From NCBI GenBank assembly GCA_947473355.1, contig CANJCQ010000007.1, positions 1 to 64,000 of the forward strand: 64,000 bases of DNA, read 5' to 3'. Made by a program: the position numbers and the translations under genes. This document shows positions 1 through 64,000 of the stretch, piece by piece. The notes below the pieces were generated by a model. It searched no databases. It saw nothing but the letters and a program-made list of their open reading frames with translations, and was not told the DNA's origin. Source of the stretch: Sphingomonadaceae bacterium (lineage in GTDB: Bacteria; Pseudomonadota; Alphaproteobacteria; Sphingomonadales; Sphingomonadaceae). Each line of letters starts with the position of its first letter. Position 1 is the first letter of the stretch.

Positions 1-88
1 AGTTCCGCATGGGCATAAGGCGCTCGAGTGGTATCGGTCCACATCGTTGATCTCCGGAAGTTTTCGCAAAAACCCCTGAATCAATGAC

Positions 89-1057
89 TTGGGCTGGCGT
101 CAAGCCAACCCGCTGATACTACTCAACTTAATTTCGGATCAGGCTCTAACCGATTTTCAGCGCAGCGTGCCGGGCGAGCGCCTTTGCGAGGCATTTGGCG
201 AAGGGCTGCTGGAGCGATTGATCGCATCAAGACAGGTCGAACATCTGCCAGGGCTGATGCAAGGGATTGAGCATCTGATCCTGACCAGCGCCGATCTCGA
301 ACACGCCTTTGGTCGCCAGTTCATCCGACCGGACAAACTCAGACTCTATGCCGGACGCCGTGAAGTCGATCTGGAGCTCATGAAGGTCAAGCACAACGAC
401 AGGATCGATCTTCAGCGTTTGGCGCAATTGTTTGCCCAAGGTGTCACGGCGGTAGTCAACCGTGTAGACCGGAGCTTTCCCGCAATTTCGGATATGGTCA
501 ACACGCTGACCATGTGGTTGCGCGAATCGATCGAGGTCGTTGCGGTTATGTCGTTTGGCGAACAATCGGGAATTTCTGCGCACCATGATCATGAAAATGT
601 CTTCATCGTTCAGCTTGAAGGCGGCAAGGAGTGGACTTTGCTTGGGAATCCTGTCCCGCTTGGATGGTGCGGCAATGGTCCCTGCGAAGCGGCCGAAACC
701 GAGAGGAAGCTGACTCTGGCAGCCGGCGATGTCATGTTTCTGCCGGTCGGGCAGCGCCATTTTTGCCGGGCACTGGGCCAATCGCTCCACCTCGGCATTT
801 GCATCCGCCACACCACGGCGCGGGACATACTGGAAGATTTTGGCCTTCAGATGGCAAAGGATCCGGAGCTCAATGTGCCGCTGCTGGGCTTCTTGGGCGC
901 GGAGCATGAGCAGGCTCGAATTGAGGCCTTTAAAGCGCGAATGCACCAGTTGGTCGACGAACTTGATCTTTCTGGCGACTTGGCTGCGTTGCGCCAGAGG
1001 CGACGGCTCGTCAGCGATTTCACGTTTCCATCATCGCCGGCCGCCGAAAAATCCTGA
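89..1057 (+). CDS. JmjC-domain / cupin-4 type 2-oxoglutarate oxygenase-like protein
   Basis: 322 aa ORF with SGISAHHDHENVFIVQLEGGKEWTL (HxD-type double-stranded beta-helix motif) and GDVMFLPVGQRHF; no competing ORF of equal quality. Confidence 0.75.
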   Translation: MGWRQANPLILLNLISDQALTDFQRSVPGERLCEAFGEGLLERLIASRQVEHLPGLMQGIEHLILTSADLEHAFGRQFIRPDKLRLYAGRREVDLELMKVKHNDRIDLQRLAQLFAQGVTAVVNRVDRSFPAISDMVNTLTMWLRESIEVVAVMSFGEQSGISAHHDHENVFIVQLEGGKEWTLLGNPVPLGWCGNGPCEAAETERKLTLAAGDVMFLPVGQRHFCRALGQSLHLGICIRHTTARDILEDFGLQMAKDPELNVPLLGFLGAEHEQARIEAFKARMHQLVDELDLSGDLAALRQRRRLVSDFTFPSSPAAEKS

Positions 1058-1111
1058 CGCAGTTGACAGCCCAAGGCCGCTAGCTTAGTGGCGCCTCTCC
1101 CACGGGAATGC

Positions 1112-1188
<77 letters not shown>

Positions 1189-1258
1189 TTTATCGAAATG
1201 GATGCCTTTTCGCCATTGTCCAGCGGGCCCCCGCGCGGGAACAAACCACTCAAAAAGC

Positions 1259-1483
1259 TCAGCTCCAGCTGCCGGTTTCCATCCACTTGAGGAATCGCCT
1301 GACTGGCATGAGCCACAGCCAGACCACGCCGAGCACCACATAGGCAGGAAATTGCGCCAGCGCCGACCAGTTCGCGATCAAAGGGCCAACGAAATGGGCA
1401 ACAGCAGCGCCATAGAGCGCCAGCACGGCCATCAGGGTGAGAACCCCGACAGGTATCCGCCAGGTCGGCTCAGTGCGCATCAT
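1259..1483 (-). CDS. DUF2842-like small membrane protein
   Basis: 74 aa, two hydrophobic segments, WRIPVG...WLWLMPVRRFLKWME resembles DUF2842. Confidence 0.65.
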   Translation of the reverse strand: MMRTEPTWRIPVGVLTLMAVLALYGAAVAHFVGPLIANWSALAQFPAYVVLGVVWLWLMPVRRFLKWMETGSWS

Positions 1484-2055
1484 ATGGCTCCTTCATAAAA
1501 GCGGGTCGGCGTGACCACGGCTTGCAGGGCCCGGTCGTGCGGCTCGCAGGGCAGATCATCGGCCAGTTGGCAATCCCAGGCAAGCCCGATGGGAATGGTA
1601 TCGCCGTTTGCCGCCAGCCAGCGATCATAGTGTCCGCCGCCCTGGCCCAGTCGCTCGCCCCGTGCGGTGAATGCCAGCAGGGGGACAAAGGCGAGGGCTG
1701 GGATCAATTCCGGCGCATCATCGCCGGGTTGCAGCGCGCCATAAGGACCGGGCTCCAGTCCGGCGTCCTCGAACGGATCAAGCCACTGGCGAAATCGCAT
1801 CGGCTCGTCCCTTGCCGCAAACCATGGCAGGGCAATCGTGCGGCCGTTCTCGAAAAACCACTGCGCATAGGCACGGGTCGGCGCTTCTTCGGCGGTCGCG
1901 TGATAGAGCCCAACTGTCGCCCCATCGCCAGCCATTGCCGCAATCGGGGCGGGTGGCCGCAGGAACAACAGCCTGCGCGTCACATCGGACAAAGCGGCAA
2001 CATGCGCGCGCCGGGCCTTGCGAAAGCGGGCACGCAGCAAAGGCTTTTCGTTCAC
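1480..2055 (-). CDS. 5-formyltetrahydrofolate cyclo-ligase
   Basis: ARFRKARRAHVA N-terminus and C-terminal GERLGQGGGHYDRWLA motif typical of the family; downstream of 6S RNA and zapA as in many proteobacteria. Confidence 0.88.
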   Translation of the reverse strand: MNEKPLLRARFRKARRAHVAALSDVTRRLLFLRPPAPIAAMAGDGATVGLYHATAEEAPTRAYAQWFFENGRTIALPWFAARDEPMRFRQWLDPFEDAGLEPGPYGALQPGDDAPELIPALAFVPLLAFTARGERLGQGGGHYDRWLAANGDTIPIGLAWDCQLADDLPCEPHDRALQAVVTPTRFYEGAI

Positions 2056-2075
2056 TCAGGTCCTCGCGAAGTGGA

Positions 2076-2218
2076 CCAGATGAGTCGGAATTTGGTCCAG
2101 ATCGAGCCGAAAGGCGAGACTTTCGAGCATCGGAGCGCAGCGTACTTCAGTACGTGAGCACCGAAGCGCAAAAAATCGCGCTTTGCAGGCCGATATGGGC
2201 CAAATTCCGACCATCTGG
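2076..2218. repeat. 143-bp inverted-repeat element with three internal hairpins (MITE/REP-like or structured RNA)
   Basis: Arms CCAGATGAGTCGGAATTTGGTCCAGATCG and, on the other strand, CCAGATGGTCGGAATTTGGCCCATATCG; internal CGAAAG-6nt-CTTTCG, CGTAC-TTCA-GTACG and AGCGC-8nt-GCGCT hairpins. Confidence 0.7.
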
Positions 2219-2220
2219 GA

Positions 2221-2388
2221 GGGTGACGGGCCCACCTTGGGTCGTTGCCGGGAAATCCACTGACGCGTTGACGTCAGGTGGGGACCATATGTGCCGGACC
2301 AGGGTCCAACCAGAGACAGCCCCCATAGGATTGCTTATAGCCTCAGGGATGTTCGAGCGGCTCGTGCCGGGCAGAACCCGTCATACCC
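2221..2388 (-). ncRNA. ssrS: 6S RNA
   Basis: zapA-[gap]-5-FCL synteny; minus-strand CCCUGAGGCUAUAAGCA...GGUUGGACCCUGGUCCGG resembles conserved 6S blocks; closing stem GGGUAUGACGGG / CCCGUCACCC. Ends approximate. Confidence 0.75.
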
Positions 2389-2406
2389 TATCTAGGGTGT
2401 CCGGCC

Positions 2407-2721
2407 TCAACCCTCAAGGGATGAGGCGAGATTTTCCAGGGTTGTCGCCAGATCATCAAGCCGAAGTGCCATGGCGGGCGCGATTTGTGCCGGTGTGGCT
2501 TCAGGCTCAGCCGCCTTTGCGCCGCCCGCTTCATGCAATTCGTCAGCCAGCAACAGCGCAGCGAACAGCAGTGTGCGGGTTTCAGCCTGGCCCGACATGT
2601 CGCCCATGGCAGCCAATTTTTTGTCGATTAGCGTGCCGAGGCCCAGAACATGGCGTTCTTCGCCTTCGGCGCAGGCGACCGTGTAGCTGCGACCGCCAAT
2701 TGAAAGAGTGACATTGCTCAT
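2407..2721 (-). CDS. zapA: Cell division protein ZapA
   Basis: MSNVTLSIGGRSYTVACAEGEE..LGTLIDKKLAAM; upstream of 6S RNA and 5-FCL. Confidence 0.88.
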   Translation of the reverse strand: MSNVTLSIGGRSYTVACAEGEERHVLGLGTLIDKKLAAMGDMSGQAETRTLLFAALLLADELHEAGGAKAAEPEATPAQIAPAMALRLDDLATTLENLASSLEG

Positions 2722-2930
2722 TTGGCGCCCGTCGCTCCGTCTTGCCCGGCAATCAATCCGTCAAGCTGGCCGAGCGCCTGCGTCACGGCCGTGCGTAGCG
2801 CCTGATGCCGCGCCGCAAGATCGCCATCGGTATGACCGGATGTGGCGGGAGCGCGCGATGCAACTGCCTCAAGCCGGGCAATTGCCGCGTCAATCCGCGC
2901 CAGCGCGCTTTCGGGGGAGGACCCTTCCAT
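2718..2930 (-). CDS. Small coiled-coil hypothetical protein upstream of zapA
   Basis: 70 aa ORF overlapping the zapA start by 4 nt (translational coupling). Confidence 0.6.
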   Translation of the reverse strand: MEGSSPESALARIDAAIARLEAVASRAPATSGHTDGDLAARHQALRTAVTQALGQLDGLIAGQDGATGAK

Positions 2931-3115
2931 ATGGTGCTCGCTAGCGTAAAAGCGGGTGACTGCATAGAGTTGACGGCATAATCTTCCACCACTTCGCGGA
3001 TATTCACCTGGTTCGCAGTGACGGAGAAGGGACCTGCGCTTGACCTCGCGCGGCCTCTGCCTAAAGGGAGCGGCATCGAATCGTCCCTTTCTTGCCGATT
3101 TCCGGAGCTTTCCCG

Positions 3116-5092
3116 ATGAGTCTCGATCCTGCCCGCCTGGGGCCCATGGCCAATGCCATCCGCGCCCTGTCGATGGATGCGGTGCAGGCTGCCAACTCCG
3201 GCCATCCTGGCATGCCGATGGGCATGGCCGATGTCGCTGCAGTGCTCTATTCGCAGTTCCTCAAGTTTGATCCCGCCGCGCCCAAGTGGCCAGACCGCGA
3301 TCGCTTCGTGCTTTCCGCCGGGCACGGCTCGATGCTGCTCTATTCGCTGCTTCATCTCAGCGGCTACGCCCATCCTACGATGGATGAGATCCGCGGCTTC
3401 CGCACACTGGGCAGCCCCTGCGCCGGGCACCCCGAAAATGTTCACCTCGAAGGCGCCGAATGCACTACCGGTCCGCTGGGACAAGGTCTGGCAATGGGCG
3501 TCGGTATGGCCATGGCCGAACGCCACCTCAATGCCACTTTCGGCGATGCGCTGGTAGATCACCGCACCTGGGTGGTGGCAGGCGATGGCTGCCTGATGGA
3601 AGGCATCAACCACGAAGCTATCGGGCTTGCCGGGCATTTGCAGCTCGGCCGGCTGATCGTGCTGTGGGACGACAACCGCATCACCATCGATGGCGGCACA
3701 AACCTCTCGACCAGCGAGGATATTCCCGCACGCTATCAGGCGACCGGCTGGCACACCGAGGCCTGCGACGGCCACGACCCCGCCGATATCGCTCGCGCCC
3801 TGGCCGCCGCCATGGCCGATCCGCGGCCGTCGCTGGTTGCCTGCCGCACGGTCATTGGCAAGGGCTCGCCGAACAAGCAGGGCACGCACAATGTCCACGG
3901 CGCCGCACTGGGGGCTGATGAAGTCGCGGCGACCCGCACTGCACTGGGATGGACCGCGCCTGCCTTCGAAATCCCCGCCCAGATCCTCGCCGACTGGCGC
4001 TCGCTGGGCGCCAAGGGTGCAAAAACTCATGCGGATTGGGCAAAGCGGCTCGCAAGCGATTCGAATGCCAAGCACTTTTCTTCACAGATGGCAGGCGAAA
4101 TTCCGCCGCTCAAGGGCTGGAAGGATTATTGCGAGGGCCTGGCAGTAGACATGCCAAAGCTCGCAACTCGCAAGTCGAGCGAGAACGCGCTGGGCGTGCT
4201 GACCGCAGCCGTGCCCGCGATGGTTGGTGGCTCGGCGGACCTCACTGGATCGAACAACACCAAGACCGCCTCGACCCTGCCCTACAGCGCCGAGGACTAT
4301 TCGGGCCGCTATGTCTATTATGGCATCCGCGAATTCGGCATGGCCGCCGCGATGAACGGCATGGCGCTGCACGGCGGCGTGCTACCCTATGGCGGAACAT
4401 TCATGGTCTTTTCGGACTATTGCCGAAATGCCATCCGCCTTTCAGCCATCCAGCAGGCCCGCGTGGTCTATGTGCTGACCCACGATTCGATCGGGCTTGG
4501 CGAAGATGGTCCGACCCATCAGCCAATTGAGCATCTGGCCTCGCTGCGCGCGATCCCCGGTCTGTGGGTGATGCGCCCGGCCGATGCGATGGAGACCGCC
4601 GAGTGCTGGGAACTGGCGCTGCGCCGCAAGGACGGTCCCTCGGCGCTGGCACTGTCCCGCCAGAACCTGCCCGCGGTGCGCGAGGATGCCGACGAAAACC
4701 TGTGCCTGCGCGGCGCATACCGGCTGATCTCATGCGAGGCCGAGCTCAAGGTCGTGTTGCTGGCGACGGGTTCGGAAGTGCAGATCGCCTGCCAGATCGC
4801 CGAGTCGCTCGAAGCTGAAGACATCGGCACCGACGTCATTTCGATGCCCTGCTGGGAACTGTTCGACCTGCAGGATGCCGATTATCGCGAAAGCCTGATC
4901 CCCGATGACGTGCTGGTCGTCTCGATCGAGGCCGGCAGCACTATGGGCTGGCACAAATATACCGGGCGCCAAGGCCTGACGATTGGCATTGACACTTTCG
5001 GAGCCTCGGCTCCGGACAATGTTCTGTTCAAGCATTTCGGCTTCACCGCCGAAGCGATCATTCCACAAATCAAAGCAAAAATAAGCACCTAG
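3116..5092 (+). CDS. tkt: Transketolase
   Basis: [77 protein letters not shown]. Confidence 0.97.
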
Positions 5093-5106
5093 CAGGAGTA
5101 TTTGAC

Positions 5107-6114
5107 ATGGCGATCAAGGTTGCAATCAACGGTTTCGGGCGCATCGGGCGCAATGTCGCGCGCGCGATCATTGAGCGTCCGGACTGTGGGCTCGAGCTGG
5201 TCTCGATTAACGATCTCGCCGATGCCCAGGCCAACGCCCGGCTGTTTCAGCGCGATTCGGTGCACGGGCCATTCAGCGGGACGGTCGCAGTCGATGGCAA
5301 TGATCTGATCATCAATGGCAAGCGGGTGCATGTTACCGCCGAGCGCGATCCGGCCAATCTGCCGCATGCGGCCAACGGCATCGACATCGCGCTCGAATGC
5401 ACCGGCTTTTTCGCCAGTCGCGCGGGCGGCCAGAAGCATCTCGATGCCGGGGCAAAACGCGTGCTGATCTCGGCTCCGGCCAAAGACGTCGATTTGATGG
5501 TGGTCTTCGGGGTCAATCATGAAAAGCTGACAACGGCGCATGCCATCGTTTCCAACGCCAGTTGCACCACCAATTGCCTCGCGCCATTAGCCAAGGTGCT
5601 CAACGATGCCATCGGCATCGAGCGCGGGCTGATGACCACGATCCATTCCTATACCAACGACCAGAGGATCCTCGACCAGATCCACGAAGACCCGCGCCGC
5701 GCCCGAGCTGCCGCCATGTCGATGATCCCGACCACCACCGGCGCTGCCCGCGCGGTCGGCGAAGTGCTGCCGGAACTCAAGGGTAAGCTCGATGGCACGT
5801 CGATCCGGGTGCCGACGCCCAATGTCTCGGTGGTCGATCTGACTTTCACACCCAGGCGCGATACCACGGTCGAGGAAGTCAACGGTCTGCTCAAGGCCGC
5901 CTCGGAAGGCGCGCTCAAGGGCGTGCTGGGCTATACCGACGAGCCGCTGGTCTCGATCGACTTCAACCACGATGCGCACAGCTCGACGATCGACAGCCTC
6001 GAAACCGCGGTGCTCGAAGGCAAGCTGGTCCGCGTGCTCAGCTGGTATGACAACGAGTGGGGCTTCTCGAACCGGATGGTCGACACCGCCGGAGCGATGG
6101 GCAAGCTGATCTGA
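5107..6114 (+). CDS. gap: Glyceraldehyde-3-phosphate dehydrogenase, type I
   Basis: [21 protein letters not shown]; active-site [30 protein letters not shown]. Confidence 0.98.
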
Positions 6115-6122
6115 ACCTGACA

Positions 6123-6144
6123 CCCCTCCCGCAGGCGGGAGGGG
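6123..6144. repeat. GC-rich perfect hairpin between gap and pgk
   Basis: CCCCTCCCGC-AG-GCGGGAGGGG. Confidence 0.7.
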
Positions 6145-6160
6145 GACTGTGGAGCTGACA

Positions 6161-7363
6161 ATGACCAAATTCCGCACGCTCGACGATCTCGGTGATGTCA
6201 CCGGCAAGGTCGCCCTCGTCCGCGTCGATCTCAACCTGCCGATGCAGGACGGCGCGGTCACTGACGACACTCGCATCCGCGCTGCCCTGCCGACCATCAA
6301 TGAACTGGCCGACAAGGGCGCGAAAGTGCTGCTACTTGCCCATTTCGGTCGCCCCAAGGGCGCGCGCAATTCCGAGCAGTCGCTGTCCATGGTGGTCGGC
6401 GCGGTCAGCACAGTCCTGGGCCGCGAAGTGATGTTCTGCCCCGAAATTGCGGGGCCTGTCGTCGCGCAGACCGTCGGCATCCTGCGCCCCGGCGACGTGG
6501 CGATCCTCGAAAACACCCGCTTCTGGCCGGGCGAGGAAAAGAACGATCCGGAACTGGCCAAGGCCATCGCCGCCAATGGCGATTTCTACGTCAACGACGC
6601 CTTCTCCGCCGCGCACCGCGCCCATGCCACCACCGAAGGTCTCGCGCACTTGCTCCCCGCCTATGCCGGGCGCTCGATGCAGGCTGAGTTGGAGGCGCTG
6701 GAAAAGGCGCTGGGCAATCCCGAGCGGCCGGTTGCGGCCGTGGTTGGCGGCGCGAAAGTTTCCTCCAAGCTCGATGTGTTGACCCACCTGGTAAGCCAGG
6801 TCGATCACCTGATCATCGGCGGCGGCATGGCCAACACGTTCCTCGCTGCCAAGGGCGTCGATGTCGGCAAATCATTGTGCGAGCACGAGCTGGCGGGCAC
6901 CGTGACCGAAATTCTGGCTGCGGCGGACAAGTCGGGCTGCACCGTCCATCTGCCCTATGACGTTGTTGTCTCGAAGGAATTCACCGCCAATCCGCCAAGC
7001 CTGCGCACCTGCAACGTCCATGAAGTTGCTGCTGACGAGATGATCCTCGATATCGGCCCGGCAGCGACTGAAGCGCTGGCCGATGTCCTCAAGACCTGCC
7101 GTACACTGGTGTGGAACGGTCCCTTGGGAGCATTCGAACTCCCGCCCTTCGATAAGGCCACCGTGGCGCTCGCCAAGACCGCCGCCGCGCTCACCCGCGA
7201 GGGCTCGCTGATCTCGGTTGCCGGCGGCGGAGACACGGTCTCGGCGCTCAATCATGCCGCCGTGGCGGGCGATTTCAGCTATGTTTCAACCGCAGGCGGC
7301 GCTTTCCTCGAATGGATGGAAGGGCGCGAGCTGCCGGGGGTGGCTGTGCTCGAACTTGCCTGA
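6161..7363 (+). CDS. pgk: Phosphoglycerate kinase
   Basis: [57 protein letters not shown]. Confidence 0.98.
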
Positions 7364-7441
7364 CCTTATCGGTTGATCTGCAAGGCGAAACGTTCCAGTT
7401 TGCCCCTAACGGCTGCCAAAGCCGAATTTGGGGATGATGGA

Positions 7442-8638
7442 ATGACGGCGGACAAATCTTCGGAGCGGGGGCAGAACCTCCCGCTCATCGCCTGCATTGC
7501 GCTGTGCATGCTCGCCCCCTTGAGCGGCCTCGCGCACAGCGGCATTTCGCCGATCATGCCGCAAATCACGGCCCACTTTGCCGCAGTGCCCAATGCAGGG
7601 GTGCTGGTCCGTCTGATGGCGACCGGGCTCAGCGCGGCGATGATTTTCGGCGCGCTGATCAGCGGTCCTTTGGCCGAACGCATCGGGCAATTGCGCCTGC
7701 TTTATGCCATGTTGGCGCTGTTCGCGATTGGTGGTGCGGCGGGTTTCGTGCTCGATAACCTCTATCTGATGGTTGCAAGCCGGATCATGCTGGGGGTGGC
7801 TAATGCCACTGCCGGCGTTCTCGCCATGGCGCTGGTGACGACTTGCGTTGCCGAAAGCGCGCGCGATCGCTGGATGGGGTTCTATATTGTCACCGGCAAC
7901 ATCGGTTCGCTGGTTTTCGTCACGGCTGCGGGCGCGCTCGGCCATATCGACTGGCGGCTGGTGTTCTTGTTGCATCTGATTGCTCTGCCAGTCGCGCTGT
8001 TCATCGGGCTGACTTTTACCGGGCAGCCTGCGGCGGCTCGAGAAGCTGATGCCGGGGCAGTCAAGCAGGGCGGCATTCCCTGGGGCTGGACCCTTTTCGG
8101 CCTCCTGTGCGGCGGTGTGGGCACTTCGACATTCGTCTTCCTGCCGTTCCATCTCGCCAAGATCGGCCTGGGCGATCCCGCCAAGGTCGCGCCGCTGATC
8201 ATGGTTTCGATGCTGTTCGGCTCTCTGGGTGCTTTCGGATTTGGCTGGATCCGCAAATACCTGTCGGTTCTGGCAGTTTTCATGGCTGGCTTTGCCACCA
8301 CCGGGGCGGGGCTGTTGCTGGCCTTGGCAACCACAAGCTACCCGGTGCTGCTGGTGTCAGCCGCAATTTTTGGGGGCGGGTTCGGCGTAGTGACCCCCAA
8401 CCTGTTCGCGGCCGTCGGCGCCGCGACCGGGCCGGAACTGCGGCCGCGCTTCATCGGCTTCGTGCGCGCGGGCTTCTATGCCGGGCCGCTGGTCGCGCAA
8501 TTCGTGCTCGAACTGGTGCTGCGGCGCAGCGGGCCGATGGGCGCTGTGCTGGGGATTGCGCTGGCTGCCTTTGCCGCAGCTGGAATTTCCTGGCTCGCGC
8601 GAGGCATGTTTGCTCCGGCTGAAGCAAAACCAGCCTGA
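7442..8638 (+). CDS. MFS transporter
   Basis: ~12 hydrophobic segments; ISGPLAERIGQLRLLYAM MFS loop; start codon choice uncertain. Confidence 0.85.
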   Translation: MTADKSSERGQNLPLIACIALCMLAPLSGLAHSGISPIMPQITAHFAAVPNAGVLVRLMATGLSAAMIFGALISGPLAERIGQLRLLYAMLALFAIGGAAGFVLDNLYLMVASRIMLGVANATAGVLAMALVTTCVAESARDRWMGFYIVTGNIGSLVFVTAAGALGHIDWRLVFLLHLIALPVALFIGLTFTGQPAAAREADAGAVKQGGIPWGWTLFGLLCGGVGTSTFVFLPFHLAKIGLGDPAKVAPLIMVSMLFGSLGAFGFGWIRKYLSVLAVFMAGFATTGAGLLLALATTSYPVLLVSAAIFGGGFGVVTPNLFAAVGAATGPELRPRFIGFVRAGFYAGPLVAQFVLELVLRRSGPMGAVLGIALAAFAAAGISWLARGMFAPAEAKPA

Positions 8639-8741
8639 TGCAGACAACGTTTTTCCACACAATTGCTTAAGCACCTTGAGGCAAAGCGCGCGGCACGCTA
8701 GTCGCGCCTCCAGCAAAACCACAGATACAGGACAGGACCCC

Positions 8742-9629
8742 ATGCAGACTTCGGACATGGCGGCCAAGATGGCCGCCGGCAACGGTTTCATCGCCGCACT
8801 CGACCAGAGCGGCGGCTCGACCCCCAAGGCCCTGGCAGGCTATGGCATCGAGGCGGGGGCTTGGGGCAACGACGAGGAAATGTTCGGCCTTATCCACCAG
8901 ATGCGCAGCCGCATTATTTCCTCGCCCGCCTTCACCGGCGAAAAGGTCATCGGCGCGATTCTGTTCGAGCGGACCATGGACGGTACGGTCGGTGGCTTTT
9001 CGACCCCGGCCGCGCTGATCGCCAAGGGCGTGGTACCCTTCATCAAGATCGACAAGGGGCTTGAGGACGAAGTCAACGGCGTCCAACTGATGAAGCCGAT
9101 GCCGGAGCTTGATGCGCTGCTGGCCAAGGCAAGCGCGCTGGACGTCTATGGCACCAAGGAGCGTTCCGTGATCAATTCGGCCAATGCGGAAGGCATTGCC
9201 GCCGTGGTTGCCCAGCAGTTCGAGATCGGCCGTCAGGTGCTCAAGGCGGGGATGATGCCGATGCTCGAGCCAGAAATAAACATCAAGAGTGAGACGCGGG
9301 CCGAGTGCGACGCGATCATGCTCAAGGAAATTCTCAAGAACCTCGATGCGATGAGCGAGCAGGTCATGCTAAAGCTCAGCCTGCCGGTGCAGCCGGGCCT
9401 GTTTGGTCCCCTGGTTGATCACCCCAAGGTGCTGCGCGTCGTGGCGCTGTCGGGCGGCTACAAGCGTCCCGAGGCTTGCGTCGAGCTTTCGAAGAACCGC
9501 GGCATCATCGCAAGCTTCAGCCGGGCGCTGCTCGAAGATTTGCGCTTCCAGATGAGCGACGCCGAATTCGATGCATCGCTTGGCGGTGCAATTGACGATA
9601 TCTTCAAGGGCTCGACCCAGAAGGTTTGA
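8742..9629 (+). CDS. Class I fructose-bisphosphate aldolase
   Basis: NGFIAALDQSGGSTPKAL, MLEPEINIKS, MLKLSLPVQPGLF; ATG at 8742 after an intergenic leader. Confidence 0.93.
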   Translation: MQTSDMAAKMAAGNGFIAALDQSGGSTPKALAGYGIEAGAWGNDEEMFGLIHQMRSRIISSPAFTGEKVIGAILFERTMDGTVGGFSTPAALIAKGVVPFIKIDKGLEDEVNGVQLMKPMPELDALLAKASALDVYGTKERSVINSANAEGIAAVVAQQFEIGRQVLKAGMMPMLEPEINIKSETRAECDAIMLKEILKNLDAMSEQVMLKLSLPVQPGLFGPLVDHPKVLRVVALSGGYKRPEACVELSKNRGIIASFSRALLEDLRFQMSDAEFDASLGGAIDDIFKGSTQKV

Positions 9630-9630
9630 T

Positions 9631-10140
9631 ATGGCGGGCCCGCGCTGGATTACAGTAAATGACAGGATGCAGCGCGGATATCGCTATGCACTGGTCGAGC
9701 CGGAAGCCGTAAATGACGATCCGGGCTTCACGCCCGAGTTAACCCCGGCCGAAATGTTGGAACTGGGCGTGTTCGGCGGCAAGTATCTGACTGACTGCCA
9801 GGCGGAATTTCCGGCAAAGTGGTTCACTAACGCGCGCTTCTCGCCAGCGCGGGCTGACAGGACCTGCAACCATTTCGGGGTGATTGCCAGCCAGCCGCTT
9901 GCCGAATGGCGGCGCAAAGGCTGGATTCACCCTGACGATCCGCGCGGCTGGTTCCAATGGTATTGCCGCTATTTCATGGGACGCAGGCACGAAGACGATG
10001 CCCGGCAGATCGGCCGTTGGCGCAATTTCGCGCGTCACGCCGCGCAGGTCCGCAAGAATTGCGAGCCGGGCGATCCGTTTTGCCGCCCGAAGCAGCGACA
10101 GGCGCTGTTGCAGTGGGCCTATGACAGCCGATTGATGTGA
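9631..10140 (+). CDS. Conserved hypothetical protein
   Basis: 170 aa ORF directly after fba; ELTPAEMLELGVFGGKYLTDCQAEFPAKWF block; rich in W/R/Y/H. Confidence 0.7.
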   Translation: MAGPRWITVNDRMQRGYRYALVEPEAVNDDPGFTPELTPAEMLELGVFGGKYLTDCQAEFPAKWFTNARFSPARADRTCNHFGVIASQPLAEWRRKGWIHPDDPRGWFQWYCRYFMGRRHEDDARQIGRWRNFARHAAQVRKNCEPGDPFCRPKQRQALLQWAYDSRLM

Positions 10141-10156
10141 GTGCGCAAGTTCACAG

Positions 10157-10534
10157 TCAGCCCGAAAACCGGAAACCAAACCGATAGTCGCGCATCCTGA
10201 GTTGCCGCTGAATGGATCGGGGCGGCATGACTGAATCCAGTTCGAGTTGGCCATCGGCCACTGCGACACTCTTGCCGAGTGTAAGTTCACGGGTGGCGGT
10301 CTCCCGGCCCGTCCCGATTCTAGCAAGGATCCGCACTTCACCGGCCCAGACGCAACGCGCCTCCATCGGGCAGCGGCTGTCTGAGAGAAGGCGGAGTGGT
10401 GTCACTCGAGGGCCGCCGACACGCACGGTCTGCCCGAATCTGGCTATGGTTGTGCCGTCGGATGCGGCCTCGGCCGGCAAAGTGGCGCAGGCGGCAAGCA
10501 GTACGACTGCGTAAAGGGGGAAAATCATTTTCAT
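10157..10534 (-). CDS. Putative secreted lipoprotein
   Basis: N-terminal signal with lipobox-like LLAAC; SRCPMEARCVWAGEVRI motif. Confidence 0.6.
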   Translation of the reverse strand: MKMIFPLYAVVLLAACATLPAEAASDGTTIARFGQTVRVGGPRVTPLRLLSDSRCPMEARCVWAGEVRILARIGTGRETATRELTLGKSVAVADGQLELDSVMPPRSIQRQLRMRDYRFGFRFSG

Positions 10535-10588
10535 GGCCCCATTATCGCTATTGCCGATGAACGGTTTCCGAATGGTGGTTCAGACGAT

Positions 10589-11218
10589 ATGGGCTTGGCA
10601 ATGAGCCTTTGCCAACTCTATCTGATCTCGCCCCTCAACGTCGGCGGCATGTTTCCCGAACGGCTGGTCCGGGCGCTTGACGCAGGGCAAGTCGCCGCCT
10701 TCCAGTTCCGCGTCAAGGATCTTGACGAACATTCCGCAGCCGCGCTGGCCGAACCCTTGCAGCGCATCTGCGCCGACCGCGAGGTCTCCTTCATCGTCAA
10801 CGATTCGATCAGCCTGGCCAAGCGGCTTGGCGCGGATGGTGTGCATCTTGGCCAGACGGACGGCACGATCACCGAGGCGCGGGAGCGGTTGGGGCGAGAT
10901 GCGCAGATCGGGGTGACCTGCCATGCCAGCCGTCATCTGGCGATGGAAGCCGGTGAGGCCGGGGCGGACTATGTCGCCTTCGGGGCATTTTTTGCGACCA
11001 CGACCAAGCAGGTCGAACACTTCGCCGAGCCCGAAATCCTGACCTGGTGGCAAGGGCTGTTCGAGCTGCCCTGCGTTGCCATTGGCGGGATCGCGCCGGA
11101 AAATGCACGCGAGCTGGCCCTTGCCGGGGCCGATTTTCTGGCGGTGTCGGGTGCGGTATGGAATGGCGATGAAGCAGCGGTAGTGGCGGCCTTCCACGCG
11201 GCGATAGCCGGAAAATAG
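10589..11218 (+). CDS. thiE: Thiamine phosphate synthase
   Basis: LYLISPLN, FQFRVKD, ADGVHLGQTDG, GVTCHASRHLAMEAGEAGADYVAFGAFF, AIGGIAPENA. Confidence 0.93.
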   Translation: MGLAMSLCQLYLISPLNVGGMFPERLVRALDAGQVAAFQFRVKDLDEHSAAALAEPLQRICADREVSFIVNDSISLAKRLGADGVHLGQTDGTITEARERLGRDAQIGVTCHASRHLAMEAGEAGADYVAFGAFFATTTKQVEHFAEPEILTWWQGLFELPCVAIGGIAPENARELALAGADFLAVSGAVWNGDEAAVVAAFHAAIAGK

Positions 11219-11303
11219 CACCTCCCTGTGAACCATTTGGCGCTTGCCTGCGTTTAGGGTTCAGCGGCACAAGTCTGGCCGCAGCACCAGCAGTGAGAGC
11301 GCC

Positions 11304-11708
11304 ATGATGACCAACCTGATTTCCTATGTTGCCGCGCTGGTGGTGTTTGTCGCCGTCGATATGGTCTGGCTCGGCACAATGTCGGGCCGGTTGTACAAGC
11401 CGATCCTTGGCGACATTCTGGCGCCGCAGTTCAATATGGCTGCCGCTGCCGCTTTCTATCTGCTTTACCCGATCGGGCTGGTGATTTTTGCGATCAATCC
11501 TGCGCTCAAGGCCGGCGGTGTTTCGACCGCGCTGCTTTATGGCGCGCTGTTCGGCTTCTTCACTTACGCGACCTATGATCTGACCAATCAGGTCACGCTG
11601 CGCAACTGGTCGAGTTTGCTGACCGTCGTCGATATAGCGTGGGGTTCGTTCCTTGGCGCGGTGACCGCCGCCAGCACTTTCTGGATTGTCAGCCGCTTCG
11701 CCGCCTAA
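11304..11708 (+). CDS. DUF2177 family membrane protein
   Basis: VVFVAVDMVWLGTM, YALFGFFTYATYDLTNQVTLRNWS characteristic blocks. Confidence 0.85.
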   Translation: MMTNLISYVAALVVFVAVDMVWLGTMSGRLYKPILGDILAPQFNMAAAAAFYLLYPIGLVIFAINPALKAGGVSTALLYGALFGFFTYATYDLTNQVTLRNWSSLLTVVDIAWGSFLGAVTAASTFWIVSRFAA

Positions 11709-12502
11709 TCGCGGCGCGGAGGGGCCGGGAAAAAGGCGTTGGTCCGCCGCGCATAGGCGGCGAAAGCCTCGGGCCGGGTGCGCCGCATGTGCGCTTCGAG
11801 CGGCGGAATGCCGGAGGCGTAAACCAGCGTCCAATACATAAACAGCGGCGCCAGCAAGGCCAGCCAGCCCGGCGTAAAGGTGCCGCCGATTGCCAGCAGG
11901 GGAAATGCGTACCAGCACAGCCACTCGCAGAAATAGTTGGGGTGACGTGACCAGGACCACAGGCCTTTGTCGCAAATGGTATGGGGGGCTGCGTTCCGCT
12001 TGAAATTGTGCAATTGCGAATCGGCGAGAGCTTCGCCCATGATGCCCAGCGCAAAGATCACAATCGCCAGCCCGTCCAGCCAGCGAAAATGCGGGTCGGG
12101 ATGATGCGCCGCCAGCATCACCGCGCCGACCAGCAACAGTGCGATCGCCGCCTGCGCCTGCAGGAACCAGAACAGCCGCAAGGCCGCTTTCGGCCCCCAG
12201 CTCTCCATTTTGGCGCGATAGCGCGGATCGTCGGGCACCTTGCGGGTGCGGCTGAAGATGTGGCCGCCCAGCCTCACCGACCAGCAAGCAGCCAGTGCCG
12301 CAGCCAGCCACTGCCGCCAATCGGGCGCTGCCCCGCCTTGCAGCGGCGCCAGCGCCAGCGCGCAGGCCACGGCGCCGGTGCCGAAGGTCCAGATCGTGTC
12401 GATCCAGCCCGAATTTCTGGTCATACGTTGCACCTGCCACGCGCCAGCCATTATGATCGCCAGCGCCAGCGCCGCGACGAACAGGCCTGTGAGCAGCCCC
12501 AT
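11705..12502 (-). CDS. DUF1295 / steroid 5-alpha-reductase-like membrane protein
   Basis: WSRHPNYFCEWLCWYAF, LRLFWFLQAQA, multiple TM segments. Confidence 0.85.
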   Translation of the reverse strand: MGLLTGLFVAALALAIIMAGAWQVQRMTRNSGWIDTIWTFGTGAVACALALAPLQGGAAPDWRQWLAAALAACWSVRLGGHIFSRTRKVPDDPRYRAKMESWGPKAALRLFWFLQAQAAIALLLVGAVMLAAHHPDPHFRWLDGLAIVIFALGIMGEALADSQLHNFKRNAAPHTICDKGLWSWSRHPNYFCEWLCWYAFPLLAIGGTFTPGWLALLAPLFMYWTLVYASGIPPLEAHMRRTRPEAFAAYARRTNAFFPAPPRRD

Positions 12503-13153
12503 CTAGATCGCAATCAGCGGCTGGATCAGCCGCCCGACGAACCCGTGCAAGGTCAGCCGACCGCGCATGGCGACCAGGCTGATGCAGGGGCCTTCGTTGC
12601 CAATCGTGATCTCATGATCACTCGCATGATCACCGCAATCGAAATCACCCGGGCCATAGCGCTGGCCATCGTGGCTGAAACTGCCGGTCAGCACGCAGGT
12701 CATTTCCGCCTCCTGGTGACCATGCGGCAACAGCCGGATGCCCGGTTTTGCCTTGAGCAGGAACACCCGCGTCGGGCTCTCCGCCGCAGGCTTCAGGCGT
12801 TGGATCTTAAGCCCCGGCGCAACCCAGCGCCATGGCTCGGTGTGCAGGCGGCGCACGAAGGCTGGAAGGCCGCCAAGTTCGCGCAAGTGTTTGCTGGGCG
12901 GCGGGGGAGCGGTCTGCACTGGCGCAGCCTCATCCAGCCGCGCCGTAATCCGCTCCAGTGCGCCATCGGTCATCGCCTCGCCCGTAAGCGCGCCGAGCAG
13001 CGCTCCACCGGCGTGCTCCATCGCGCCGACGAAGCCGCGACACTGGCTGCAAGCCAGCAAATGGGTGGCGAGTGCGATCTGCTCGCCGGGATCAAGCGTG
13101 CCCGCCGCATAGCCAAGCAGCAGGTCTTCGGTAGGATGACAGGTGATGCTCAT
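12503..13153 (-). CDS. chrR: ChrR-family zinc-binding cupin anti-sigma factor
   Basis: HLLACSQC (HX3CX2C zinc anti-sigma motif) plus C-terminal cupin PHGHQEAE...GDHASDHEI; adjacent to ECF sigma. Confidence 0.88.
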   Translation of the reverse strand: MSITCHPTEDLLLGYAAGTLDPGEQIALATHLLACSQCRGFVGAMEHAGGALLGALTGEAMTDGALERITARLDEAAPVQTAPPPPSKHLRELGGLPAFVRRLHTEPWRWVAPGLKIQRLKPAAESPTRVFLLKAKPGIRLLPHGHQEAEMTCVLTGSFSHDGQRYGPGDFDCGDHASDHEITIGNEGPCISLVAMRGRLTLHGFVGRLIQPLIAI

Positions 13154-13161
13154 GTCACGCC

Positions 13162-13731
13162 TTACAGCAAGCTGCGCAGTTTTGCGGCGGCAAGCCGCAT
13201 GCGCGATTTGACCGTGCCCAAGGGGATTTCCAGCAGTTCGGCAATGCGGCCATGGGCCTCCTCCTGATAGAATGACAGTTCGATCACCCGCCGCTGATCG
13301 GGCGGCAGACTTGCCAGCGCCCGGCGGACCTGCTCGCCCGACTGGCGCTGCACTAGCGCCGCGTCGGGCAGCGGAGCATCATCGCAAAGGTATTCGTCGT
13401 CAATATCGCTTGCGCCTTGCGTCGCATCGCCGCGCGTGCGGCGCAGCGCATCAATCCGCAAATTGCGCGCGATGGTAAAGATCCAGGCTGCGGCGTCGCC
13501 GGCGCCGGGATCGAATTTTTCCGCTTTGCGCCAGACGCGCAGCAAAGCCTCCTGGGCCAGCTCCTCGGCCATATGCTCGTCGAGACCAGAGCGGCGCAGG
13601 AAGGCTTTGATGCGTGGCGCGAAATGGCCAAACAACTGGCCAAAGGCGGCCTTGTCCTGCTTCCGGGCAATCGCGAGGATCAGCGCGGACCATTGCTGGG
13701 GCGGGCGGACTTCTGCATTGCCATCCGACAT
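13162..13731 (-). CDS. rpoE: ECF (RpoE/ECF11-like) sigma-70 family factor
   Basis: Sigma-2 (EELAQEALLRVWRKAEKFDP..AAWIFTIARNLRIDALRR) and sigma-4 (LPPDQRRVIELSFYQEEAHGRIAELLEIPLGTVKSRMRLA); in-frame ATG at 13845 also possible. Confidence 0.92.
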   Translation of the reverse strand: MSDGNAEVRPPQQWSALILAIARKQDKAAFGQLFGHFAPRIKAFLRRSGLDEHMAEELAQEALLRVWRKAEKFDPGAGDAAAWIFTIARNLRIDALRRTRGDATQGASDIDDEYLCDDAPLPDAALVQRQSGEQVRRALASLPPDQRRVIELSFYQEEAHGRIAELLEIPLGTVKSRMRLAAAKLRSLL

Positions 13732-13852
13732 TGCCTGCCCCTCTTGCGCCTGTCCCTTATGCACGACGCGCGCAGCCCGCATGGCACAAATCCCCGCGAT
13801 CGGCGAGGGCCAAACGGCCATCTGGGTTGGGCATAGGACCTCCATGGCTGCT

Positions 13853-13880
13853 CAAACGCAGCAAAATGCAATTTGGATCA
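13853..13880 (-). promoter_or_regulatory. Candidate ECF11/RpoE-type promoter driving the sigma/anti-sigma operon
   Basis: Minus strand TGATCC-N16-CGTTTG upstream of rpoE. Confidence 0.6.
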
Positions 13881-13888
13881 CTCGGTGG

Positions 13889-13916
13889 TGATCCAATCTT
13901 GCGGCGGCTGCGTAAC
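13889..13916 (+). promoter_or_regulatory. Candidate ECF11/RpoE-type promoter driving the COG2907-DUF1365 operon
   Basis: TGATCC-N16-CGTAAC, ending 15 nt before the ATG at 13932. Confidence 0.65.
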
Positions 13917-13931
13917 GCCTCATCAGTGTCT

Positions 13932-15299
13932 ATGTTCCAACCCGCATCGCCCGATGGCACGCTCAAAATTGCCGTCATCGGCTCGGGCGTCTCCGGCCTT
14001 TCCGCTGCCTGGCTGCTCGGCAAGCGCCACAATGTGACGATTTACGAAGCGGCAGACCGTGCGGGCGGCCATGCCAATACGGTTACGGTGGAAAGCGGCG
14101 GGCAGGATATCCCGGTCGATACCGGCTTCATCGTGTTCAACCGCATGACCTATCCCAATCTCACCGCACTGTTTGATCACCTGCAGGTCCCGACCGAGCT
14201 TACCCGTATGTCGTTCGCCGCTTCGCTCGATCATGGCGGCATGGAATATGCCGGGGGCTCCGGCCTTGGCGGGCTGTTTGCGCAGAAGGCCAATGCGCTG
14301 CGCCCGCGCTTCCTCTCGATGCTGGCGGGGGTGCGCAGATTTTATCGCAATGCCGTCATCGATTCCGCTGAGCCGGGCTTTGAAAAGTTGTCGCTCGGCG
14401 AATATGTCGCGCGCGGCAACTACAGCGATGCCTTCCGCGATGATCACCTGCTGCCGATGGGTAGTGCGATCTGGTCAGCCAGCAAGGCGGAAATGCTGGC
14501 GTTCCCGGCGCTGGCCTACATCCGCTTTCATTCCAACCATGGCCTGCTGCAGATCGCCGGGCGACCGGCATGGGAGACCGTTACCGGCGGCAGCGCGGTC
14601 TATGTGCAGCGCCTGCTGGACGAATACTCGGGCCGGATCCGGCTGGGCCGGGCGGTCGTGCGCATCGAGCGCGATACTGACGGCGTGCGGATTTTTGATT
14701 CGCAGGGCAACTGCGAGCTCTTCGACCACGTCGTAATCGCGGCTCACGCCAATCAGGCCCTCGCCATGCTCGCCGCGCCCAGCGAGCTGGAGTGCGCGCT
14801 GCTCGGCAAATTCCGCTATCAGCGCAATCATGCCGTGCTCCATTCCGATCCTTCGTTTATGCCCCGCAGGCAAGCGGCCTGGGCCTGCTGGAACTATATC
14901 GGCGGCGAGCACAGCGATGGCAGCGACGCCAGCTTCACCTACTGGATGAACCGACTGCAAAACCTGCCCGGCAAGAAGCAGTTTTTCGTCACGCTCAATC
15001 CCAAGCACCCGGTGCGGCCGGACGCGATGCACCACAGCGAAATCTACGACCATCCGCTGTTCGATGCCGAAGCAATCGCGGCACAGAGCCAGCTTTGGCA
15101 ATTGCAGGGAAGTCAGCGCACCTGGTTCTGCGGGGCCTATTTCGGCGCTGGGTTCCATGAGGATGGCCTGCAGGCCGGGCTGGCTGTTGCCGAACAGCTT
15201 GGCGGGGTGGAGCGGCCCTGGCAGGTCGCCGATCCCTCGGGTCGCATCGCGCTGGGGCCGAGGCCCGCCAGCCGGAGCGCCACTGAATTCGCGCCGTGA
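13932..15299 (+). CDS. FAD-dependent amine-oxidase-like protein (COG2907)
   Basis: KIAVIGSGVSGLSAAWLL..ITIYEAADRAGGHANTV; FIVFNRMTYPNL; WFCGAYFGAGFHEDGLQAGLAVAE. Confidence 0.9.
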   Translation: MFQPASPDGTLKIAVIGSGVSGLSAAWLLGKRHNVTIYEAADRAGGHANTVTVESGGQDIPVDTGFIVFNRMTYPNLTALFDHLQVPTELTRMSFAASLDHGGMEYAGGSGLGGLFAQKANALRPRFLSMLAGVRRFYRNAVIDSAEPGFEKLSLGEYVARGNYSDAFRDDHLLPMGSAIWSASKAEMLAFPALAYIRFHSNHGLLQIAGRPAWETVTGGSAVYVQRLLDEYSGRIRLGRAVVRIERDTDGVRIFDSQGNCELFDHVVIAAHANQALAMLAAPSELECALLGKFRYQRNHAVLHSDPSFMPRRQAAWACWNYIGGEHSDGSDASFTYWMNRLQNLPGKKQFFVTLNPKHPVRPDAMHHSEIYDHPLFDAEAIAAQSQLWQLQGSQRTWFCGAYFGAGFHEDGLQAGLAVAEQLGGVERPWQVADPSGRIALGPRPASRSATEFAP

Positions 15300-16045
15300 G
15301 CACCAGTTCGGCGATCTACGTCGGCGCGGTGATGCATCGCCGCCTGGCGCCGCGCCGCCACCGCTTCCGCTATCGAGGCTTCTGGCTGCTGCTCGATCTG
15401 GACCAGCTGGACTGGCTGGATTCGCGGCTGTGGCTGTTCTCGTACAATCGCTTCAACCTGTTCAGCTTCTTCAATCGGGACCATGGCGATGGCAGTGCCA
15501 CGCCGCTGCGTGCGCAGATCGAAGCACAGCTTGACGAGGCGGGCATCGATTGGTCCGGTGGCAGCATCCGCTTGCTCTTCATGCCGCGCTCGCTGGGGCA
15601 CTGCTTCAATCCGCTCAGCGTCTACTTCTGTGACCATGCCGATGGGCGCCCGGCGGCGCTTGTCTATCAGGTGCACAACACTTTCGGCGAGCGCCACTCC
15701 TATGTTCTGCCGGCGCGGGGGCAGGGGCGCCAGCTGCAGGCCTGCGATAAGGCGTTCTACGTCTCGCCCTTCATGGACATGGAACTGCGCTATGAATTCG
15801 CTGTCTCCATGCCTGCCGAACGGCTCAATCTGGCTATCCGCCTGCGCCAGAAGGGAGAGACGCTGCTGGTGGCGGTGCTTGCGGGCGAGCGGCGCGTGCT
15901 TGATGACCGGGCGCTGCTACGGCTGTTCCTGACCATTCCGGCGCAGACGCTGACCACGGTTGCGGCGATTCACTGGCAGGCCTTGCGGCTGTGGCTCAAG
16001 GGCCTGCGCATCCGCCGTCATGTCCCGGCGGAAGCTGCGGCCTAA
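15296..16045 (+). CDS. DUF1365 family protein
   Basis: IYVGAVMHRRLAPRRHRFRYRGFWLLLDLDQL, LGHCFNPLSVYFC; overlaps upstream stop by 4 nt. Confidence 0.92.
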   Translation: MSTSSAIYVGAVMHRRLAPRRHRFRYRGFWLLLDLDQLDWLDSRLWLFSYNRFNLFSFFNRDHGDGSATPLRAQIEAQLDEAGIDWSGGSIRLLFMPRSLGHCFNPLSVYFCDHADGRPAALVYQVHNTFGERHSYVLPARGQGRQLQACDKAFYVSPFMDMELRYEFAVSMPAERLNLAIRLRQKGETLLVAVLAGERRVLDDRALLRLFLTIPAQTLTTVAAIHWQALRLWLKGLRIRRHVPAEAAA

Positions 16046-16062
16046 TTCAGGAAAGCCCTAAA

Positions 16063-16869
16063 TCAGGAAAGAAAGGCCCGCACCGCGGCAATCGCCGGGA
16101 CGAGGCGTTCTTCCGGCCCCATGCCAGCTTCCGCCTTCGCTGCCATTGGCAATTCCAGCCCGATCGTTACTTCGCGGGGCAGGGCCGCCAGCAATTCGTC
16201 CAGCGGCAAATCTCCTTCGCCCGGCGTAAGCCGGTTGTCGCGGGCTTCCATGCCATAATCAGGATTGGTCGCGGGCATTGGCACGTCGCAGATCTGGAAA
16301 TAGCCGATCACAGCCGGATCGACATGGGCCAGATCTGCTGCCTGCGATCCGCCGCGATAGAAATGCATTGCATCGATCAGCACCCTCGCATTGGCCGCGC
16401 CGCTCTCCGCCACAAAGTCCGCTGCCTCGTGCACATTTATCGGCCACATCATCGGCATATATTCGAGCGCCGCGAGCATGCCGCGCGCCGCTGCCATCTG
16501 GGCATAGAGCGCGAACTGGTCGAAGGCGCGAGGGCGGTCTTGTTCCATGACGATGCAATTGACCATCGGCGCGCCCAGTTCGGCCATCACGTCCATGGTC
16601 GTGGCCATATCGGCGATTTCCATGCCGGGCAGGATCAGGAACCCTTCTCCCAGCGAGACTGCGACATTGTTAGCGCTCAACGCCGCTTTGGTGTCACGCA
16701 GCAGTGCTGGATCACTGCGTAGATCCCAGGCGGGATAACCATGTGGATTGGCGGCAATCGGGCTGGGGGCAAAGCCGACCTTGCCCATGCCCAGCCTCGC
16801 CGCCAGTTCGACATATTGCACCGGCGGCATGCCCAGCGCGCTGATGAATTCAAGGGCCAGCCGGTCCAT
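16063..16869 (-). CDS. Sugar phosphate isomerase/epimerase-like TIM-barrel protein
   Basis: AALEYMPMMWPINVHEAADFV, ARVLIDAMHFYRGG, GYFQICD metal-binding motifs of the xylose-isomerase-like family. Confidence 0.8.
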   Translation of the reverse strand: MDRLALEFISALGMPPVQYVELAARLGMGKVGFAPSPIAANPHGYPAWDLRSDPALLRDTKAALSANNVAVSLGEGFLILPGMEIADMATTMDVMAELGAPMVNCIVMEQDRPRAFDQFALYAQMAAARGMLAALEYMPMMWPINVHEAADFVAESGAANARVLIDAMHFYRGGSQAADLAHVDPAVIGYFQICDVPMPATNPDYGMEARDNRLTPGEGDLPLDELLAALPREVTIGLELPMAAKAEAGMGPEERLVPAIAAVRAFLS

Positions 16870-16887
16870 TATTCTCTCCTTGCCGGA

Positions 16888-17421
16888 TCAGCAGACCACC
16901 GGTGTTTCGTCTTCTTCCAGCTGGCGGACATCGCGCAACATGCGGGCGAACAGCATCAGCTCGTCAATCGAATAGCCAGCCAGATTGCGCTGGACAATGC
17001 GGGCCATTTCCTCGCGCACCCGCTGGCAGGCTTTCTGCCCGAGCGGGGTCAGGGACAGTTCGCTGCGGCGACGGTCGTGGCGGCCGGGGCTGGCGGTGAC
17101 GAGGCCGGCCTCGGTCAGGCGCGACAGCTCGGCGGTGATCAGGCTGCGTCCGGCTTTCAACATTTCGCTGAGATCGAGCGGGTAGATTTTGCCGCCGGAG
17201 ATCAGGCTGAGAATGAAGGCGCCACGCGGACCGAGGTCATATTGCCGGGTGACCTTGAGCGTCGCTGCGCGCAGTGGCCGATGCGCAAAGGCGAGTCCTT
17301 CCAGCACGTGGCTCAGCTCTTCCCAGGTGAGGGCGTCGACGCTTTTCGAACTGTCTGCCAATGGCGTTTTGTCTGGCAATGGCTGGGCCTCGGTCAAACA
17401 GGCATGCCAATTGCCGTCCAC
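16888..17421 (-). CDS. MarR family transcriptional regulator
   Basis: LKAGRSLITAELSRLTEAGLVTASPGRHDRRRSELSLTPLGQ winged-helix. Confidence 0.85.
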   Translation of the reverse strand: MDGNWHACLTEAQPLPDKTPLADSSKSVDALTWEELSHVLEGLAFAHRPLRAATLKVTRQYDLGPRGAFILSLISGGKIYPLDLSEMLKAGRSLITAELSRLTEAGLVTASPGRHDRRRSELSLTPLGQKACQRVREEMARIVQRNLAGYSIDELMLFARMLRDVRQLEEDETPVVC

Positions 17422-18056
17422 CAGGCAAGGCCAATCCCGATGACGGCGGCAATCAGGAACCGCCCCCAGCCCGCCGGCACCAGCGCGCCAGCCGGATTAT
17501 CGATCTGCCGGTCATATCCGGTGACCATCGGTCGCACCAGATTGCGCTTGCGCACTACCAGATAGAACAGCACCGCAAGCATATGGATCGCCACGACAAT
17601 CTGCAGAACAGTAAAGCTCAGCTCATGAAATTCAGCAGCCGTGCGGCCCTGATCGAAGCTGACAAGATAGGAAAGCGGCCCCGATTCCAGCCCGTCGATA
17701 TCGACCGCAAACAGCCCTGTGCCGATTTGCAGGATCAACAGCAGCAGCATGGCGAGCACGCTATAACCGCCGACCGGATTGTGGCCCGGCTTGTGGCCAG
17801 TCCTATTGCTGCGCAGATAGGCGATGACCGCTGAGGGCGAGCGCAGGAAGCTGCCAAAGCGCGCGGTATTGCTGCCGATCAGGCCCCAGATCAGACGGAA
17901 CGCCACCAGCCCGAGCAGCACCGAGCCAGAGAGCCGGTGCAGGTCCATCTTGCCATATTCGGCTGCGCCCCAGGAAAAGCCGACCAGCCCGACGACCAGC
18001 CAGTGAAACAATCGGGTGGGCATGTCCCAGACACGAACGGGCGACGTCAGGCTCAT
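17394..18056 (-). CDS. Cytochrome b561-family protein
   Basis: VRVWDMPTRLFHWLVVGLVGFSW, GYSVLAMLLLLILQIGTGLFA; diheme-like His in TM segments. Confidence 0.87.
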   Translation of the reverse strand: MSLTSPVRVWDMPTRLFHWLVVGLVGFSWGAAEYGKMDLHRLSGSVLLGLVAFRLIWGLIGSNTARFGSFLRSPSAVIAYLRSNRTGHKPGHNPVGGYSVLAMLLLLILQIGTGLFAVDIDGLESGPLSYLVSFDQGRTAAEFHELSFTVLQIVVAIHMLAVLFYLVVRKRNLVRPMVTGYDRQIDNPAGALVPAGWGRFLIAAVIGIGLAWWTAIGMPV

Positions 18057-18391
18057 GCGTGGGCCTTTGCTGCGAAAGAGTTGCACAAAGCATCTGCCCG
18101 CACAGGTCCGCCGCCCAGCAACTGGCAGGTGCCGCAGCCACCTTGCGCTGCTGCCGAGAAGAAAGAGCAACCGCCGCAGTGCTTCTTTGGATCGGCGGAC
18201 ACTTCGACATAGCCGAGTGAGCGCCGCCGGCCCTTCTGGCTGAACGGCAAGGTTGCGGGATCATAGCAGGCCGGGGTATCAGCGGCGCGAGTGCGGCCAG
18301 CGGCGAGCAGGGCCAGCGGTGCGCCGGCGGCAAGGGTGAGGAAATTGCGGCGAGCCAATGAATTTGGGGCCAATGAAATGTGGGATGTCAT
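18053..18391 (-). CDS. High-potential iron-sulfur protein (HiPIP), Tat-exported
   Basis: ARRNFLTLAAGAPLALLAAG Tat-like signal; KHCGGCSFF...CGTCQLLGGGPVRADALCNSF matches HiPIP cysteine pattern. Confidence 0.87.
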   Translation of the reverse strand: MTSHISLAPNSLARRNFLTLAAGAPLALLAAGRTRAADTPACYDPATLPFSQKGRRRSLGYVEVSADPKKHCGGCSFFSAAAQGGCGTCQLLGGGPVRADALCNSFAAKAHA

Positions 18392-18395
18392 GGCG

Positions 18396-18899
18396 TCAGG
18401 CTCCTGCGCGGGGAGGCCCCGGCTGGACCAGTTCCAGCCGATAGCCTTCGGGGTCACTCATCATCAGCACCTGATAGCCTTGACCCCCGGCGCGGACTTC
18501 GCCGTGGGCATAGCCAAGCTGGGTCAGCCGCACGGCCAGCGCCGCCAGATCGGTCACCCGGATCACCAGCCGCGAAAAGTCATTGCCGTGGGTCAGGCTT
18601 TTTGGAGCATTTGGCGACGTGTCGTGCATCAGCAACAACGACGCCTGGCCAGGATTACCGGGGAACTGGAGGATGGTTTCGGTGCGGGTGCCAGCCGGCA
18701 GGGTCGCTGCGACCTTAAGGCCGAGCGCCTGGGTATAGAAGGCAATCTCGCGGTCGAGATCGACGACATTGAGCGCCGTGCCGATGAAGCTCGATCCCTG
18801 TGCCAGCGTGGTCGGCGTGGTCGGCGCGGTTGGTGCGAGCTCCGCTGCCAGCGCAGGCGTGCCCAGCGATGCTGCCAGTGTCATCAGGAGCCAGCGCAT
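18396..18899 (-). CDS. Putatively exported VOC/glyoxalase-like protein
   Basis: Signal-peptide-like MRWLLMTLAASLGTPALAA, then GTALNVVDLDREIAFYTQALGLKV...DPEGYRLELVQ. Confidence 0.82.
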   Translation of the reverse strand: MRWLLMTLAASLGTPALAAELAPTAPTTPTTLAQGSSFIGTALNVVDLDREIAFYTQALGLKVAATLPAGTRTETILQFPGNPGQASLLLMHDTSPNAPKSLTHGNDFSRLVIRVTDLAALAVRLTQLGYAHGEVRAGGQGYQVLMMSDPEGYRLELVQPGPPRAGA

Positions 18900-18903
18900 A
18901 GCC

Positions 18904-19422
18904 CTAGCGCTGTTCGGGCACACGGAACTGGTCGTGGCAATTTTTGCATGCCCCGCCAAGCCCGCGCGCGGCGGCGCGGATGGCATCGACATTGCCGCCC
19001 GCTGTGGCAGCCTGGAAGGCATCGGCAGCGCGGCCCAACTGATCCTGCGCGGCGCGGAATTCGACCGGCTTGGTCCAGATTTCCGGCTTGGCTGCGGTTT
19101 TCAGCCCCGGCGCCGGCCCGCTGCCCGCCGGGAACCAGCCGCGCAATGCCACCGAATCGTTCTTTATTGTCCGGGCCGATTGCTGAATCATGATGATCTG
19201 CGGCTCGCTGGCGCGAAGGGCGTCCATCGCATTCTTGAAGGCTGTCCCCATTTCCTTGAACCCGGCCTGGCGCGTGCGGATGATTTCGGCAGGCACCATT
19301 GCCGGTGCGCGCGCGGTTGCCGGAACGCGCGCAGTCCGTCCGGTCCCGCTTGCCACAAGCGGCGCGGCGACGATGGCCAAGGTAAGGGCGGCGAGAGCCG
19401 CAGTGGTGTGCAGGCGGTTCAT
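18904..19422 (-). CDS. Cytochrome c' (c-type cytochrome)
   Basis: Signal peptide; four-helix cytochrome c' pattern with C-terminal CKNCHDQFR heme motif. Confidence 0.87.
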   Translation of the reverse strand: MNRLHTTAALAALTLAIVAAPLVASGTGRTARVPATARAPAMVPAEIIRTRQAGFKEMGTAFKNAMDALRASEPQIIMIQQSARTIKNDSVALRGWFPAGSGPAPGLKTAAKPEIWTKPVEFRAAQDQLGRAADAFQAATAGGNVDAIRAAARGLGGACKNCHDQFRVPEQR

Positions 19423-19486
19423 GTTTGCTCCAGTTTGTAGAAACTTGCGCGGATTCCCGAGACTATTGGTTCAAAAGGCAAACGGG

Positions 19487-20794
19487 TCAAGTGGCCGGTT
19501 TGCCCATTGCCTCAGCGTTTATTTCCTCTGGGCTGTCCTCTGGCTGAATGGCCGTGAAGCTGGGATAGCTTCCCAGCGCAAAGACCAGCAGCGCAGCGGC
19601 GCAGGAAGCGCCCATGCCCAACAGCAGATAGCCGTCATAGCTGCCCGACTTGTCGAAAATTGTCCCTGCAATAACCGGCCCCAGCCCGGCGCCCAGCCGC
19701 ATGGCGCTCGATATGACGCCATAGATTTTGCCGAAATGCAGCACGCCAACGTAGCGCGAGGTAAGGTAGGTGGTGATATTGATTGTCGCGCCAAGCGCAT
19801 AGCCGGCGCTCAGCGCGCCAAGCCACAGCACCAACTCGGAACCTTCGCCCTGACGCAGCAGCAGATAGCCAAGTCCCGTCCATAAGAAACAACTTACCGG
19901 CAGCAACGTCGTTGTCGTGCGGTCAGCCAGCCAGCCAGTGACCAATTGGCCCAGCATGGCCATCACTCCGGTTGCCGCAGCAATCGACGCCGCCTCAGCG
20001 CGGCTTATCCCCGAATGGCTCAGCATCGGGACCAGATGGAGAATGAGCCCGGTCGCCAGCGTACTCTGCAGCAGGATCGCGCATGCCAGTCGCAGGAAGC
20101 GGGGGGTGCGCAGCGCTTCGCCAAAGGTCAGGCCGCCCTGCGGCGTGCCCTGGCGATTCTGCTGGGCGGCGCTGGTTTCGCCTTTCCGGCGCGCGCGCGG
20201 ATCGTGGAAAAACAACAGGCAGATTACCAGTGCCAGCCCGGCCCAGCCGATCCCCAGGAACACATAGGCCATGCGCCAGCCATAGGCATCGATCAGCCAT
20301 CTTGAGGCCAGTGGCGTGACGATCTGGCCAATCGCGGTGCCGCCCATGACCACACCGATCGCCAGTCCGCGGCTCTTGGCAAAGGTCGCCGAGATCGCCC
20401 CGTTCCAAAGAAAGGTGCCGATCATCAGCTGGGTCAGCGTGTAAAGCACCCAGGCGCCAAGCCAGTGGGCGATCGATCCGGTGAGCAGGCCGAAGGCGGC
20501 GAAGGCGAGGCCGTTGAGCGCGAGGCCCGGCAGGCCGATGGTGCGCGTGCCAAATTTATCGACAGCCGCGCCATAAAACGGCACCAGCACGATGCTGATC
20601 ATCGCATAGATTGCCGGCCCATAGGAAATCTGGGCGCGGCCCCAGCCGAATTCCTTCTGCAGCGGCTCCATAAACAGTCCGAGCGAGGAACTCGGCGCTG
20701 TCAACCATGTGACCGCGAGCATGCAGGTCAGCACCAGTGGCCAATTGGCCTTCCACTCATCCATCGCGGTCTTTTGCCCGGCTTCCATTCCCAT
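19487..20794 (-). CDS. MFS transporter (paralog 1 of 3)
   Basis: LGLFMEPLQKEFGWGRAQIS; 12-TM MFS. Confidence 0.87.
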   Translation of the reverse strand: MGMEAGQKTAMDEWKANWPLVLTCMLAVTWLTAPSSSLGLFMEPLQKEFGWGRAQISYGPAIYAMISIVLVPFYGAAVDKFGTRTIGLPGLALNGLAFAAFGLLTGSIAHWLGAWVLYTLTQLMIGTFLWNGAISATFAKSRGLAIGVVMGGTAIGQIVTPLASRWLIDAYGWRMAYVFLGIGWAGLALVICLLFFHDPRARRKGETSAAQQNRQGTPQGGLTFGEALRTPRFLRLACAILLQSTLATGLILHLVPMLSHSGISRAEAASIAAATGVMAMLGQLVTGWLADRTTTTLLPVSCFLWTGLGYLLLRQGEGSELVLWLGALSAGYALGATINITTYLTSRYVGVLHFGKIYGVISSAMRLGAGLGPVIAGTIFDKSGSYDGYLLLGMGASCAAALLVFALGSYPSFTAIQPEDSPEEINAEAMGKPAT

Positions 20795-20827
20795 TCTGCT
20801 CCCTTTTGATTCTTCGTCTCGTCACGA

Positions 20828-22105
20828 TCAGGTCGTACTGGCAGGGCCTTCGATTGGAGTTTCGTTCTCTGCACTGGCTTCGAACACCGGGTATGGGCCA
20901 AGCGTCAAGACCGCCGCCCCGGCAGTAATCGATAGCGGAAGGCCCGCGATGAGCAGAACATAGTAGCTGTCCGTAGCGTCGAAAATCAGGCCTGCGATGA
21001 GCGGACCGATACCTCCGGCCAGCCCCAGAAGCCCGGTCATCACCCCGAAAATCTTGCCGTTGTGGCGCACGCCTCCGTATTGGACGGTCAGGAATGTAGT
21101 CATGTGGTAGGCTGCTCCCGAGCCAAGGCCGACAAGAAAAACTCCTGCAGACAGCAGCGAAGCGGAAGCTGCGCCTTGGAGCAGCAAGACATATCCGATC
21201 CCCGGCAGCGCAAAACATGCGGCTGGCAGAAAACTGCGCCTGACCAGATCTGCCAACCAGCCAACCACCAACTTGCCGCTGATCGAAGCAATGCCAAGAA
21301 TCGCGGCAATCCCTGCTGCACCAGCACGCGACATTTGCGACCATTCAAGGATCGGCACCAAATGCGACATGGCCGCAGCGGCCATCACTGCTTGAATCAT
21401 AATGGCGAAAGTTATCCGCTGAATGCGGCTGTCGCGCAGGGCCTGGCGCAGGGTCAGACCGCCGGGAAGCAGGCGGTCAGGGCTGCCAGGGGGGGCTTTG
21501 GCCCGTCTGCCGAACATGTCGTAAAAGAACAGCCAGACCATCAGCAAGGTGACACTGCCCCAGCCGAAGGCAAGCCCGATATAGCCGCCCCGCCAGCCGA
21601 AGTCGTCGATCAGCAGGCGCGCGATGATCGGCGACAGGGTCTGCGCCAGACCAAGCCCGCTAAGCACAATGGCGATTGCCAGCCCGCGGCTCGCCGAGAA
21701 GGCCCCGGACACGGCGGTGGCCCAAACTGGCGTCTTGGTCAGCAAGGTCACCAACGACAGGCAAAACCAGGCAAACAGCCAGCTGTAGATCGATGAATTG
21801 ACCAGGCTGATCGCTGCGAGAGCCATGATGGCGAGAACCAGCCCAGGAATTGCGATCCGCCGCGCGCCATAGCGATCTGCCAAAGCGCCGGAAAACGGAG
21901 CCAGCGGCGTGCTTACTATCGCGCTGATTGTCAGGGCGGCGGATATTTGCGCGCGGCTCCAGCCGAACTCATGCTGCAGTGGCACCATGAACACGCCGAG
22001 CGAAGTCGATGCCAGCGAAACGTATGACATTCCAAGCATTCCCGCAAAGGCCAGCGGCCCATACCGTTGCCATTCCTGTCGGGCAGTAAGCGGTGCTGAA
22101 GCCAT
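20828..22105 (-). CDS. MFS transporter (paralog 2 of 3)
   Basis: LGVFMVPLQHEFGWSRAQIS; 12-TM MFS. Confidence 0.87.
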   Translation of the reverse strand: MASAPLTARQEWQRYGPLAFAGMLGMSYVSLASTSLGVFMVPLQHEFGWSRAQISAALTISAIVSTPLAPFSGALADRYGARRIAIPGLVLAIMALAAISLVNSSIYSWLFAWFCLSLVTLLTKTPVWATAVSGAFSASRGLAIAIVLSGLGLAQTLSPIIARLLIDDFGWRGGYIGLAFGWGSVTLLMVWLFFYDMFGRRAKAPPGSPDRLLPGGLTLRQALRDSRIQRITFAIMIQAVMAAAAMSHLVPILEWSQMSRAGAAGIAAILGIASISGKLVVGWLADLVRRSFLPAACFALPGIGYVLLLQGAASASLLSAGVFLVGLGSGAAYHMTTFLTVQYGGVRHNGKIFGVMTGLLGLAGGIGPLIAGLIFDATDSYYVLLIAGLPLSITAGAAVLTLGPYPVFEASAENETPIEGPASTT

Positions 22106-22134
22106 TGCTTGTGTTCACTCCCGAATTGGCTGGA

Positions 22135-23412
22135 TCAGGTTGCCGGTTTGCCATCCGGGTCAGCGGCCGGGTCAGACCGCGAACCGAATTCGGGATAGGG
22201 CCCCAGCCCAATCAACAGAAACGCTGCCAGCAGGACTGTCGGTGCTGCGGCCAACAGCAAGGGGCGATAGGTACCCAGCATGTCGTGCAACAGCCCTGCG
22301 ATCGGCGGTCCGACTGCGGCTCCGAACATCAGCAAGCTGGCGACAATAGAGTAGATCTTGCCGAAATTGCGAAGGCCGCCGTATCGCCCGCACAAATAGG
22401 CGGTCACCTGAAACGATGCGCCTCCGGCAAAGCCCAGGATCATGACCGCAACAGTCAACATTGCGGTCGAATGGAACGGATTGACAAGCAATGCATCGCC
22501 AACAGCTCCGAGGGCAAAGGCGGCGAAAGGAAACAGAGGGCTGCGCACGCGATCGCACAGCCAACCTGCGACCAGTTTCCCCGCGATCCCGGCGACTCCA
22601 GCCGTGGCAGCAACCTCGGCAGCGCCAGTCCGGTCGAGCCCGCTCTCCATGAGCACCAGGGCGAGATGTGCGGCGACCCAGCCACCGATGAGCGTGAAGA
22701 GGAAATTGGTGAGGCCAATGCGGATGAGCGGGGGGCTGCGCAGCGCTTCATGCATGGTCAATCCCGGCAACTCAGCCGCAGCCGCCAGGCTCGTCAGTTG
22801 CGAACTGGATCCCTCGGGCGGTTTTTCGCGAAACATCAGCAGCACCAGCAGTGTCGCCAGTCCGCCCCAGAATACAGCGACTCCCAGGTAAGCCATGCGC
22901 CAGCCGTAATGAATGACCAGCCAGTTGGGGAGCAGCTTGGCAGTCGCCTCGGCGAGAGCCGTGCCGCACAGCATCACCGACAGGGCAAAGCCCCGACCGA
23001 CAGTGAACAGCCGGGTTACGGCGACGGTCCACACCGTCGACTTGATCAGCAGGCTCGCAAACCCCAAGGCCAGCCAAAGCAGGCACCACTGCACCAACGA
23101 ACCGTTGGCCAAGCCGATCGCTGCAAATCCGGCGCTCGACAGGAGCATTCCGGGCACGGCCACCCGGCGCGTACCGAAGCGGTCTATCAGGGCCCCGACT
23201 GCCGGGCCGAACAGCACCGGCAGAAGACTGAAAATCATCAGCCCGAGGTAGACCTGTGAACGCGAAAGCCCGAACTCGTGCTCGATCGGAGCGGCAAACT
23301 GATCGAACGAGTAAGTGACCATGGCATAGAACGACATGCCGAACATGGCCGACAGGACAACCGGCCAATAGGCTTTCCACTCTGCGCTGGTGGCAGTGGT
23401 CACTTCGCTCAT
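22135..23412 (-). CDS. MFS transporter (paralog 3 of 3)
   Basis: FDQFAAPIEHEFGLSRSQVY; 12-TM MFS. Confidence 0.86.
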   Translation of the reverse strand: MSEVTTATSAEWKAYWPVVLSAMFGMSFYAMVTYSFDQFAAPIEHEFGLSRSQVYLGLMIFSLLPVLFGPAVGALIDRFGTRRVAVPGMLLSSAGFAAIGLANGSLVQWCLLWLALGFASLLIKSTVWTVAVTRLFTVGRGFALSVMLCGTALAEATAKLLPNWLVIHYGWRMAYLGVAVFWGGLATLLVLLMFREKPPEGSSSQLTSLAAAAELPGLTMHEALRSPPLIRIGLTNFLFTLIGGWVAAHLALVLMESGLDRTGAAEVAATAGVAGIAGKLVAGWLCDRVRSPLFPFAAFALGAVGDALLVNPFHSTAMLTVAVMILGFAGGASFQVTAYLCGRYGGLRNFGKIYSIVASLLMFGAAVGPPIAGLLHDMLGTYRPLLLAAAPTVLLAAFLLIGLGPYPEFGSRSDPAADPDGKPAT

Positions 23413-23470
23413 GCGCTTGTCTCCCCCTCCCCCATGCTGCGCCATAATTTGGCGCCAGTCCAGTTTGCTG

Positions 23471-24388
23471 TCAGTCCAGCTTGGCAATGACCTCTTCGCC
23501 AAAGCGCCGGGCATTATCGCACCATTCGCTCCGCGAATCGGTCCAGACGCTGGTGCCTGAGCCGGAGATGCCCAGCCCCTTGAGGTGCATGAAGTTGTCG
23601 ATCGCTTCCTGTGCGTTCCATTCGCCCTTCATGCTGAAGGTTCCCGAACAGATCACTTCCGGCGGCACCTCGCGGCCGATCTTGGCGCAATGCTCGCGGA
23701 TATAGGCGATGGCGGCGAGAATTTCCTCGTCGGTTTCGATATTGGCAGTGCGCGCGGTGTCAGTGACCGCCTTGGGCACAAAGAAGGGATGCCAGGCATC
23801 GCCGAATTCCGCCGCCCGCCGCAGCGCGCGCTTGGAGTTGCCGCCGACCAGCAGCGGCGGATGGGGTTTTTGCACAGGGGTCGGCAGCACGCGGTTGCCG
23901 ACGGCAGTGTAGCCGGTGCCCTCGAAGCTGAAATCCTCGCCGGTCCAGGCCAGCTTCATCGCCCGGATATATTCGTCCATCAGGTCGTTGCGGTTGTCGA
24001 AATCGACGCCCAGCGCCTTGAATTCGGGCTTGAGGTAGCCAGCCCCCATGCCGAAAATGAAGCGCCCACCGCTGAACCGGTCGAGCGAGGAGACTGCCCG
24101 CGCGGTCACGAATGGATTGCGATAAGGCAGCACCACAATGTTGGTCAGCAGTTTCAGCTTGGTCGTCACAGCCGCCACCATTGACAGCATGACGAAGGGA
24201 TCCTGCGCATAGTGCCCGCCGTTATCGAGCCAGCGATAGGAAGGGACGGGATGATCGGTGACGCTGCCGGCGGTGAAACCGGCTTCCTCGGCCGCGCGGG
24301 CGCATTCGACTACGGCATCCTGCGAAACGAAGGCCTCGGGATGTTCGATCTGGTCGAAGGGAAAAGTGATGCTGACATGGAAAGACAT
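23471..24388 (-). CDS. LLM-class (luciferase-like) oxidoreductase, probably F420-dependent
   Basis: ARAAEEAGFTAGSVTDHPVP, NIVVLPYRNPFVTARAVSSLDRFSGGRFIFGMGAGYLKPEF, HPPLLVGGNSKRALRRAAEFGDAWHP. Confidence 0.88.
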   Translation of the reverse strand: MSFHVSITFPFDQIEHPEAFVSQDAVVECARAAEEAGFTAGSVTDHPVPSYRWLDNGGHYAQDPFVMLSMVAAVTTKLKLLTNIVVLPYRNPFVTARAVSSLDRFSGGRFIFGMGAGYLKPEFKALGVDFDNRNDLMDEYIRAMKLAWTGEDFSFEGTGYTAVGNRVLPTPVQKPHPPLLVGGNSKRALRRAAEFGDAWHPFFVPKAVTDTARTANIETDEEILAAIAYIREHCAKIGREVPPEVICSGTFSMKGEWNAQEAIDNFMHLKGLGISGSGTSVWTDSRSEWCDNARRFGEEVIAKLD

Positions 24389-24414
24389 GCGTTGGTTCCT
24401 GCTTGAAAATTTGA

Positions 24415-25269
24415 TCAATTGACTTCGGGCGGGAGAATCCAGTTGTTGGTCTTGTCCCGGATCCAGCCGCTTGAAGCCCAGGAACCGCCATCAACCGGGA
24501 TCAGAGCGCCGGTGATATAGGTCGACATGCGCGAGGCGAGGAAAACGGCGAGCTGGCCGCATTCCTCATCGATCCCGGCGCGGCCCCAGGGGATGCGGCG
24601 GCGGATGATCTCGAGCTGCTCGGGCGGCATTTTCAGATTGGCCGTGTCGGATACCGGACCGGTAAAATTACCAGTAACACCGGGAGTTATCGTATAATCC
24701 GGAGCAATCGCATTAATCCGGATGCCGTGCTCCGCCAGTTCAACCGCCAGAGTGCGGGTCAGGTTATTGATCCCGGCCTTGCAGGCCGCATAGACAGCAT
24801 AGCCCGGCGCTGCGCGGCTGCCTTCGATCGAGGTCACATTGATGATCGCGCCGCCGCGTCCACCTGCGATCATGATCGGGATGGATGCCTGGGTTGCGGC
24901 AAGATTGCTGATCAGGTTGAGATCGATGTGGCGGGCCCAGTTCTTGGGCTGCAGGTCGACGAATGCTCGCCGGGTGACCCCGCCGGCATTGTTGACCAGA
25001 ATATCGAGCCGCCCGAACTGCTTTGCTGTCTCGGCCACCGCGGCCTGCAGCGGCTCCACTTCCATCACGTTGATCGGAAACTGCAACGCCCGGCGCCCGC
25101 GTTTTTCCACCTCTGCGGCCGTCTCGGCACAGCGATCGGGGATCACGTCGACGATGGCGACATCTGCGCCCATGTCTGCAAAGCACAGCGCGCATGAGCG
25201 CCCAATGCCGCCGCCGCCGCCCGTGACAAAAGCCACTTGCCCGGTCAGATCAATATCGCTGGCATCCAT
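24415..25269 (-). CDS. SDR family oxidoreductase
   Basis: VAFVTGGGGGIGRSCAL, DILVNNAGG, YAVYAACKAGINNLTRTLAVELAEHGIRINAIAPD. Confidence 0.9.
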   Translation of the reverse strand: MDASDIDLTGQVAFVTGGGGGIGRSCALCFADMGADVAIVDVIPDRCAETAAEVEKRGRRALQFPINVMEVEPLQAAVAETAKQFGRLDILVNNAGGVTRRAFVDLQPKNWARHIDLNLISNLAATQASIPIMIAGGRGGAIINVTSIEGSRAAPGYAVYAACKAGINNLTRTLAVELAEHGIRINAIAPDYTITPGVTGNFTGPVSDTANLKMPPEQLEIIRRRIPWGRAGIDEECGQLAVFLASRMSTYITGALIPVDGGSWASSGWIRDKTNNWILPPEVN

Positions 25270-25292
25270 TTTTTTCTCTCCCAATCTTACTT

Positions 25293-25880
25293 CTACGGAC
25301 TCATCAGCCCCGCTGCATCGGGCAAATCCTCCGGCATATCAATATCGCGCGCCAGCCCCTGGCTGTGCACTTCCTCAATCCTGATTCCCAGCCGATTGGC
25401 CTCGGCATGATGCTTGGCAAAGCTGTCAGGCCCGAAGGCGAACGTAAAGCCCCTTGCTTGTGGCAGGGGCAGCGAAAGTGCATTTGTCCCGGTTCCGTGG
25501 CGATCGGGGGCCATTGCAATGGTGCCTGTTGGCGCAGCGGCGAGTAGTTCGATGTCCTGTCTGGTCAGCACCGGCAGATCGGCGAACAGCACGATCATGC
25601 GCGTCGCTCCGCCTTGCAATGCCTGCACAAGCGCCGCGTGCAGCGCCGGGTTGAGCCCCGTGCCGGGATCGGCGAGCAAACGGATGTGCTCGGGCAAGTC
25701 CAGCCGCGTCGGGCCGAGCAGACATAGTTGCTGGACATGGGAAGCCTCGCTGGCAACACTCACCACATGATGCAGCATCGCGGAGGCCAGCGCTGCGCGC
25801 TGAGCCTCGCTGAGCGCACCGGCCAGCCTGCCCTTGGCCTGTCCTGGCTGCTTGAAGGGTATGACGACCCAGCAGGTCAT
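25293..25880 (-). CDS. cofC: CofC: phospholactate/PEP-type guanylyltransferase (F420 biosynthesis)
   Basis: WVVIPFKQPGQAKGRLAGALS, LADPGTGLNPALHAAL, IVLFADLPVLT, HGTGTNALSL, FAFGPDSFAKHHAEA. Confidence 0.92.
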   Translation of the reverse strand: MTCWVVIPFKQPGQAKGRLAGALSEAQRAALASAMLHHVVSVASEASHVQQLCLLGPTRLDLPEHIRLLADPGTGLNPALHAALVQALQGGATRMIVLFADLPVLTRQDIELLAAAPTGTIAMAPDRHGTGTNALSLPLPQARGFTFAFGPDSFAKHHAEANRLGIRIEEVHSQGLARDIDMPEDLPDAAGLMSP

Positions 25881-25905
25881 GGCCTGCGGGTTACGGTTTC
25901 GCCAG

Positions 25906-26571
25906 TCACGGAATTGCTGGGGCAGTGGTCAGGTTGGTGAAGCGGATCCCCGCGCCATCGGCGGCATAATTCTTGTTCATGTAGATCAGGATCGATGTCA
26001 GCGCCTCGGCCGCTGCCGAATTGGCAAGCGCTCCCCCGACCAGACCGCGTAGCCCCATGTCGTTCACCAGCGCGACAACCATCTTGCGGGCCTCGACATC
26101 ATCGCCGAACACCAGCACATCGCATTCGACTTTGGCTTCACTATCAAGAATATGCGCGGCAACATTATGAAATGCCGTGACGAAGAGAATATCCGGCCCA
26201 AGATGCTCGCGCGCCTCCAGCGCGGCGCAACCGGCGGCGGGCAGTTGCACCCGCATCACCTTGGGCGGCATCAGAGGCACAGTTGTATCAACCACGATGG
26301 CGCTGCCTACATGCGGCGCAATCTGCTTCAGTGTCGATTCCTGGTTCTCATAGGGCACTGTGACGATAACGATGTCCTTGCCCTGAACCACTTCGGTATT
26401 GGCGCCCGACGCCAGCGACAGACCCAGTGCGGCGTTCATTTCGGCGGCAATGGCGTCGGCCTTGTCGGCGGCGCGGCTGCCGATGGTGACCTGATGTCCG
26501 CCCTGCGCTAGACGGCGGGCAATGCCCTTGCCGAGATGTCCGGTGCCGCCGACTACTGCGATTGTCGCCAT
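25906..26571 (-). CDS. npdG: F420:NADPH oxidoreductase (NpdG/Fno-like)
   Basis: ATIAVVGGTGHLGKGIARRLAQGGHQVTIGSR; VTVPYENQ; GGALANSAAAEALTSILIYMNK; adjacent to F420 genes. Confidence 0.9.
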   Translation of the reverse strand: MATIAVVGGTGHLGKGIARRLAQGGHQVTIGSRAADKADAIAAEMNAALGLSLASGANTEVVQGKDIVIVTVPYENQESTLKQIAPHVGSAIVVDTTVPLMPPKVMRVQLPAAGCAALEAREHLGPDILFVTAFHNVAAHILDSEAKVECDVLVFGDDVEARKMVVALVNDMGLRGLVGGALANSAAAEALTSILIYMNKNYAADGAGIRFTNLTTAPAIP

Positions 26572-26676
26572 GTCTGTGTCTCTCCCTTGGAATTCGCGAT
26601 TGCTTGGCTGGGCTCCAGCCGATAGCGGCAGGGACGAGTGAGGCAACACAATTGTCGCGGTAACTATGGGGAAGTC

Positions 26677-27459
26677 ATGCAGGCGCAGAAACCTTTAAGC
26701 GTCTCGCCGCTGCAGGGCATGCCGTTGTTCGCTCCGGGCATGTCGGTTGCCGCCGAAGTGGTGGCTGCAATGCTGCGCGACGGCGATGTGGTGCGCAGCG
26801 GCGATATTGTGGTGGTGGCGCAAAAGATTGTGTCCAAGGTTGAAGGGCGGATAGTGCGGCTGGCCGATGTCCAGCCCGGCGCGCCAGCGCGGGAACTTGC
26901 CGCAAAGGCCGCGCGCGAGCCAGAAATGGCGCAACTGATCCTCGACGAGTCGAGCGAGATCCTGCGCGCCACCCTCGCCGCGATCATTGCCCGGCACAAG
27001 ACCGGCCATGTCCTCGCCAATGCCGGGATCGATGCCTCGAACGTCGAGCATGGCGATGGCGGAACTGTCCTGCTCTGGCCGACAGACCCTGATGCTAGCG
27101 CTCGCGCCATTCGCGCCGAATTGGCCGCATTGACCGGCCAACACCCAGCCGTCGTTATTGCCGACAGCCTCGGCCGGGCATGGCGGATCGGCACAGTCGG
27201 CGCAGCGATCGGCTGCGCTGGCCTATGCGTGCTCGATGACCGGCGCGGCACGGGGCAGGACCTGTTCGGGCGGACCTTGCAGGCAACCGTCATCGCCGTT
27301 GCCGATGCCGTGGCTGCCATGGCCGTGCTGGCGATGGGCGAGGGGGCGGAAGGCACGCCCGTGGCGCTGGTGCGCGGCGGCGGGCACTGGGTGACTGACG
27401 ACGATGGCCCGGGCGCGGCCAGCGCGCTCAGGCCTCAAGCGGAGGATATGTTCCGATGA
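26677..27459 (+). CDS. cofE: CofE: coenzyme F420-0 gamma-glutamyl ligase (no C-terminal FbiB reductase domain)
   Basis: SGDIVVVAQKIVSKVEGR, LANAGIDASNVE, VVIADSLGRAWRIGTVGAAIGCAGL. Confidence 0.94.
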   Translation: MQAQKPLSVSPLQGMPLFAPGMSVAAEVVAAMLRDGDVVRSGDIVVVAQKIVSKVEGRIVRLADVQPGAPARELAAKAAREPEMAQLILDESSEILRATLAAIIARHKTGHVLANAGIDASNVEHGDGGTVLLWPTDPDASARAIRAELAALTGQHPAVVIADSLGRAWRIGTVGAAIGCAGLCVLDDRRGTGQDLFGRTLQATVIAVADAVAAMAVLAMGEGAEGTPVALVRGGGHWVTDDDGPGAASALRPQAEDMFR

Positions 27460-28400
27460 GCCACGTGCTCGCGCTTTCTGGCGGCGTCGGCGGGGCCAAA
27501 CTCGCCGCCGGGCTTTCCGCCGTCCTGCCGCCCCAGGACCTCACCATCGCCGTCAATACCGGCGACGATTTCGAACACTTGGGCCTCACAGTCTGCCCGG
27601 ACATCGATTCGGTAGTCTATGCCCTCGCCGGTCTCAACGACGAGAAGCGCGGCTGGGGCATCGCCGACGAGTCATGGCGGACCATGGAGCGACTGGGCGC
27701 TCTTGGCGAGGCCCAGTGGTTCAACCTCGGCGACCGCGACATGGCCATGCACATTGCGCGCTCGTGGCGGTTGCGCGCCGGCGAGAGCCTGTCCGATGTC
27801 ACGGCGCGGCTGACCGGGGCGCTGGGGATTGCCCACAAAGTGGTGCCGATGAGCGACGCGCCGGTGCGCACGCAAGTGGAGACAGAGCAGGGATGGCTTG
27901 ATTTCCAGCACTGGTTCGTGGGCGAGCAATGCAAGCCCGAAGTGCGCGGCATCCGCTTTGCCGGATTGCCTGCAAAGCCCTCGCCGGGGCTGGCAGCTGC
28001 GCTCGCGCGGCCAGACCTTGCCGCCATCGTGATCTGCCCCTCGAACCCCTTCGTCAGCGTCGATCCGATCCTCGCGCTGGAAGGCGTACGCGCCGCGCTG
28101 GAAAGCCGCCGCGTGCCGCTTGTTGCTGTCTCGCCATTGGTCGGCGGACAGGCGATCAAGGGCCCGCTTGCCAAGATGCTTGCCGAACGCGGAATGGCCT
28201 GCAATAATCTCGCCATCGCCGACCATTACTCCGGCCTGCTCGATCACTTGCTGGTCGATCATGCCGACGGCGCGCAAGCCCACGAAGTCAGGGCCCGCGG
28301 CGTTGCAGTAAGCGTGTCGGCAACAGTCATGTGCACAGCCGATGACCGGGCAAGGCTGGCGCGCGAAGCACTGTTGGCGGCCGGCTACGCAATGGGTTGA
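27456..28400 (+). CDS. cofD: CofD: 2-phospho-L-lactate (or analogue) transferase
   Basis: LALSGGVGGAKLAAGL, VNTGDDFEHLGLTVCPDIDSVVYAL, ICPSNPFVSVDPIL, VSPLVGGQAIKGPLAKML; 4-nt overlap with cofE. Confidence 0.96.
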   Translation: MSHVLALSGGVGGAKLAAGLSAVLPPQDLTIAVNTGDDFEHLGLTVCPDIDSVVYALAGLNDEKRGWGIADESWRTMERLGALGEAQWFNLGDRDMAMHIARSWRLRAGESLSDVTARLTGALGIAHKVVPMSDAPVRTQVETEQGWLDFQHWFVGEQCKPEVRGIRFAGLPAKPSPGLAAALARPDLAAIVICPSNPFVSVDPILALEGVRAALESRRVPLVAVSPLVGGQAIKGPLAKMLAERGMACNNLAIADHYSGLLDHLLVDHADGAQAHEVRARGVAVSVSATVMCTADDRARLAREALLAAGYAMG

Positions 28401-28403
28401 GGC

Positions 28404-30722
28404 ATGACTTCGCACGATTCCGCGCTTTTCGCGCGTATGTTGAACACACCACTGGACGCACTGCTGGCTGAGGCGCGCGCGCGCCGCGATGCGCGCGGCC
28501 CTGCGCGGATGACCTATTCGCCCAAGGTTTTCATACCCCTGACGCGATTGTGCACCGACGTTTGCCATTACTGCACTTTTGCCACGACTCCCTCGCGGCT
28601 TTCCGCACCCTATCTGACGCCTGAGGAAGTGCTCGACATCGCCCGCGCTGGCGCCGCTGCCGGGTGCAAGGAAGCGCTTTTCACGCTCGGCGATGCGCCC
28701 GAGCGGCGTTATGCCGTGGCGAAGGAATGGCTGGAAGCGCGCGGTTTTGCGCGCACTATCGACTATGTGCGCCACTGCGCCGAGCTCGTGCTGAACGAGA
28801 CCGGCCTCTTGCCACACGTCAACGCCGGGGTGCTCGAAGAGGCCGACTACCTGATGTTGCGGCCTTTCGCGGCCTCCTGCGGCCTGATGCTGGAAAGCAC
28901 TTCCGAAAAGCTGCTCGAAAAGGGCGGGGCGCATTATGGCTCTCCGGACAAGGTTCCGGCGGTGCGGCTGGCCTCGCTCGAAGCCGCAGGCCGCGCGCGC
29001 GTGCCAATGACCAGCGGCGTGCTGATCGGCATCGGCGAGACGCCCCAGGATCGCATCGAAGCGCTGTTCGCGCTGCGCGATCTGCATCTGGCGCACGGCC
29101 ACCTGCAGGAAGTCATCGTCCAGAACTTCTGCCCCAAGCCCGGCACCAAGATGTCCGGCGCGCCCGAGGCCAGCGAGGACGACTTCCTGCGCGTCATCGC
29201 GGCGGCGCGGATCGTGCTGCCCGACGAGGTTTCGGTCCAGGCACCGCCCAATCTCAATGGTGAGAGACTGGATGAACTGATTGCTGCAGGTATCGACGAT
29301 TGGGGCGGAATTTCGCCGGTCACTCTCGATCACGTCAATCCCGAAGCGCCCTGGCCGGAAGTGGCCATGCTCGAGGAAGTCTGCGCCGCTGCGGGCCGTC
29401 CGCTGGTCGAACGCCTGACCATCTATCCGCGTTTTGTCGCCACTGACGATCACTCTTGGATCGACGCCAAACTGCGCCCGCATGTGCTCAAGCTGTCCGA
29501 CGCCGAAGGCCTCGCCCGCGACAGTCGCTGGAGCCCCGGCCTGTCCGAACTGGCACCCGGCACCCCCTCCGCGCCGCTCGGCCGCCGCCATTCCGGGCCA
29601 GTCGCCACTTCGCTGCATCGCACGCTCGATCGCGCCGCCAATGGCGCCGAGCTCAGCGAAGCCGAGATCGTCTCGCTGTTTGCCACGCGCGGCGCGGCTG
29701 CACAGGCCGTGATCGACGTGGCGGACGGACTGCGTCAGGAAACGCGCGGTGACACAGTGACTTACGTCGTCAACCGCAACATCAATTACACCAACATCTG
29801 CTCTTACGCCTGCACCTTCTGCGCCTTCTCCAAGAGCTCAAGCAAGGCGGGCTTCCGCGACAAGCCCTACATGATCGACGCCGGAGAAGTGGCAAGCCGT
29901 GCCCGCGAGGCCGTGGAGCGGGGCGCAACCGAAGTCTGCCTGCAAGGCGGCATCCACCCGAGCTACACCGGCGAAACCTATTCCGCCATCGTGCGCGCAG
30001 TGAAGGCGGCTTGCCCGGACCTCCACATCCACGCCTTCTCGCCGCTCGAGATCTGGCAGGGCGCGCAGACTTTGGGCATGACGACGCGCGATTACCTGAT
30101 GCGGCTCAAGGACGACGGCCTCGGTTCGCTCCCCGGCACATCGGCGGAAATCCTCTGCGATGACGTGCGCGCGGTGATCTGTCCTGACAAGCAGACCGTG
30201 GCCGAATGGCTCGGCGTGGTGCGTGACGCGCATCTGGTCGGCATTCCGACCACATCGACGATCATGTATGGGCACATCGAACGCCCTGAACACTGGGCGC
30301 GGCACATCCTGGCCCTGCGACACCTTCAGGGCGAAACCGGCGGCTTCACCGAATTCGTGCCCCTGCCTTTGGTCCACATGGAAGCTCCGATGTATCGCCG
30401 CGGCCAGTCGCGCAAAGGCCCGACCTGGCGCGAGGCGTTGATGATGCACGCGGTGGCTCGGATCGCGCTATACCGGCAGATCGATTCGATCCAGTGCTCA
30501 TGGGTCAAGCTCGGCATGCCCGGCGCGGCGGCGGCGCTGGCGGCGGGGGTCAACGATCTCGGCGGTGTCCTGATGAACGAAAGCATCAGCCGGGCGGCGG
30601 GCGCGGAGCATGGGCAAGAAGTCAGCGTTGATGATCTGCGCAGCGCGGCGGCATCGGCCGGGCGCAGGCTCAGGCAGCGCACTACGCTCTACAAGGATGT
30701 AGCATCCTTCGAAGACGCGTGA
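28404..30722 (+). CDS. fbiC: Fused CofG-CofH FO synthase (FbiC-type)
   Basis: Two radical-SAM CX3CX2C motifs: RLCTDVCHYCTF (N-term) and NICSYACTFCAFS (C-term); 772 aa two-domain ORF directly after cofD. Confidence 0.95.
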   Translation: MTSHDSALFARMLNTPLDALLAEARARRDARGPARMTYSPKVFIPLTRLCTDVCHYCTFATTPSRLSAPYLTPEEVLDIARAGAAAGCKEALFTLGDAPERRYAVAKEWLEARGFARTIDYVRHCAELVLNETGLLPHVNAGVLEEADYLMLRPFAASCGLMLESTSEKLLEKGGAHYGSPDKVPAVRLASLEAAGRARVPMTSGVLIGIGETPQDRIEALFALRDLHLAHGHLQEVIVQNFCPKPGTKMSGAPEASEDDFLRVIAAARIVLPDEVSVQAPPNLNGERLDELIAAGIDDWGGISPVTLDHVNPEAPWPEVAMLEEVCAAAGRPLVERLTIYPRFVATDDHSWIDAKLRPHVLKLSDAEGLARDSRWSPGLSELAPGTPSAPLGRRHSGPVATSLHRTLDRAANGAELSEAEIVSLFATRGAAAQAVIDVADGLRQETRGDTVTYVVNRNINYTNICSYACTFCAFSKSSSKAGFRDKPYMIDAGEVASRAREAVERGATEVCLQGGIHPSYTGETYSAIVRAVKAACPDLHIHAFSPLEIWQGAQTLGMTTRDYLMRLKDDGLGSLPGTSAEILCDDVRAVICPDKQTVAEWLGVVRDAHLVGIPTTSTIMYGHIERPEHWARHILALRHLQGETGGFTEFVPLPLVHMEAPMYRRGQSRKGPTWREALMMHAVARIALYRQIDSIQCSWVKLGMPGAAAALAAGVNDLGGVLMNESISRAAGAEHGQEVSVDDLRSAAASAGRRLRQRTTLYKDVASFEDA

Positions 30723-30740
30723 GGTCAGGTCGGAACCTCT

Positions 30741-31265
30741 TCAGCGAATGAGAACATCGAGAGCTGCCGGATCGAGACCGTTCTGGCGGTAATAATCGCG
30801 GCACAGGGCAAGCGCGGAAAAGCCATCCTCGTAAGCGGCGAAATAGCCGTCAGCCGGGTTATCGAGATAGACCAGTGCACCCTCGATCATGAACAGGATC
30901 ATCGCCGGTTCGGGGGAATCCTCTTGGATAACCAAGGTGTGTGCTTCGCCTGCGGGCTCGTAAATGAAGGTGCCAGCCTTGGCGATCCAGTCGTGCTCCA
31001 GATAGCGCCAGTGACCTTGCATGGTGAATCCCTGGACGATGCCGGTATGATAGTGCGTTCCGAGCGAGGCGCCCGGCATGGCCTTGAGAATCACCGTAAA
31101 CCCGCCGGAAGTGACATTGAAACGGCAAGGCTGGATCCAGACGCCTTCGGCATAGGGTATCCAGGGGGCATCGTCGCCAAGATCGAGATTGGCGACAAAG
31201 TGACCGCGCTGTCTTTGTCCCGGCGCCAGTCCATCCGTTGAGTCATGAAACTCCGTGATCGGCAT
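30741..31265 (-). CDS. Cupin protein, 2,4'-dihydroxyacetophenone dioxygenase-like
   Basis: PGASLGTHYHTGIVQGFTMQGHWRYLEHDWIAKAGTFIYEPAGEAHTLV. Confidence 0.75.
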   Translation of the reverse strand: MPITEFHDSTDGLAPGQRQRGHFVANLDLGDDAPWIPYAEGVWIQPCRFNVTSGGFTVILKAMPGASLGTHYHTGIVQGFTMQGHWRYLEHDWIAKAGTFIYEPAGEAHTLVIQEDSPEPAMILFMIEGALVYLDNPADGYFAAYEDGFSALALCRDYYRQNGLDPAALDVLIR

Positions 31266-31316
31266 GTGTGTCTCTTTCGTTTGAGTGAAGCACGTGCGGG
31301 AAGGAAGCGCCCATGT

Positions 31317-32102
31317 TCAAGGCCGCATGATCCAGCCACCGTCAATGTGAATCACCTGCCCGGTAATCCACTTGCCGGCCTCCGAACACAGCAGCACCGC
31401 CGCGCCGACGAGCTCCTCCGGCTCTCCGCGCGGCTTGGTGGCGACAGCCATTTGCAGGAACTGGATGAACGGCGAATCGTCTGGCACCAGCATCTTGCCC
31501 GCGTCCGATGTGACATTGCCCGGCGCGATGGCGTTGCAGGTGATGTTGTCCGGGCCCCATTGCTTGGCGAGGCTGGTGGTTAGGCCGACCAGCGCGATCT
31601 TGGTGATGCCGTAGAGGCTGGTTGCCGGGTATGCGCCGCCCGAGCTTTGGTTGATGATCCGCCCGCCGCCGCGTGTGCGCATCGAAGGCGCGCAGGCGCG
31701 GGCGCAGAGCAGGGCGCCGGTGGTGTTGACCGCGAAGGCCTTGTTCCAGGCCTCGATCGGCACAGTGTCGATCGAATCGTAGCTGATATCGACCATCAGG
31801 GCGGCGTTGTTGATAAGGATATCGATCCCGCCGAACTCCGCTATTGCCGAGGCGGCCATGGCCAGCGTCGAGGCCTCGTCGGATACATCGACCTGAACTG
31901 CGACGGCCTTGCCGCCCGCCGCATTGATTTCGTCGGCGACCTTCTGCGCGCCTTCGCCATTGAGGTCGGCCACCACCACCGAGGCCCCAGCATTGGAAAG
32001 GCCAAAGGCATAGGCCCGCCCAATCGAATTGCCGCGCCCGCCCGCGCCGGTGACAATCGCGACTTTGCCGTCGAGGCGGAATTGATCGAGGGTGAAGGTC
32101 AT
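31317..32102 (-). CDS. SDR family oxidoreductase
   Basis: GKVAIVTGAGGRGNSIGRAYA, DILINNAALM, SLYGITKIALVGLTTSLAKQWGPDNITCNAIAPG. Confidence 0.9.
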   Translation of the reverse strand: MTFTLDQFRLDGKVAIVTGAGGRGNSIGRAYAFGLSNAGASVVVADLNGEGAQKVADEINAAGGKAVAVQVDVSDEASTLAMAASAIAEFGGIDILINNAALMVDISYDSIDTVPIEAWNKAFAVNTTGALLCARACAPSMRTRGGGRIINQSSGGAYPATSLYGITKIALVGLTTSLAKQWGPDNITCNAIAPGNVTSDAGKMLVPDDSPFIQFLQMAVATKPRGEPEELVGAAVLLCSEAGKWITGQVIHIDGGWIMRP

Positions 32103-32120
32103 TGGGGGTGCTCCGTGAGT

Positions 32121-32921
32121 TCAGTCGGCGGTGGCGGCGAAAAAGCTGCTCGCCGCATCGGCCAATTTGTTCGCGTCGGCGCTGCTTGGCAGGATCGCTT
32201 GCAGCAGGTTCATATCCTTGACCAGCAGCGGCCCGCCCAGCCAGGGGACGGGCGGTTGCGGCATGCGGCTATAAATCTCCATGCCCATGCTGCGCCCGCT
32301 GCTCTGGCTGACCAGTTCGGCGAGCGCCTTGCGGTCGATCCCCAGCGCTTCGGCAGCGGCCAGCGCATGGTAGGCGATGCCGAGATGGGCCGAGAGCAGC
32401 GCGTTATTGACGATCTTGGCCTTTTGCCCTGCGCCGGGCGGGCCGAGCAGCACGATCAGCCCGCCGAATGTCTCGAACACCGGCTTTGCCGCTGCGAAAG
32501 CCTCCGCCGAAGCGCCGCACATAACGGTCAGCGTGCCCGCCTCGGCAGCGGGCAATCCACCGCTGACGGGGGCATCGATCAGCTGGATGCCGCGCGCGGC
32601 GCATTGCGCTTCGAGTGTGATGCAGCTTTCGGGCAGGATGGTGGAATGGATCGCGATCCGGCTGCCGCTTTTCATCACCGGGATCAGCTGGTCGGTGATC
32701 TGGAAAACATCGGCATCAGTAACCACGCAGATGCCGACGTGATCGCAGGCCGCGCCAAGTTCGGCAACGCTGGCCGCTGCCTTGGCCCCTTTCGCGACAT
32801 AGGCCTCCAGCGCCTCTGGACGCCGCGCCCAGACCGTCAGGTCTAGCCCCGCATCGACGATCCGGTGCGCCATCGGGCCGCCCTGGCTGCCCACACCGAT
32901 GAAACCTGTTTTCTCAGACAT
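32121..32921 (-). CDS. NAD(P)-dependent oxidoreductase, 3-hydroxyisobutyrate dehydrogenase family
   Basis: TGFIGVGSQGGPMAHRIVDAG, LIDAPVSGGLPAAEAGTLTVMCG, KIVNNALLSAHLGIA. Confidence 0.88.
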   Translation of the reverse strand: MSEKTGFIGVGSQGGPMAHRIVDAGLDLTVWARRPEALEAYVAKGAKAAASVAELGAACDHVGICVVTDADVFQITDQLIPVMKSGSRIAIHSTILPESCITLEAQCAARGIQLIDAPVSGGLPAAEAGTLTVMCGASAEAFAAAKPVFETFGGLIVLLGPPGAGQKAKIVNNALLSAHLGIAYHALAAAEALGIDRKALAELVSQSSGRSMGMEIYSRMPQPPVPWLGGPLLVKDMNLLQAILPSSADANKLADAASSFFAATAD

Positions 32922-32926
32922 GCTAA

Positions 32927-33682
32927 TTAACCCGCTGTTATACCGGCATCAATCGAGATGCAAGCGCCGTGATACGAGCGCCCTGCAGGCGATGCCAGCA
33001 TGGTGACGAGGTCCGCGACGTCGTCCACCTCGACCTGCCCGCGCAGGCCAGAATAGCGCGCGATCAGGTCCATCTCTGCCTCGGCGGGGAAAGTCATGCC
33101 GTCGGAAATGTTGGTGATCATGCCGCCCGGCGCGACCGCGTTGATGCGGATCGGCTGGCGGGCATATTCCATCGCCATGGCCTTGGTCATGTTCATCAGC
33201 CCCGCCTTGCTGGCGCAATAGGCCGCAGCATAGGCCTCGCCGATGAAGGAGGCGGAGGAGCAGCAATTGACGATAGCGCCGCTGGTTTCCAGCAAATGCG
33301 GGATCGCCGCTTGGCTCAGGAACCACGGCGCGTTGAGATTGATGGCTATGGTCTGGAGGTAATGGTCGCGCGGCATATCGGTGGTCCGCGCCATGCGGAT
33401 GATCCCGGCGATGTTGCACAGTGCGTCGAGCCGCCCGAAATGCGCCACAGCCGCCGCGACTGCGCCGGTGCAGGTATCGGGATCGGCGAGATTGGCGACG
33501 TGCGTCAGCACCTTGGCCGTGCCCAGCATACCCGCCGTCTCGGCCAGCCGCTCCGCGTTGACGTCGACGATGCACAGGTCCGCGCCCGCTTCCGCCAGTT
33601 TGCGCGCGCTGGCCCGGCCAAGCCCCGAGGCGGCGCCGGTAACCAGCGCGACCTTGCCGCTCATGTCCACTTTCATTGCCAT
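32927..33682 (-). CDS. SDR family oxidoreductase
   Basis: GKVALVTGAASGLGRASAR, DALCNIAGI, YAAAYCASKAGLMNMTKAMAMEYA. Confidence 0.9.
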   Translation of the reverse strand: MAMKVDMSGKVALVTGAASGLGRASARKLAEAGADLCIVDVNAERLAETAGMLGTAKVLTHVANLADPDTCTGAVAAAVAHFGRLDALCNIAGIIRMARTTDMPRDHYLQTIAINLNAPWFLSQAAIPHLLETSGAIVNCCSSASFIGEAYAAAYCASKAGLMNMTKAMAMEYARQPIRINAVAPGGMITNISDGMTFPAEAEMDLIARYSGLRGQVEVDDVADLVTMLASPAGRSYHGACISIDAGITAG

Positions 33683-33683
33683 G

Positions 33684-34469
33684 TCAGCCGTTCCACGGAA
33701 GGCCGGCTTCGACCTTCTTGATCATTTCAAAGACAACCCCCTGGATCACCGATGCCTTGGGCCAACCAGCGATGGTGCCATATTGCAGCACGAATTCCTG
33801 CAATTCGGCGCCCGTGCAGTTGCCGCTGGCCATGGCCGCGTGGAAGTGGCTGCCGATCGGGATCACCGCGCAGCTTTCCGCCACGCCGACCAGCGTCAGC
33901 CAGCGGCGCGAGCGCTGATCCAGCCCTTCGCGGCCCCACATTTCGCCGAACACGAAATTGTTGATCGCTTCCAGATAGGGAGTGATCGAGGGACTGCCGG
34001 GGAAGGTCATGGCCTTGACGAATTCTTCCCCGCCATGCGCGGTGCGCTCGTCCGGATCCCAGGCCTCGGCCCGGATTGGCGGGCGCGGGGCAGGGGGCAG
34101 GCCAAGCGCCGCAGCGGCGCGGGTCGCGGCCTTGTCGATCAGGTCGCCGGTGCCCCAGCCGCCATAGACCGCCAGGTGCAGCGCTGCTTCGCGCAGTTCG
34201 GCCAGGCTGACCTTGCCAGTGCGGAGAGCGGCGGTTACCACACCCTCGATGGTGCTTTCGGGATAGCGGCAAAGTGCGGCCCCCGCGATTCCGATCAGGA
34301 AGCGCGCGCGCAGATCGAGGCCCGGACGGCTCCACACTTCGGCATAGATGAAATCGCGGACGCTTTCTTCCCATGGCGTCTGCGGGGCAGCGGGGGCCTC
34401 GCCATAGACTTTGGCTTGCAACGCCGCACCGCGCGCGCTGCGTTCCTTGGGGTCAAGCAGCTTGCTCAT
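33684..34469 (-). CDS. Tandem carboxymuconolactone decarboxylase-family protein
   Basis: Two CMD-like repeats: EAALHLAVYGGWGTGDLIDKAATRAA and EFVLQYGTIAGWPKASVIQGVVFEMI. Confidence 0.85.
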   Translation of the reverse strand: MSKLLDPKERSARGAALQAKVYGEAPAAPQTPWEESVRDFIYAEVWSRPGLDLRARFLIGIAGAALCRYPESTIEGVVTAALRTGKVSLAELREAALHLAVYGGWGTGDLIDKAATRAAAALGLPPAPRPPIRAEAWDPDERTAHGGEEFVKAMTFPGSPSITPYLEAINNFVFGEMWGREGLDQRSRRWLTLVGVAESCAVIPIGSHFHAAMASGNCTGAELQEFVLQYGTIAGWPKASVIQGVVFEMIKKVEAGLPWNG

Positions 34470-35947
34470 GCGTCGGGTCCTTTCAGGCTCATCCAGATGT
34501 TCTTGGGCTGCATGAATTCATTGAGCCCCTCGATGCCGCCGAGCCGCCCGTGGCCGCTCTTCTTCCAGCCCCCAAAGGGACAATTGGGCTGCATTGCCTC
34601 GCCTGAGCCGTTGACGTGGATCATGCCCGCCTGAAGCTGCGCCGTGACATGATGCGCGCGGCGCAGGTTCTGGGTGTGGACGTATGCGCCGAGGCCATAT
34701 TCGGTGTCATTGGCAAGCGCGATGGCTTCGTCCTCGGTGTCGAACGGGGTCACTGCCAGCACTGGCCCGAACACTTCGTTCTGGGCGATTTCGCTGGAAT
34801 TGGGCACATCGGCGAGCACAGTGACTGGCAGGTAATAGCCTCCGGCATGATCGCCGCCGAGCCGCGTGCCGCCTGCGACAATTCGCCCGCCTTCGGCTGT
34901 TCCGCGTTCGACCATGCCAAGGATGCGGTTGATAGCCGTCTCGGAAATGACCGGGCCAAGCATGGTCTGCGGATCGAGCGGGTCGCCGCAGACGATATGT
35001 CCGGCCATCGCCGAAAGGGTCTGTACATAGGCGTCATAGATGCCGCGCTGGACAAGCAACCGGGTGCCGTTGACACAGCCCTGACCATTGGCCGCGACCG
35101 CACCGGAAAGCCCGAACTTGGCGGCGCTCATCAGGTCTGCGTCGTCGAACACGATAACTGCCGACTTGCCGCCCAGTTCCAGCCCGACAGGCTTCAGCGA
35201 CTGCGCCGCGCTGGCCAGCACTTTCTTCGCCGTGCCTCCCGAGCCGATGAATTCGATCTTGTCGATGCCGGAGTGCAGCACCATGGCCTCGCCCGCGTCG
35301 GCCGCGCCGGTGATCATGTTGACCACGCCTGGCGGGAAGCCAGCCTCGCGGATGATCTCGGCCAGCATCATCGCCGAATAGGGGGCAAGGTCGGGCGATT
35401 TGAGCACCACGCAGTTGCCGGCAGCAAGGGCCGGGGCCATGACCATCGTCGCGGCAAACAGCGGACCGTTCCACGGAATGATCACGCCGACGACGCCATA
35501 GGGCTCATAGGTCACATAGTCATGCGCCGGGCCGCCCCACATCGGAACCGTGCGGCCATGGATCTTGTCGCACCAGCCGCCGAAATAGCGAAACTTCTGC
35601 GCTGCATCATGGCCCATGTGCGGCGCATAGGCCCCGATCGAGCCGTTTTCGGCGACGAGGCTGGGGGCGAATTCGGCAGACTTGGCTTCGAACAGCGCGG
35701 CGAGCTTGAAGAACAGATTGCGCCGCTGATCGCCTGGCATGGCGCGCCAGGCGGGGAAGGCCTTCCGGGCGGACTGAACAGCGCGGTCGACGTCATCAGC
35801 ATTGGCCATGCGGATTTCGCGGGTGACCGTGCCGGTGCCGGGATAGATATGCGCGAGTAAATCGCCGCTGCCGGCTTCTTCGCCGAGGCCATCGATGATG
35901 ATCGGATGTCGGGGCAGCTTGTCCACTGCCGGATTCAGGAAACCCAT
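34466..35947 (-). CDS. Aldehyde dehydrogenase
   Basis: ALAAGNCVVLKSPDLAPYSAMML, EFIGSGGTAKKVLASAAQSLKPVGLELGGKSAVIVFDDAD, NGQGCVNGTRLLV, QNEVFGPVLAV. Confidence 0.93.
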   Translation of the reverse strand: MGFLNPAVDKLPRHPIIIDGLGEEAGSGDLLAHIYPGTGTVTREIRMANADDVDRAVQSARKAFPAWRAMPGDQRRNLFFKLAALFEAKSAEFAPSLVAENGSIGAYAPHMGHDAAQKFRYFGGWCDKIHGRTVPMWGGPAHDYVTYEPYGVVGVIIPWNGPLFAATMVMAPALAAGNCVVLKSPDLAPYSAMMLAEIIREAGFPPGVVNMITGAADAGEAMVLHSGIDKIEFIGSGGTAKKVLASAAQSLKPVGLELGGKSAVIVFDDADLMSAAKFGLSGAVAANGQGCVNGTRLLVQRGIYDAYVQTLSAMAGHIVCGDPLDPQTMLGPVISETAINRILGMVERGTAEGGRIVAGGTRLGGDHAGGYYLPVTVLADVPNSSEIAQNEVFGPVLAVTPFDTEDEAIALANDTEYGLGAYVHTQNLRRAHHVTAQLQAGMIHVNGSGEAMQPNCPFGGWKKSGHGRLGGIEGLNEFMQPKNIWMSLKGPDA

Positions 35948-36052
35948 ATTATCCACTCCCGGGCGAGCATGAGAATCGCTCGCCGCATTGTTGATTGGAG
36001 ACTGACGCAAGCGGCGCCTACTGGCAAGCGCCGTGTCGAGTCGGCTAATCTA

Positions 36053-36066
36053 TAATATGCATATTA
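36053..36066. promoter_or_regulatory. Perfect 14-bp palindrome, candidate operator in the ALDH/GntR divergent intergenic region
   Basis: TAATATGCATATTA between divergent genes. Confidence 0.5.
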
Positions 36067-36136
36067 TTATTCTGATAGAGGGGTGCGAGAGCAATTTTCA
36101 CGTTGTCGTGACGATTAAACGGTATATTTAACCGCT

Positions 36137-36862
36137 ATGACGCAAGTTTCTGCAGCATCCAGCACGCGTGACCTTGCCGCCGGACGGCGCAATGTCGTGG
36201 CCTCGGCAGTCGAGGCCCTGCGCGAGCGGATTTTCGCATTGCCCGATGGTGAGCTGATCGGCTCGCTGCCCGATCTGGCCAAGGCGCTCGGGGTTGGCAT
36301 CGTCACCATTCAGCAAGCCGCACGGATTCTCGAACACGAGGGGTTGCTGGAAGTTCGCCGGGGGCCGGGCGGCGGTTATTATGGGCGGCGGCCTGATGCG
36401 GCGACGCTGGAGCGCTCGCTCGCCGCCTATATGCGCAGCCAGCCTGCCTCGTGGGAAGAAGCGCTCGACATGACCTCGCTGCTGTTCAACGAACTGGCGG
36501 CAGCAGCAGCCGAATGCCACGAGCCGGTTTTGCTGGAGGAACTGCGCGGCTTCGCCCAGTCAGTCTCGCGGGCAGCGGGGGAAGAAGATGTACAACAGCT
36601 CGAACTCGCCTTCCAGGACCTGCTGTTCCGCATGGTCGACCGCCCGCTGTTCGAATTGCTGACGCGGGTTACCCTGCGCTTTTCAGCCAGCGCGCCGCAC
36701 GATTCCGCCTATCGCGGGGCACTTGATCTGGAGCGCTGGAAAAGCGGGCGGCGACTGATCATCGATGCGATCATGCGCCATGATGCGCAGCTCGCCCGTT
36801 TCGAGGCAAACCGCAACAATCGTGACTACATTATGGCCTGGCTGCAGCACATGCGCAGCTAG
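36137..36862 (+). CDS. GntR family transcriptional regulator
   Basis: ALRERIFALPDGELIGSLPDLAKALGVGIVTIQQAARILEHEGLLEVRRGPGGGYYGRRP winged HTH. Confidence 0.87.
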   Translation: MTQVSAASSTRDLAAGRRNVVASAVEALRERIFALPDGELIGSLPDLAKALGVGIVTIQQAARILEHEGLLEVRRGPGGGYYGRRPDAATLERSLAAYMRSQPASWEEALDMTSLLFNELAAAAAECHEPVLLEELRGFAQSVSRAAGEEDVQQLELAFQDLLFRMVDRPLFELLTRVTLRFSASAPHDSAYRGALDLERWKSGRRLIIDAIMRHDAQLARFEANRNNRDYIMAWLQHMRS

Positions 36863-36868
36863 CCCCGC

Positions 36869-37342
36869 CTACATCGCGCGGGTCTGTTCCCATGCGGCAT
36901 CGGTGCACCAGACATATTCGAGATAGTGCCCCATCGTGCTGCGCGCATCGATGTAGAGGAATTTGAGGCTGTCGCCGCCGCCGGTATCGCGCCACATCAC
37001 CACTGGCAGGTCTTGCGCCTTGGTGCGCGCGAGGAAATCTTCCCAGGAGCCTTCGACCCGCATGCAGACCTGGTGGAAGCGTATCGGGCCGCCGTTTGAA
37101 GGCGCATTGGCATAGATGCCGAGCGGGTCGGTCAAAGGCTGGATCAGCTCGTATTGCACGTCGCCGATCCAGATGAAGCACAGCCGCAGCTTGTTGATCA
37201 CCTCGCCGGTCGGCGAATCGACTGGCTGGTCGACCTCGATGATATGCGGCTCATGCGTCATGCCGCGCCCGCGGAACTGGGCGATGCCTTCTTCCAGACT
37301 GTCGCAGACATAGCCGAGCTGGTAGAATTTGCCTTCGATCAT
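36869..37342 (-). CDS. VOC family protein
   Basis: FYQLGYVCDSLEEGIAQFRGR, IRFHQVCMRVEGSWEDFLART; glyoxalase/epimerase-like fold pattern. Confidence 0.8.
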   Translation of the reverse strand: MIEGKFYQLGYVCDSLEEGIAQFRGRGMTHEPHIIEVDQPVDSPTGEVINKLRLCFIWIGDVQYELIQPLTDPLGIYANAPSNGGPIRFHQVCMRVEGSWEDFLARTKAQDLPVVMWRDTGGGDSLKFLYIDARSTMGHYLEYVWCTDAAWEQTRAM

Positions 37343-37378
37343 TTCGCTCTCCCGGAATTTCGAACTTCAAAAACCCTC

Positions 37379-37483
37379 GTCATCCCCGCGAAGGCGGGGA
37401 TCCATCTCGCTGCGTTGCGGATTGAGCCCACTTTGCGCGGAAACACAACCGGGGAGATGGGTCCCCGCCTGCGCGGGGATGAC
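37379..37483. repeat. REP-like palindromic intergenic repeat
   Basis: GTCATCCCCGCGAAGGCGGGGATCCATC ... GATGGGTCCCCGCCTGCGCGGGGATGAC inverted arms. Confidence 0.85.
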
Positions 37484-37501
37484 CTCGCTATTTAATGGCA
37501 A

Positions 37502-38668
37502 CTATAGCCCCTCAAGCTCCACGTCATAACGCGCCAGATAGCGCGCATACAAGGGCTCAAGCTTCTCTTTGCTCAGTCCGTACTGGTCGAGCTTGTAGCC
37601 ATGCTTGCCGAACTTGTTCTGCGGATTGTCGTCGACCCAACCCTGGATGCCGGCCTCGGCCTGTGGCGTAAACTCGTCGCCAAGCTTGGCATAGAGCGCC
37701 CGCATGGTGCCCATTGGATCGTTCATCATGTCGGCATATTGCACGTCGATGATCCGGTCCTCGCCGTGCTTGTCGCGAAAGTTCATCGCGCGTTCGGCGT
37801 GCTGGGCGCAATACCAGGGATACTGTTCGCCCAGCCAGTCATAGTCGATCCGGCCCATCAGCATGCGGTGGCTCATCGAGATGATCGAGCACAGCGAGCC
37901 AGTCGCGACATAGGGATCGCGGTGGGTCCAGATGAGACGCGCGTCGGGATATTCCTTGATCAGATAATCCAGATGCAGCGCATGGCTCGGCATCTTGAGG
38001 TTCCAGGTGCCGGGTGCCTTGTGCTGCAGCGCCTGCAGGAACTTCTTGTGCCAGGCATAGGCGCTGGTCATGTCGGCCTGGAAAATGTACTCGCGATACT
38101 TGGGCAGAATGCCCTTGCTCTCGATCATCAGTGTCTTGAAATCGTGGGCCAGAAACCAGACGCATTCGTGCGGATAGATCGGCGAGCTGCGATAGATCAC
38201 ACCGGCCTCGGGATGGGCCTTGAGCATGGCTGCATGGGCATCGAGCTTGGCCTGAACGCGCGGGTTGTTGGTCAGTTCGGCGGTGGAGACGGGCGGGATC
38301 GGATCCTCGATTTCCCACTCGAGCGGCGAGCGCCGCGCCGGATCGGCGGCGAGCAGGTTTGACATCAGGGTGGTTCCGGTGCGCGGTATGCCCATGACGA
38401 AGACCGGCTTTTCGATTGGCCGTTCAAGCAATTCGGGGTTGGCCTGCAGATAGCCCCAGACCTTGAGGCGATCGCTCAGATACTTGAGGCAATCGCCGCG
38501 GACCCGTTCGATCCCGGCATCCATGTAAAGCCCTTTGGCGATACCGTCGTTGAAATCCTCGACGAAGACATCGAGGCCCTCGCGATAACTGTCGCAATCG
38601 AACGAAGTGACGCCAGTATCCTTGTGCGCCTGATCGATCAGCGCATTGGCGTCGAGCGGATTTGCCAT
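37502..38668 (-). CDS. Sulfotransferase family protein
   Basis: KPVFVMGIPRTGTTLMSNLLAADP (5'-PSB loop), LKMPSHALHLDYLIKEYPDARLIWTHRDP (3'-PB loop). Confidence 0.92.
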   Translation of the reverse strand: MANPLDANALIDQAHKDTGVTSFDCDSYREGLDVFVEDFNDGIAKGLYMDAGIERVRGDCLKYLSDRLKVWGYLQANPELLERPIEKPVFVMGIPRTGTTLMSNLLAADPARRSPLEWEIEDPIPPVSTAELTNNPRVQAKLDAHAAMLKAHPEAGVIYRSSPIYPHECVWFLAHDFKTLMIESKGILPKYREYIFQADMTSAYAWHKKFLQALQHKAPGTWNLKMPSHALHLDYLIKEYPDARLIWTHRDPYVATGSLCSIISMSHRMLMGRIDYDWLGEQYPWYCAQHAERAMNFRDKHGEDRIIDVQYADMMNDPMGTMRALYAKLGDEFTPQAEAGIQGWVDDNPQNKFGKHGYKLDQYGLSKEKLEPLYARYLARYDVELEGL

Positions 38669-38813
38669 TCTGAAAAGCTCCTCAATCCCGGTAAAATTCT
38701 GCGAGGCCTGCAATGGCCTTCGAAGCGGGCAGCTAACCCGCAAGCATGTATCCTTGGCAATGCGCTTCATGCGGCCAATCGGGTCAGATAGTCGAATTCA
38801 GGCCAATACTCGC

Positions 38814-39701
38814 TCAGGCGCTCTGCAATCCCCGTGTCTGGCGCTGACGGAACTGGCTGGGGCTGATGCCGACGGCGCGGCGGAAGGCATAGGTGAAGCT
38901 CGATGGCGAGGAGAAGCCCATGGTGAAGGCAATGGTCTTGACGCTTTCTCCATCGACCAGCAAGCGCTTGGCCCGTTCCATCCGGCGCTGCTCGACATAG
39001 TCGCCGATCGAACAGCCCCGGCTGACCTTGAAGCCCCTCGTGAGCTGACGCACCGACATGTTGCAATGCCGCGCCAGTTCGCTGAGCGAAGGCGCGGCGG
39101 GGTCTTCGCTCAGCCGCTCGTCGATCAGCCGCAAGCGCCAGCCGGCGAGGCCGCCAGTTGCTGGTTGTTCTTCCTTTTCGAGATAGAGCCGGGCCAGCTC
39201 GATGGCCAGTTCGCCGCCGAGATGCTCGAACATCGCGTCCGCTGCATGGCCCGGATAGCGAATCTCCTCGGTCAGGCGAAACAGCAGCGCGCGGATGCGG
39301 GCATTGGTAATGTCGAGCGTTGCGGCGAGCTGCGCGTCGCTCCACTGTGGCTCCTGCCCGATGATCGTGGTGATCAGGGTGGGGCTGATCTGGCAGACAA
39401 TCGACAGCTGCCTACCGCTGCCGCCGCGAAATTGCAGATGTTCGCCCGGCGGGACCATGAATATATCGCCCAGCCGCTCGAAGCGGTTCGGCCCCCAGCG
39501 CTGGCGATAGCAGGCGCGGGCATTGAGCGGGCGCGGGGTGAGGCACATGTTGATCTGGTAGTGCGGTTCGGTGGCGACCAGGGCATCGGTCGGCGCGGGA
39601 ATATCGAACCGCACCAGCTGCGCCGACAGACTGGTGCCGGTCAGTTCGGCATCGACGGTAATCGTTGCAGTTTCGGACACTGCTGGGCCGGGCTCTGGCA
39701 T
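38814..39701 (-). CDS. AraC family transcriptional regulator
   Basis: C-terminal LARHCNMSVRQLTRGFKVSRGCSIGDYVEQRRMERAKRLL...FTMGFSSPSSFTYAFRRAVGISPSQFR. Confidence 0.92.
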   Translation of the reverse strand: MPEPGPAVSETATITVDAELTGTSLSAQLVRFDIPAPTDALVATEPHYQINMCLTPRPLNARACYRQRWGPNRFERLGDIFMVPPGEHLQFRGGSGRQLSIVCQISPTLITTIIGQEPQWSDAQLAATLDITNARIRALLFRLTEEIRYPGHAADAMFEHLGGELAIELARLYLEKEEQPATGGLAGWRLRLIDERLSEDPAAPSLSELARHCNMSVRQLTRGFKVSRGCSIGDYVEQRRMERAKRLLVDGESVKTIAFTMGFSSPSSFTYAFRRAVGISPSQFRQRQTRGLQSA

Positions 39702-39841
39702 TAATTGTCCTCGATTGCACGATATGGCCTGAAATCTATAGCGAGCACACTTGCGGCGCAAGCCGCTTGCGCCAAACATCGCCGCACACAAGATCGGCGC
39801 CTGCGCGGGCGCCATATCAATCATGGGCTGAGGAGATTTTC

Positions 39842-40660
39842 ATGGGCAGCGGCCTGTTCGATTGCACTGGCAAAGTGACCATGGTCACAGGCGGCAACTC
39901 TGGGCTGGGGCTGGGCTTCGCCATGGGCTGTGCCAAGATGGGCGGCGATGTCGCGATCTGGGCGCGCAATGAGGAAAAGAATGCGCTGGCCAAGGACAAG
40001 CTGCTGGCGGCTGGTGCGGGCCGGGTCCTGACCTACAAGGTCGATGTCACTTCCGAAGAGCAGGTCACCGAGGGCTACAAACAGCTCAAGGCCGATTTCG
40101 GCCGGCTCGATTGCGTTTTCGCCAATTCCGGCCGCAATGCCCGCACCAGCAATTTCATCGACATGGATTCGGCCGAATGGCATGACCTGCTGGCCGTTAG
40201 TCAGCACGGCGCTTTCTACACACTGCGCGAGGGCGCGCGGCTGATGATCGAACGCGCCGAGGCCGGTGAGCCCGGCGGCAGCCTGGTGTTCTGCGGCTCA
40301 TTGTCGATGATTCAGGGTGTCCCCGGCATCTACAACTATGCCGCTTCAAAAGGCGCGATGGGCGCGGTGATCCGCGGAATTGCAGTCGAACTTGGCAAAT
40401 ATGGCATCCGCGCCAACACCGTGGCGCCCGGCTATATCAAGACCGGATTTTCCGAAGGCATGCCTGAGGAAATGGCAGCACAGATCGACGGACTGTTCTC
40501 TTCGGTCACCCCGATCGCGCGCCCCGGCTATCCCGAAGACTTTGAAGGTATCGCTGCCTATCTGTGCAGCGACGCCTCGCGCTTCCATTCCGGCGACACG
40601 ATCATCATCGACGGCGGCAGTGTGATTTTTCCGCCCTATGCGGCATCTCTCGGAGGATAA
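39842..40660 (+). CDS. SDR family oxidoreductase (tandem copy A)
   Basis: GLFDCTGKVTMVTGGNSGLGLGFAMGCAKMGGDVAIWARNEEKN; YNYAASKGAMGAVIRGIAVELGKYGIRANTVAPG. Confidence 0.92.
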   Translation: MGSGLFDCTGKVTMVTGGNSGLGLGFAMGCAKMGGDVAIWARNEEKNALAKDKLLAAGAGRVLTYKVDVTSEEQVTEGYKQLKADFGRLDCVFANSGRNARTSNFIDMDSAEWHDLLAVSQHGAFYTLREGARLMIERAEAGEPGGSLVFCGSLSMIQGVPGIYNYAASKGAMGAVIRGIAVELGKYGIRANTVAPGYIKTGFSEGMPEEMAAQIDGLFSSVTPIARPGYPEDFEGIAAYLCSDASRFHSGDTIIIDGGSVIFPPYAASLGG

Positions 40661-40667
40661 TTCAGGC

Positions 40668-41459
40668 ATGAGCAAGTTATTTGACTGCACCGGCAAGGTC
40701 ACCATGGTCACCGGCGGCAATGGCGGGATCGGCCTCGGCTTCGCCAAGGGCTGCGCCCAGATGGGCGGCGATATCGCGATCTGGGCGCGCAATGCGGAAA
40801 AGAACGCCGCCGCCAAGGCCGAGCTGCTTGAAGCAGGTGCGGGCCGGGTTGAAACTTACATCGTCGACGTTTCAAGCGAACAGGCCGTGATCGACGGCTA
40901 TGCCCAGCTCAAGGCCGATTTCGGCCGCCTCGACTGCGTCTTCGCCAATTCCGGCCCGCCGCCGCGCTATGATTCGGTGTTCGACATGCCGACCAAGCAC
41001 TGGCACGATTTCCAGGCCGTGGCGCTGCACGGCGCTTTCTACACCCTGCGCGAAGGCGCCCGGCTGATGGTCGAGCGCGCCAAGGCCGGGGAGCCGGGCG
41101 GCAGCCTCGTCGCCTGCGGATCGGGCTCGCTTTATCAGGGCCTCGCCGGCAAGATGGAATATGCCGCCTCCAAGTGCGGCGCTGAGGCAGTGATCCGCTG
41201 CCTTGCAGTAGAACTCGGCGAATATGGCATCCGCGCCAATGTCGTGGCCCCGGGCCTGATCATCACCCCGATGATGGGCCCCAACCCGGATGCCGCCGAC
41301 AAGGCGCTCAGCGCTATCTACGCACCGCAGACGCCGATGCGCCGGCTTGGCTATGGCACCGACTTCGAGGGGATCGGCGCATACCTGTGCAGTGACGCAT
41401 CCTCGTTCATGTCGGGCGAGACCGTGTTCATCGATGGTGGTTACAAGATCCGGCCTTGA
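40668..41459 (+). CDS. SDR family oxidoreductase (tandem copy B)
   Basis: KLFDCTGKVTMVTGGNGGIGLGFAKGCAQMGGDIAIWARNAEKN; high identity to the upstream copy. Confidence 0.92.
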   Translation: MSKLFDCTGKVTMVTGGNGGIGLGFAKGCAQMGGDIAIWARNAEKNAAAKAELLEAGAGRVETYIVDVSSEQAVIDGYAQLKADFGRLDCVFANSGPPPRYDSVFDMPTKHWHDFQAVALHGAFYTLREGARLMVERAKAGEPGGSLVACGSGSLYQGLAGKMEYAASKCGAEAVIRCLAVELGEYGIRANVVAPGLIITPMMGPNPDAADKALSAIYAPQTPMRRLGYGTDFEGIGAYLCSDASSFMSGETVFIDGGYKIRP

Positions 41460-41476
41460 GGCGCGGCTTTGGGAGA

Positions 41477-42502
41477 ATGACAATGAAGGTTCTCAACATT
41501 CACGAAGTCGGCGATGTCCGGCTTGACGAATATGTCTTGCCCGAGGCTGGCCCCAAGGACGTTGTGGTCAAGATGAAGGCTGTCGGCATCTGCGGCTCTG
41601 ACCTTAGCTACATCAAGCACGGCGGCATCATGCGCAAGCCCGGCGGCGTGACGCCAATCGGCCATGAAGGCGCGGGCGAAGTGCTGCGGGTCGGCAGCGA
41701 AGTGTCTGGCATCAGCCCTGGCGATGCTGTCATCATCAACCCGATGAACACGCCGAGCAATGTCGGCAGCGGCGGGCCGGAAGGCGCGTTCGTCCACGAA
41801 TTGCTGGTGCGCGATGCGCGGCTGGACGATTCGATCCTGCCGATCCCGGCGGGTGTCTCCTATGAAGTTGCCGCCATGTGCGAACCGCTGGCGGTGGCGC
41901 TGCACGGGGTCAACCGGGCGAACCTGAAGGCAGGCGACAAGGCTGTCGTGTTCGGCTGCGGCCCGATCGGCCTCGGCATGATCCTGTGGCTGGTGGATAA
42001 GGGCGTGACTGATGTGGTCGCCTTCGATCTGGCGCAGGAGCGACTTGACCGCGCCATGGCGCTAGGCGCGCGTGCCGCCTTTGATCCACGCAAGGTCGAT
42101 CTCTACGAGACGCTGGGTGAGCTGCACGGCAAGGAAATGTGCATGCACAAGCCTGCGGTGGGCACCGATGCCTTCCTCGATGCAGCTGGTGCGCCCAACA
42201 TTCCCACGGATGTGATCAATATCTGCAAATATCAGTCCACGCTGGTGGTGACTGCGGTCTACTACAAGCCGGTCGAAGTGCCGCTCGGCACCATGCTTAC
42301 CAGTGAAATGACGATCACAACAGCCGTTGGCTATCCGACCGAAATGAATGAGGTAGTTGCCTCCATGGCGCGGCTGAAGGACAAGATTGCGACGATGATC
42401 AGCCACCGCGTGCCATTCGATCAGGTGCTTGACGGGCTCAAGATCGCCGGAACGCCGGAATCGGCCAAGGTCATGGTCCACATGGAGGAGGCAGGCGCAT
42501 GA
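41477..42502 (+). CDS. Zinc-binding alcohol dehydrogenase (MDR family)
   Basis: AVGICGSDLSYIKHGG, PIGHEGAGEVLRVGSEV, GDKAVVFGCGPIGLGMILWL. Confidence 0.9.
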   Translation: MTMKVLNIHEVGDVRLDEYVLPEAGPKDVVVKMKAVGICGSDLSYIKHGGIMRKPGGVTPIGHEGAGEVLRVGSEVSGISPGDAVIINPMNTPSNVGSGGPEGAFVHELLVRDARLDDSILPIPAGVSYEVAAMCEPLAVALHGVNRANLKAGDKAVVFGCGPIGLGMILWLVDKGVTDVVAFDLAQERLDRAMALGARAAFDPRKVDLYETLGELHGKEMCMHKPAVGTDAFLDAAGAPNIPTDVINICKYQSTLVVTAVYYKPVEVPLGTMLTSEMTITTAVGYPTEMNEVVASMARLKDKIATMISHRVPFDQVLDGLKIAGTPESAKVMVHMEEAGA

Positions 42503-43749
42503 GCGAGAGCAACAAGCCGACGCCGCTGGAAAACCTGGTCCGCTCAGGCGATGTCCAGACCGAAGCAGTGGCAATCACGCCTTACATCTTCATGTCGCGC
42601 GACATATCGAACGCCTATCTGGTGACCACTTCGGACGGCGATGTCGTGGTCAACACCGGCATGCCCGATGGTGCCGAGCGCAGCGTCGCGCTGTTCAAGC
42701 CTCACCGCACCGGGCCGGTCAAGTACATCGTGCTGACGCAAAGCCATGCCGACCATTTCGGCGGCGTGCCCGAATTCATGGAAGCAGGCACCAAGGTAAT
42801 CGGCGGCCCCGGCTACCTTGAGGCGCGTGACGATATGCTCGGGCTTCAAGCCTTTTTCGGCCCGCGCACCTTCAAGCTTTGGGGCGCCGCGCTCAAACGC
42901 GACACGCCGCCCCGGCCGATCCCGGCTGTCACGCCTGACATTTTCGTGCCGGAAAGCGGCATGAGCTTCGAGGTCGGGGACCGCAGATTCGAGCTGATCC
43001 ATGCCCCCGAAGGCGAGACTGTCGACAACATCCTCGTGTGGCTGCCGAAGGAAAAAGTCGTCTTCACCGGCAATACCTTCGGCCCGGTGTGGCTGTCGAT
43101 GCCCTTCCTCAACACCCTGCGCGGCGACAAGCCACGGCTGGTGCGGACTTACCTCAAGTCGCTTGCCAAGGTGCGCGATCTTGGCGCTGAGATCCTGATC
43201 ACCGGCCACGGCGATCCAATCGTCGGCAAGGACAAGATCCGTGAAGACCTCGACCGCATGGAAGCCGCGGTAACCTATGTCCGCGACTATACCCTCGACG
43301 GCATGAAGGCGGGCAAGGACGTGAACCAGCTGGTCCGCGAGTTCCAGTTCCCCGGCAATGTTGCCATCGGCGATTTCCACGGCAAGGCAAGCTGGGCGGT
43401 ACGGTCGATCTGGCAGGAATATTCCGGCTGGTTCCATTATGAGGACGGCACCACCGCGCTATATGGCGTGCCGCGCAGCTCGGTCCACGCCGACATCGCG
43501 GAACTCGCCGGCGGGGCAGGGGCGCTTGCCGCTAGAGCCCGCGCCCATGTCGATGGCGGGAGGCCGCTCGAGGCGCTACACCTGCTCGACATCGCGTTGG
43601 GGGCAGAGCCTGCGAACGCGGATGCGCTGATGGTCAAGAAGGCCGCCAGCCAGGCCCTGCTTGAAGCATCTGGCGGCGGCAACCTCAGCGAAACGATGTG
43701 GCTGCGCTCCGAGATCGCGGAGATCGATGCAAAGCTGGCCGGGAACTGA
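42499..43749 (+). CDS. MBL-fold protein related to alkyl sulfatases
   Basis: LTQSHADHFGGVPEFM MBL motif; C-terminal EYSGWFHYEDGTTALYGVPRSS...LDIALGAEPANADAL resembles alkyl-sulfatase dimerisation region. Confidence 0.82.
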   Translation: MSESNKPTPLENLVRSGDVQTEAVAITPYIFMSRDISNAYLVTTSDGDVVVNTGMPDGAERSVALFKPHRTGPVKYIVLTQSHADHFGGVPEFMEAGTKVIGGPGYLEARDDMLGLQAFFGPRTFKLWGAALKRDTPPRPIPAVTPDIFVPESGMSFEVGDRRFELIHAPEGETVDNILVWLPKEKVVFTGNTFGPVWLSMPFLNTLRGDKPRLVRTYLKSLAKVRDLGAEILITGHGDPIVGKDKIREDLDRMEAAVTYVRDYTLDGMKAGKDVNQLVREFQFPGNVAIGDFHGKASWAVRSIWQEYSGWFHYEDGTTALYGVPRSSVHADIAELAGGAGALAARARAHVDGGRPLEALHLLDIALGAEPANADALMVKKAASQALLEASGGGNLSETMWLRSEIAEIDAKLAGN

Positions 43750-43777
43750 TCCAGCCTCTGACCAGGGAAATGCGCCA

Positions 43778-44608
43778 ATGAGACTGAAAGACAAAGTCGC
43801 TGTCATCACCGGCGGCACGCGCGGCGTGGGGCGCGGCATTGCCAAGCGCTTTGCCGAGCAAGGCTCGTCGGTCCTGTTCACCGGACGAGCCGAGGAACTG
43901 GGCCTCGCGGTCGAACGCGAAATCCGCGATGCCGGGGGCAATGCCATGTTCCTGCGCGCCGATATCAGCGTGGAAGACGATTGCCGCCGGATGATGGACG
44001 TTGCCGAGGAAAAGTTCGGGCCGCTGACGACATTGGTCAACAATGCCGCGGCGACCCACATGATCGGCACATCGCATCCCCATGCCGACAAGCGCATGCA
44101 CCTTTTGACCAACGAGACGCTCGACATCATGTGGCAGAGCGACCTCTACGGCCTTTTCTGGCTGTGCCGCTATGGCCTGCGCAAGATGCTGGCGCATGGC
44201 AGGCCGGGCTGCTCGATCGTCAACATTTCGTCCGGCGCGGCCTCGGGCGGGATCGGCATGGACGTCTATACCTCGTCAAAGGCGGCGATGAACGGCATCA
44301 CCCATTCGATGGCGGGCGAGTATGCGCGCTCGGGCATCAGGGTGAATGCGATCTCGCTGGGGCTGATCGAGAACGGCGGTGGGGTCACCGCGATGCTGTC
44401 GAACCCCGAAATCGCCAAGGCGACCATGGCGACCATTCCGGTGGGTTTTGTCGGCGATCCGGACGACATTGCCTATGGCGCGATCTATCTGGCGTCCGAC
44501 GAGGCCAAATATGTCACCGGCGTTGTTCTGCCGATCGACGGGGGCTCGCAAGGTTGCCGGGTCGGCGAAAGCGATACCGGCGAGCCCGGCTGGGCCGATC
44601 ACATATGA
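43778..44608 (+). CDS. SDR family oxidoreductase
   Basis: [61 protein letters not shown]. Confidence 0.92.
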
Positions 44609-44616
44609 AGCGAAGC

Positions 44617-44635
44617 TGAGGCCACAGCGGCCTCA
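44617..44635. terminator. Hairpin after SDR gene (candidate terminator/leader structure)
   Basis: TGAGGCC-ACAGC-GGCCTCA, 9 nt after the SDR stop; no long T-tract. Confidence 0.4.
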
Positions 44636-44705
44636 AGATTTCCTTGTTTGCAGCCGCGGGCGCCCTTGGGCAGGGCGCACCCACATTATTGGAAGATATC
44701 GAACG

Positions 44706-45620
44706 ATGTCACGCACACTTACCCACCTCGAACGGCTTGAAGCCGAAGCCATCCACATCATGCGTGAAGTGGTGGCCGAAAGCGAAAAGCCGGTGTTGAT
44801 GTATTCTGTCGGCAAGGACAGCGCAGTCATGCTGCATCTGGCGCGCAAGGCCTTCTATCCCTCGCCGCCGCCGTTCCCTTTGCTGCATGTCGACACCACC
44901 TGGAAGTTCCAGGAAATGTACAAGCTGCGCGACAAGATGGCCAAAGATAGCGGCATGGAGCTGCTGGTCTATCACAACCCCGAGGCCCAGGAAAAAGGCA
45001 TCAACCCCTTCGACCACGGCCCCTTGCACACTGATATGTGGAAGACCGAAGGCCTCAAGCAGGCGCTCGACAAGTGGGGCTTCGATGCAGCCTTTGGCGG
45101 CGCGCGGCGCGACGAGGAAAAGAGCCGCGCCAAGGAGCGCATCTTTTCGTTCCGCACCGCCAGCCACGGCTGGGATCCCAAGAACCAGCGCCCTGAGCTG
45201 TGGAACATTTACAACGCCAAGAAGAACAAGGGCGAAAGCATCCGCGTCTTCCCGATCTCGAACTGGACCGAGCTCGATATCTGGCAGTATCTGCAGCTCA
45301 ACGACATTCCCATCGTGCCGCTTTACTATGCTGCCAAGCGTCCGACTTTCGAATGGGAGGGGCAGCTGTTCATGGCAGATGACATTCCACGGCTGGAGAA
45401 AGTGCTGGGGTATAGGCCGGAGATTACCGAAAAATCGATCCGTTTCCGCACCTTGGGCTGCTTCCCACTGACCGGCGCGGTGGAGAGCACAGCCTCGACC
45501 CTGCCGGAAATTATCCAGGAAACCCTGCTTACCTCCACTTCGGAGCGGCAGGGCCGCGTGATCGACAAGGATGCAGGCGGTGCCGGCATGGAAGTCAAGA
45601 AACAGCAGGGGTATTTCTGA
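44706..45620 (+). CDS. cysD: Sulfate adenylyltransferase subunit 2
   Basis: [84 protein letters not shown]. Confidence 0.97.
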
Positions 45621-47605
45621 TGACCTCGACCAAAACAGACCCCATCTACGTCACTGAGGCCCTCATTGCCGAGGATATCGACGCATACCTCGATCAACAC
45701 CAGCACAAGACCATGCTGCGCTTCATCACCTGCGGCTCGGTCGACGACGGAAAATCGACGCTTATCGGGCGCTTGCTCTATGATTCGAAGATGATCTTCG
45801 AAGATCAGCTCGATGCACTGACTGCCGATTCCAAGAAAGTCGGCACGCAAGGGCAGGAGATCGATTTCGCGCTCCTCGTCGATGGTCTTGCCGCCGAGCG
45901 CGAGCAGGGCATCACCATCGACGTCGCCTACCGCTTCTTCAACACCGAGAAGCGCAAATTCATCGTCGCCGATTGCCCGGGGCACGAGCAATATACCCGC
46001 AACATGGTGACCGGTGCCTCTACTGCCGATCTCGCAGTGATCCTGATCGATGCGCGCAAGGGCGTGCTGGTTCAGACCCGCCGCCACTCGTACCTGTGCC
46101 ACCTGATCGGCATCAAGAATCTGGTGCTGGCGGTCAACAAGATGGATCTGGTCGATTATGACCAGAAGGTGTTCGACCAGATTGTCGCCGACTATAGCGA
46201 GTTTGCCAAGAGCATCGGCATCGAGAGCTTCACGGCCATGCCGATCTCGGGCTTCAAGGGCGACAACATCATCGGCTCTTCGGAAAACACGCCGTGGTAC
46301 ACCGGCCCGAACCTCGTCGAGCATCTCGAAAGCGTCGAAGTCAATTCGGCGCGCGATGCGGCCAAGCCGTTCCGCATGCCGGTGCAATGGGTCAACCGTC
46401 CGAACCTCTATTTCCGGGGCTTTTCGGGGCTGATCGCCTCCGGCAGCGTCAAGGTCGGCGATGCCGTCCGCGTGCTGCCTTCTGGCAAGACTTCGACTGT
46501 TGCCAAGATCGCTGTCGCCGATGGCCAGGCCGCGCTCCCGGTGGTTACCGGCAGCGACATCACCACAGAGAAGTATCTCGAGCTGGTGAGCGGCATCGAC
46601 GAGGCGGTAGCCGGGGAATCGGTCACGATCTGCTTTGCCGATGAAGTCGATTGCTCGCGCGGCGATGTCATTGCGCTCGCCGACAGTCCACCGCAGGCTG
46701 CCGACCAGTTCGAAAGCACCATCGTCTGGCTCAACGACGATCCGCTGCAAGTTGGCCGCGCCTATTGGCTCAAGCTTGGCACGCAGATGGTTTCGGCGAC
46801 GGTCCACCAGCCAAAATATGCTGTTAATGTCAACACGATGGAACATGTTGCGGTCAAGACACTTGAGCTCAATGCGATCGGCGTTGCGGAAATCGTCACC
46901 GACAAACCCATCGTCTTCGAACCCTATGCCGACAACCGCACGCTGGGCGGCTTTATCCTGATCGACAAGATGACCAATTCGACCGTGGCTGCCGGCATGC
47001 TGAACTTCTCGCTGCGCCGTTCGCAGAATGTCCACTGGCAGGCGCTCGATATCAGCCGCGAGGCCCACGCGGGTCTCAAGAACCAGAAACCTGCAGTGCT
47101 GTGGTTCACTGGCCTCAGTGGTTCGGGCAAGTCGACCATCGCCAACCTTGTCGAAAAGAAGCTGCACCGGATGAACCGGCACACCTTCCTGCTCGATGGC
47201 GACAACGTACGCCACGGGCTCAACAAGGACCTCGGCTTCACCGAGGCCGACCGCATCGAGAACATCCGCCGGGTCGGCGAGGTTGCCAAGCTGATGACCG
47301 ATGCCGGCCTCATCGTGATGACCGCCTTCATCTCGCCCTTCAAGGCCGACCGCGACATGGTGCGCGCGATGCTGCCCGAGGGTGAATTCATCGAAGTGTT
47401 CGTCGATACGCCGCTCAGCGTTGCCGAGGAGCGCGACGTGAAGGGGCTCTACAAGAAGGCCCGCTCCGGCGCGCTCAAGAACTTCACCGGCATCGACAGC
47501 CCCTATGAGGCCCCGGCCAATCCGGAAATCCGCGTCGATACGACGGCTATGACGGCGGAAGAGGCGGCGACGGTGATTGTCGATACGTTGCTGGGTGATC
47601 TGTAG
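45620..47605 (+). CDS. cysNC: Bifunctional sulfate adenylyltransferase subunit 1 / adenylylsulfate kinase
   Basis: GTPase [39 protein letters not shown] kinase [36 protein letters not shown]. Confidence 0.97.
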
Positions 47606-48351
47606 TGCCGGACGCGCTGAATGACGCCGAGCTCGCCGCACACCTCGCCGAAGTCGCGGGAAAGCTGCTGATCGAAGTGCGCGAATCCGGCATGTTGTCG
47701 CTGAAGGCGCTGGGCAAGGCAGGGGACGCCACAGCCAACCAGTTCCTCGTCCACGCGCTGCGCGAACAGCGGCCTGACGACGGCTTGCTGTCCGAAGAGG
47801 AAAAGGACAATGCCGAGCGCCTGTCCCAAAGCCGCGTCTGGATCGTCGATCCGGTCGACGGCACTCGCGAGTATGGCGAAGCGCGGACCGACTGGGCGGT
47901 GCATGTTGCGCTCGCCGTGGGCGGCGTCGCCAGCATCGGCGCAGTGGCGCTGCCGGGGCTGGGCGTGGTCTTGCGCACCGACAAGCCGCAAGTAGTGCCG
48001 CCCGCTCCGTCCAAGCTCCGCATGGTCGTCAGCCGCACTCGCCCGGCGCGCGAAGCCACTGAAGTCGCCGAAAAAATCGGTGCCGAGCTGGTGCCGATGG
48101 GCTCGGCCGGGGCCAAGGCCATGGCCATCGTGCTGGGGCAAGCCGATATCTATCTGCATTCCGGCGGCCAATACGAATGGGACAGCTGCGCTCCTGCCGC
48201 AGTGGCGCTGGCGCATGGCCTGCATTGTTCGCGCATCGACGGCTCACCGCTGGTTTACAACCAGGCCGATGTTTACATGCCGGATCTGTTGATCTGCCGG
48301 AAGGAACACGCGCAACAAGTTCTGGACGAAGTGGCAGGGCTGGCTAAGTAA
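47605..48351 (+). CDS. cysQ: 3'(2'),5'-bisphosphate nucleotidase
   Basis: LLSEEEKDN, VWIVDPVDGTREYGE, YEWDSCAPAAVALAHGL; GTG start overlapping the cysNC stop. Confidence 0.9.
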   Translation: MPDALNDAELAAHLAEVAGKLLIEVRESGMLSLKALGKAGDATANQFLVHALREQRPDDGLLSEEEKDNAERLSQSRVWIVDPVDGTREYGEARTDWAVHVALAVGGVASIGAVALPGLGVVLRTDKPQVVPPAPSKLRMVVSRTRPAREATEVAEKIGAELVPMGSAGAKAMAIVLGQADIYLHSGGQYEWDSCAPAAVALAHGLHCSRIDGSPLVYNQADVYMPDLLICRKEHAQQVLDEVAGLAK

Positions 48352-48435
48352 GATGGCCTAGAAGCCCATTTCACCGTTGCCAAATTGCCACATGGCGCGC
48401 CGATTTTGACCTCCAGACGTGGCAGGACCGATGAA

Positions 48436-48463
48436 TTGACTTGGAACTGCGCCAGATTATGCT
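48436..48463 (+). promoter_or_regulatory. Candidate sigma-70-like promoter for the TonB receptor
   Basis: TTGACT-N16-TATGCT, followed by ~120-nt leader with CCCAAGC-GCTT-GCTTGGG hairpin. Confidence 0.45.
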
Positions 48464-48592
48464 AGTGCCTCGCCCCAAGCGCTTGCTTGGGCAGGTGCGG
48501 GCCGGACGCGCGCAAGGCGCATCGGTTGGGACGGATTTTCGGAAAAGCCATTTGCACAACGCAGTGGCATCCGCGCTGGGGGGGCGGATTTT

Positions 48593-51271
48593 ATGCTTAC
48601 CATTCGGACAATCGCGCTCGCGAGCGCAAGCCTGCTGGTGCTGCCGATGCCTGCTTTCGCGCAAGAGGCGCCTTCGGCCAATGCAGCCGACGAGAATGCC
48701 GACAACGACAAGGATATCATCGTCACCGGCACCCTGATCCGCGGCATCGCGCCCGGCGGTTCGCAGTCGATCGGTGTCAGCCAGGAAAAGATCTCCGCGA
48801 TTGGCGCTGCCAACACCTCGGACCTGATCGCCAGCGTGCCGCAGGCGGGCAACTTCCTCGGTTTCGTTGGCGTGCGTGGCAGCTCAAACTTCTCGCTCGC
48901 GGTCAACCGCCCTTCGCTGCGCTATCTCGGCAGCACCTCGGCCTCCGGCGGCTCGACCCTGCTGCTGCTCGACGGCCATCGCATGCCCGGCATGGGCATC
49001 ATCCAGTCGTCTGCCGACCTCGACGCGATCTCGGCCGGAGCGATCGAGCGGGTAGACATCATTACCGATGGTGGCTCTTCGACCTATGGTTCCGACGCAA
49101 TTGGCGGGGTGATGAACTTCATCACGCGCAAGCGTTTCGACGCCATCGAGACCAAGGCCAACGTCGGCTTTGCCCACAACTACATGCAGTATAACTTGGG
49201 TGTGACAGCGGGTGGAACTGTCGGCAACGTTTCGGCTTATTTCACCTATGATTACAACAAGCATGACGAACTTTACGGCAGCGATCTCGATTGGTCGCAG
49301 AGCCGCGACTGGATCAACAATGCAGGTTCCGCACTTGATTGCAACGTCGGCTCCATCCGGGTCGGCTCCACCATCTATGCGCTTCCCGGCCTGACGGCCG
49401 GCATCGGCAATCGCTGCGACAATACCGAATTGCAGACCTTCTATCCGAAGGAAGAAAAGCACTCGGCGCTGGCCAGTATTTCGATCGACTCCGGCGGCCC
49501 GGTCAGCTTCCAGGTCAAGGCCTATTACGTCAATCGCGTGAACAAGTCCGATGGTGGACCACTGGTGATAGCCGGCGGCTCGACGGTGACGAGCGCAAAT
49601 CGCTTTGCCGCGCCGATTCTCGCGGCCATTCCGGGCTCGCCGACGTCAGGCGTTTATACCTACAATCTCTCGCCGGCGCTCGGCAATACGGCCTTCCAGA
49701 ACACCTACATGGAAAGCTGGGGCATCACGCCCACGATGAAGTGGGATTTCGCCAAGGGCTGGCAGCTCAATGCCATGTTCAACTATGGCAAGAGCAATGC
49801 AAGGTACGTCGGCCAGATTGTAAATGCCACGCCGATCTCCACGGCAATCGCCAATGGTTCGTTCAATCCTTTCAACATTGCGGATCCGAACAATGCGGTG
49901 GCCTTGAACCTGGCACAGGATCAATTCGTGTTTGGCCGTGCCAGGCACGACCTGATCAACGCCCGAGCCATTGTCGATGGCCCGCTGTTCACCTTGCCGT
50001 CCGGCGACGTCAAGGCGGCACTCGGCGTGGAATATATCCGCGAGAGTTATGAAGGCAACAACACCCGCAATATCACATTCGCTGGTATTGCGACGCTGGC
50101 GGATCGCACCGCCGCCCGCAATGTCTATTCGGTGTTCGGAGAACTCAACATTCCGGTGACGGGCGAGGGCCACGGTCCGTTCCACGCCTTCAACATCTCC
50201 GCTTCGGCCCGCTACGACCATTACAGCGATTTCGGCGGCACCTTCAATCCGAAGATCGGCGTAGTCATTGAACCGACCGACTGGTTTACCCTGCGCGGCA
50301 ACTGGGGCAAGGCGTTCCAGGCGCCAGGCATTTCCGATATCGCTCTGAGCGGCGCGACGACGGGCAACATCCTGCCGATCTCGGTTCGCCCATTCACCAA
50401 CCCTGCGGTTCCGACCGTCCCGGGCCGGACGCTGTTGCTGGCGATGGGCGGCACGATCTCGCCGTTGTTGCCGCAAACCGCCAAGACCTGGTCACTTGGT
50501 TTTGACATCAAGCCACCAGCTACAGGCATTTCAGCCGGACTGACCTACTACAACATCGATTTCAAGGGCGTGATAGGCATTCTGCCAATCTCCGATCCGA
50601 CGACCTACTACCGTGATTTCCCGGCCAGCAGCGTTATCTTCACGGCGGGCAATGCGGCGATGCAGGCCTTTTACAATTCGTTCAATGCCGTCAATGGTGC
50701 GGCAACACTTGCGCAGCTGCCAGCTGGCGGGTTTGATAACGTTTACGGCGTGCTCGACAGCCGCACGCAGAATCTCGCCCGCATCAAGACCTCTGGTCTC
50801 GACTTCTACCTGCGCTACAACCACGAGACCGGCTTCGGCAGCATCTATGCGGATATCGCCGGCAACCGCGTGCTCAAGTTCGATCGCCAGTCCGGCCCGG
50901 ATTCTGCGCTCATCGACAACTTGAGCCTCAACACCACCAAGCTGCGCTTCGGCGCGACGGTCGGTGCTGTGGTCGGCAATCTGCGCAGCCAGCTGACCTG
51001 GAACTTCTCGCAAGGCTATAACATTCTGCCGGTCGCGTCAACGCTGAACCAGTCGCATGTCGGCAGCTTCAACGTCTTCAACCTCTACTTCCAGTACAAG
51101 GTGCCGGGCGAAAGCAAGATCGTCAAAGACCTAGCCTTCACGCTCAACATCGACAATGTTCTCGATACCGATCCGCCGCTGTTCCGCGGTGCGGACAACT
51201 CGCTCTTCGGTGTGCGCAACGGCTTCACGCTCGGACGGCTCGTCAAGATCGGCGTTTCGAAGAAGTTCTGA
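48593..51271 (+). CDS. TonB-dependent receptor
   Basis: Signal peptide; DIIVTGTLIRG TonB-box-like region; plug GSTLLLLDGHRMPG...IERVDIITDGGSSTYGSDAIGGVMNFITRK; C-terminal RLVKIGVSKKF. Confidence 0.95.
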   Translation: MLTIRTIALASASLLVLPMPAFAQEAPSANAADENADNDKDIIVTGTLIRGIAPGGSQSIGVSQEKISAIGAANTSDLIASVPQAGNFLGFVGVRGSSNFSLAVNRPSLRYLGSTSASGGSTLLLLDGHRMPGMGIIQSSADLDAISAGAIERVDIITDGGSSTYGSDAIGGVMNFITRKRFDAIETKANVGFAHNYMQYNLGVTAGGTVGNVSAYFTYDYNKHDELYGSDLDWSQSRDWINNAGSALDCNVGSIRVGSTIYALPGLTAGIGNRCDNTELQTFYPKEEKHSALASISIDSGGPVSFQVKAYYVNRVNKSDGGPLVIAGGSTVTSANRFAAPILAAIPGSPTSGVYTYNLSPALGNTAFQNTYMESWGITPTMKWDFAKGWQLNAMFNYGKSNARYVGQIVNATPISTAIANGSFNPFNIADPNNAVALNLAQDQFVFGRARHDLINARAIVDGPLFTLPSGDVKAALGVEYIRESYEGNNTRNITFAGIATLADRTAARNVYSVFGELNIPVTGEGHGPFHAFNISASARYDHYSDFGGTFNPKIGVVIEPTDWFTLRGNWGKAFQAPGISDIALSGATTGNILPISVRPFTNPAVPTVPGRTLLLAMGGTISPLLPQTAKTWSLGFDIKPPATGISAGLTYYNIDFKGVIGILPISDPTTYYRDFPASSVIFTAGNAAMQAFYNSFNAVNGAATLAQLPAGGFDNVYGVLDSRTQNLARIKTSGLDFYLRYNHETGFGSIYADIAGNRVLKFDRQSGPDSALIDNLSLNTTKLRFGATVGAVVGNLRSQLTWNFSQGYNILPVASTLNQSHVGSFNVFNLYFQYKVPGESKIVKDLAFTLNIDNVLDTDPPLFRGADNSLFGVRNGFTLGRLVKIGVSKKF

Positions 51272-51452
51272 TCAAAGGCGCAGCTACAACGAAGCGGCCG
51301 GGGGGAAACTTCCGGCCGTTTCTTTTTGGCTGCAGCATGCGCAGTTTCGCTTGCGTGACTCGCCCGGCTTGCGCATTGCATCAGCCAGCAATTCTCCCGG
51401 CCTGAATCTCCAGAAAGTACTGGCCGGGCATTCAAACCTGAGAGGAACCCCG

Positions 51453-52436
51453 ATGTTTTCCGCAATCCTGATCGAAAAGACCGAGACTGGCCAGACCTGC
51501 GCATTGAAGCAGCTTGATGACAGCCAGCTGCCCGAAGGCGATGTCACCATTGATGTCCAGTATTCGACGATCAACTACAAGGACGGCCTCGCCATGACTG
51601 GCTCGGGCCCCGTTGTGCGGCGCTGGCCGATGGTCCCCGGTATCGATCTGGTCGGCACGGTGAGCGACAGCTCCTATGCCGAGTTCAAGTCGGGCGACGT
51701 GGTGCTGCTCAATGGCTGGGGCGTGGGCGAAGTGCATTGGGGCGGGCTTGCAACCAAGGCGCGGCTCAACGGCGACTGGCTGATCAAGCTGCCTTCAGGC
51801 TTCACTGGCCAGCAGGCCATGGCGATCGGCACCGCAGGCTACACTGCCTCGCTTTCGGTCGATGCACTGGTCAAGTTCGGGATCACCCCCGATCAGGGCA
51901 CGATCCTGGTCACTGGCACTCCCGGCGGCGTCGGCTCGGTGGCGACCGCATTGCTCAAGAAGGCGGGGTACACGGTCACTGCCTCGTTCGGCGATGAGAG
52001 CGAGAAGGAATACCTCACCAAGCTCGGCGCCAGTGACTTCATTCACCGTGACGAACTGTCCTCGCCGGGCAAGCCGCTGCAGAAAGAGCTGTGGGCTGGC
52101 GTGATCGATTCCGTCGGCAGCCACACTTTGGTCAATGCCATTGCCCAGACCAAGTATCGCGGCGCGGTCACGGCTTGCGGTCTTGCCCAGGGCGCAGACC
52201 TGCCGGGCACGGTGATGCCGATCATCCTGCGCGGCGTTTCGATCCTCGGCATCGATTCAGTGATGTGCCCCAAGGGCCCCCGCATGGCCGCCTGGGACCG
52301 GCTCGACAAGGATCTGGACCGCGACCTGATCGCCGTGATCGGCGCGGAAGTTGGATTGTCGGAAGCGATGCAGGCCGGTGCAGATATTGTTGCGGGCAAG
52401 ATCCGCGGTCGGGTGATCGTTGATGTAAACCGCTGA
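51453..52436 (+). CDS. Acrylyl-CoA reductase/quinone oxidoreductase-like MDR protein (YhdH/AcuI family)
   Basis: YSTINYKDGLAMTGSGPVVRRWPMVPGIDLVGTV; ILVTGTPGGVGSVATALLKKAGYTV. Confidence 0.92.
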   Translation: MFSAILIEKTETGQTCALKQLDDSQLPEGDVTIDVQYSTINYKDGLAMTGSGPVVRRWPMVPGIDLVGTVSDSSYAEFKSGDVVLLNGWGVGEVHWGGLATKARLNGDWLIKLPSGFTGQQAMAIGTAGYTASLSVDALVKFGITPDQGTILVTGTPGGVGSVATALLKKAGYTVTASFGDESEKEYLTKLGASDFIHRDELSSPGKPLQKELWAGVIDSVGSHTLVNAIAQTKYRGAVTACGLAQGADLPGTVMPIILRGVSILGIDSVMCPKGPRMAAWDRLDKDLDRDLIAVIGAEVGLSEAMQAGADIVAGKIRGRVIVDVNR

Positions 52437-52444
52437 TTTGCTCA

Positions 52445-52460
52445 CTCCCCTTGAGGGGAG
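52445..52460. repeat. Small perfect hairpin between coding regions
   Basis: CTCCCC-TTGA-GGGGAG. Confidence 0.5.
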
Positions 52461-52485
52461 GGGCACGCAATTTGGGAGAGAAGAA

Positions 52486-53679
52486 ATGGCAGACGCAGGC
52501 ACCAATGAAGGCCCCCAGCTTGACCTCAGCGATGTCGATCATCGCCTGGGGCAGCTGGTTGGCGGCGGGCAGCTCTATGAGCCCTGCGCCAAGAGCGATA
52601 TCCGCCGCTGGGTCATGGCGATGGACTATGTCAATCCGCTGCACTGGGACCAGGAATTCGCCAAAACCACGAAATACGGCGACATCATCGCGCCCCAATC
52701 GATCGCTGTCGCGCTCGATTATGGCCATGGCTGCCAGCCGGCCTGCGTCGGCCACATCCCCGGCAGCCACCTGATTTTTGGCGGCGAGGAGTGGTGGTGG
52801 TATGGCACGCCAGTGCGCCCCGGCGACAAGCTGTTCCAGGAGCGCCGTTTCTATGACTACAAGGTCACTGATACAAAGTTCGCCGGCCCGACCATGTTCA
52901 GCCGCGGCGATACTACCCACCGCAACCAGCACGGGTCGTTGATCGCCAAGGCGCGCTCGACCGCGATTCGCTATCTCGCCGCCGAAGCCGAGCGGATGGG
53001 CATGTATGATGCGACGGCAGGCGAGCTGAAACGCTGGACCAAGCAGGAACTCGCCGAAGTCGACAAGGTCCGCCACGAATGGCTGATGTCGAACCGCACT
53101 GGCAAATCCCCGCACTGGGAGGAAGTTTCGATCGGCGACAAGCTGCCGCGCCGGGTGATCGGCCCGCACTCGATCGCCAGCTTCACCACCGAATACCGTG
53201 CCTTCTTGTTCAACATATGGGGCACTTTCCACTGGACAGCACCCGAGGGCGTGGTGGATCCTTGGGTCAACCAGGATCCGGGCTGGCTCCCCGAATTCGC
53301 TTTCGACGAAAATCTGGCGATGATCGATCCGCGCGCCCGCGACGGGCTCTATGTCGGTCCTTCGCGCGGCCACATCGACGATTCCTATGCCGAGGAAGTC
53401 GGCATGAGCCGTGCCTATGGCTATGGCGCGACCATGGCGGCGTGGAACACCGACTACCTCGCCTTCTGGGCCGGGCACGACGGCATGGTCCGCCACGCCA
53501 AGAGCGATTTCCGCACCCCGGCGTTTGAAGGCGATGTCACTTTCTTCGAAGGCGAAGTGGTCGACAAGATCGAGAACTCGCAGTGGGGCTTCCCGGTGGT
53601 GCAGGTGAAGGTCAAGCTGACCGACCAGAACGGCAAGACCGTGGTCAGCTCGCTCAACGAAGTCGAGTTGCCCTACTGA
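52486..53679 (+). CDS. MaoC-like / FAS1-type dehydratase-domain protein
   Basis: Double hotdog-like arrangement: MAMDYVNPLHWDQEFAKTTKYGDIIAPQ, GGEEWWWYGTPVRPGDKLFQERRF, FEGDVTFFEGEVVDKIENSQWGFPVVQVKVKLTDQNGKTV. Confidence 0.78.
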   Translation: MADAGTNEGPQLDLSDVDHRLGQLVGGGQLYEPCAKSDIRRWVMAMDYVNPLHWDQEFAKTTKYGDIIAPQSIAVALDYGHGCQPACVGHIPGSHLIFGGEEWWWYGTPVRPGDKLFQERRFYDYKVTDTKFAGPTMFSRGDTTHRNQHGSLIAKARSTAIRYLAAEAERMGMYDATAGELKRWTKQELAEVDKVRHEWLMSNRTGKSPHWEEVSIGDKLPRRVIGPHSIASFTTEYRAFLFNIWGTFHWTAPEGVVDPWVNQDPGWLPEFAFDENLAMIDPRARDGLYVGPSRGHIDDSYAEEVGMSRAYGYGATMAAWNTDYLAFWAGHDGMVRHAKSDFRTPAFEGDVTFFEGEVVDKIENSQWGFPVVQVKVKLTDQNGKTVVSSLNEVELPY

Positions 53680-55382
53680 TGAAAAGCCTGCTGGTTGATC
53701 CCGCGCTGTCCGTCTCGCGCGGCATTCCGCTGTCCGAGGAAGAGGGCATCGGCCCGCTGACTCTCGGCGGCTATGTGCGGGAGATCGCCGCGCGGTTCGG
53801 TCCGCGCGAGGCGGCGATGATCTACCTCGACGGCGAGGCCGTGCGCTGGACCTATGACGACCTGCTGGCGCGCGCGCTGGAAGTGGCGCGTTCGCTGGCG
53901 GCATTGGGCGTGGGCAAGGGCACCCGGGTCGGGATCCTGTGCGCCAACCGGCTCGAATTCCTCGCCTGCCTGTTCGGCACTTCGCTCGCGGGCGGCGTTG
54001 CGACGACGATCAGCACTTTCTTCACTGCGCACGAGCTCGACGAGGTGCTGAAAGCATGCGCCTGTTCGGTGCTGCTGGTGGAGCGCAAGGTCCTCAAGAA
54101 GGACTTCGCCGAAATGCTGGCCGAGCTGGAGCCGCAGGTGATGACTGCCGCGCCCGGCAAGCTTGCCTCGCTGCGCTATCCCTTCCTGCAGCATCTGGCC
54201 CTGGTCGATAGCGACGCGAGGTTTGGTTGCATTGAAGGCTGGAGCACCTTCCTTGCGCGGGGCGATGAAGTCTCGCTCGAACTGATCGAAGCCATGGGCC
54301 AGGCCGTCGCCCCAAGCGATCCCGGCCTGCTCAAGTTCTCCTCCGGCTCCACCGGCAAGGTCAAAGGTATCCTCAGCGCACATCGGGGTGTCTGCCTCCA
54401 GCTTTGGCGCTGGAAGCAGTGGTATCAGGTCGATCCTGCTTACCCGGTGCGGATGTGGTCGGCGAACGGCTTTTTCTGGTCGGGCAATTTTGCCATGGCG
54501 CTGGGCGGAACCTTGTCTTCGGGCGGCACACTGGTGCTGCAGCGCTGGTTCGATGCCGACGAGGCGCTGGACTTGATGGAGACGGAAAAGGTCACATTCC
54601 TTAACGCCTGGCCGCACCAGTGGGCCCAGCTCGAAGCTTCGCCCAACTACCTGACCACCGATCTTTCGGCGCTGCACTATATTGATCGCGATACGCTGGT
54701 CGCCCGCCATCCCACGGTGAAAACGGACTGGACCGAAAACCGCTGGGCCTATGGCAACACCGAGACTTTCACGCTCATCACCGTTTATCCGGCCTGCTCG
54801 CCGCTCGAACTCACTGGCACCAGCCACGGCATCCCGACTGCGGGCTCGACCATCAAGATCGTTGATCCGCTGACCGGAGAGACCACGCCGCTTGGCGGGC
54901 GCGGCGAAATTGCGGTCAAGGGCCCGACGCTGATGCTCGGCTATGTCGGCATTCCGCTCGATCAGTCGCTCGATGCCGATGGCTTCCTGCGCTGCGGCGA
55001 TGGCGGCTATATGGATGAGCTTGGCCGGCTCTATTGGGAAGGGCGGCTCAACGATATCATCAAGACCGGCGGGGCCAACGTGTCGCCGATCGAGATCGAC
55101 GAGGCGATCCGGCTGTGCCCCGGGGTCAAGGTTTCGCAGACAGTCGGTGTACCCGACGATCTGCTGGGCGAACTGGTGGTCGGCTGCATCGTGCTGCAGG
55201 ATGACGCGAAGCTCGACGAGGATGCCATCAAGGCTTTCGCTAAGCAGAAGCTCGCCAGCTACAAGGTGCCGCGCCGGGTGCTGTTCTTCGCCGAGGATGA
55301 GCTCAAGACCACTGGCAGCGCCAAGATCAAGACCGCAGATTTGCGCAAGCTGGCAGCCGAACGGCTGGCGGAAGAAGGATAG
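53679..55382 (+). CDS. AMP-dependent acyl-CoA synthetase/ligase
   Basis: LLKFSSGSTGKVKGILSAHRG, YGNTETF, GGRGEIAVKGPTLMLGY, WEGRLNDIIKTGGANVSPIEIDEAI. Confidence 0.94.
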   Translation: MKSLLVDPALSVSRGIPLSEEEGIGPLTLGGYVREIAARFGPREAAMIYLDGEAVRWTYDDLLARALEVARSLAALGVGKGTRVGILCANRLEFLACLFGTSLAGGVATTISTFFTAHELDEVLKACACSVLLVERKVLKKDFAEMLAELEPQVMTAAPGKLASLRYPFLQHLALVDSDARFGCIEGWSTFLARGDEVSLELIEAMGQAVAPSDPGLLKFSSGSTGKVKGILSAHRGVCLQLWRWKQWYQVDPAYPVRMWSANGFFWSGNFAMALGGTLSSGGTLVLQRWFDADEALDLMETEKVTFLNAWPHQWAQLEASPNYLTTDLSALHYIDRDTLVARHPTVKTDWTENRWAYGNTETFTLITVYPACSPLELTGTSHGIPTAGSTIKIVDPLTGETTPLGGRGEIAVKGPTLMLGYVGIPLDQSLDADGFLRCGDGGYMDELGRLYWEGRLNDIIKTGGANVSPIEIDEAIRLCPGVKVSQTVGVPDDLLGELVVGCIVLQDDAKLDEDAIKAFAKQKLASYKVPRRVLFFAEDELKTTGSAKIKTADLRKLAAERLAEEG

Positions 55383-55386
55383 ATTA

Positions 55387-55788
55387 ATGACCGATTTCAG
55401 CGACTGGGTGGCCGTGGCCAATGTCAAGGCCGCCTATTGCCGCCTGCTCGACACCAAGGACTGGGAGGGCTGGGGCGATCTGTTCACCGAGGACGCCGTG
55501 CTCGATGTCACCGGCAGCGGCGGCACGGTGGAGCATGGCCGCGCGGCCATTGTCGCCTCAGTGCGCGGTTCGATCGAGACCACGAAGACGGCGCATCAGG
55601 TGCATTTCCCCGAGATCACCATCCAGGGCGACAGCGCCACTGCGATCTGGCCGATGCAGGACCGCCTGTTCTGGGACGATGGCAAGACTATGACCGGCTT
55701 TGGCCACTATCACGAGACCTATGTGAAGCAGGACGGGCGCTGGCGGATTGCCACGCAGAAACTCACCCGCCTGATCATGGAAGCGTGA
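55387..55788 (+). CDS. SnoaL/NTF2-like protein
   Basis: VKAAYCRLLDTKDWEGWGDLFTEDAVLDVTG; GHYHETYVKQDGRWRIATQKLTRL. Confidence 0.87.
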   Translation: MTDFSDWVAVANVKAAYCRLLDTKDWEGWGDLFTEDAVLDVTGSGGTVEHGRAAIVASVRGSIETTKTAHQVHFPEITIQGDSATAIWPMQDRLFWDDGKTMTGFGHYHETYVKQDGRWRIATQKLTRLIMEA

Positions 55789-55807
55789 GAAAACAAAGGA
55801 ACAGCGG

Positions 55808-56671
55808 ATGCCGCGCATAGAAATCAACGGCCTGTCCATCGCCTATGACTTGATCGGTGATGGCGACAAGGCCATCACGATCACCCCCGGCGGCCGCTTT
55901 TCCCGCGATACGCCGGGCGTGCGCGAACTGGCCACTGCACTTGCCGCGCAGGGCTTCAAGGTGCTGATCTGGGACCGGCCCAACACCGGCGAGAGCGACC
56001 TCAGCTTCGACGCGGAATGCGAGAGTTTCCAGAACGCCGATACGCTGGCGGGCATGATCAAGGCGCTGGGGCTCGGCAAGGTGCTGGCCTACGGCGCTTC
56101 AGGCGGCAGCCGCGAGGCCTTGCTCCTCGCCATTCGCCACCCCGAATGCGTCGCGGGCGTGATCTGCCAGTGGCTGTCGGGCGGCGGCATCGGCATTGCC
56201 ACCCTGCCGATGGCCTACAACCACGATCCAGCCATCGCCGCATCATTGGGCGGTATGCAAGGCGTCGCTGAAATGCCGGCCTTCGCCGAACTGATCACAC
56301 GTAATCCGCGCAACAAGGATCTGCTGATGGCATGGGAGCCCGACAGTTTCATCCAGCGCATGCGCGACTGGGCCGACTGGTTCTTCTGTGCCCCCGGCAT
56401 GCCGATCAGCTGTGTGCGCGCCGGCGAGCTTGAGGGGGTCAAGGTTCCGGTCGTGATCCTGCGCAGCGGCGTCAGCGATATTCACCACACCCGCGCGACC
56501 AGCGAAAAGGTCGCCGCGATGATCCCCGGCGTCGATCTGCAGGAGCCGCCATGGGGCGACCGCGAATGGATGGAGCGGCTGGAAGGCAGTTTCAAGAACG
56601 GCACCGGGCTGTTCCTGAGCATGCCCAAACTGGTGCCGCAGATTGTGGCGCTGGCGGGCAAGTGCTGGTAA
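55808..56671 (+). CDS. Alpha/beta hydrolase
   Basis: ITITPGGRFSRDTPGVRELATALAAQGFKVLIWDRPNTGESDLS; VLAYGASGGSREALLLAIRHPE nucleophile elbow. Confidence 0.87.
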   Translation: MPRIEINGLSIAYDLIGDGDKAITITPGGRFSRDTPGVRELATALAAQGFKVLIWDRPNTGESDLSFDAECESFQNADTLAGMIKALGLGKVLAYGASGGSREALLLAIRHPECVAGVICQWLSGGGIGIATLPMAYNHDPAIAASLGGMQGVAEMPAFAELITRNPRNKDLLMAWEPDSFIQRMRDWADWFFCAPGMPISCVRAGELEGVKVPVVILRSGVSDIHHTRATSEKVAAMIPGVDLQEPPWGDREWMERLEGSFKNGTGLFLSMPKLVPQIVALAGKCW

Positions 56672-56752
56672 CTGGCGGCTGATCCACAACAAAACTCAGC
56701 GAGCTGAACATATCACTGGATTATAGTAAGCATTGCTATTATATCCAGGCGC

Positions 56753-57199
56753 ATGGACGAGAATATTGGCACATTACTGGCCCAGGTGTCACGCCTGTTA
56801 CGTCGCAGTTTCGATGAGCGCGCGCGCGGCATCGGCGTTACGCGCCCGCAATGGCAGGTGCTCAGCCTGCTGTTGATCCACGCCGGCTCCAACCAGGGTG
56901 CTCTCGCGGAAATGCTGGAGGTCGAGCCGATCACACTGGGCAGGATGATCGACCGACTACAAGAGGCCGAACTGGTAGAACGCCGCGCCGATCCCGCCGA
57001 CCGCCGCGCCTGGCGGATATTCCTGACAGAGAAGGGCGAAGGCCTGCTCGACAAGCTGCGGCCATTCGGGCGCGACACCCTCGGCACGGCGCTCGAAGGG
57101 GTCAGCGAAGCGGATCGCGACCAGTTCATGGCAACCCTGTTGCGCGTGCGCAGCAATCTCTCGCGCAAGGTCCAGCCGGACGTCGTCGCCAATGGCTGA
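56753..57199 (+). CDS. MarR family transcriptional regulator
   Basis: LRRSFDERARGIGVTRPQWQVLSLLLIHAGSNQGALAEMLEVEPITLGRMIDRLQEAELVERRADPADRRAW. Confidence 0.92.
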   Translation: MDENIGTLLAQVSRLLRRSFDERARGIGVTRPQWQVLSLLLIHAGSNQGALAEMLEVEPITLGRMIDRLQEAELVERRADPADRRAWRIFLTEKGEGLLDKLRPFGRDTLGTALEGVSEADRDQFMATLLRVRSNLSRKVQPDVVANG

Positions 57200-58253
57200 G
57201 AGCGATCCCCAGTTTCCGGTAACCAGCAAAGAGCTGGTGGCACCCCGCCGTTCGCGGGCGGCGCGGCTGCGGCGGCTGGCCTGGATGCTGTCGCTGCCGC
57301 TGCTGCTAATCGCCTTTGCGGTCTGGTATTACCGCTCAACCGAACACATCATTTCGACCGACAATGCCTATGTCCAGCAGGACAAGGTCTCGGTCAGCCC
57401 GCAGCTGACCGGCGAGATTGCCGAAGTGCTGGTGCGCGAGAACCAGCAGGTCAAAGTGGGCGACCTCCTGTTTCGCATCGATCCCGAGCCCTATCGCATT
57501 GCCCTGGCTTCGAGCGACGCATCGATTGCCGCCGCTCAGGTCAAGGTGATCGGCCTTGAGACGGATCTCGCCAACACCGGTGTCGATATCAACGGCGCGC
57601 GCGAGGATATCGGCTTTTACGCGCAGGAATTCCAACGCCAGTCCGAACTGATGGAACGCGGCTTCACCACGCGCGCCCGGCTTCAGGCCGCCCAGCACGC
57701 GCTCGACGATGCGCGCAGCAAGCTGGCAACCGCTCAGGCCGATGCCGCCAAGGCGCGTTCGGCGCTGGCCACCGGATCGGCCCAGCCCGGCGTCAATCCG
57801 GCACTGCTCGCCGCTCAGGCCCAGCGCCGCAAGGCCCTGCTTGATCTCTCGCGCACCGATGTCCGCGCGCCGGTCGGCGGGACGGTGACCCAGGCCGACC
57901 GTATGCAGCTCGGCCAGATGATGACGCTTGGCCTGCCCGCGCTGACCATCGTCGTCAGCGACAAAAGCTGGATCGAGGCGAATTTCAAGGAAACCGATCT
58001 CGCGCATATGCATATCGGCCAGCCCGCGACGCTGTCGTTCGATGCCTATCCCGAGCTCAAGGTCAAAGGCCACGTCGCCTCCATCGGCGCAGGTACGGGA
58101 TCGGAATTCTCGGTGCTCCCGGCGCAGAATGCCAATGGCAACTGGGTGAAGGTGACCCAGCGCGTGCCAGTGCGCATTGCCATCGACGGCAAGCCCGCGC
58201 GCCAGCTGATTGCCGGACTTTCGACTCATGTCGTCATCGACACCAGCAAGTAG
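57192..58253 (+). CDS. HlyD/EmrA-family membrane fusion protein
   Basis: One N-terminal TM; STDNAYVQQDKVSVSPQLTGEIAEVLVRENQQVKVGDLLFRIDPEPY; DVRAPVGGTVTQADRMQLGQMM. Confidence 0.94.
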   Translation: MAESDPQFPVTSKELVAPRRSRAARLRRLAWMLSLPLLLIAFAVWYYRSTEHIISTDNAYVQQDKVSVSPQLTGEIAEVLVRENQQVKVGDLLFRIDPEPYRIALASSDASIAAAQVKVIGLETDLANTGVDINGAREDIGFYAQEFQRQSELMERGFTTRARLQAAQHALDDARSKLATAQADAAKARSALATGSAQPGVNPALLAAQAQRRKALLDLSRTDVRAPVGGTVTQADRMQLGQMMTLGLPALTIVVSDKSWIEANFKETDLAHMHIGQPATLSFDAYPELKVKGHVASIGAGTGSEFSVLPAQNANGNWVKVTQRVPVRIAIDGKPARQLIAGLSTHVVIDTSK

Positions 58254-59823
58254 TTCCCTTGCGAGTCAGGCCTATGCCAAAGCCATAGCCGAAGACCGCG
58301 CGCTGCTGGAGACCAAGCATCGCGGGCTTTTGATGATGGCAGTGGTGCTGGTCTCGCTAGTCCAGTTTTTCGATGCGACCATCGCCAATGTCGCACTGCC
58401 CTTCATGAAGGCCTCGCTCGGGGCTTCGACCGAGACGGTCAGCTGGGTGCTCACCAGTTTCATCATGGCGACCGCTATCGCGACACCGCTGTGCGGCTGG
58501 CTGTCCGACTATTTCGGATCGCGCAACCTTTTCATGTATGCGACCCTGATGTTCCTGATTTCGTCAGCCGCCTGCGGCGCGGCGCCATCGCTGAATGCGA
58601 TGATCGCCTTCCGCATCGTCCAGGGCATTTCCGCGGCCTTTATCGGGCCGATGACCATGACCATCATGTTCGACATCAGCCCGCCGAGCAAACAGCCGAC
58701 GAGCATGGCGATTTTCGGCATGATGGTGATGGTCGCGCCGATCACCGGGCCCGCATTCGGCGGTTTCATCACCGAATATATGAACTGGCGGTGGATCTAT
58801 TACGTCAACTTGCCACTCGGCATTCCGGCACTGGTGCTGATCTGGTGGCTGCTGCCGAGCCGCCCGATCGAGAAGCGCAAGCTCGATCTGTTCGGCTTTA
58901 CAGTGCTCGGGCTCGGCCTTGCAGCGATGCAGCTGATGTTCGATCGCGGCCAAAGCAAGGACTGGTTCTCCAGCAAGGAAATCGTTGCCGAGGCGATCAT
59001 CATGGTCTCGGCGCTGTGGATTTTCCTGGTGCACAGCCGGGGCCACCCCAATCCGCTGTTCAAGCGGGCCCTCTATACCAATGCCAACTTTGTCGCCTCG
59101 CTGGCTTTCATGATGGTGATGGGGGCATCGGTGGTCGGCCTCTCGTCAGTGCTGCCGATGATGTTCCAGTCGATCTATCACTATCCGGTGATGGATACTG
59201 GCCTGCTGATGGCGCCGCGCGGCATCGGGGTGATGTGCACTTCGCTGCTTTCGGGCTGGCTGGCCCGCAAGTTCGATGCGCGTTGGGTCATCCTGATCGG
59301 TTACCTGATTGCCGCCTGGGGCATGTGGACCATGACTGCTTGGTCGCTCGACATGGGCAGGGCGCCGATTTTGCTGGCGAGCTTTATCCAGGGCCTCGGC
59401 TTCGGCATGATCGTCACGCCGATGCAACTGATGGCCTTCTCGACGCTCGACCAGAGCCTGCGGCCCGATGGTTCCAGCCTGATGTCGCTGTTCCGCAGCT
59501 TTGGTGGCTCGATCGGCATTTCGGTGGTGGTCACCATGCTGTCGCGTAACCAGCAGATCAGCCACGCCGATCTGGCTGCGCATGTCACCCCGGGCTCGGT
59601 CCCCGGTTTCGACTGGACCGGCACGCTCGACAGGATGGGCGGAATGGGCGCCGGTGTGATGGCTGCGGTCAATGGCGAAGTCAGCAGACAGGCCATGATG
59701 ATCGCCTTCCTCGACAATTTCTACATGTTGACTTTCGTGCTGCTGGCCTTTGCGCCGCTGCCTCTGTTGCTCAAGAAGCCGAAGAAGGCGGGCGCGGCGG
59801 AGAAGCTGCCGGTGATGGAATAG
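58228..59823 (+). CDS. DHA2-family (EmrB-like) MFS drug transporter
   Basis: LVQFFDATIANVALPFMKASLGASTETVSWVLTSFIMATAIATPLCGWLSDYFGSR; 14-TM pattern. Confidence 0.94.
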   Translation: MSSSTPASSSLASQAYAKAIAEDRALLETKHRGLLMMAVVLVSLVQFFDATIANVALPFMKASLGASTETVSWVLTSFIMATAIATPLCGWLSDYFGSRNLFMYATLMFLISSAACGAAPSLNAMIAFRIVQGISAAFIGPMTMTIMFDISPPSKQPTSMAIFGMMVMVAPITGPAFGGFITEYMNWRWIYYVNLPLGIPALVLIWWLLPSRPIEKRKLDLFGFTVLGLGLAAMQLMFDRGQSKDWFSSKEIVAEAIIMVSALWIFLVHSRGHPNPLFKRALYTNANFVASLAFMMVMGASVVGLSSVLPMMFQSIYHYPVMDTGLLMAPRGIGVMCTSLLSGWLARKFDARWVILIGYLIAAWGMWTMTAWSLDMGRAPILLASFIQGLGFGMIVTPMQLMAFSTLDQSLRPDGSSLMSLFRSFGGSIGISVVVTMLSRNQQISHADLAAHVTPGSVPGFDWTGTLDRMGGMGAGVMAAVNGEVSRQAMMIAFLDNFYMLTFVLLAFAPLPLLLKKPKKAGAAEKLPVME

Positions 59824-59921
59824 TTGCTCAATCGCCATTCGGCCCACATTCCCCCTTGCCGAGAGCCGGTGTTTCTGGAAACGCTCCTGCCACGTAGCAA
59901 AGCTAATCGAGAGGCAAACCT

Positions 59922-60656
59922 GTGGGAAAAGTTGTAGTCATAACCGGTGCCGGTGTGGGCCTTGGCCGTGCACTGGCGCGGCGGTTTGCCGGTGAGGGCG
60001 AATCCCTGATCCTTCTGGGGCGCACCCTGTCAAAAGTGCAGGAAGTGGCAGACGAACTCGGCGCGCCGCATTTCGCGGTCGAATGCGATGTCCAGTCGGC
60101 GGATTCGGTGCGCAAAGCCTTTGCCCAGATCGCGCAGAAGCATCCCAAGATCGACGTGCTGATCAACAATGCCGCGATCTACGAGCCGTTCCTGGTCAAG
60201 GATGCGACTGACGACCAGATCCTGCAGCCGATCCTCACCAATTTCGCCGGACCCGTGTTCACGTCGCGCGCTGCGATTCCGATGATGGAAAAGGGCGGAT
60301 ATATTATCAACATCACCAGCGAGTCGGTCGCGCTCGAATTCCCGATGCTGTCGATGTACATGAGCTCCAAGGCCGCGCTCGAGCGTTTCACTCTGTCGCT
60401 GGCTAAGGAAGTCGCGCCAGACGGCATTCGCGTCAGCACGGTGCGCTGCGGGCCGATGATGGAAGAGGGCAAGGGCTCCAACTGGTCGCCAGAAATCTCG
60501 ATGCAGTTCTATCAGCACTGCGTCGCCGCCGGGATCGACATGATGAAGCGCCCGATCAGCCACGTGAACAACGTCACCGCCGTGTTCCGCGCGCTGCTCG
60601 ATCTGCCCGGCGATGTCAGCGTACCGCATGTCTCGGTCGAAGGCTGGACAGCCTGA
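59922..60656 (+). CDS. SDR family oxidoreductase
   Basis: GKVVVITGAGVGLGRALARRFAGEG, DVLINNAAIY, MYMSSKAALERFTLSLAKEVAPDGIRV; GTG start. Confidence 0.9.
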   Translation: MGKVVVITGAGVGLGRALARRFAGEGESLILLGRTLSKVQEVADELGAPHFAVECDVQSADSVRKAFAQIAQKHPKIDVLINNAAIYEPFLVKDATDDQILQPILTNFAGPVFTSRAAIPMMEKGGYIINITSESVALEFPMLSMYMSSKAALERFTLSLAKEVAPDGIRVSTVRCGPMMEEGKGSNWSPEISMQFYQHCVAAGIDMMKRPISHVNNVTAVFRALLDLPGDVSVPHVSVEGWTA

Positions 60657-60688
60657 TTTCTCGCAATTCCAATTCAAGGACTCAGCTC

Positions 60689-62170
60689 ATGACCACTCTT
60701 CCCGACGCCAAACTGTTCATCGACGGCAAGCTCTGCGATGCCAGCAATGGCGGCACCTACGATGTCATCGGCCCCTGGACCGGCCAGCCGGTCGGCAAGG
60801 CCGCCGATGGCACAGCCGATGACGTGAACCGCGCCATTGCCGCCGCCCGCCGCGCTTTCGACGAGACCAACTGGGGCACGCCCGAAAACCGGGCCAACCG
60901 GCTGGAGCTGGTCAAGAAGCTGCGCGCTCTGTTCGAGGCGAACCGCCAGAAGCTGGCCGATCTCTCGTTGCATGAAGCAGGCGCAGCGCTGGGCGCTGTC
61001 GGCCGGGCCCATGTCGCCATGGCTCTGGATGGCTGGGACGATTACATCCGCATCTTCGATCAGGTCACCTGGGAGAAGGACTATGGCACCCGCGAGGCTT
61101 TCGGCGGCATCCACAAGCGCATCGCGGTCTATGAGCCGGTCGGCGTGGTCGCGGCGATCACCCCGTGGAACGTGCCGCTCTATGTCAACATCGGCAAGGT
61201 TGTCGCGGCACTGCTCGCCGGCTGCACCGTGATCCTCAAGCCCGCACCTAATACGCCGGGCGCTGGCGCGATTTTCGGTGAACTGGCGGCGGAAGCGGGT
61301 TTCCCCGCTGGCGTGCTACAGGTCGTCTTCGGCGAGGACCCGGCACTGGCGGGTGAAATGCTGGTCAAGGATCCGCGCGTCGACAACGTGTCGTTCACCG
61401 GCTCGACTGCCGTCGGCAAGCGCATCATGGAACAGGGCGCACCGACGCTGAAGCGCATTTTCCTCGAACTCGGCGGCAAAAGCGCCAAGATCGTGCTGGA
61501 GGATGCACCCAACTTCGCCATGGAATGCATGATGACCATGCTGGTGTTCCATGCCGGGCAGGGCTGCGCAGTGCAGAGCCGCCTGCTGGTGCCCAAGAGC
61601 CGCTATGAAGAGGCGCGCGCGATCATGACGCAAGCCTATGCCGGGCTCGGCGAGGGCTGGGGTGATATCACCAACCCCGCGCACATCATGGGGCCGGTCA
61701 TCTCCAAGCGGCAGATGGACCGGGTGATGAGCTATATCGAACTGGGCAAGCAGGAAGGCGCGACGCTGGTCGCCGGCGGTCATGCCCGTCCTGACAAGGG
61801 TGGCGGCTATTTCATCGAGCCGACCTGCTTCTTTGACGTCAACAATTCCATGCGCATCGCCCAGGAAGAAATCTTTGGACCCGTGCTGGTCGTCATCCCC
61901 TTCGAGGACGACGACGATGCTGTGCGCATCGCCAACGAGAGCTCCTATGGCCTTTCGGGCGGTGTCAGCTCAGGCGATTTTGAACGCGCGCTGCGGCTCG
62001 CAAAGCGGATCCGCACCGGCTCGGTCGGCGTCAACGGCGGCATGTGCATTTCGGGCGATATTCCGTTTGGCGGCTACAAGGCCAGCGGCATCGGCCGCGA
62101 ATGGGGCATTGAGGGGATCGAGGAATTCCTCGAAACCAAGATGCTGGCCTGGCCTGTCGCGGCGGGTTGA
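60689..62170 (+). CDS. Aldehyde dehydrogenase
   Basis: ITPWNVPLYVNIGKVVAALLAGCTVILKPAPNTPG, FTGSTAVGKRIMEQGAPTLKRIFLELGGKSAKIVLEDA, GQGCAVQSRLLV, QEEIFGPVLVVIPF. Confidence 0.95.
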   Translation: MTTLPDAKLFIDGKLCDASNGGTYDVIGPWTGQPVGKAADGTADDVNRAIAAARRAFDETNWGTPENRANRLELVKKLRALFEANRQKLADLSLHEAGAALGAVGRAHVAMALDGWDDYIRIFDQVTWEKDYGTREAFGGIHKRIAVYEPVGVVAAITPWNVPLYVNIGKVVAALLAGCTVILKPAPNTPGAGAIFGELAAEAGFPAGVLQVVFGEDPALAGEMLVKDPRVDNVSFTGSTAVGKRIMEQGAPTLKRIFLELGGKSAKIVLEDAPNFAMECMMTMLVFHAGQGCAVQSRLLVPKSRYEEARAIMTQAYAGLGEGWGDITNPAHIMGPVISKRQMDRVMSYIELGKQEGATLVAGGHARPDKGGGYFIEPTCFFDVNNSMRIAQEEIFGPVLVVIPFEDDDDAVRIANESSYGLSGGVSSGDFERALRLAKRIRTGSVGVNGGMCISGDIPFGGYKASGIGREWGIEGIEEFLETKMLAWPVAAG

Positions 62171-62186
62171 GCTGACAGATCAAAAT

Positions 62187-62303
62187 CCTCCCCTTCCGGG
62201 GGAGGTGGCCCACCGCAGGTGGGTCGGAGGGGGCGCGGGCTCAGGCTCACCGCACTCACCCCCTCCGCCTCGCTCCGCTCGGCACCTCCCCCGAAGGGGG
62301 AGG
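62187..62303. repeat. Large palindromic intergenic element between convergent genes
   Basis: CCTCCCCTTCCGGGGGAGGTG ... CACCTCCCCCGAAGGGGGAGG inverted arms with nested hairpins, between the ALDH (+) and ACAD (-) stops. Confidence 0.85.
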
Positions 62304-62311
62304 GTCTAACC

Positions 62312-64000
62312 CTAATTCCGCGACCTTGGCAGCCCCAGGCCCCGCTCGGCCACCATCGAACGGTGCACTTCGCTGGTGCCGCCATAGATCGTCGTACCAT
62401 GTGCGTGGCGATAGGCGAGGTTGATATGCCCGCGCGGCCCTTTGCGCTTTGACAGCGAATGCGGCGCGGTCAGATCAAGAAGGTCGCGCGCGTCTGACTG
62501 GAACTTCTCCGAGGAATACATCTTGGTCATCGGGCCATAGGCGAGGTTTTCTTTGCCTTCGACCTGGACCCAGTTGGCCCGGAACTGGAGCAGTTCGGAG
62601 ACCATGACATTTGCCGCAGTGCGCGCGAGGCGGCGCTGGGCATTTTCGGTCTGGAGCAGGCTCTTGCCGCCCGCGGCCTTGATCTCGCCGCACAATGCCG
62701 CTGCATCCTCCAGCATCGCGCGCTGCACCTTGGAAAAGCCGCCGCCGTGTTCCAGCTCAAGGCTGGCCGACATGGTCCGCACGCCCCCATCGACTTCGCC
62801 GAGCCGGTAGGTGTCGGGTATCTTCACCCCGTCATAGAAGGTGATGTTGGTGCGCTCGTCCTGGAAGGTGAAGACCGGCTGGACGGTCACGCCCTCGGCC
62901 TTCAGCGGCACGATGAACATGGTCAGCCCCTTGTGCTTGGCCACTTCGCTGTTGGTGCGGGTCAGCATCAGCACGTAGTCGGAAATGTTGGCGCCGCTGG
63001 TGAACATCTTAGTGCCATCAATGCGCCAGCCGTTTCCGTCGGGCGTCGCCTTGCACTGGGCATTGAACACATCGCTGCCCGCGCCGGGCTCGGAATAGCC
63101 GAGCGAGCAGATCGCATCGCCCGACATGATCTTGCCCAGCACCTCGCGCTTGAGTTCATCTGTACCGAAGCGGTTGATGATCAGCGCGACCATCGAGGAA
63201 ACGCCGCCGACCGGATTCGTCCAGTTTTCCTCTTCCAGCACATCGCGCGCAGCAGTGATCGCATAGGAATTGAGGCCGCGCCCGCCGACATCCTTGGGCA
63301 GGCCGAGATAGGCGAGATTGGCCGCGATCAGCTTCTTGTGGACCTCCGGATTGAAGCCCTCGAACGAATAGTGGAACTTCGATTTCTGCTCGTCGGTCAC
63401 TTGCGTTGCGAAGAATTCTCGCAGCTCCGCCTGCACCGCGCGGGCCTCGTCTCCGAGATCGAAATCGATCGGCACGTCGCCGACTTCGGGCAAGGCGGCA
63501 GTTTCCCCCTCATAGAGCCGCCGTCCGGCCTCGGCGAGAAGGTCCTGCGGATCGCCCAGCACCAAGGGCAAGGCCTTCGAGCGCAGGGCATAGAGGTGAA
63601 TGTCGTATTCGGTGGTCAGACCATAGCCGCCGAAGGTGTGCAGCGACTGGGTGCAGGTGCGCGCTGCCATATCGGCGTTCCACCAGGCCGCGAGGCTGAC
63701 CGTTGCGGCGGCCTCCTTGTCGCCGTCGGCAATCGAGCGGATTGCCTTCCAGACCAGGAACTTGCCGCCATCGATCTCGCAGATGAGGTCGGCCATCGGG
63801 TGGGAGATTGCTTGGAACGTGCCGATGAACACGCCAAAGGCCTTGCGCTCGCTGGCATAGGCAGCGGCAAGCCGAAGCGCTTCGCGGGCGAGGCCCGAAA
63901 GACCGGCGGCGATCAGCAGTTTCCATTCTTCGAGCGCCGCCGCGAATGTGGCGAGCGCATCGGCGCCGGAGGCCAGCACGGTCTTGCCGAGCGCGCCAAG
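62312..64000 (-). CDS. Fused two-domain acyl-CoA dehydrogenase (5' end truncated by window)
   Basis: First-domain C-terminus (SERKAFGVFIGTFQAISHPMADL...TLTTFGGYGLTTEYDIHLY) followed by a complete second ACAD domain (SLGYSEPGAGSDVFNAQCKA..GWRIDGTKMFTSGANISDYVLM ... GGTSEVHRSMVAERGLGLP); start lies beyond 64000. Confidence 0.9.
   Translation of the reverse strand, partial: LGALGKTVLASGADALATFAAALEEWKLLIAAGLSGLAREALRLAAAYASERKAFGVFIGTFQAISHPMADLICEIDGGKFLVWKAIRSIADGDKEAAATVSLAAWWNADMAARTCTQSLHTFGGYGLTTEYDIHLYALRSKALPLVLGDPQDLLAEAGRRLYEGETAALPEVGDVPIDFDLGDEARAVQAELREFFATQVTDEQKSKFHYSFEGFNPEVHKKLIAANLAYLGLPKDVGGRGLNSYAITAARDVLEEENWTNPVGGVSSMVALIINRFGTDELKREVLGKIMSGDAICSLGYSEPGAGSDVFNAQCKATPDGNGWRIDGTKMFTSGANISDYVLMLTRTNSEVAKHKGLTMFIVPLKAEGVTVQPVFTFQDERTNITFYDGVKIPDTYRLGEVDGGVRTMSASLELEHGGGFSKVQRAMLEDAAALCGEIKAAGGKSLLQTENAQRRLARTAANVMVSELLQFRANWVQVEGKENLAYGPMTKMYSSEKFQSDARDLLDLTAPHSLSKRKGPRGHINLAYRHAHGTTIYGGTSEVHRSMVAERGLGLPRSRN

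Follow-up and report, generated by a model that had tools for sequence, protein, structure and literature searches.

The window, a 64,000-nucleotide stretch of a Sphingomonadaceae genome, carries five genes for biosynthesis and reduction of coenzyme F420 between positions 25,293 and 30,722. The initial annotation had read these genes as cofC, cofE, cofD, a fused cofG-cofH and an F420:NADPH oxidoreductase, and a profile search located all five there, with each protein exceeding the curated NCBIfam cut-off of its own family:

25293..25880, minus strand: cofC, (phosphoenolpyruvate / 2-phospho-L-lactate) guanylyltransferase; TIGR03552, 147 bits (cut-off 105)
25906..26571, minus strand: npdG/fno, NADPH:F420 oxidoreductase; TIGR01915, 160 bits (cut-off 149.8)
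26572..26676, no strand: divergent npdG/cofE intergenic region with probable promoters, from start-site analysis
26677..27459, plus strand: cofE, F420-0:gamma-glutamyl ligase; TIGR01916, 249 bits (cut-off 180.7)
27456..28400, plus strand: cofD, LPPG/EPPG:FO transferase; TIGR01819, 283 bits (cut-off 257)
28404..30722, plus strand: cofGH (fbiC-type fusion), FO synthase with two radical-SAM domains; NF006687, 1097 bits (cut-off 1018)

Both halves of CofGH also scored above their domain equivalogs (TIGR03550, 499 bits, cut-off 213; TIGR03551, 534 bits, cut-off 374), and the two radical-SAM CX3CX2C motifs noted earlier were confirmed as intact, CTDVCHYC at residue 50 and CSYACTFC at residue 466. 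The nearest solved structure to NpdG was an F420:NADP oxidoreductase (5n2i); CofE, a single-domain protein lacking the nitroreductase domain of FbiB, matched only archaeal CofE structures in the PDB (2phn, 7uld, 2g9i), and CofD matched CofD (3c3d) first and FbiA (6uvx) second. The genes form two divergent, compact operons with an intra-operon spacing of -4 to +25 bp. Inspection of start sites favored ATG 26571 for npdG over the longest reading frame, which extends to 26649, and ATG 26677 for cofE over GTG 26638; a purine-rich, Shine-Dalgarno-like stretch lies 5' of both preferred starts, which leave a divergent promoter region of about 105 bp. Since an LLM oxidoreductase gene and a short-chain dehydrogenase (SDR) gene belong to the operon of npdG and cofC, the functional unit is larger than first reported.

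Occurrence of F420 genes in the genus and family

The window was assigned to Novosphingobium because the CofGH proteins of same-genus genomes were identical to those on contigs of Novosphingobium chloroacetimidivorans, N. album, Novosphingobium sp. PhB165 and Novosphingobium sp. JCM 18896. CofGH exceeded the curated cut-off in 75 of the 196 genomes of the genus and matched at E < 1e-90 in 80 (about 41%), some of these matches being fragmentary; the latter threshold defined the 80 CofGH-positive and 116 CofGH-negative genomes used for all co-occurrence counts. At the family level, CofG was present in 55 of 399 sampled genomes and in 25 of 96 sampled genera. These frequencies do not support the rarity that the initial annotation had implied, nor does the literature, in which F420 genes and the cofactor itself have already been published for Alphaproteobacteria, with F420 detected in Paracoccus and Oligotropha and with production in two other Alphaproteobacteria reported as trace only (PMC8498797). 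Annotated cofH, cofD, cofC/cofE and npdG genes are also found on alphaproteobacterial plasmids, including those of Croceicoccus and the megaplasmids of Sinorhizobium meliloti. The locus is thus ordinary in kind, and its pathway is already known from related bacteria. Among the papers covered, none dealt specifically with F420 in Novosphingobium or other sphingomonads, although an earlier description may exist.

A chromosomal island with conserved neighbors

The F420 genes adjoin a catabolic island, as had been proposed, and the comparison of island loci supported this association. The features outside the five core genes are listed below; family counts refer to 21 island loci including the window and are lower bounds, as some loci are cut by contig ends.

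11219..44700, no strand: whole F420/catabolic island, between thiE (10589-11218) and cysD-cysNC-cysQ (about 44700-48351)
19487..23514, minus strand: tandem array of three MFS transporters 3' of the LLM gene, one recognized by Pfam and two by similarity; family in 12/21 loci
23471..24418, minus strand: LLM oxidoreductase of the TIGR03619 (F420-dependent) subfamily, 235 bits (cut-off 166.9); 20/21 loci
24415..25284, minus strand: SDR1, short-chain dehydrogenase of the npdG-cofC operon; 17/21 loci
31317..36010, minus strand: accessory catabolic block (SDR2, HIBADH-like, SDR3, CMD, ALDH); minority of loci
36869..37342, minus strand: VOC/glyoxalase-fold protein; 17/21 loci
37502..38770, minus strand: PAPS sulfotransferase (Sulfotransfer_3), PF13469, 147 bits; 16/21 loci
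38814..39824, minus strand: AraC-family regulator; 13/21 loci
40638..43749, plus strand: SDR, zinc-type ADH and alkyl-sulfatase-like metallo-beta-lactamase (QxHxDH); 14, 14 and 15 of 21 loci

The order LLM-SDR-CofC-NpdG<>CofE-CofD-CofGH was conserved in most of the 21 loci, despite only 73-82% identity of their CofGH to that of the window; two loci (G004/L208 and L023) carried the five Cof/NpdG genes without an adjacent LLM or SDR gene. None of the linked families, one LLM excepted, was present in 19 sampled loci that were of the other type or second copies. Across the 21 loci, the Cof genes are thus usually accompanied by LLM, SDR, VOC, sulfotransferase, alkyl-sulfatase-like, ADH and AraC genes, a recurrent linkage that is new here.

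Two of these families were read at the motif level. The sulfotransferase of the window contains both GIPRTGTT (5'-PSB) and HRDP...S (3'-PB) motifs, and among 27 relatives read, HRDP was present in all and G[IV]PRTGTT in 24. The alkyl-sulfatase-like protein has QxHxDH in place of the HxHxDH zinc motif of SdsA/Pisa1-type alkyl sulfatases, and may therefore be no sulfatase; the Gln was kept in 17 of 18 relatives read, and in the remaining one the pattern matched another place.

The island is flanked by tkt, gapdh, pgk, fba and thiE on one side and by cysD-cysNC-cysQ on the other, and a chromosomal F420 island in this slot is likewise new here. The slot was empty in six relatives (G058, G113, G035, G033, G043 and G007), in which thiE and cysD lie about 1.3-3 kb apart, and in G004 it held the five Cof/NpdG genes and nothing else of the island. 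The pattern fits either insertion or loss, a choice for which a species tree is needed. One of the six relatives, G043, carries another CofGH elsewhere in its genome. The adjacent cysDNCQ genes were considered as a dedicated PAPS supply, which was unsupported: cysNC was present in 187 of the 196 genomes of the genus, mostly with one strong match each, and because it is near-universal, the adjacency of cysD may only reflect the insertion slot.

Candidate F420-dependent enzymes co-occur with CofGH

We consider it about 85% probable that the locus encodes a working module for both biosynthesis and use of F420, as predicted from its genes, with the LLM and SDR as likely consumers. Comparison of gene content across the genus revealed that orthologs of the island LLM occur in 48 of the 80 CofGH-positive genomes and 0 of the 116 CofGH-negative genomes (Fisher p 1.4e-24), PF04075 proteins in 61/80 and 0/116 (p 3e-34), and strong TIGR03619 matches (E<1e-50) in 70/80 and 0/116 (p 9e-43), although these p-values treat genomes as independent and shared ancestry makes them non-independent; the total absence from CofGH-negative genomes is the firmer observation. 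Orthologs of the sulfotransferase were present in 51/80 and 3/116 genomes, respectively. In the source genome itself, at least seven TIGR03619 proteins exceed the cut-off and four proteins are of the Ddn type (PF04075), a family that 14 control genomes lack. The genome therefore holds many F420-dependent enzyme genes, and the reading of the locus as true Cof-family genes with an NADPH:F420 oxidoreductase is supported as well. The confinement of strong TIGR03619 and PF04075 proteins to F420-positive genomes of the genus is also new here.

Alternatively, the neighboring LLM and SDR could be catabolic enzymes of the usual kind, dependent on FMN or NAD(P), that do no more than sit in the same island, with F420 serving enzymes elsewhere. 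Membership in TIGR03619 alone is no proof of F420 use, and a search with the predicted structure of the LLM (LLM fold, pLDDT 78) returned mostly the FMN-dependent enzymes MsuD and SfnG, together with F420-dependent ones, so that the fold did not separate FMN from F420; the two island loci lacking adjacent LLM and SDR genes point the same way. However, the restriction of the LLM orthologs to CofGH-positive genomes, the placement of the LLM gene within the tightly spaced npdG-cofC operon, and the fact that many loci of the second CofGH type have a different TIGR03619 LLM adjoining cofC all argue against this explanation, which we regard as unlikely.

CofC specificity and the final reduction

Alignment of CofC to 6bwg, 7p97 and 2i5e placed a Gly at the specificity position (position 162) within the motif FGPDS, which is identical to that of the PEP-binding FbiD of M. 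tuberculosis. The Gly was kept in Novosphingobium relatives with a readable motif, two sequences of the second type being gapped there. As CofC enzymes that accept 3-phosphoglycerate have Ser or Thr at this position (PMC8764529), the CofC of the window is predicted to be of the PEP/2-phospholactate type, and 3PG-F420 was rejected as the product on the basis of this Gly.

A search for the dehydro-F420-0 reductase of the FbiB C-terminal or FbiE type gave a best score of 33 bits in the source genome against a cut-off of 249.6, and none of the 196 genomes of the genus contained a match over the cut-off, although a diverged reductase could escape such a search. On paper, the pathway to mature F420 therefore has a gap, and the apparent completeness proposed earlier holds for the five core genes with this reservation. 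The gap would be filled either by an unrecognized route of 2-phospholactate supply or by an unrecognized enzyme that reduces dehydro-F420-0; a comparable gap has been described for archaea (PMC6450877). The search for other reductases yielded weak nitroreductase matches only. One family of about 216 aa occurs in 9 genomes, all CofGH-positive, with the copy of the source genome on contig C44 of G000; with only 9 of the 80 CofGH-positive genomes represented, it is unlikely to be a general dehydro-F420 reductase. No Fgd exceeded the cut-off in the source genome, leaving NpdG as the only recognized F420-reducing enzyme.

The missing FbiB-type domain and FbiE-like protein are what would be expected if the pathway ended at dehydro-F420, or yielded a variant such as 3PG-F420, instead of classical F420. 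We find this quite improbable: the Gly of CofC argues against the 3PG variant, the stability of dehydro-F420 is reportedly lower than that of the saturated forms (PMC8764529), and the gap would vanish given an unrecognized reductase or source of 2-phospholactate. Production of FO alone, a molecule that some organisms use as a photolyase chromophore (PMC8498797), is very hard to reconcile with CofC, CofD, CofE and NpdG being linked and kept across the genus and with the co-occurrence of F420-dependent families with CofGH. Least credible of all is that the proteins are look-alikes (menaquinone MqnC/MqnE, other nucleotidyltransferases or other CofD-family proteins), since the real homology seen with the MqnC model (362 bits) and the arsenosugar CofC-like model (39 bits) stayed, like that with MqnE, below those models' own cut-offs, whereas the five adjacent genes exceeded the cut-off of every named Cof model.

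Proposed role of the F420 module

The F420 module is thus real and, judged from its genes, probably functional. In the proposed scheme, CofGH would form FO; CofC would activate a C3 phospho-acid, either PEP or 2-phospho-L-lactate but not 3-phosphoglycerate; CofD would couple the activated acid to FO; and CofE would add glutamates. F420 is expected to accumulate in the cells. NpdG would then pass hydride from NADPH to F420, and the LLM and SDR of the same operon would be the likely dedicated consumers of F420H2, feeding the catabolic pathway encoded by the rest of the island, with F420H2 most likely being used by the LLM, and perhaps by the SDR, on an intermediate of that pathway. The same F420H2 pool would presumably be shared with the four Ddn-type proteins and with six or more further LLM proteins of TIGR03619, all encoded elsewhere in the genome. 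We infer this direction of hydride flow, from NADPH through F420 to the LLM and SDR; the reverse is possible, with the LLM acting as an F420-reducing dehydrogenase and NpdG delivering NADPH.

The island would probably encode one single pathway, and the sulfotransferase and the alkyl-sulfatase-like protein suggest a role for sulfation. A more specific and rather doubtful idea is that the island specifies an F420H2-dependent catabolic pathway not yet described, in which a substrate hydroxyl would be sulfated by the PAPS sulfotransferase and then processed by the alkyl-sulfatase-like protein and SDR/ADH enzymes, with redox steps by the F420-dependent LLM and SDR and with F420 synthesis carried in the pathway's own cluster.

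Why Proteobacteria produce F420 was an open question in a 2021 review of the field, according to which none of the F420-dependent enzymes from bacteria outside Actinobacteria had yet been studied experimentally (PMC8498797). The coupling to a catabolic cluster, together with enzymes found only in F420-positive genomes, is a testable lead on F420 use in such bacteria. Novosphingobium has cultured members, island carriers such as N. chloroacetimidivorans S00245 and Novosphingobium sp. PhB165 among them. With the island defined, relatives that naturally lack it, two linked enzymes as candidates and a clearly marked missing step, both F420 use and the route of the last reduction are directly testable in this genus, which gives a better-than-usual handle on the purpose of F420 in Proteobacteria.

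Comparison with known F420 systems

The locus shares its FbiC-type fusion and the FGPDS motif of FbiD with the mycobacterial fbiABCD genes, but its CofE is not fused to a dehydro-F420-0 reductase domain. The 3PG-F420 cluster of Mycetohabitans is likewise a proteobacterial F420 pathway, and 7p97 was the closest PDB entry to the CofC of the window; however, the diagnostic Ser is missing from the latter, and Mycetohabitans is reported to lack genes for F420-dependent enzymes (PMC8498797), whereas the source genome has many. The core genes are shared with the clusters of Paracoccus denitrificans, Oligotropha carboxidovorans, Croceicoccus and the S. meliloti megaplasmids. In contrast to those, the locus of the window has a CofGH from a clade of Novosphingobium and near relatives, lies in the slot between thiE and cysD, and shows linkage to a catabolic cluster of the sulfotransferase/alkyl-sulfatase-like type.

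An approximate FastTree phylogeny of 141 CofGH rows resolved at least three separate clades within the genus. The next relatives of the window clade were a Caulobacteraceae MAG and Sphingomonas sp. Root710; the second clade was large, and the third included Sphingobium scionense. The second and third clades represent F420 gene sets of the same genus that often adjoin a TIGR03619 LLM gene, but they differ from the window type in gene order (mostly CofGH-NpdG-CofE-CofD-CofC) and in their other neighbors. Several genomes of the genus carry two CofGH loci.

Paired and second-type CofGH loci

Two full loci for CofGH, the fused FO synthase, were found per genome in several Novosphingobium, and the paired loci mostly differ from each other in clade and gene order; these genomes thus hold parallel F420 gene sets within a single cell.

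Paired CofGH loci by genome
G157: L147 and L148
G024: L115 and L161
G051: L119 and L162
G183: L123 and L165
G012: L159 and L158

Six loci of the second CofGH type (mostly ordered CofGH-NpdG-CofE-CofD-CofC) have, near cofGH, a gene whose product matches NF053538 (3,5-dioxohexanoate:acetyl-CoA acetone transferase, 533 bits): L161, at 2354–3316, and L162, L151, L155, L163 and L165. This suggests that a different catabolic pathway is linked to them.

Other genes of the island and genome

A possible F420-linked reductase is encoded on contig C44 of the window's own genome (G000):
L228, 9726–10373: nitroreductase-family protein, ~216 aa
Its relatives were seen in nine genomes, all with a CofGH match, and in some of these a TIGR03619-type oxidoreductase (LLM) gene lies at most about 4 kb away.

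The outer edge of the island in the window contains the following genes:
17394–19422: cytochrome b561-type and cytochrome c′ genes
18053–18457: small ORF containing cysteine and opening with a twin-arginine-like stretch, close to the cytochrome genes

Cytochrome c′ homologs recurred near the island's LLM gene in two relatives. The three tandem MFS transporters of the window (19487–23514) are apparently a local expansion; in many relatives this LLM gene is followed by one MFS gene. In the alkyl-sulfatase-like metallo-beta-lactamase (42499–43749), the first His of HxHxDH is replaced by Gln, a substitution kept in 17 of the 18 relatives read.
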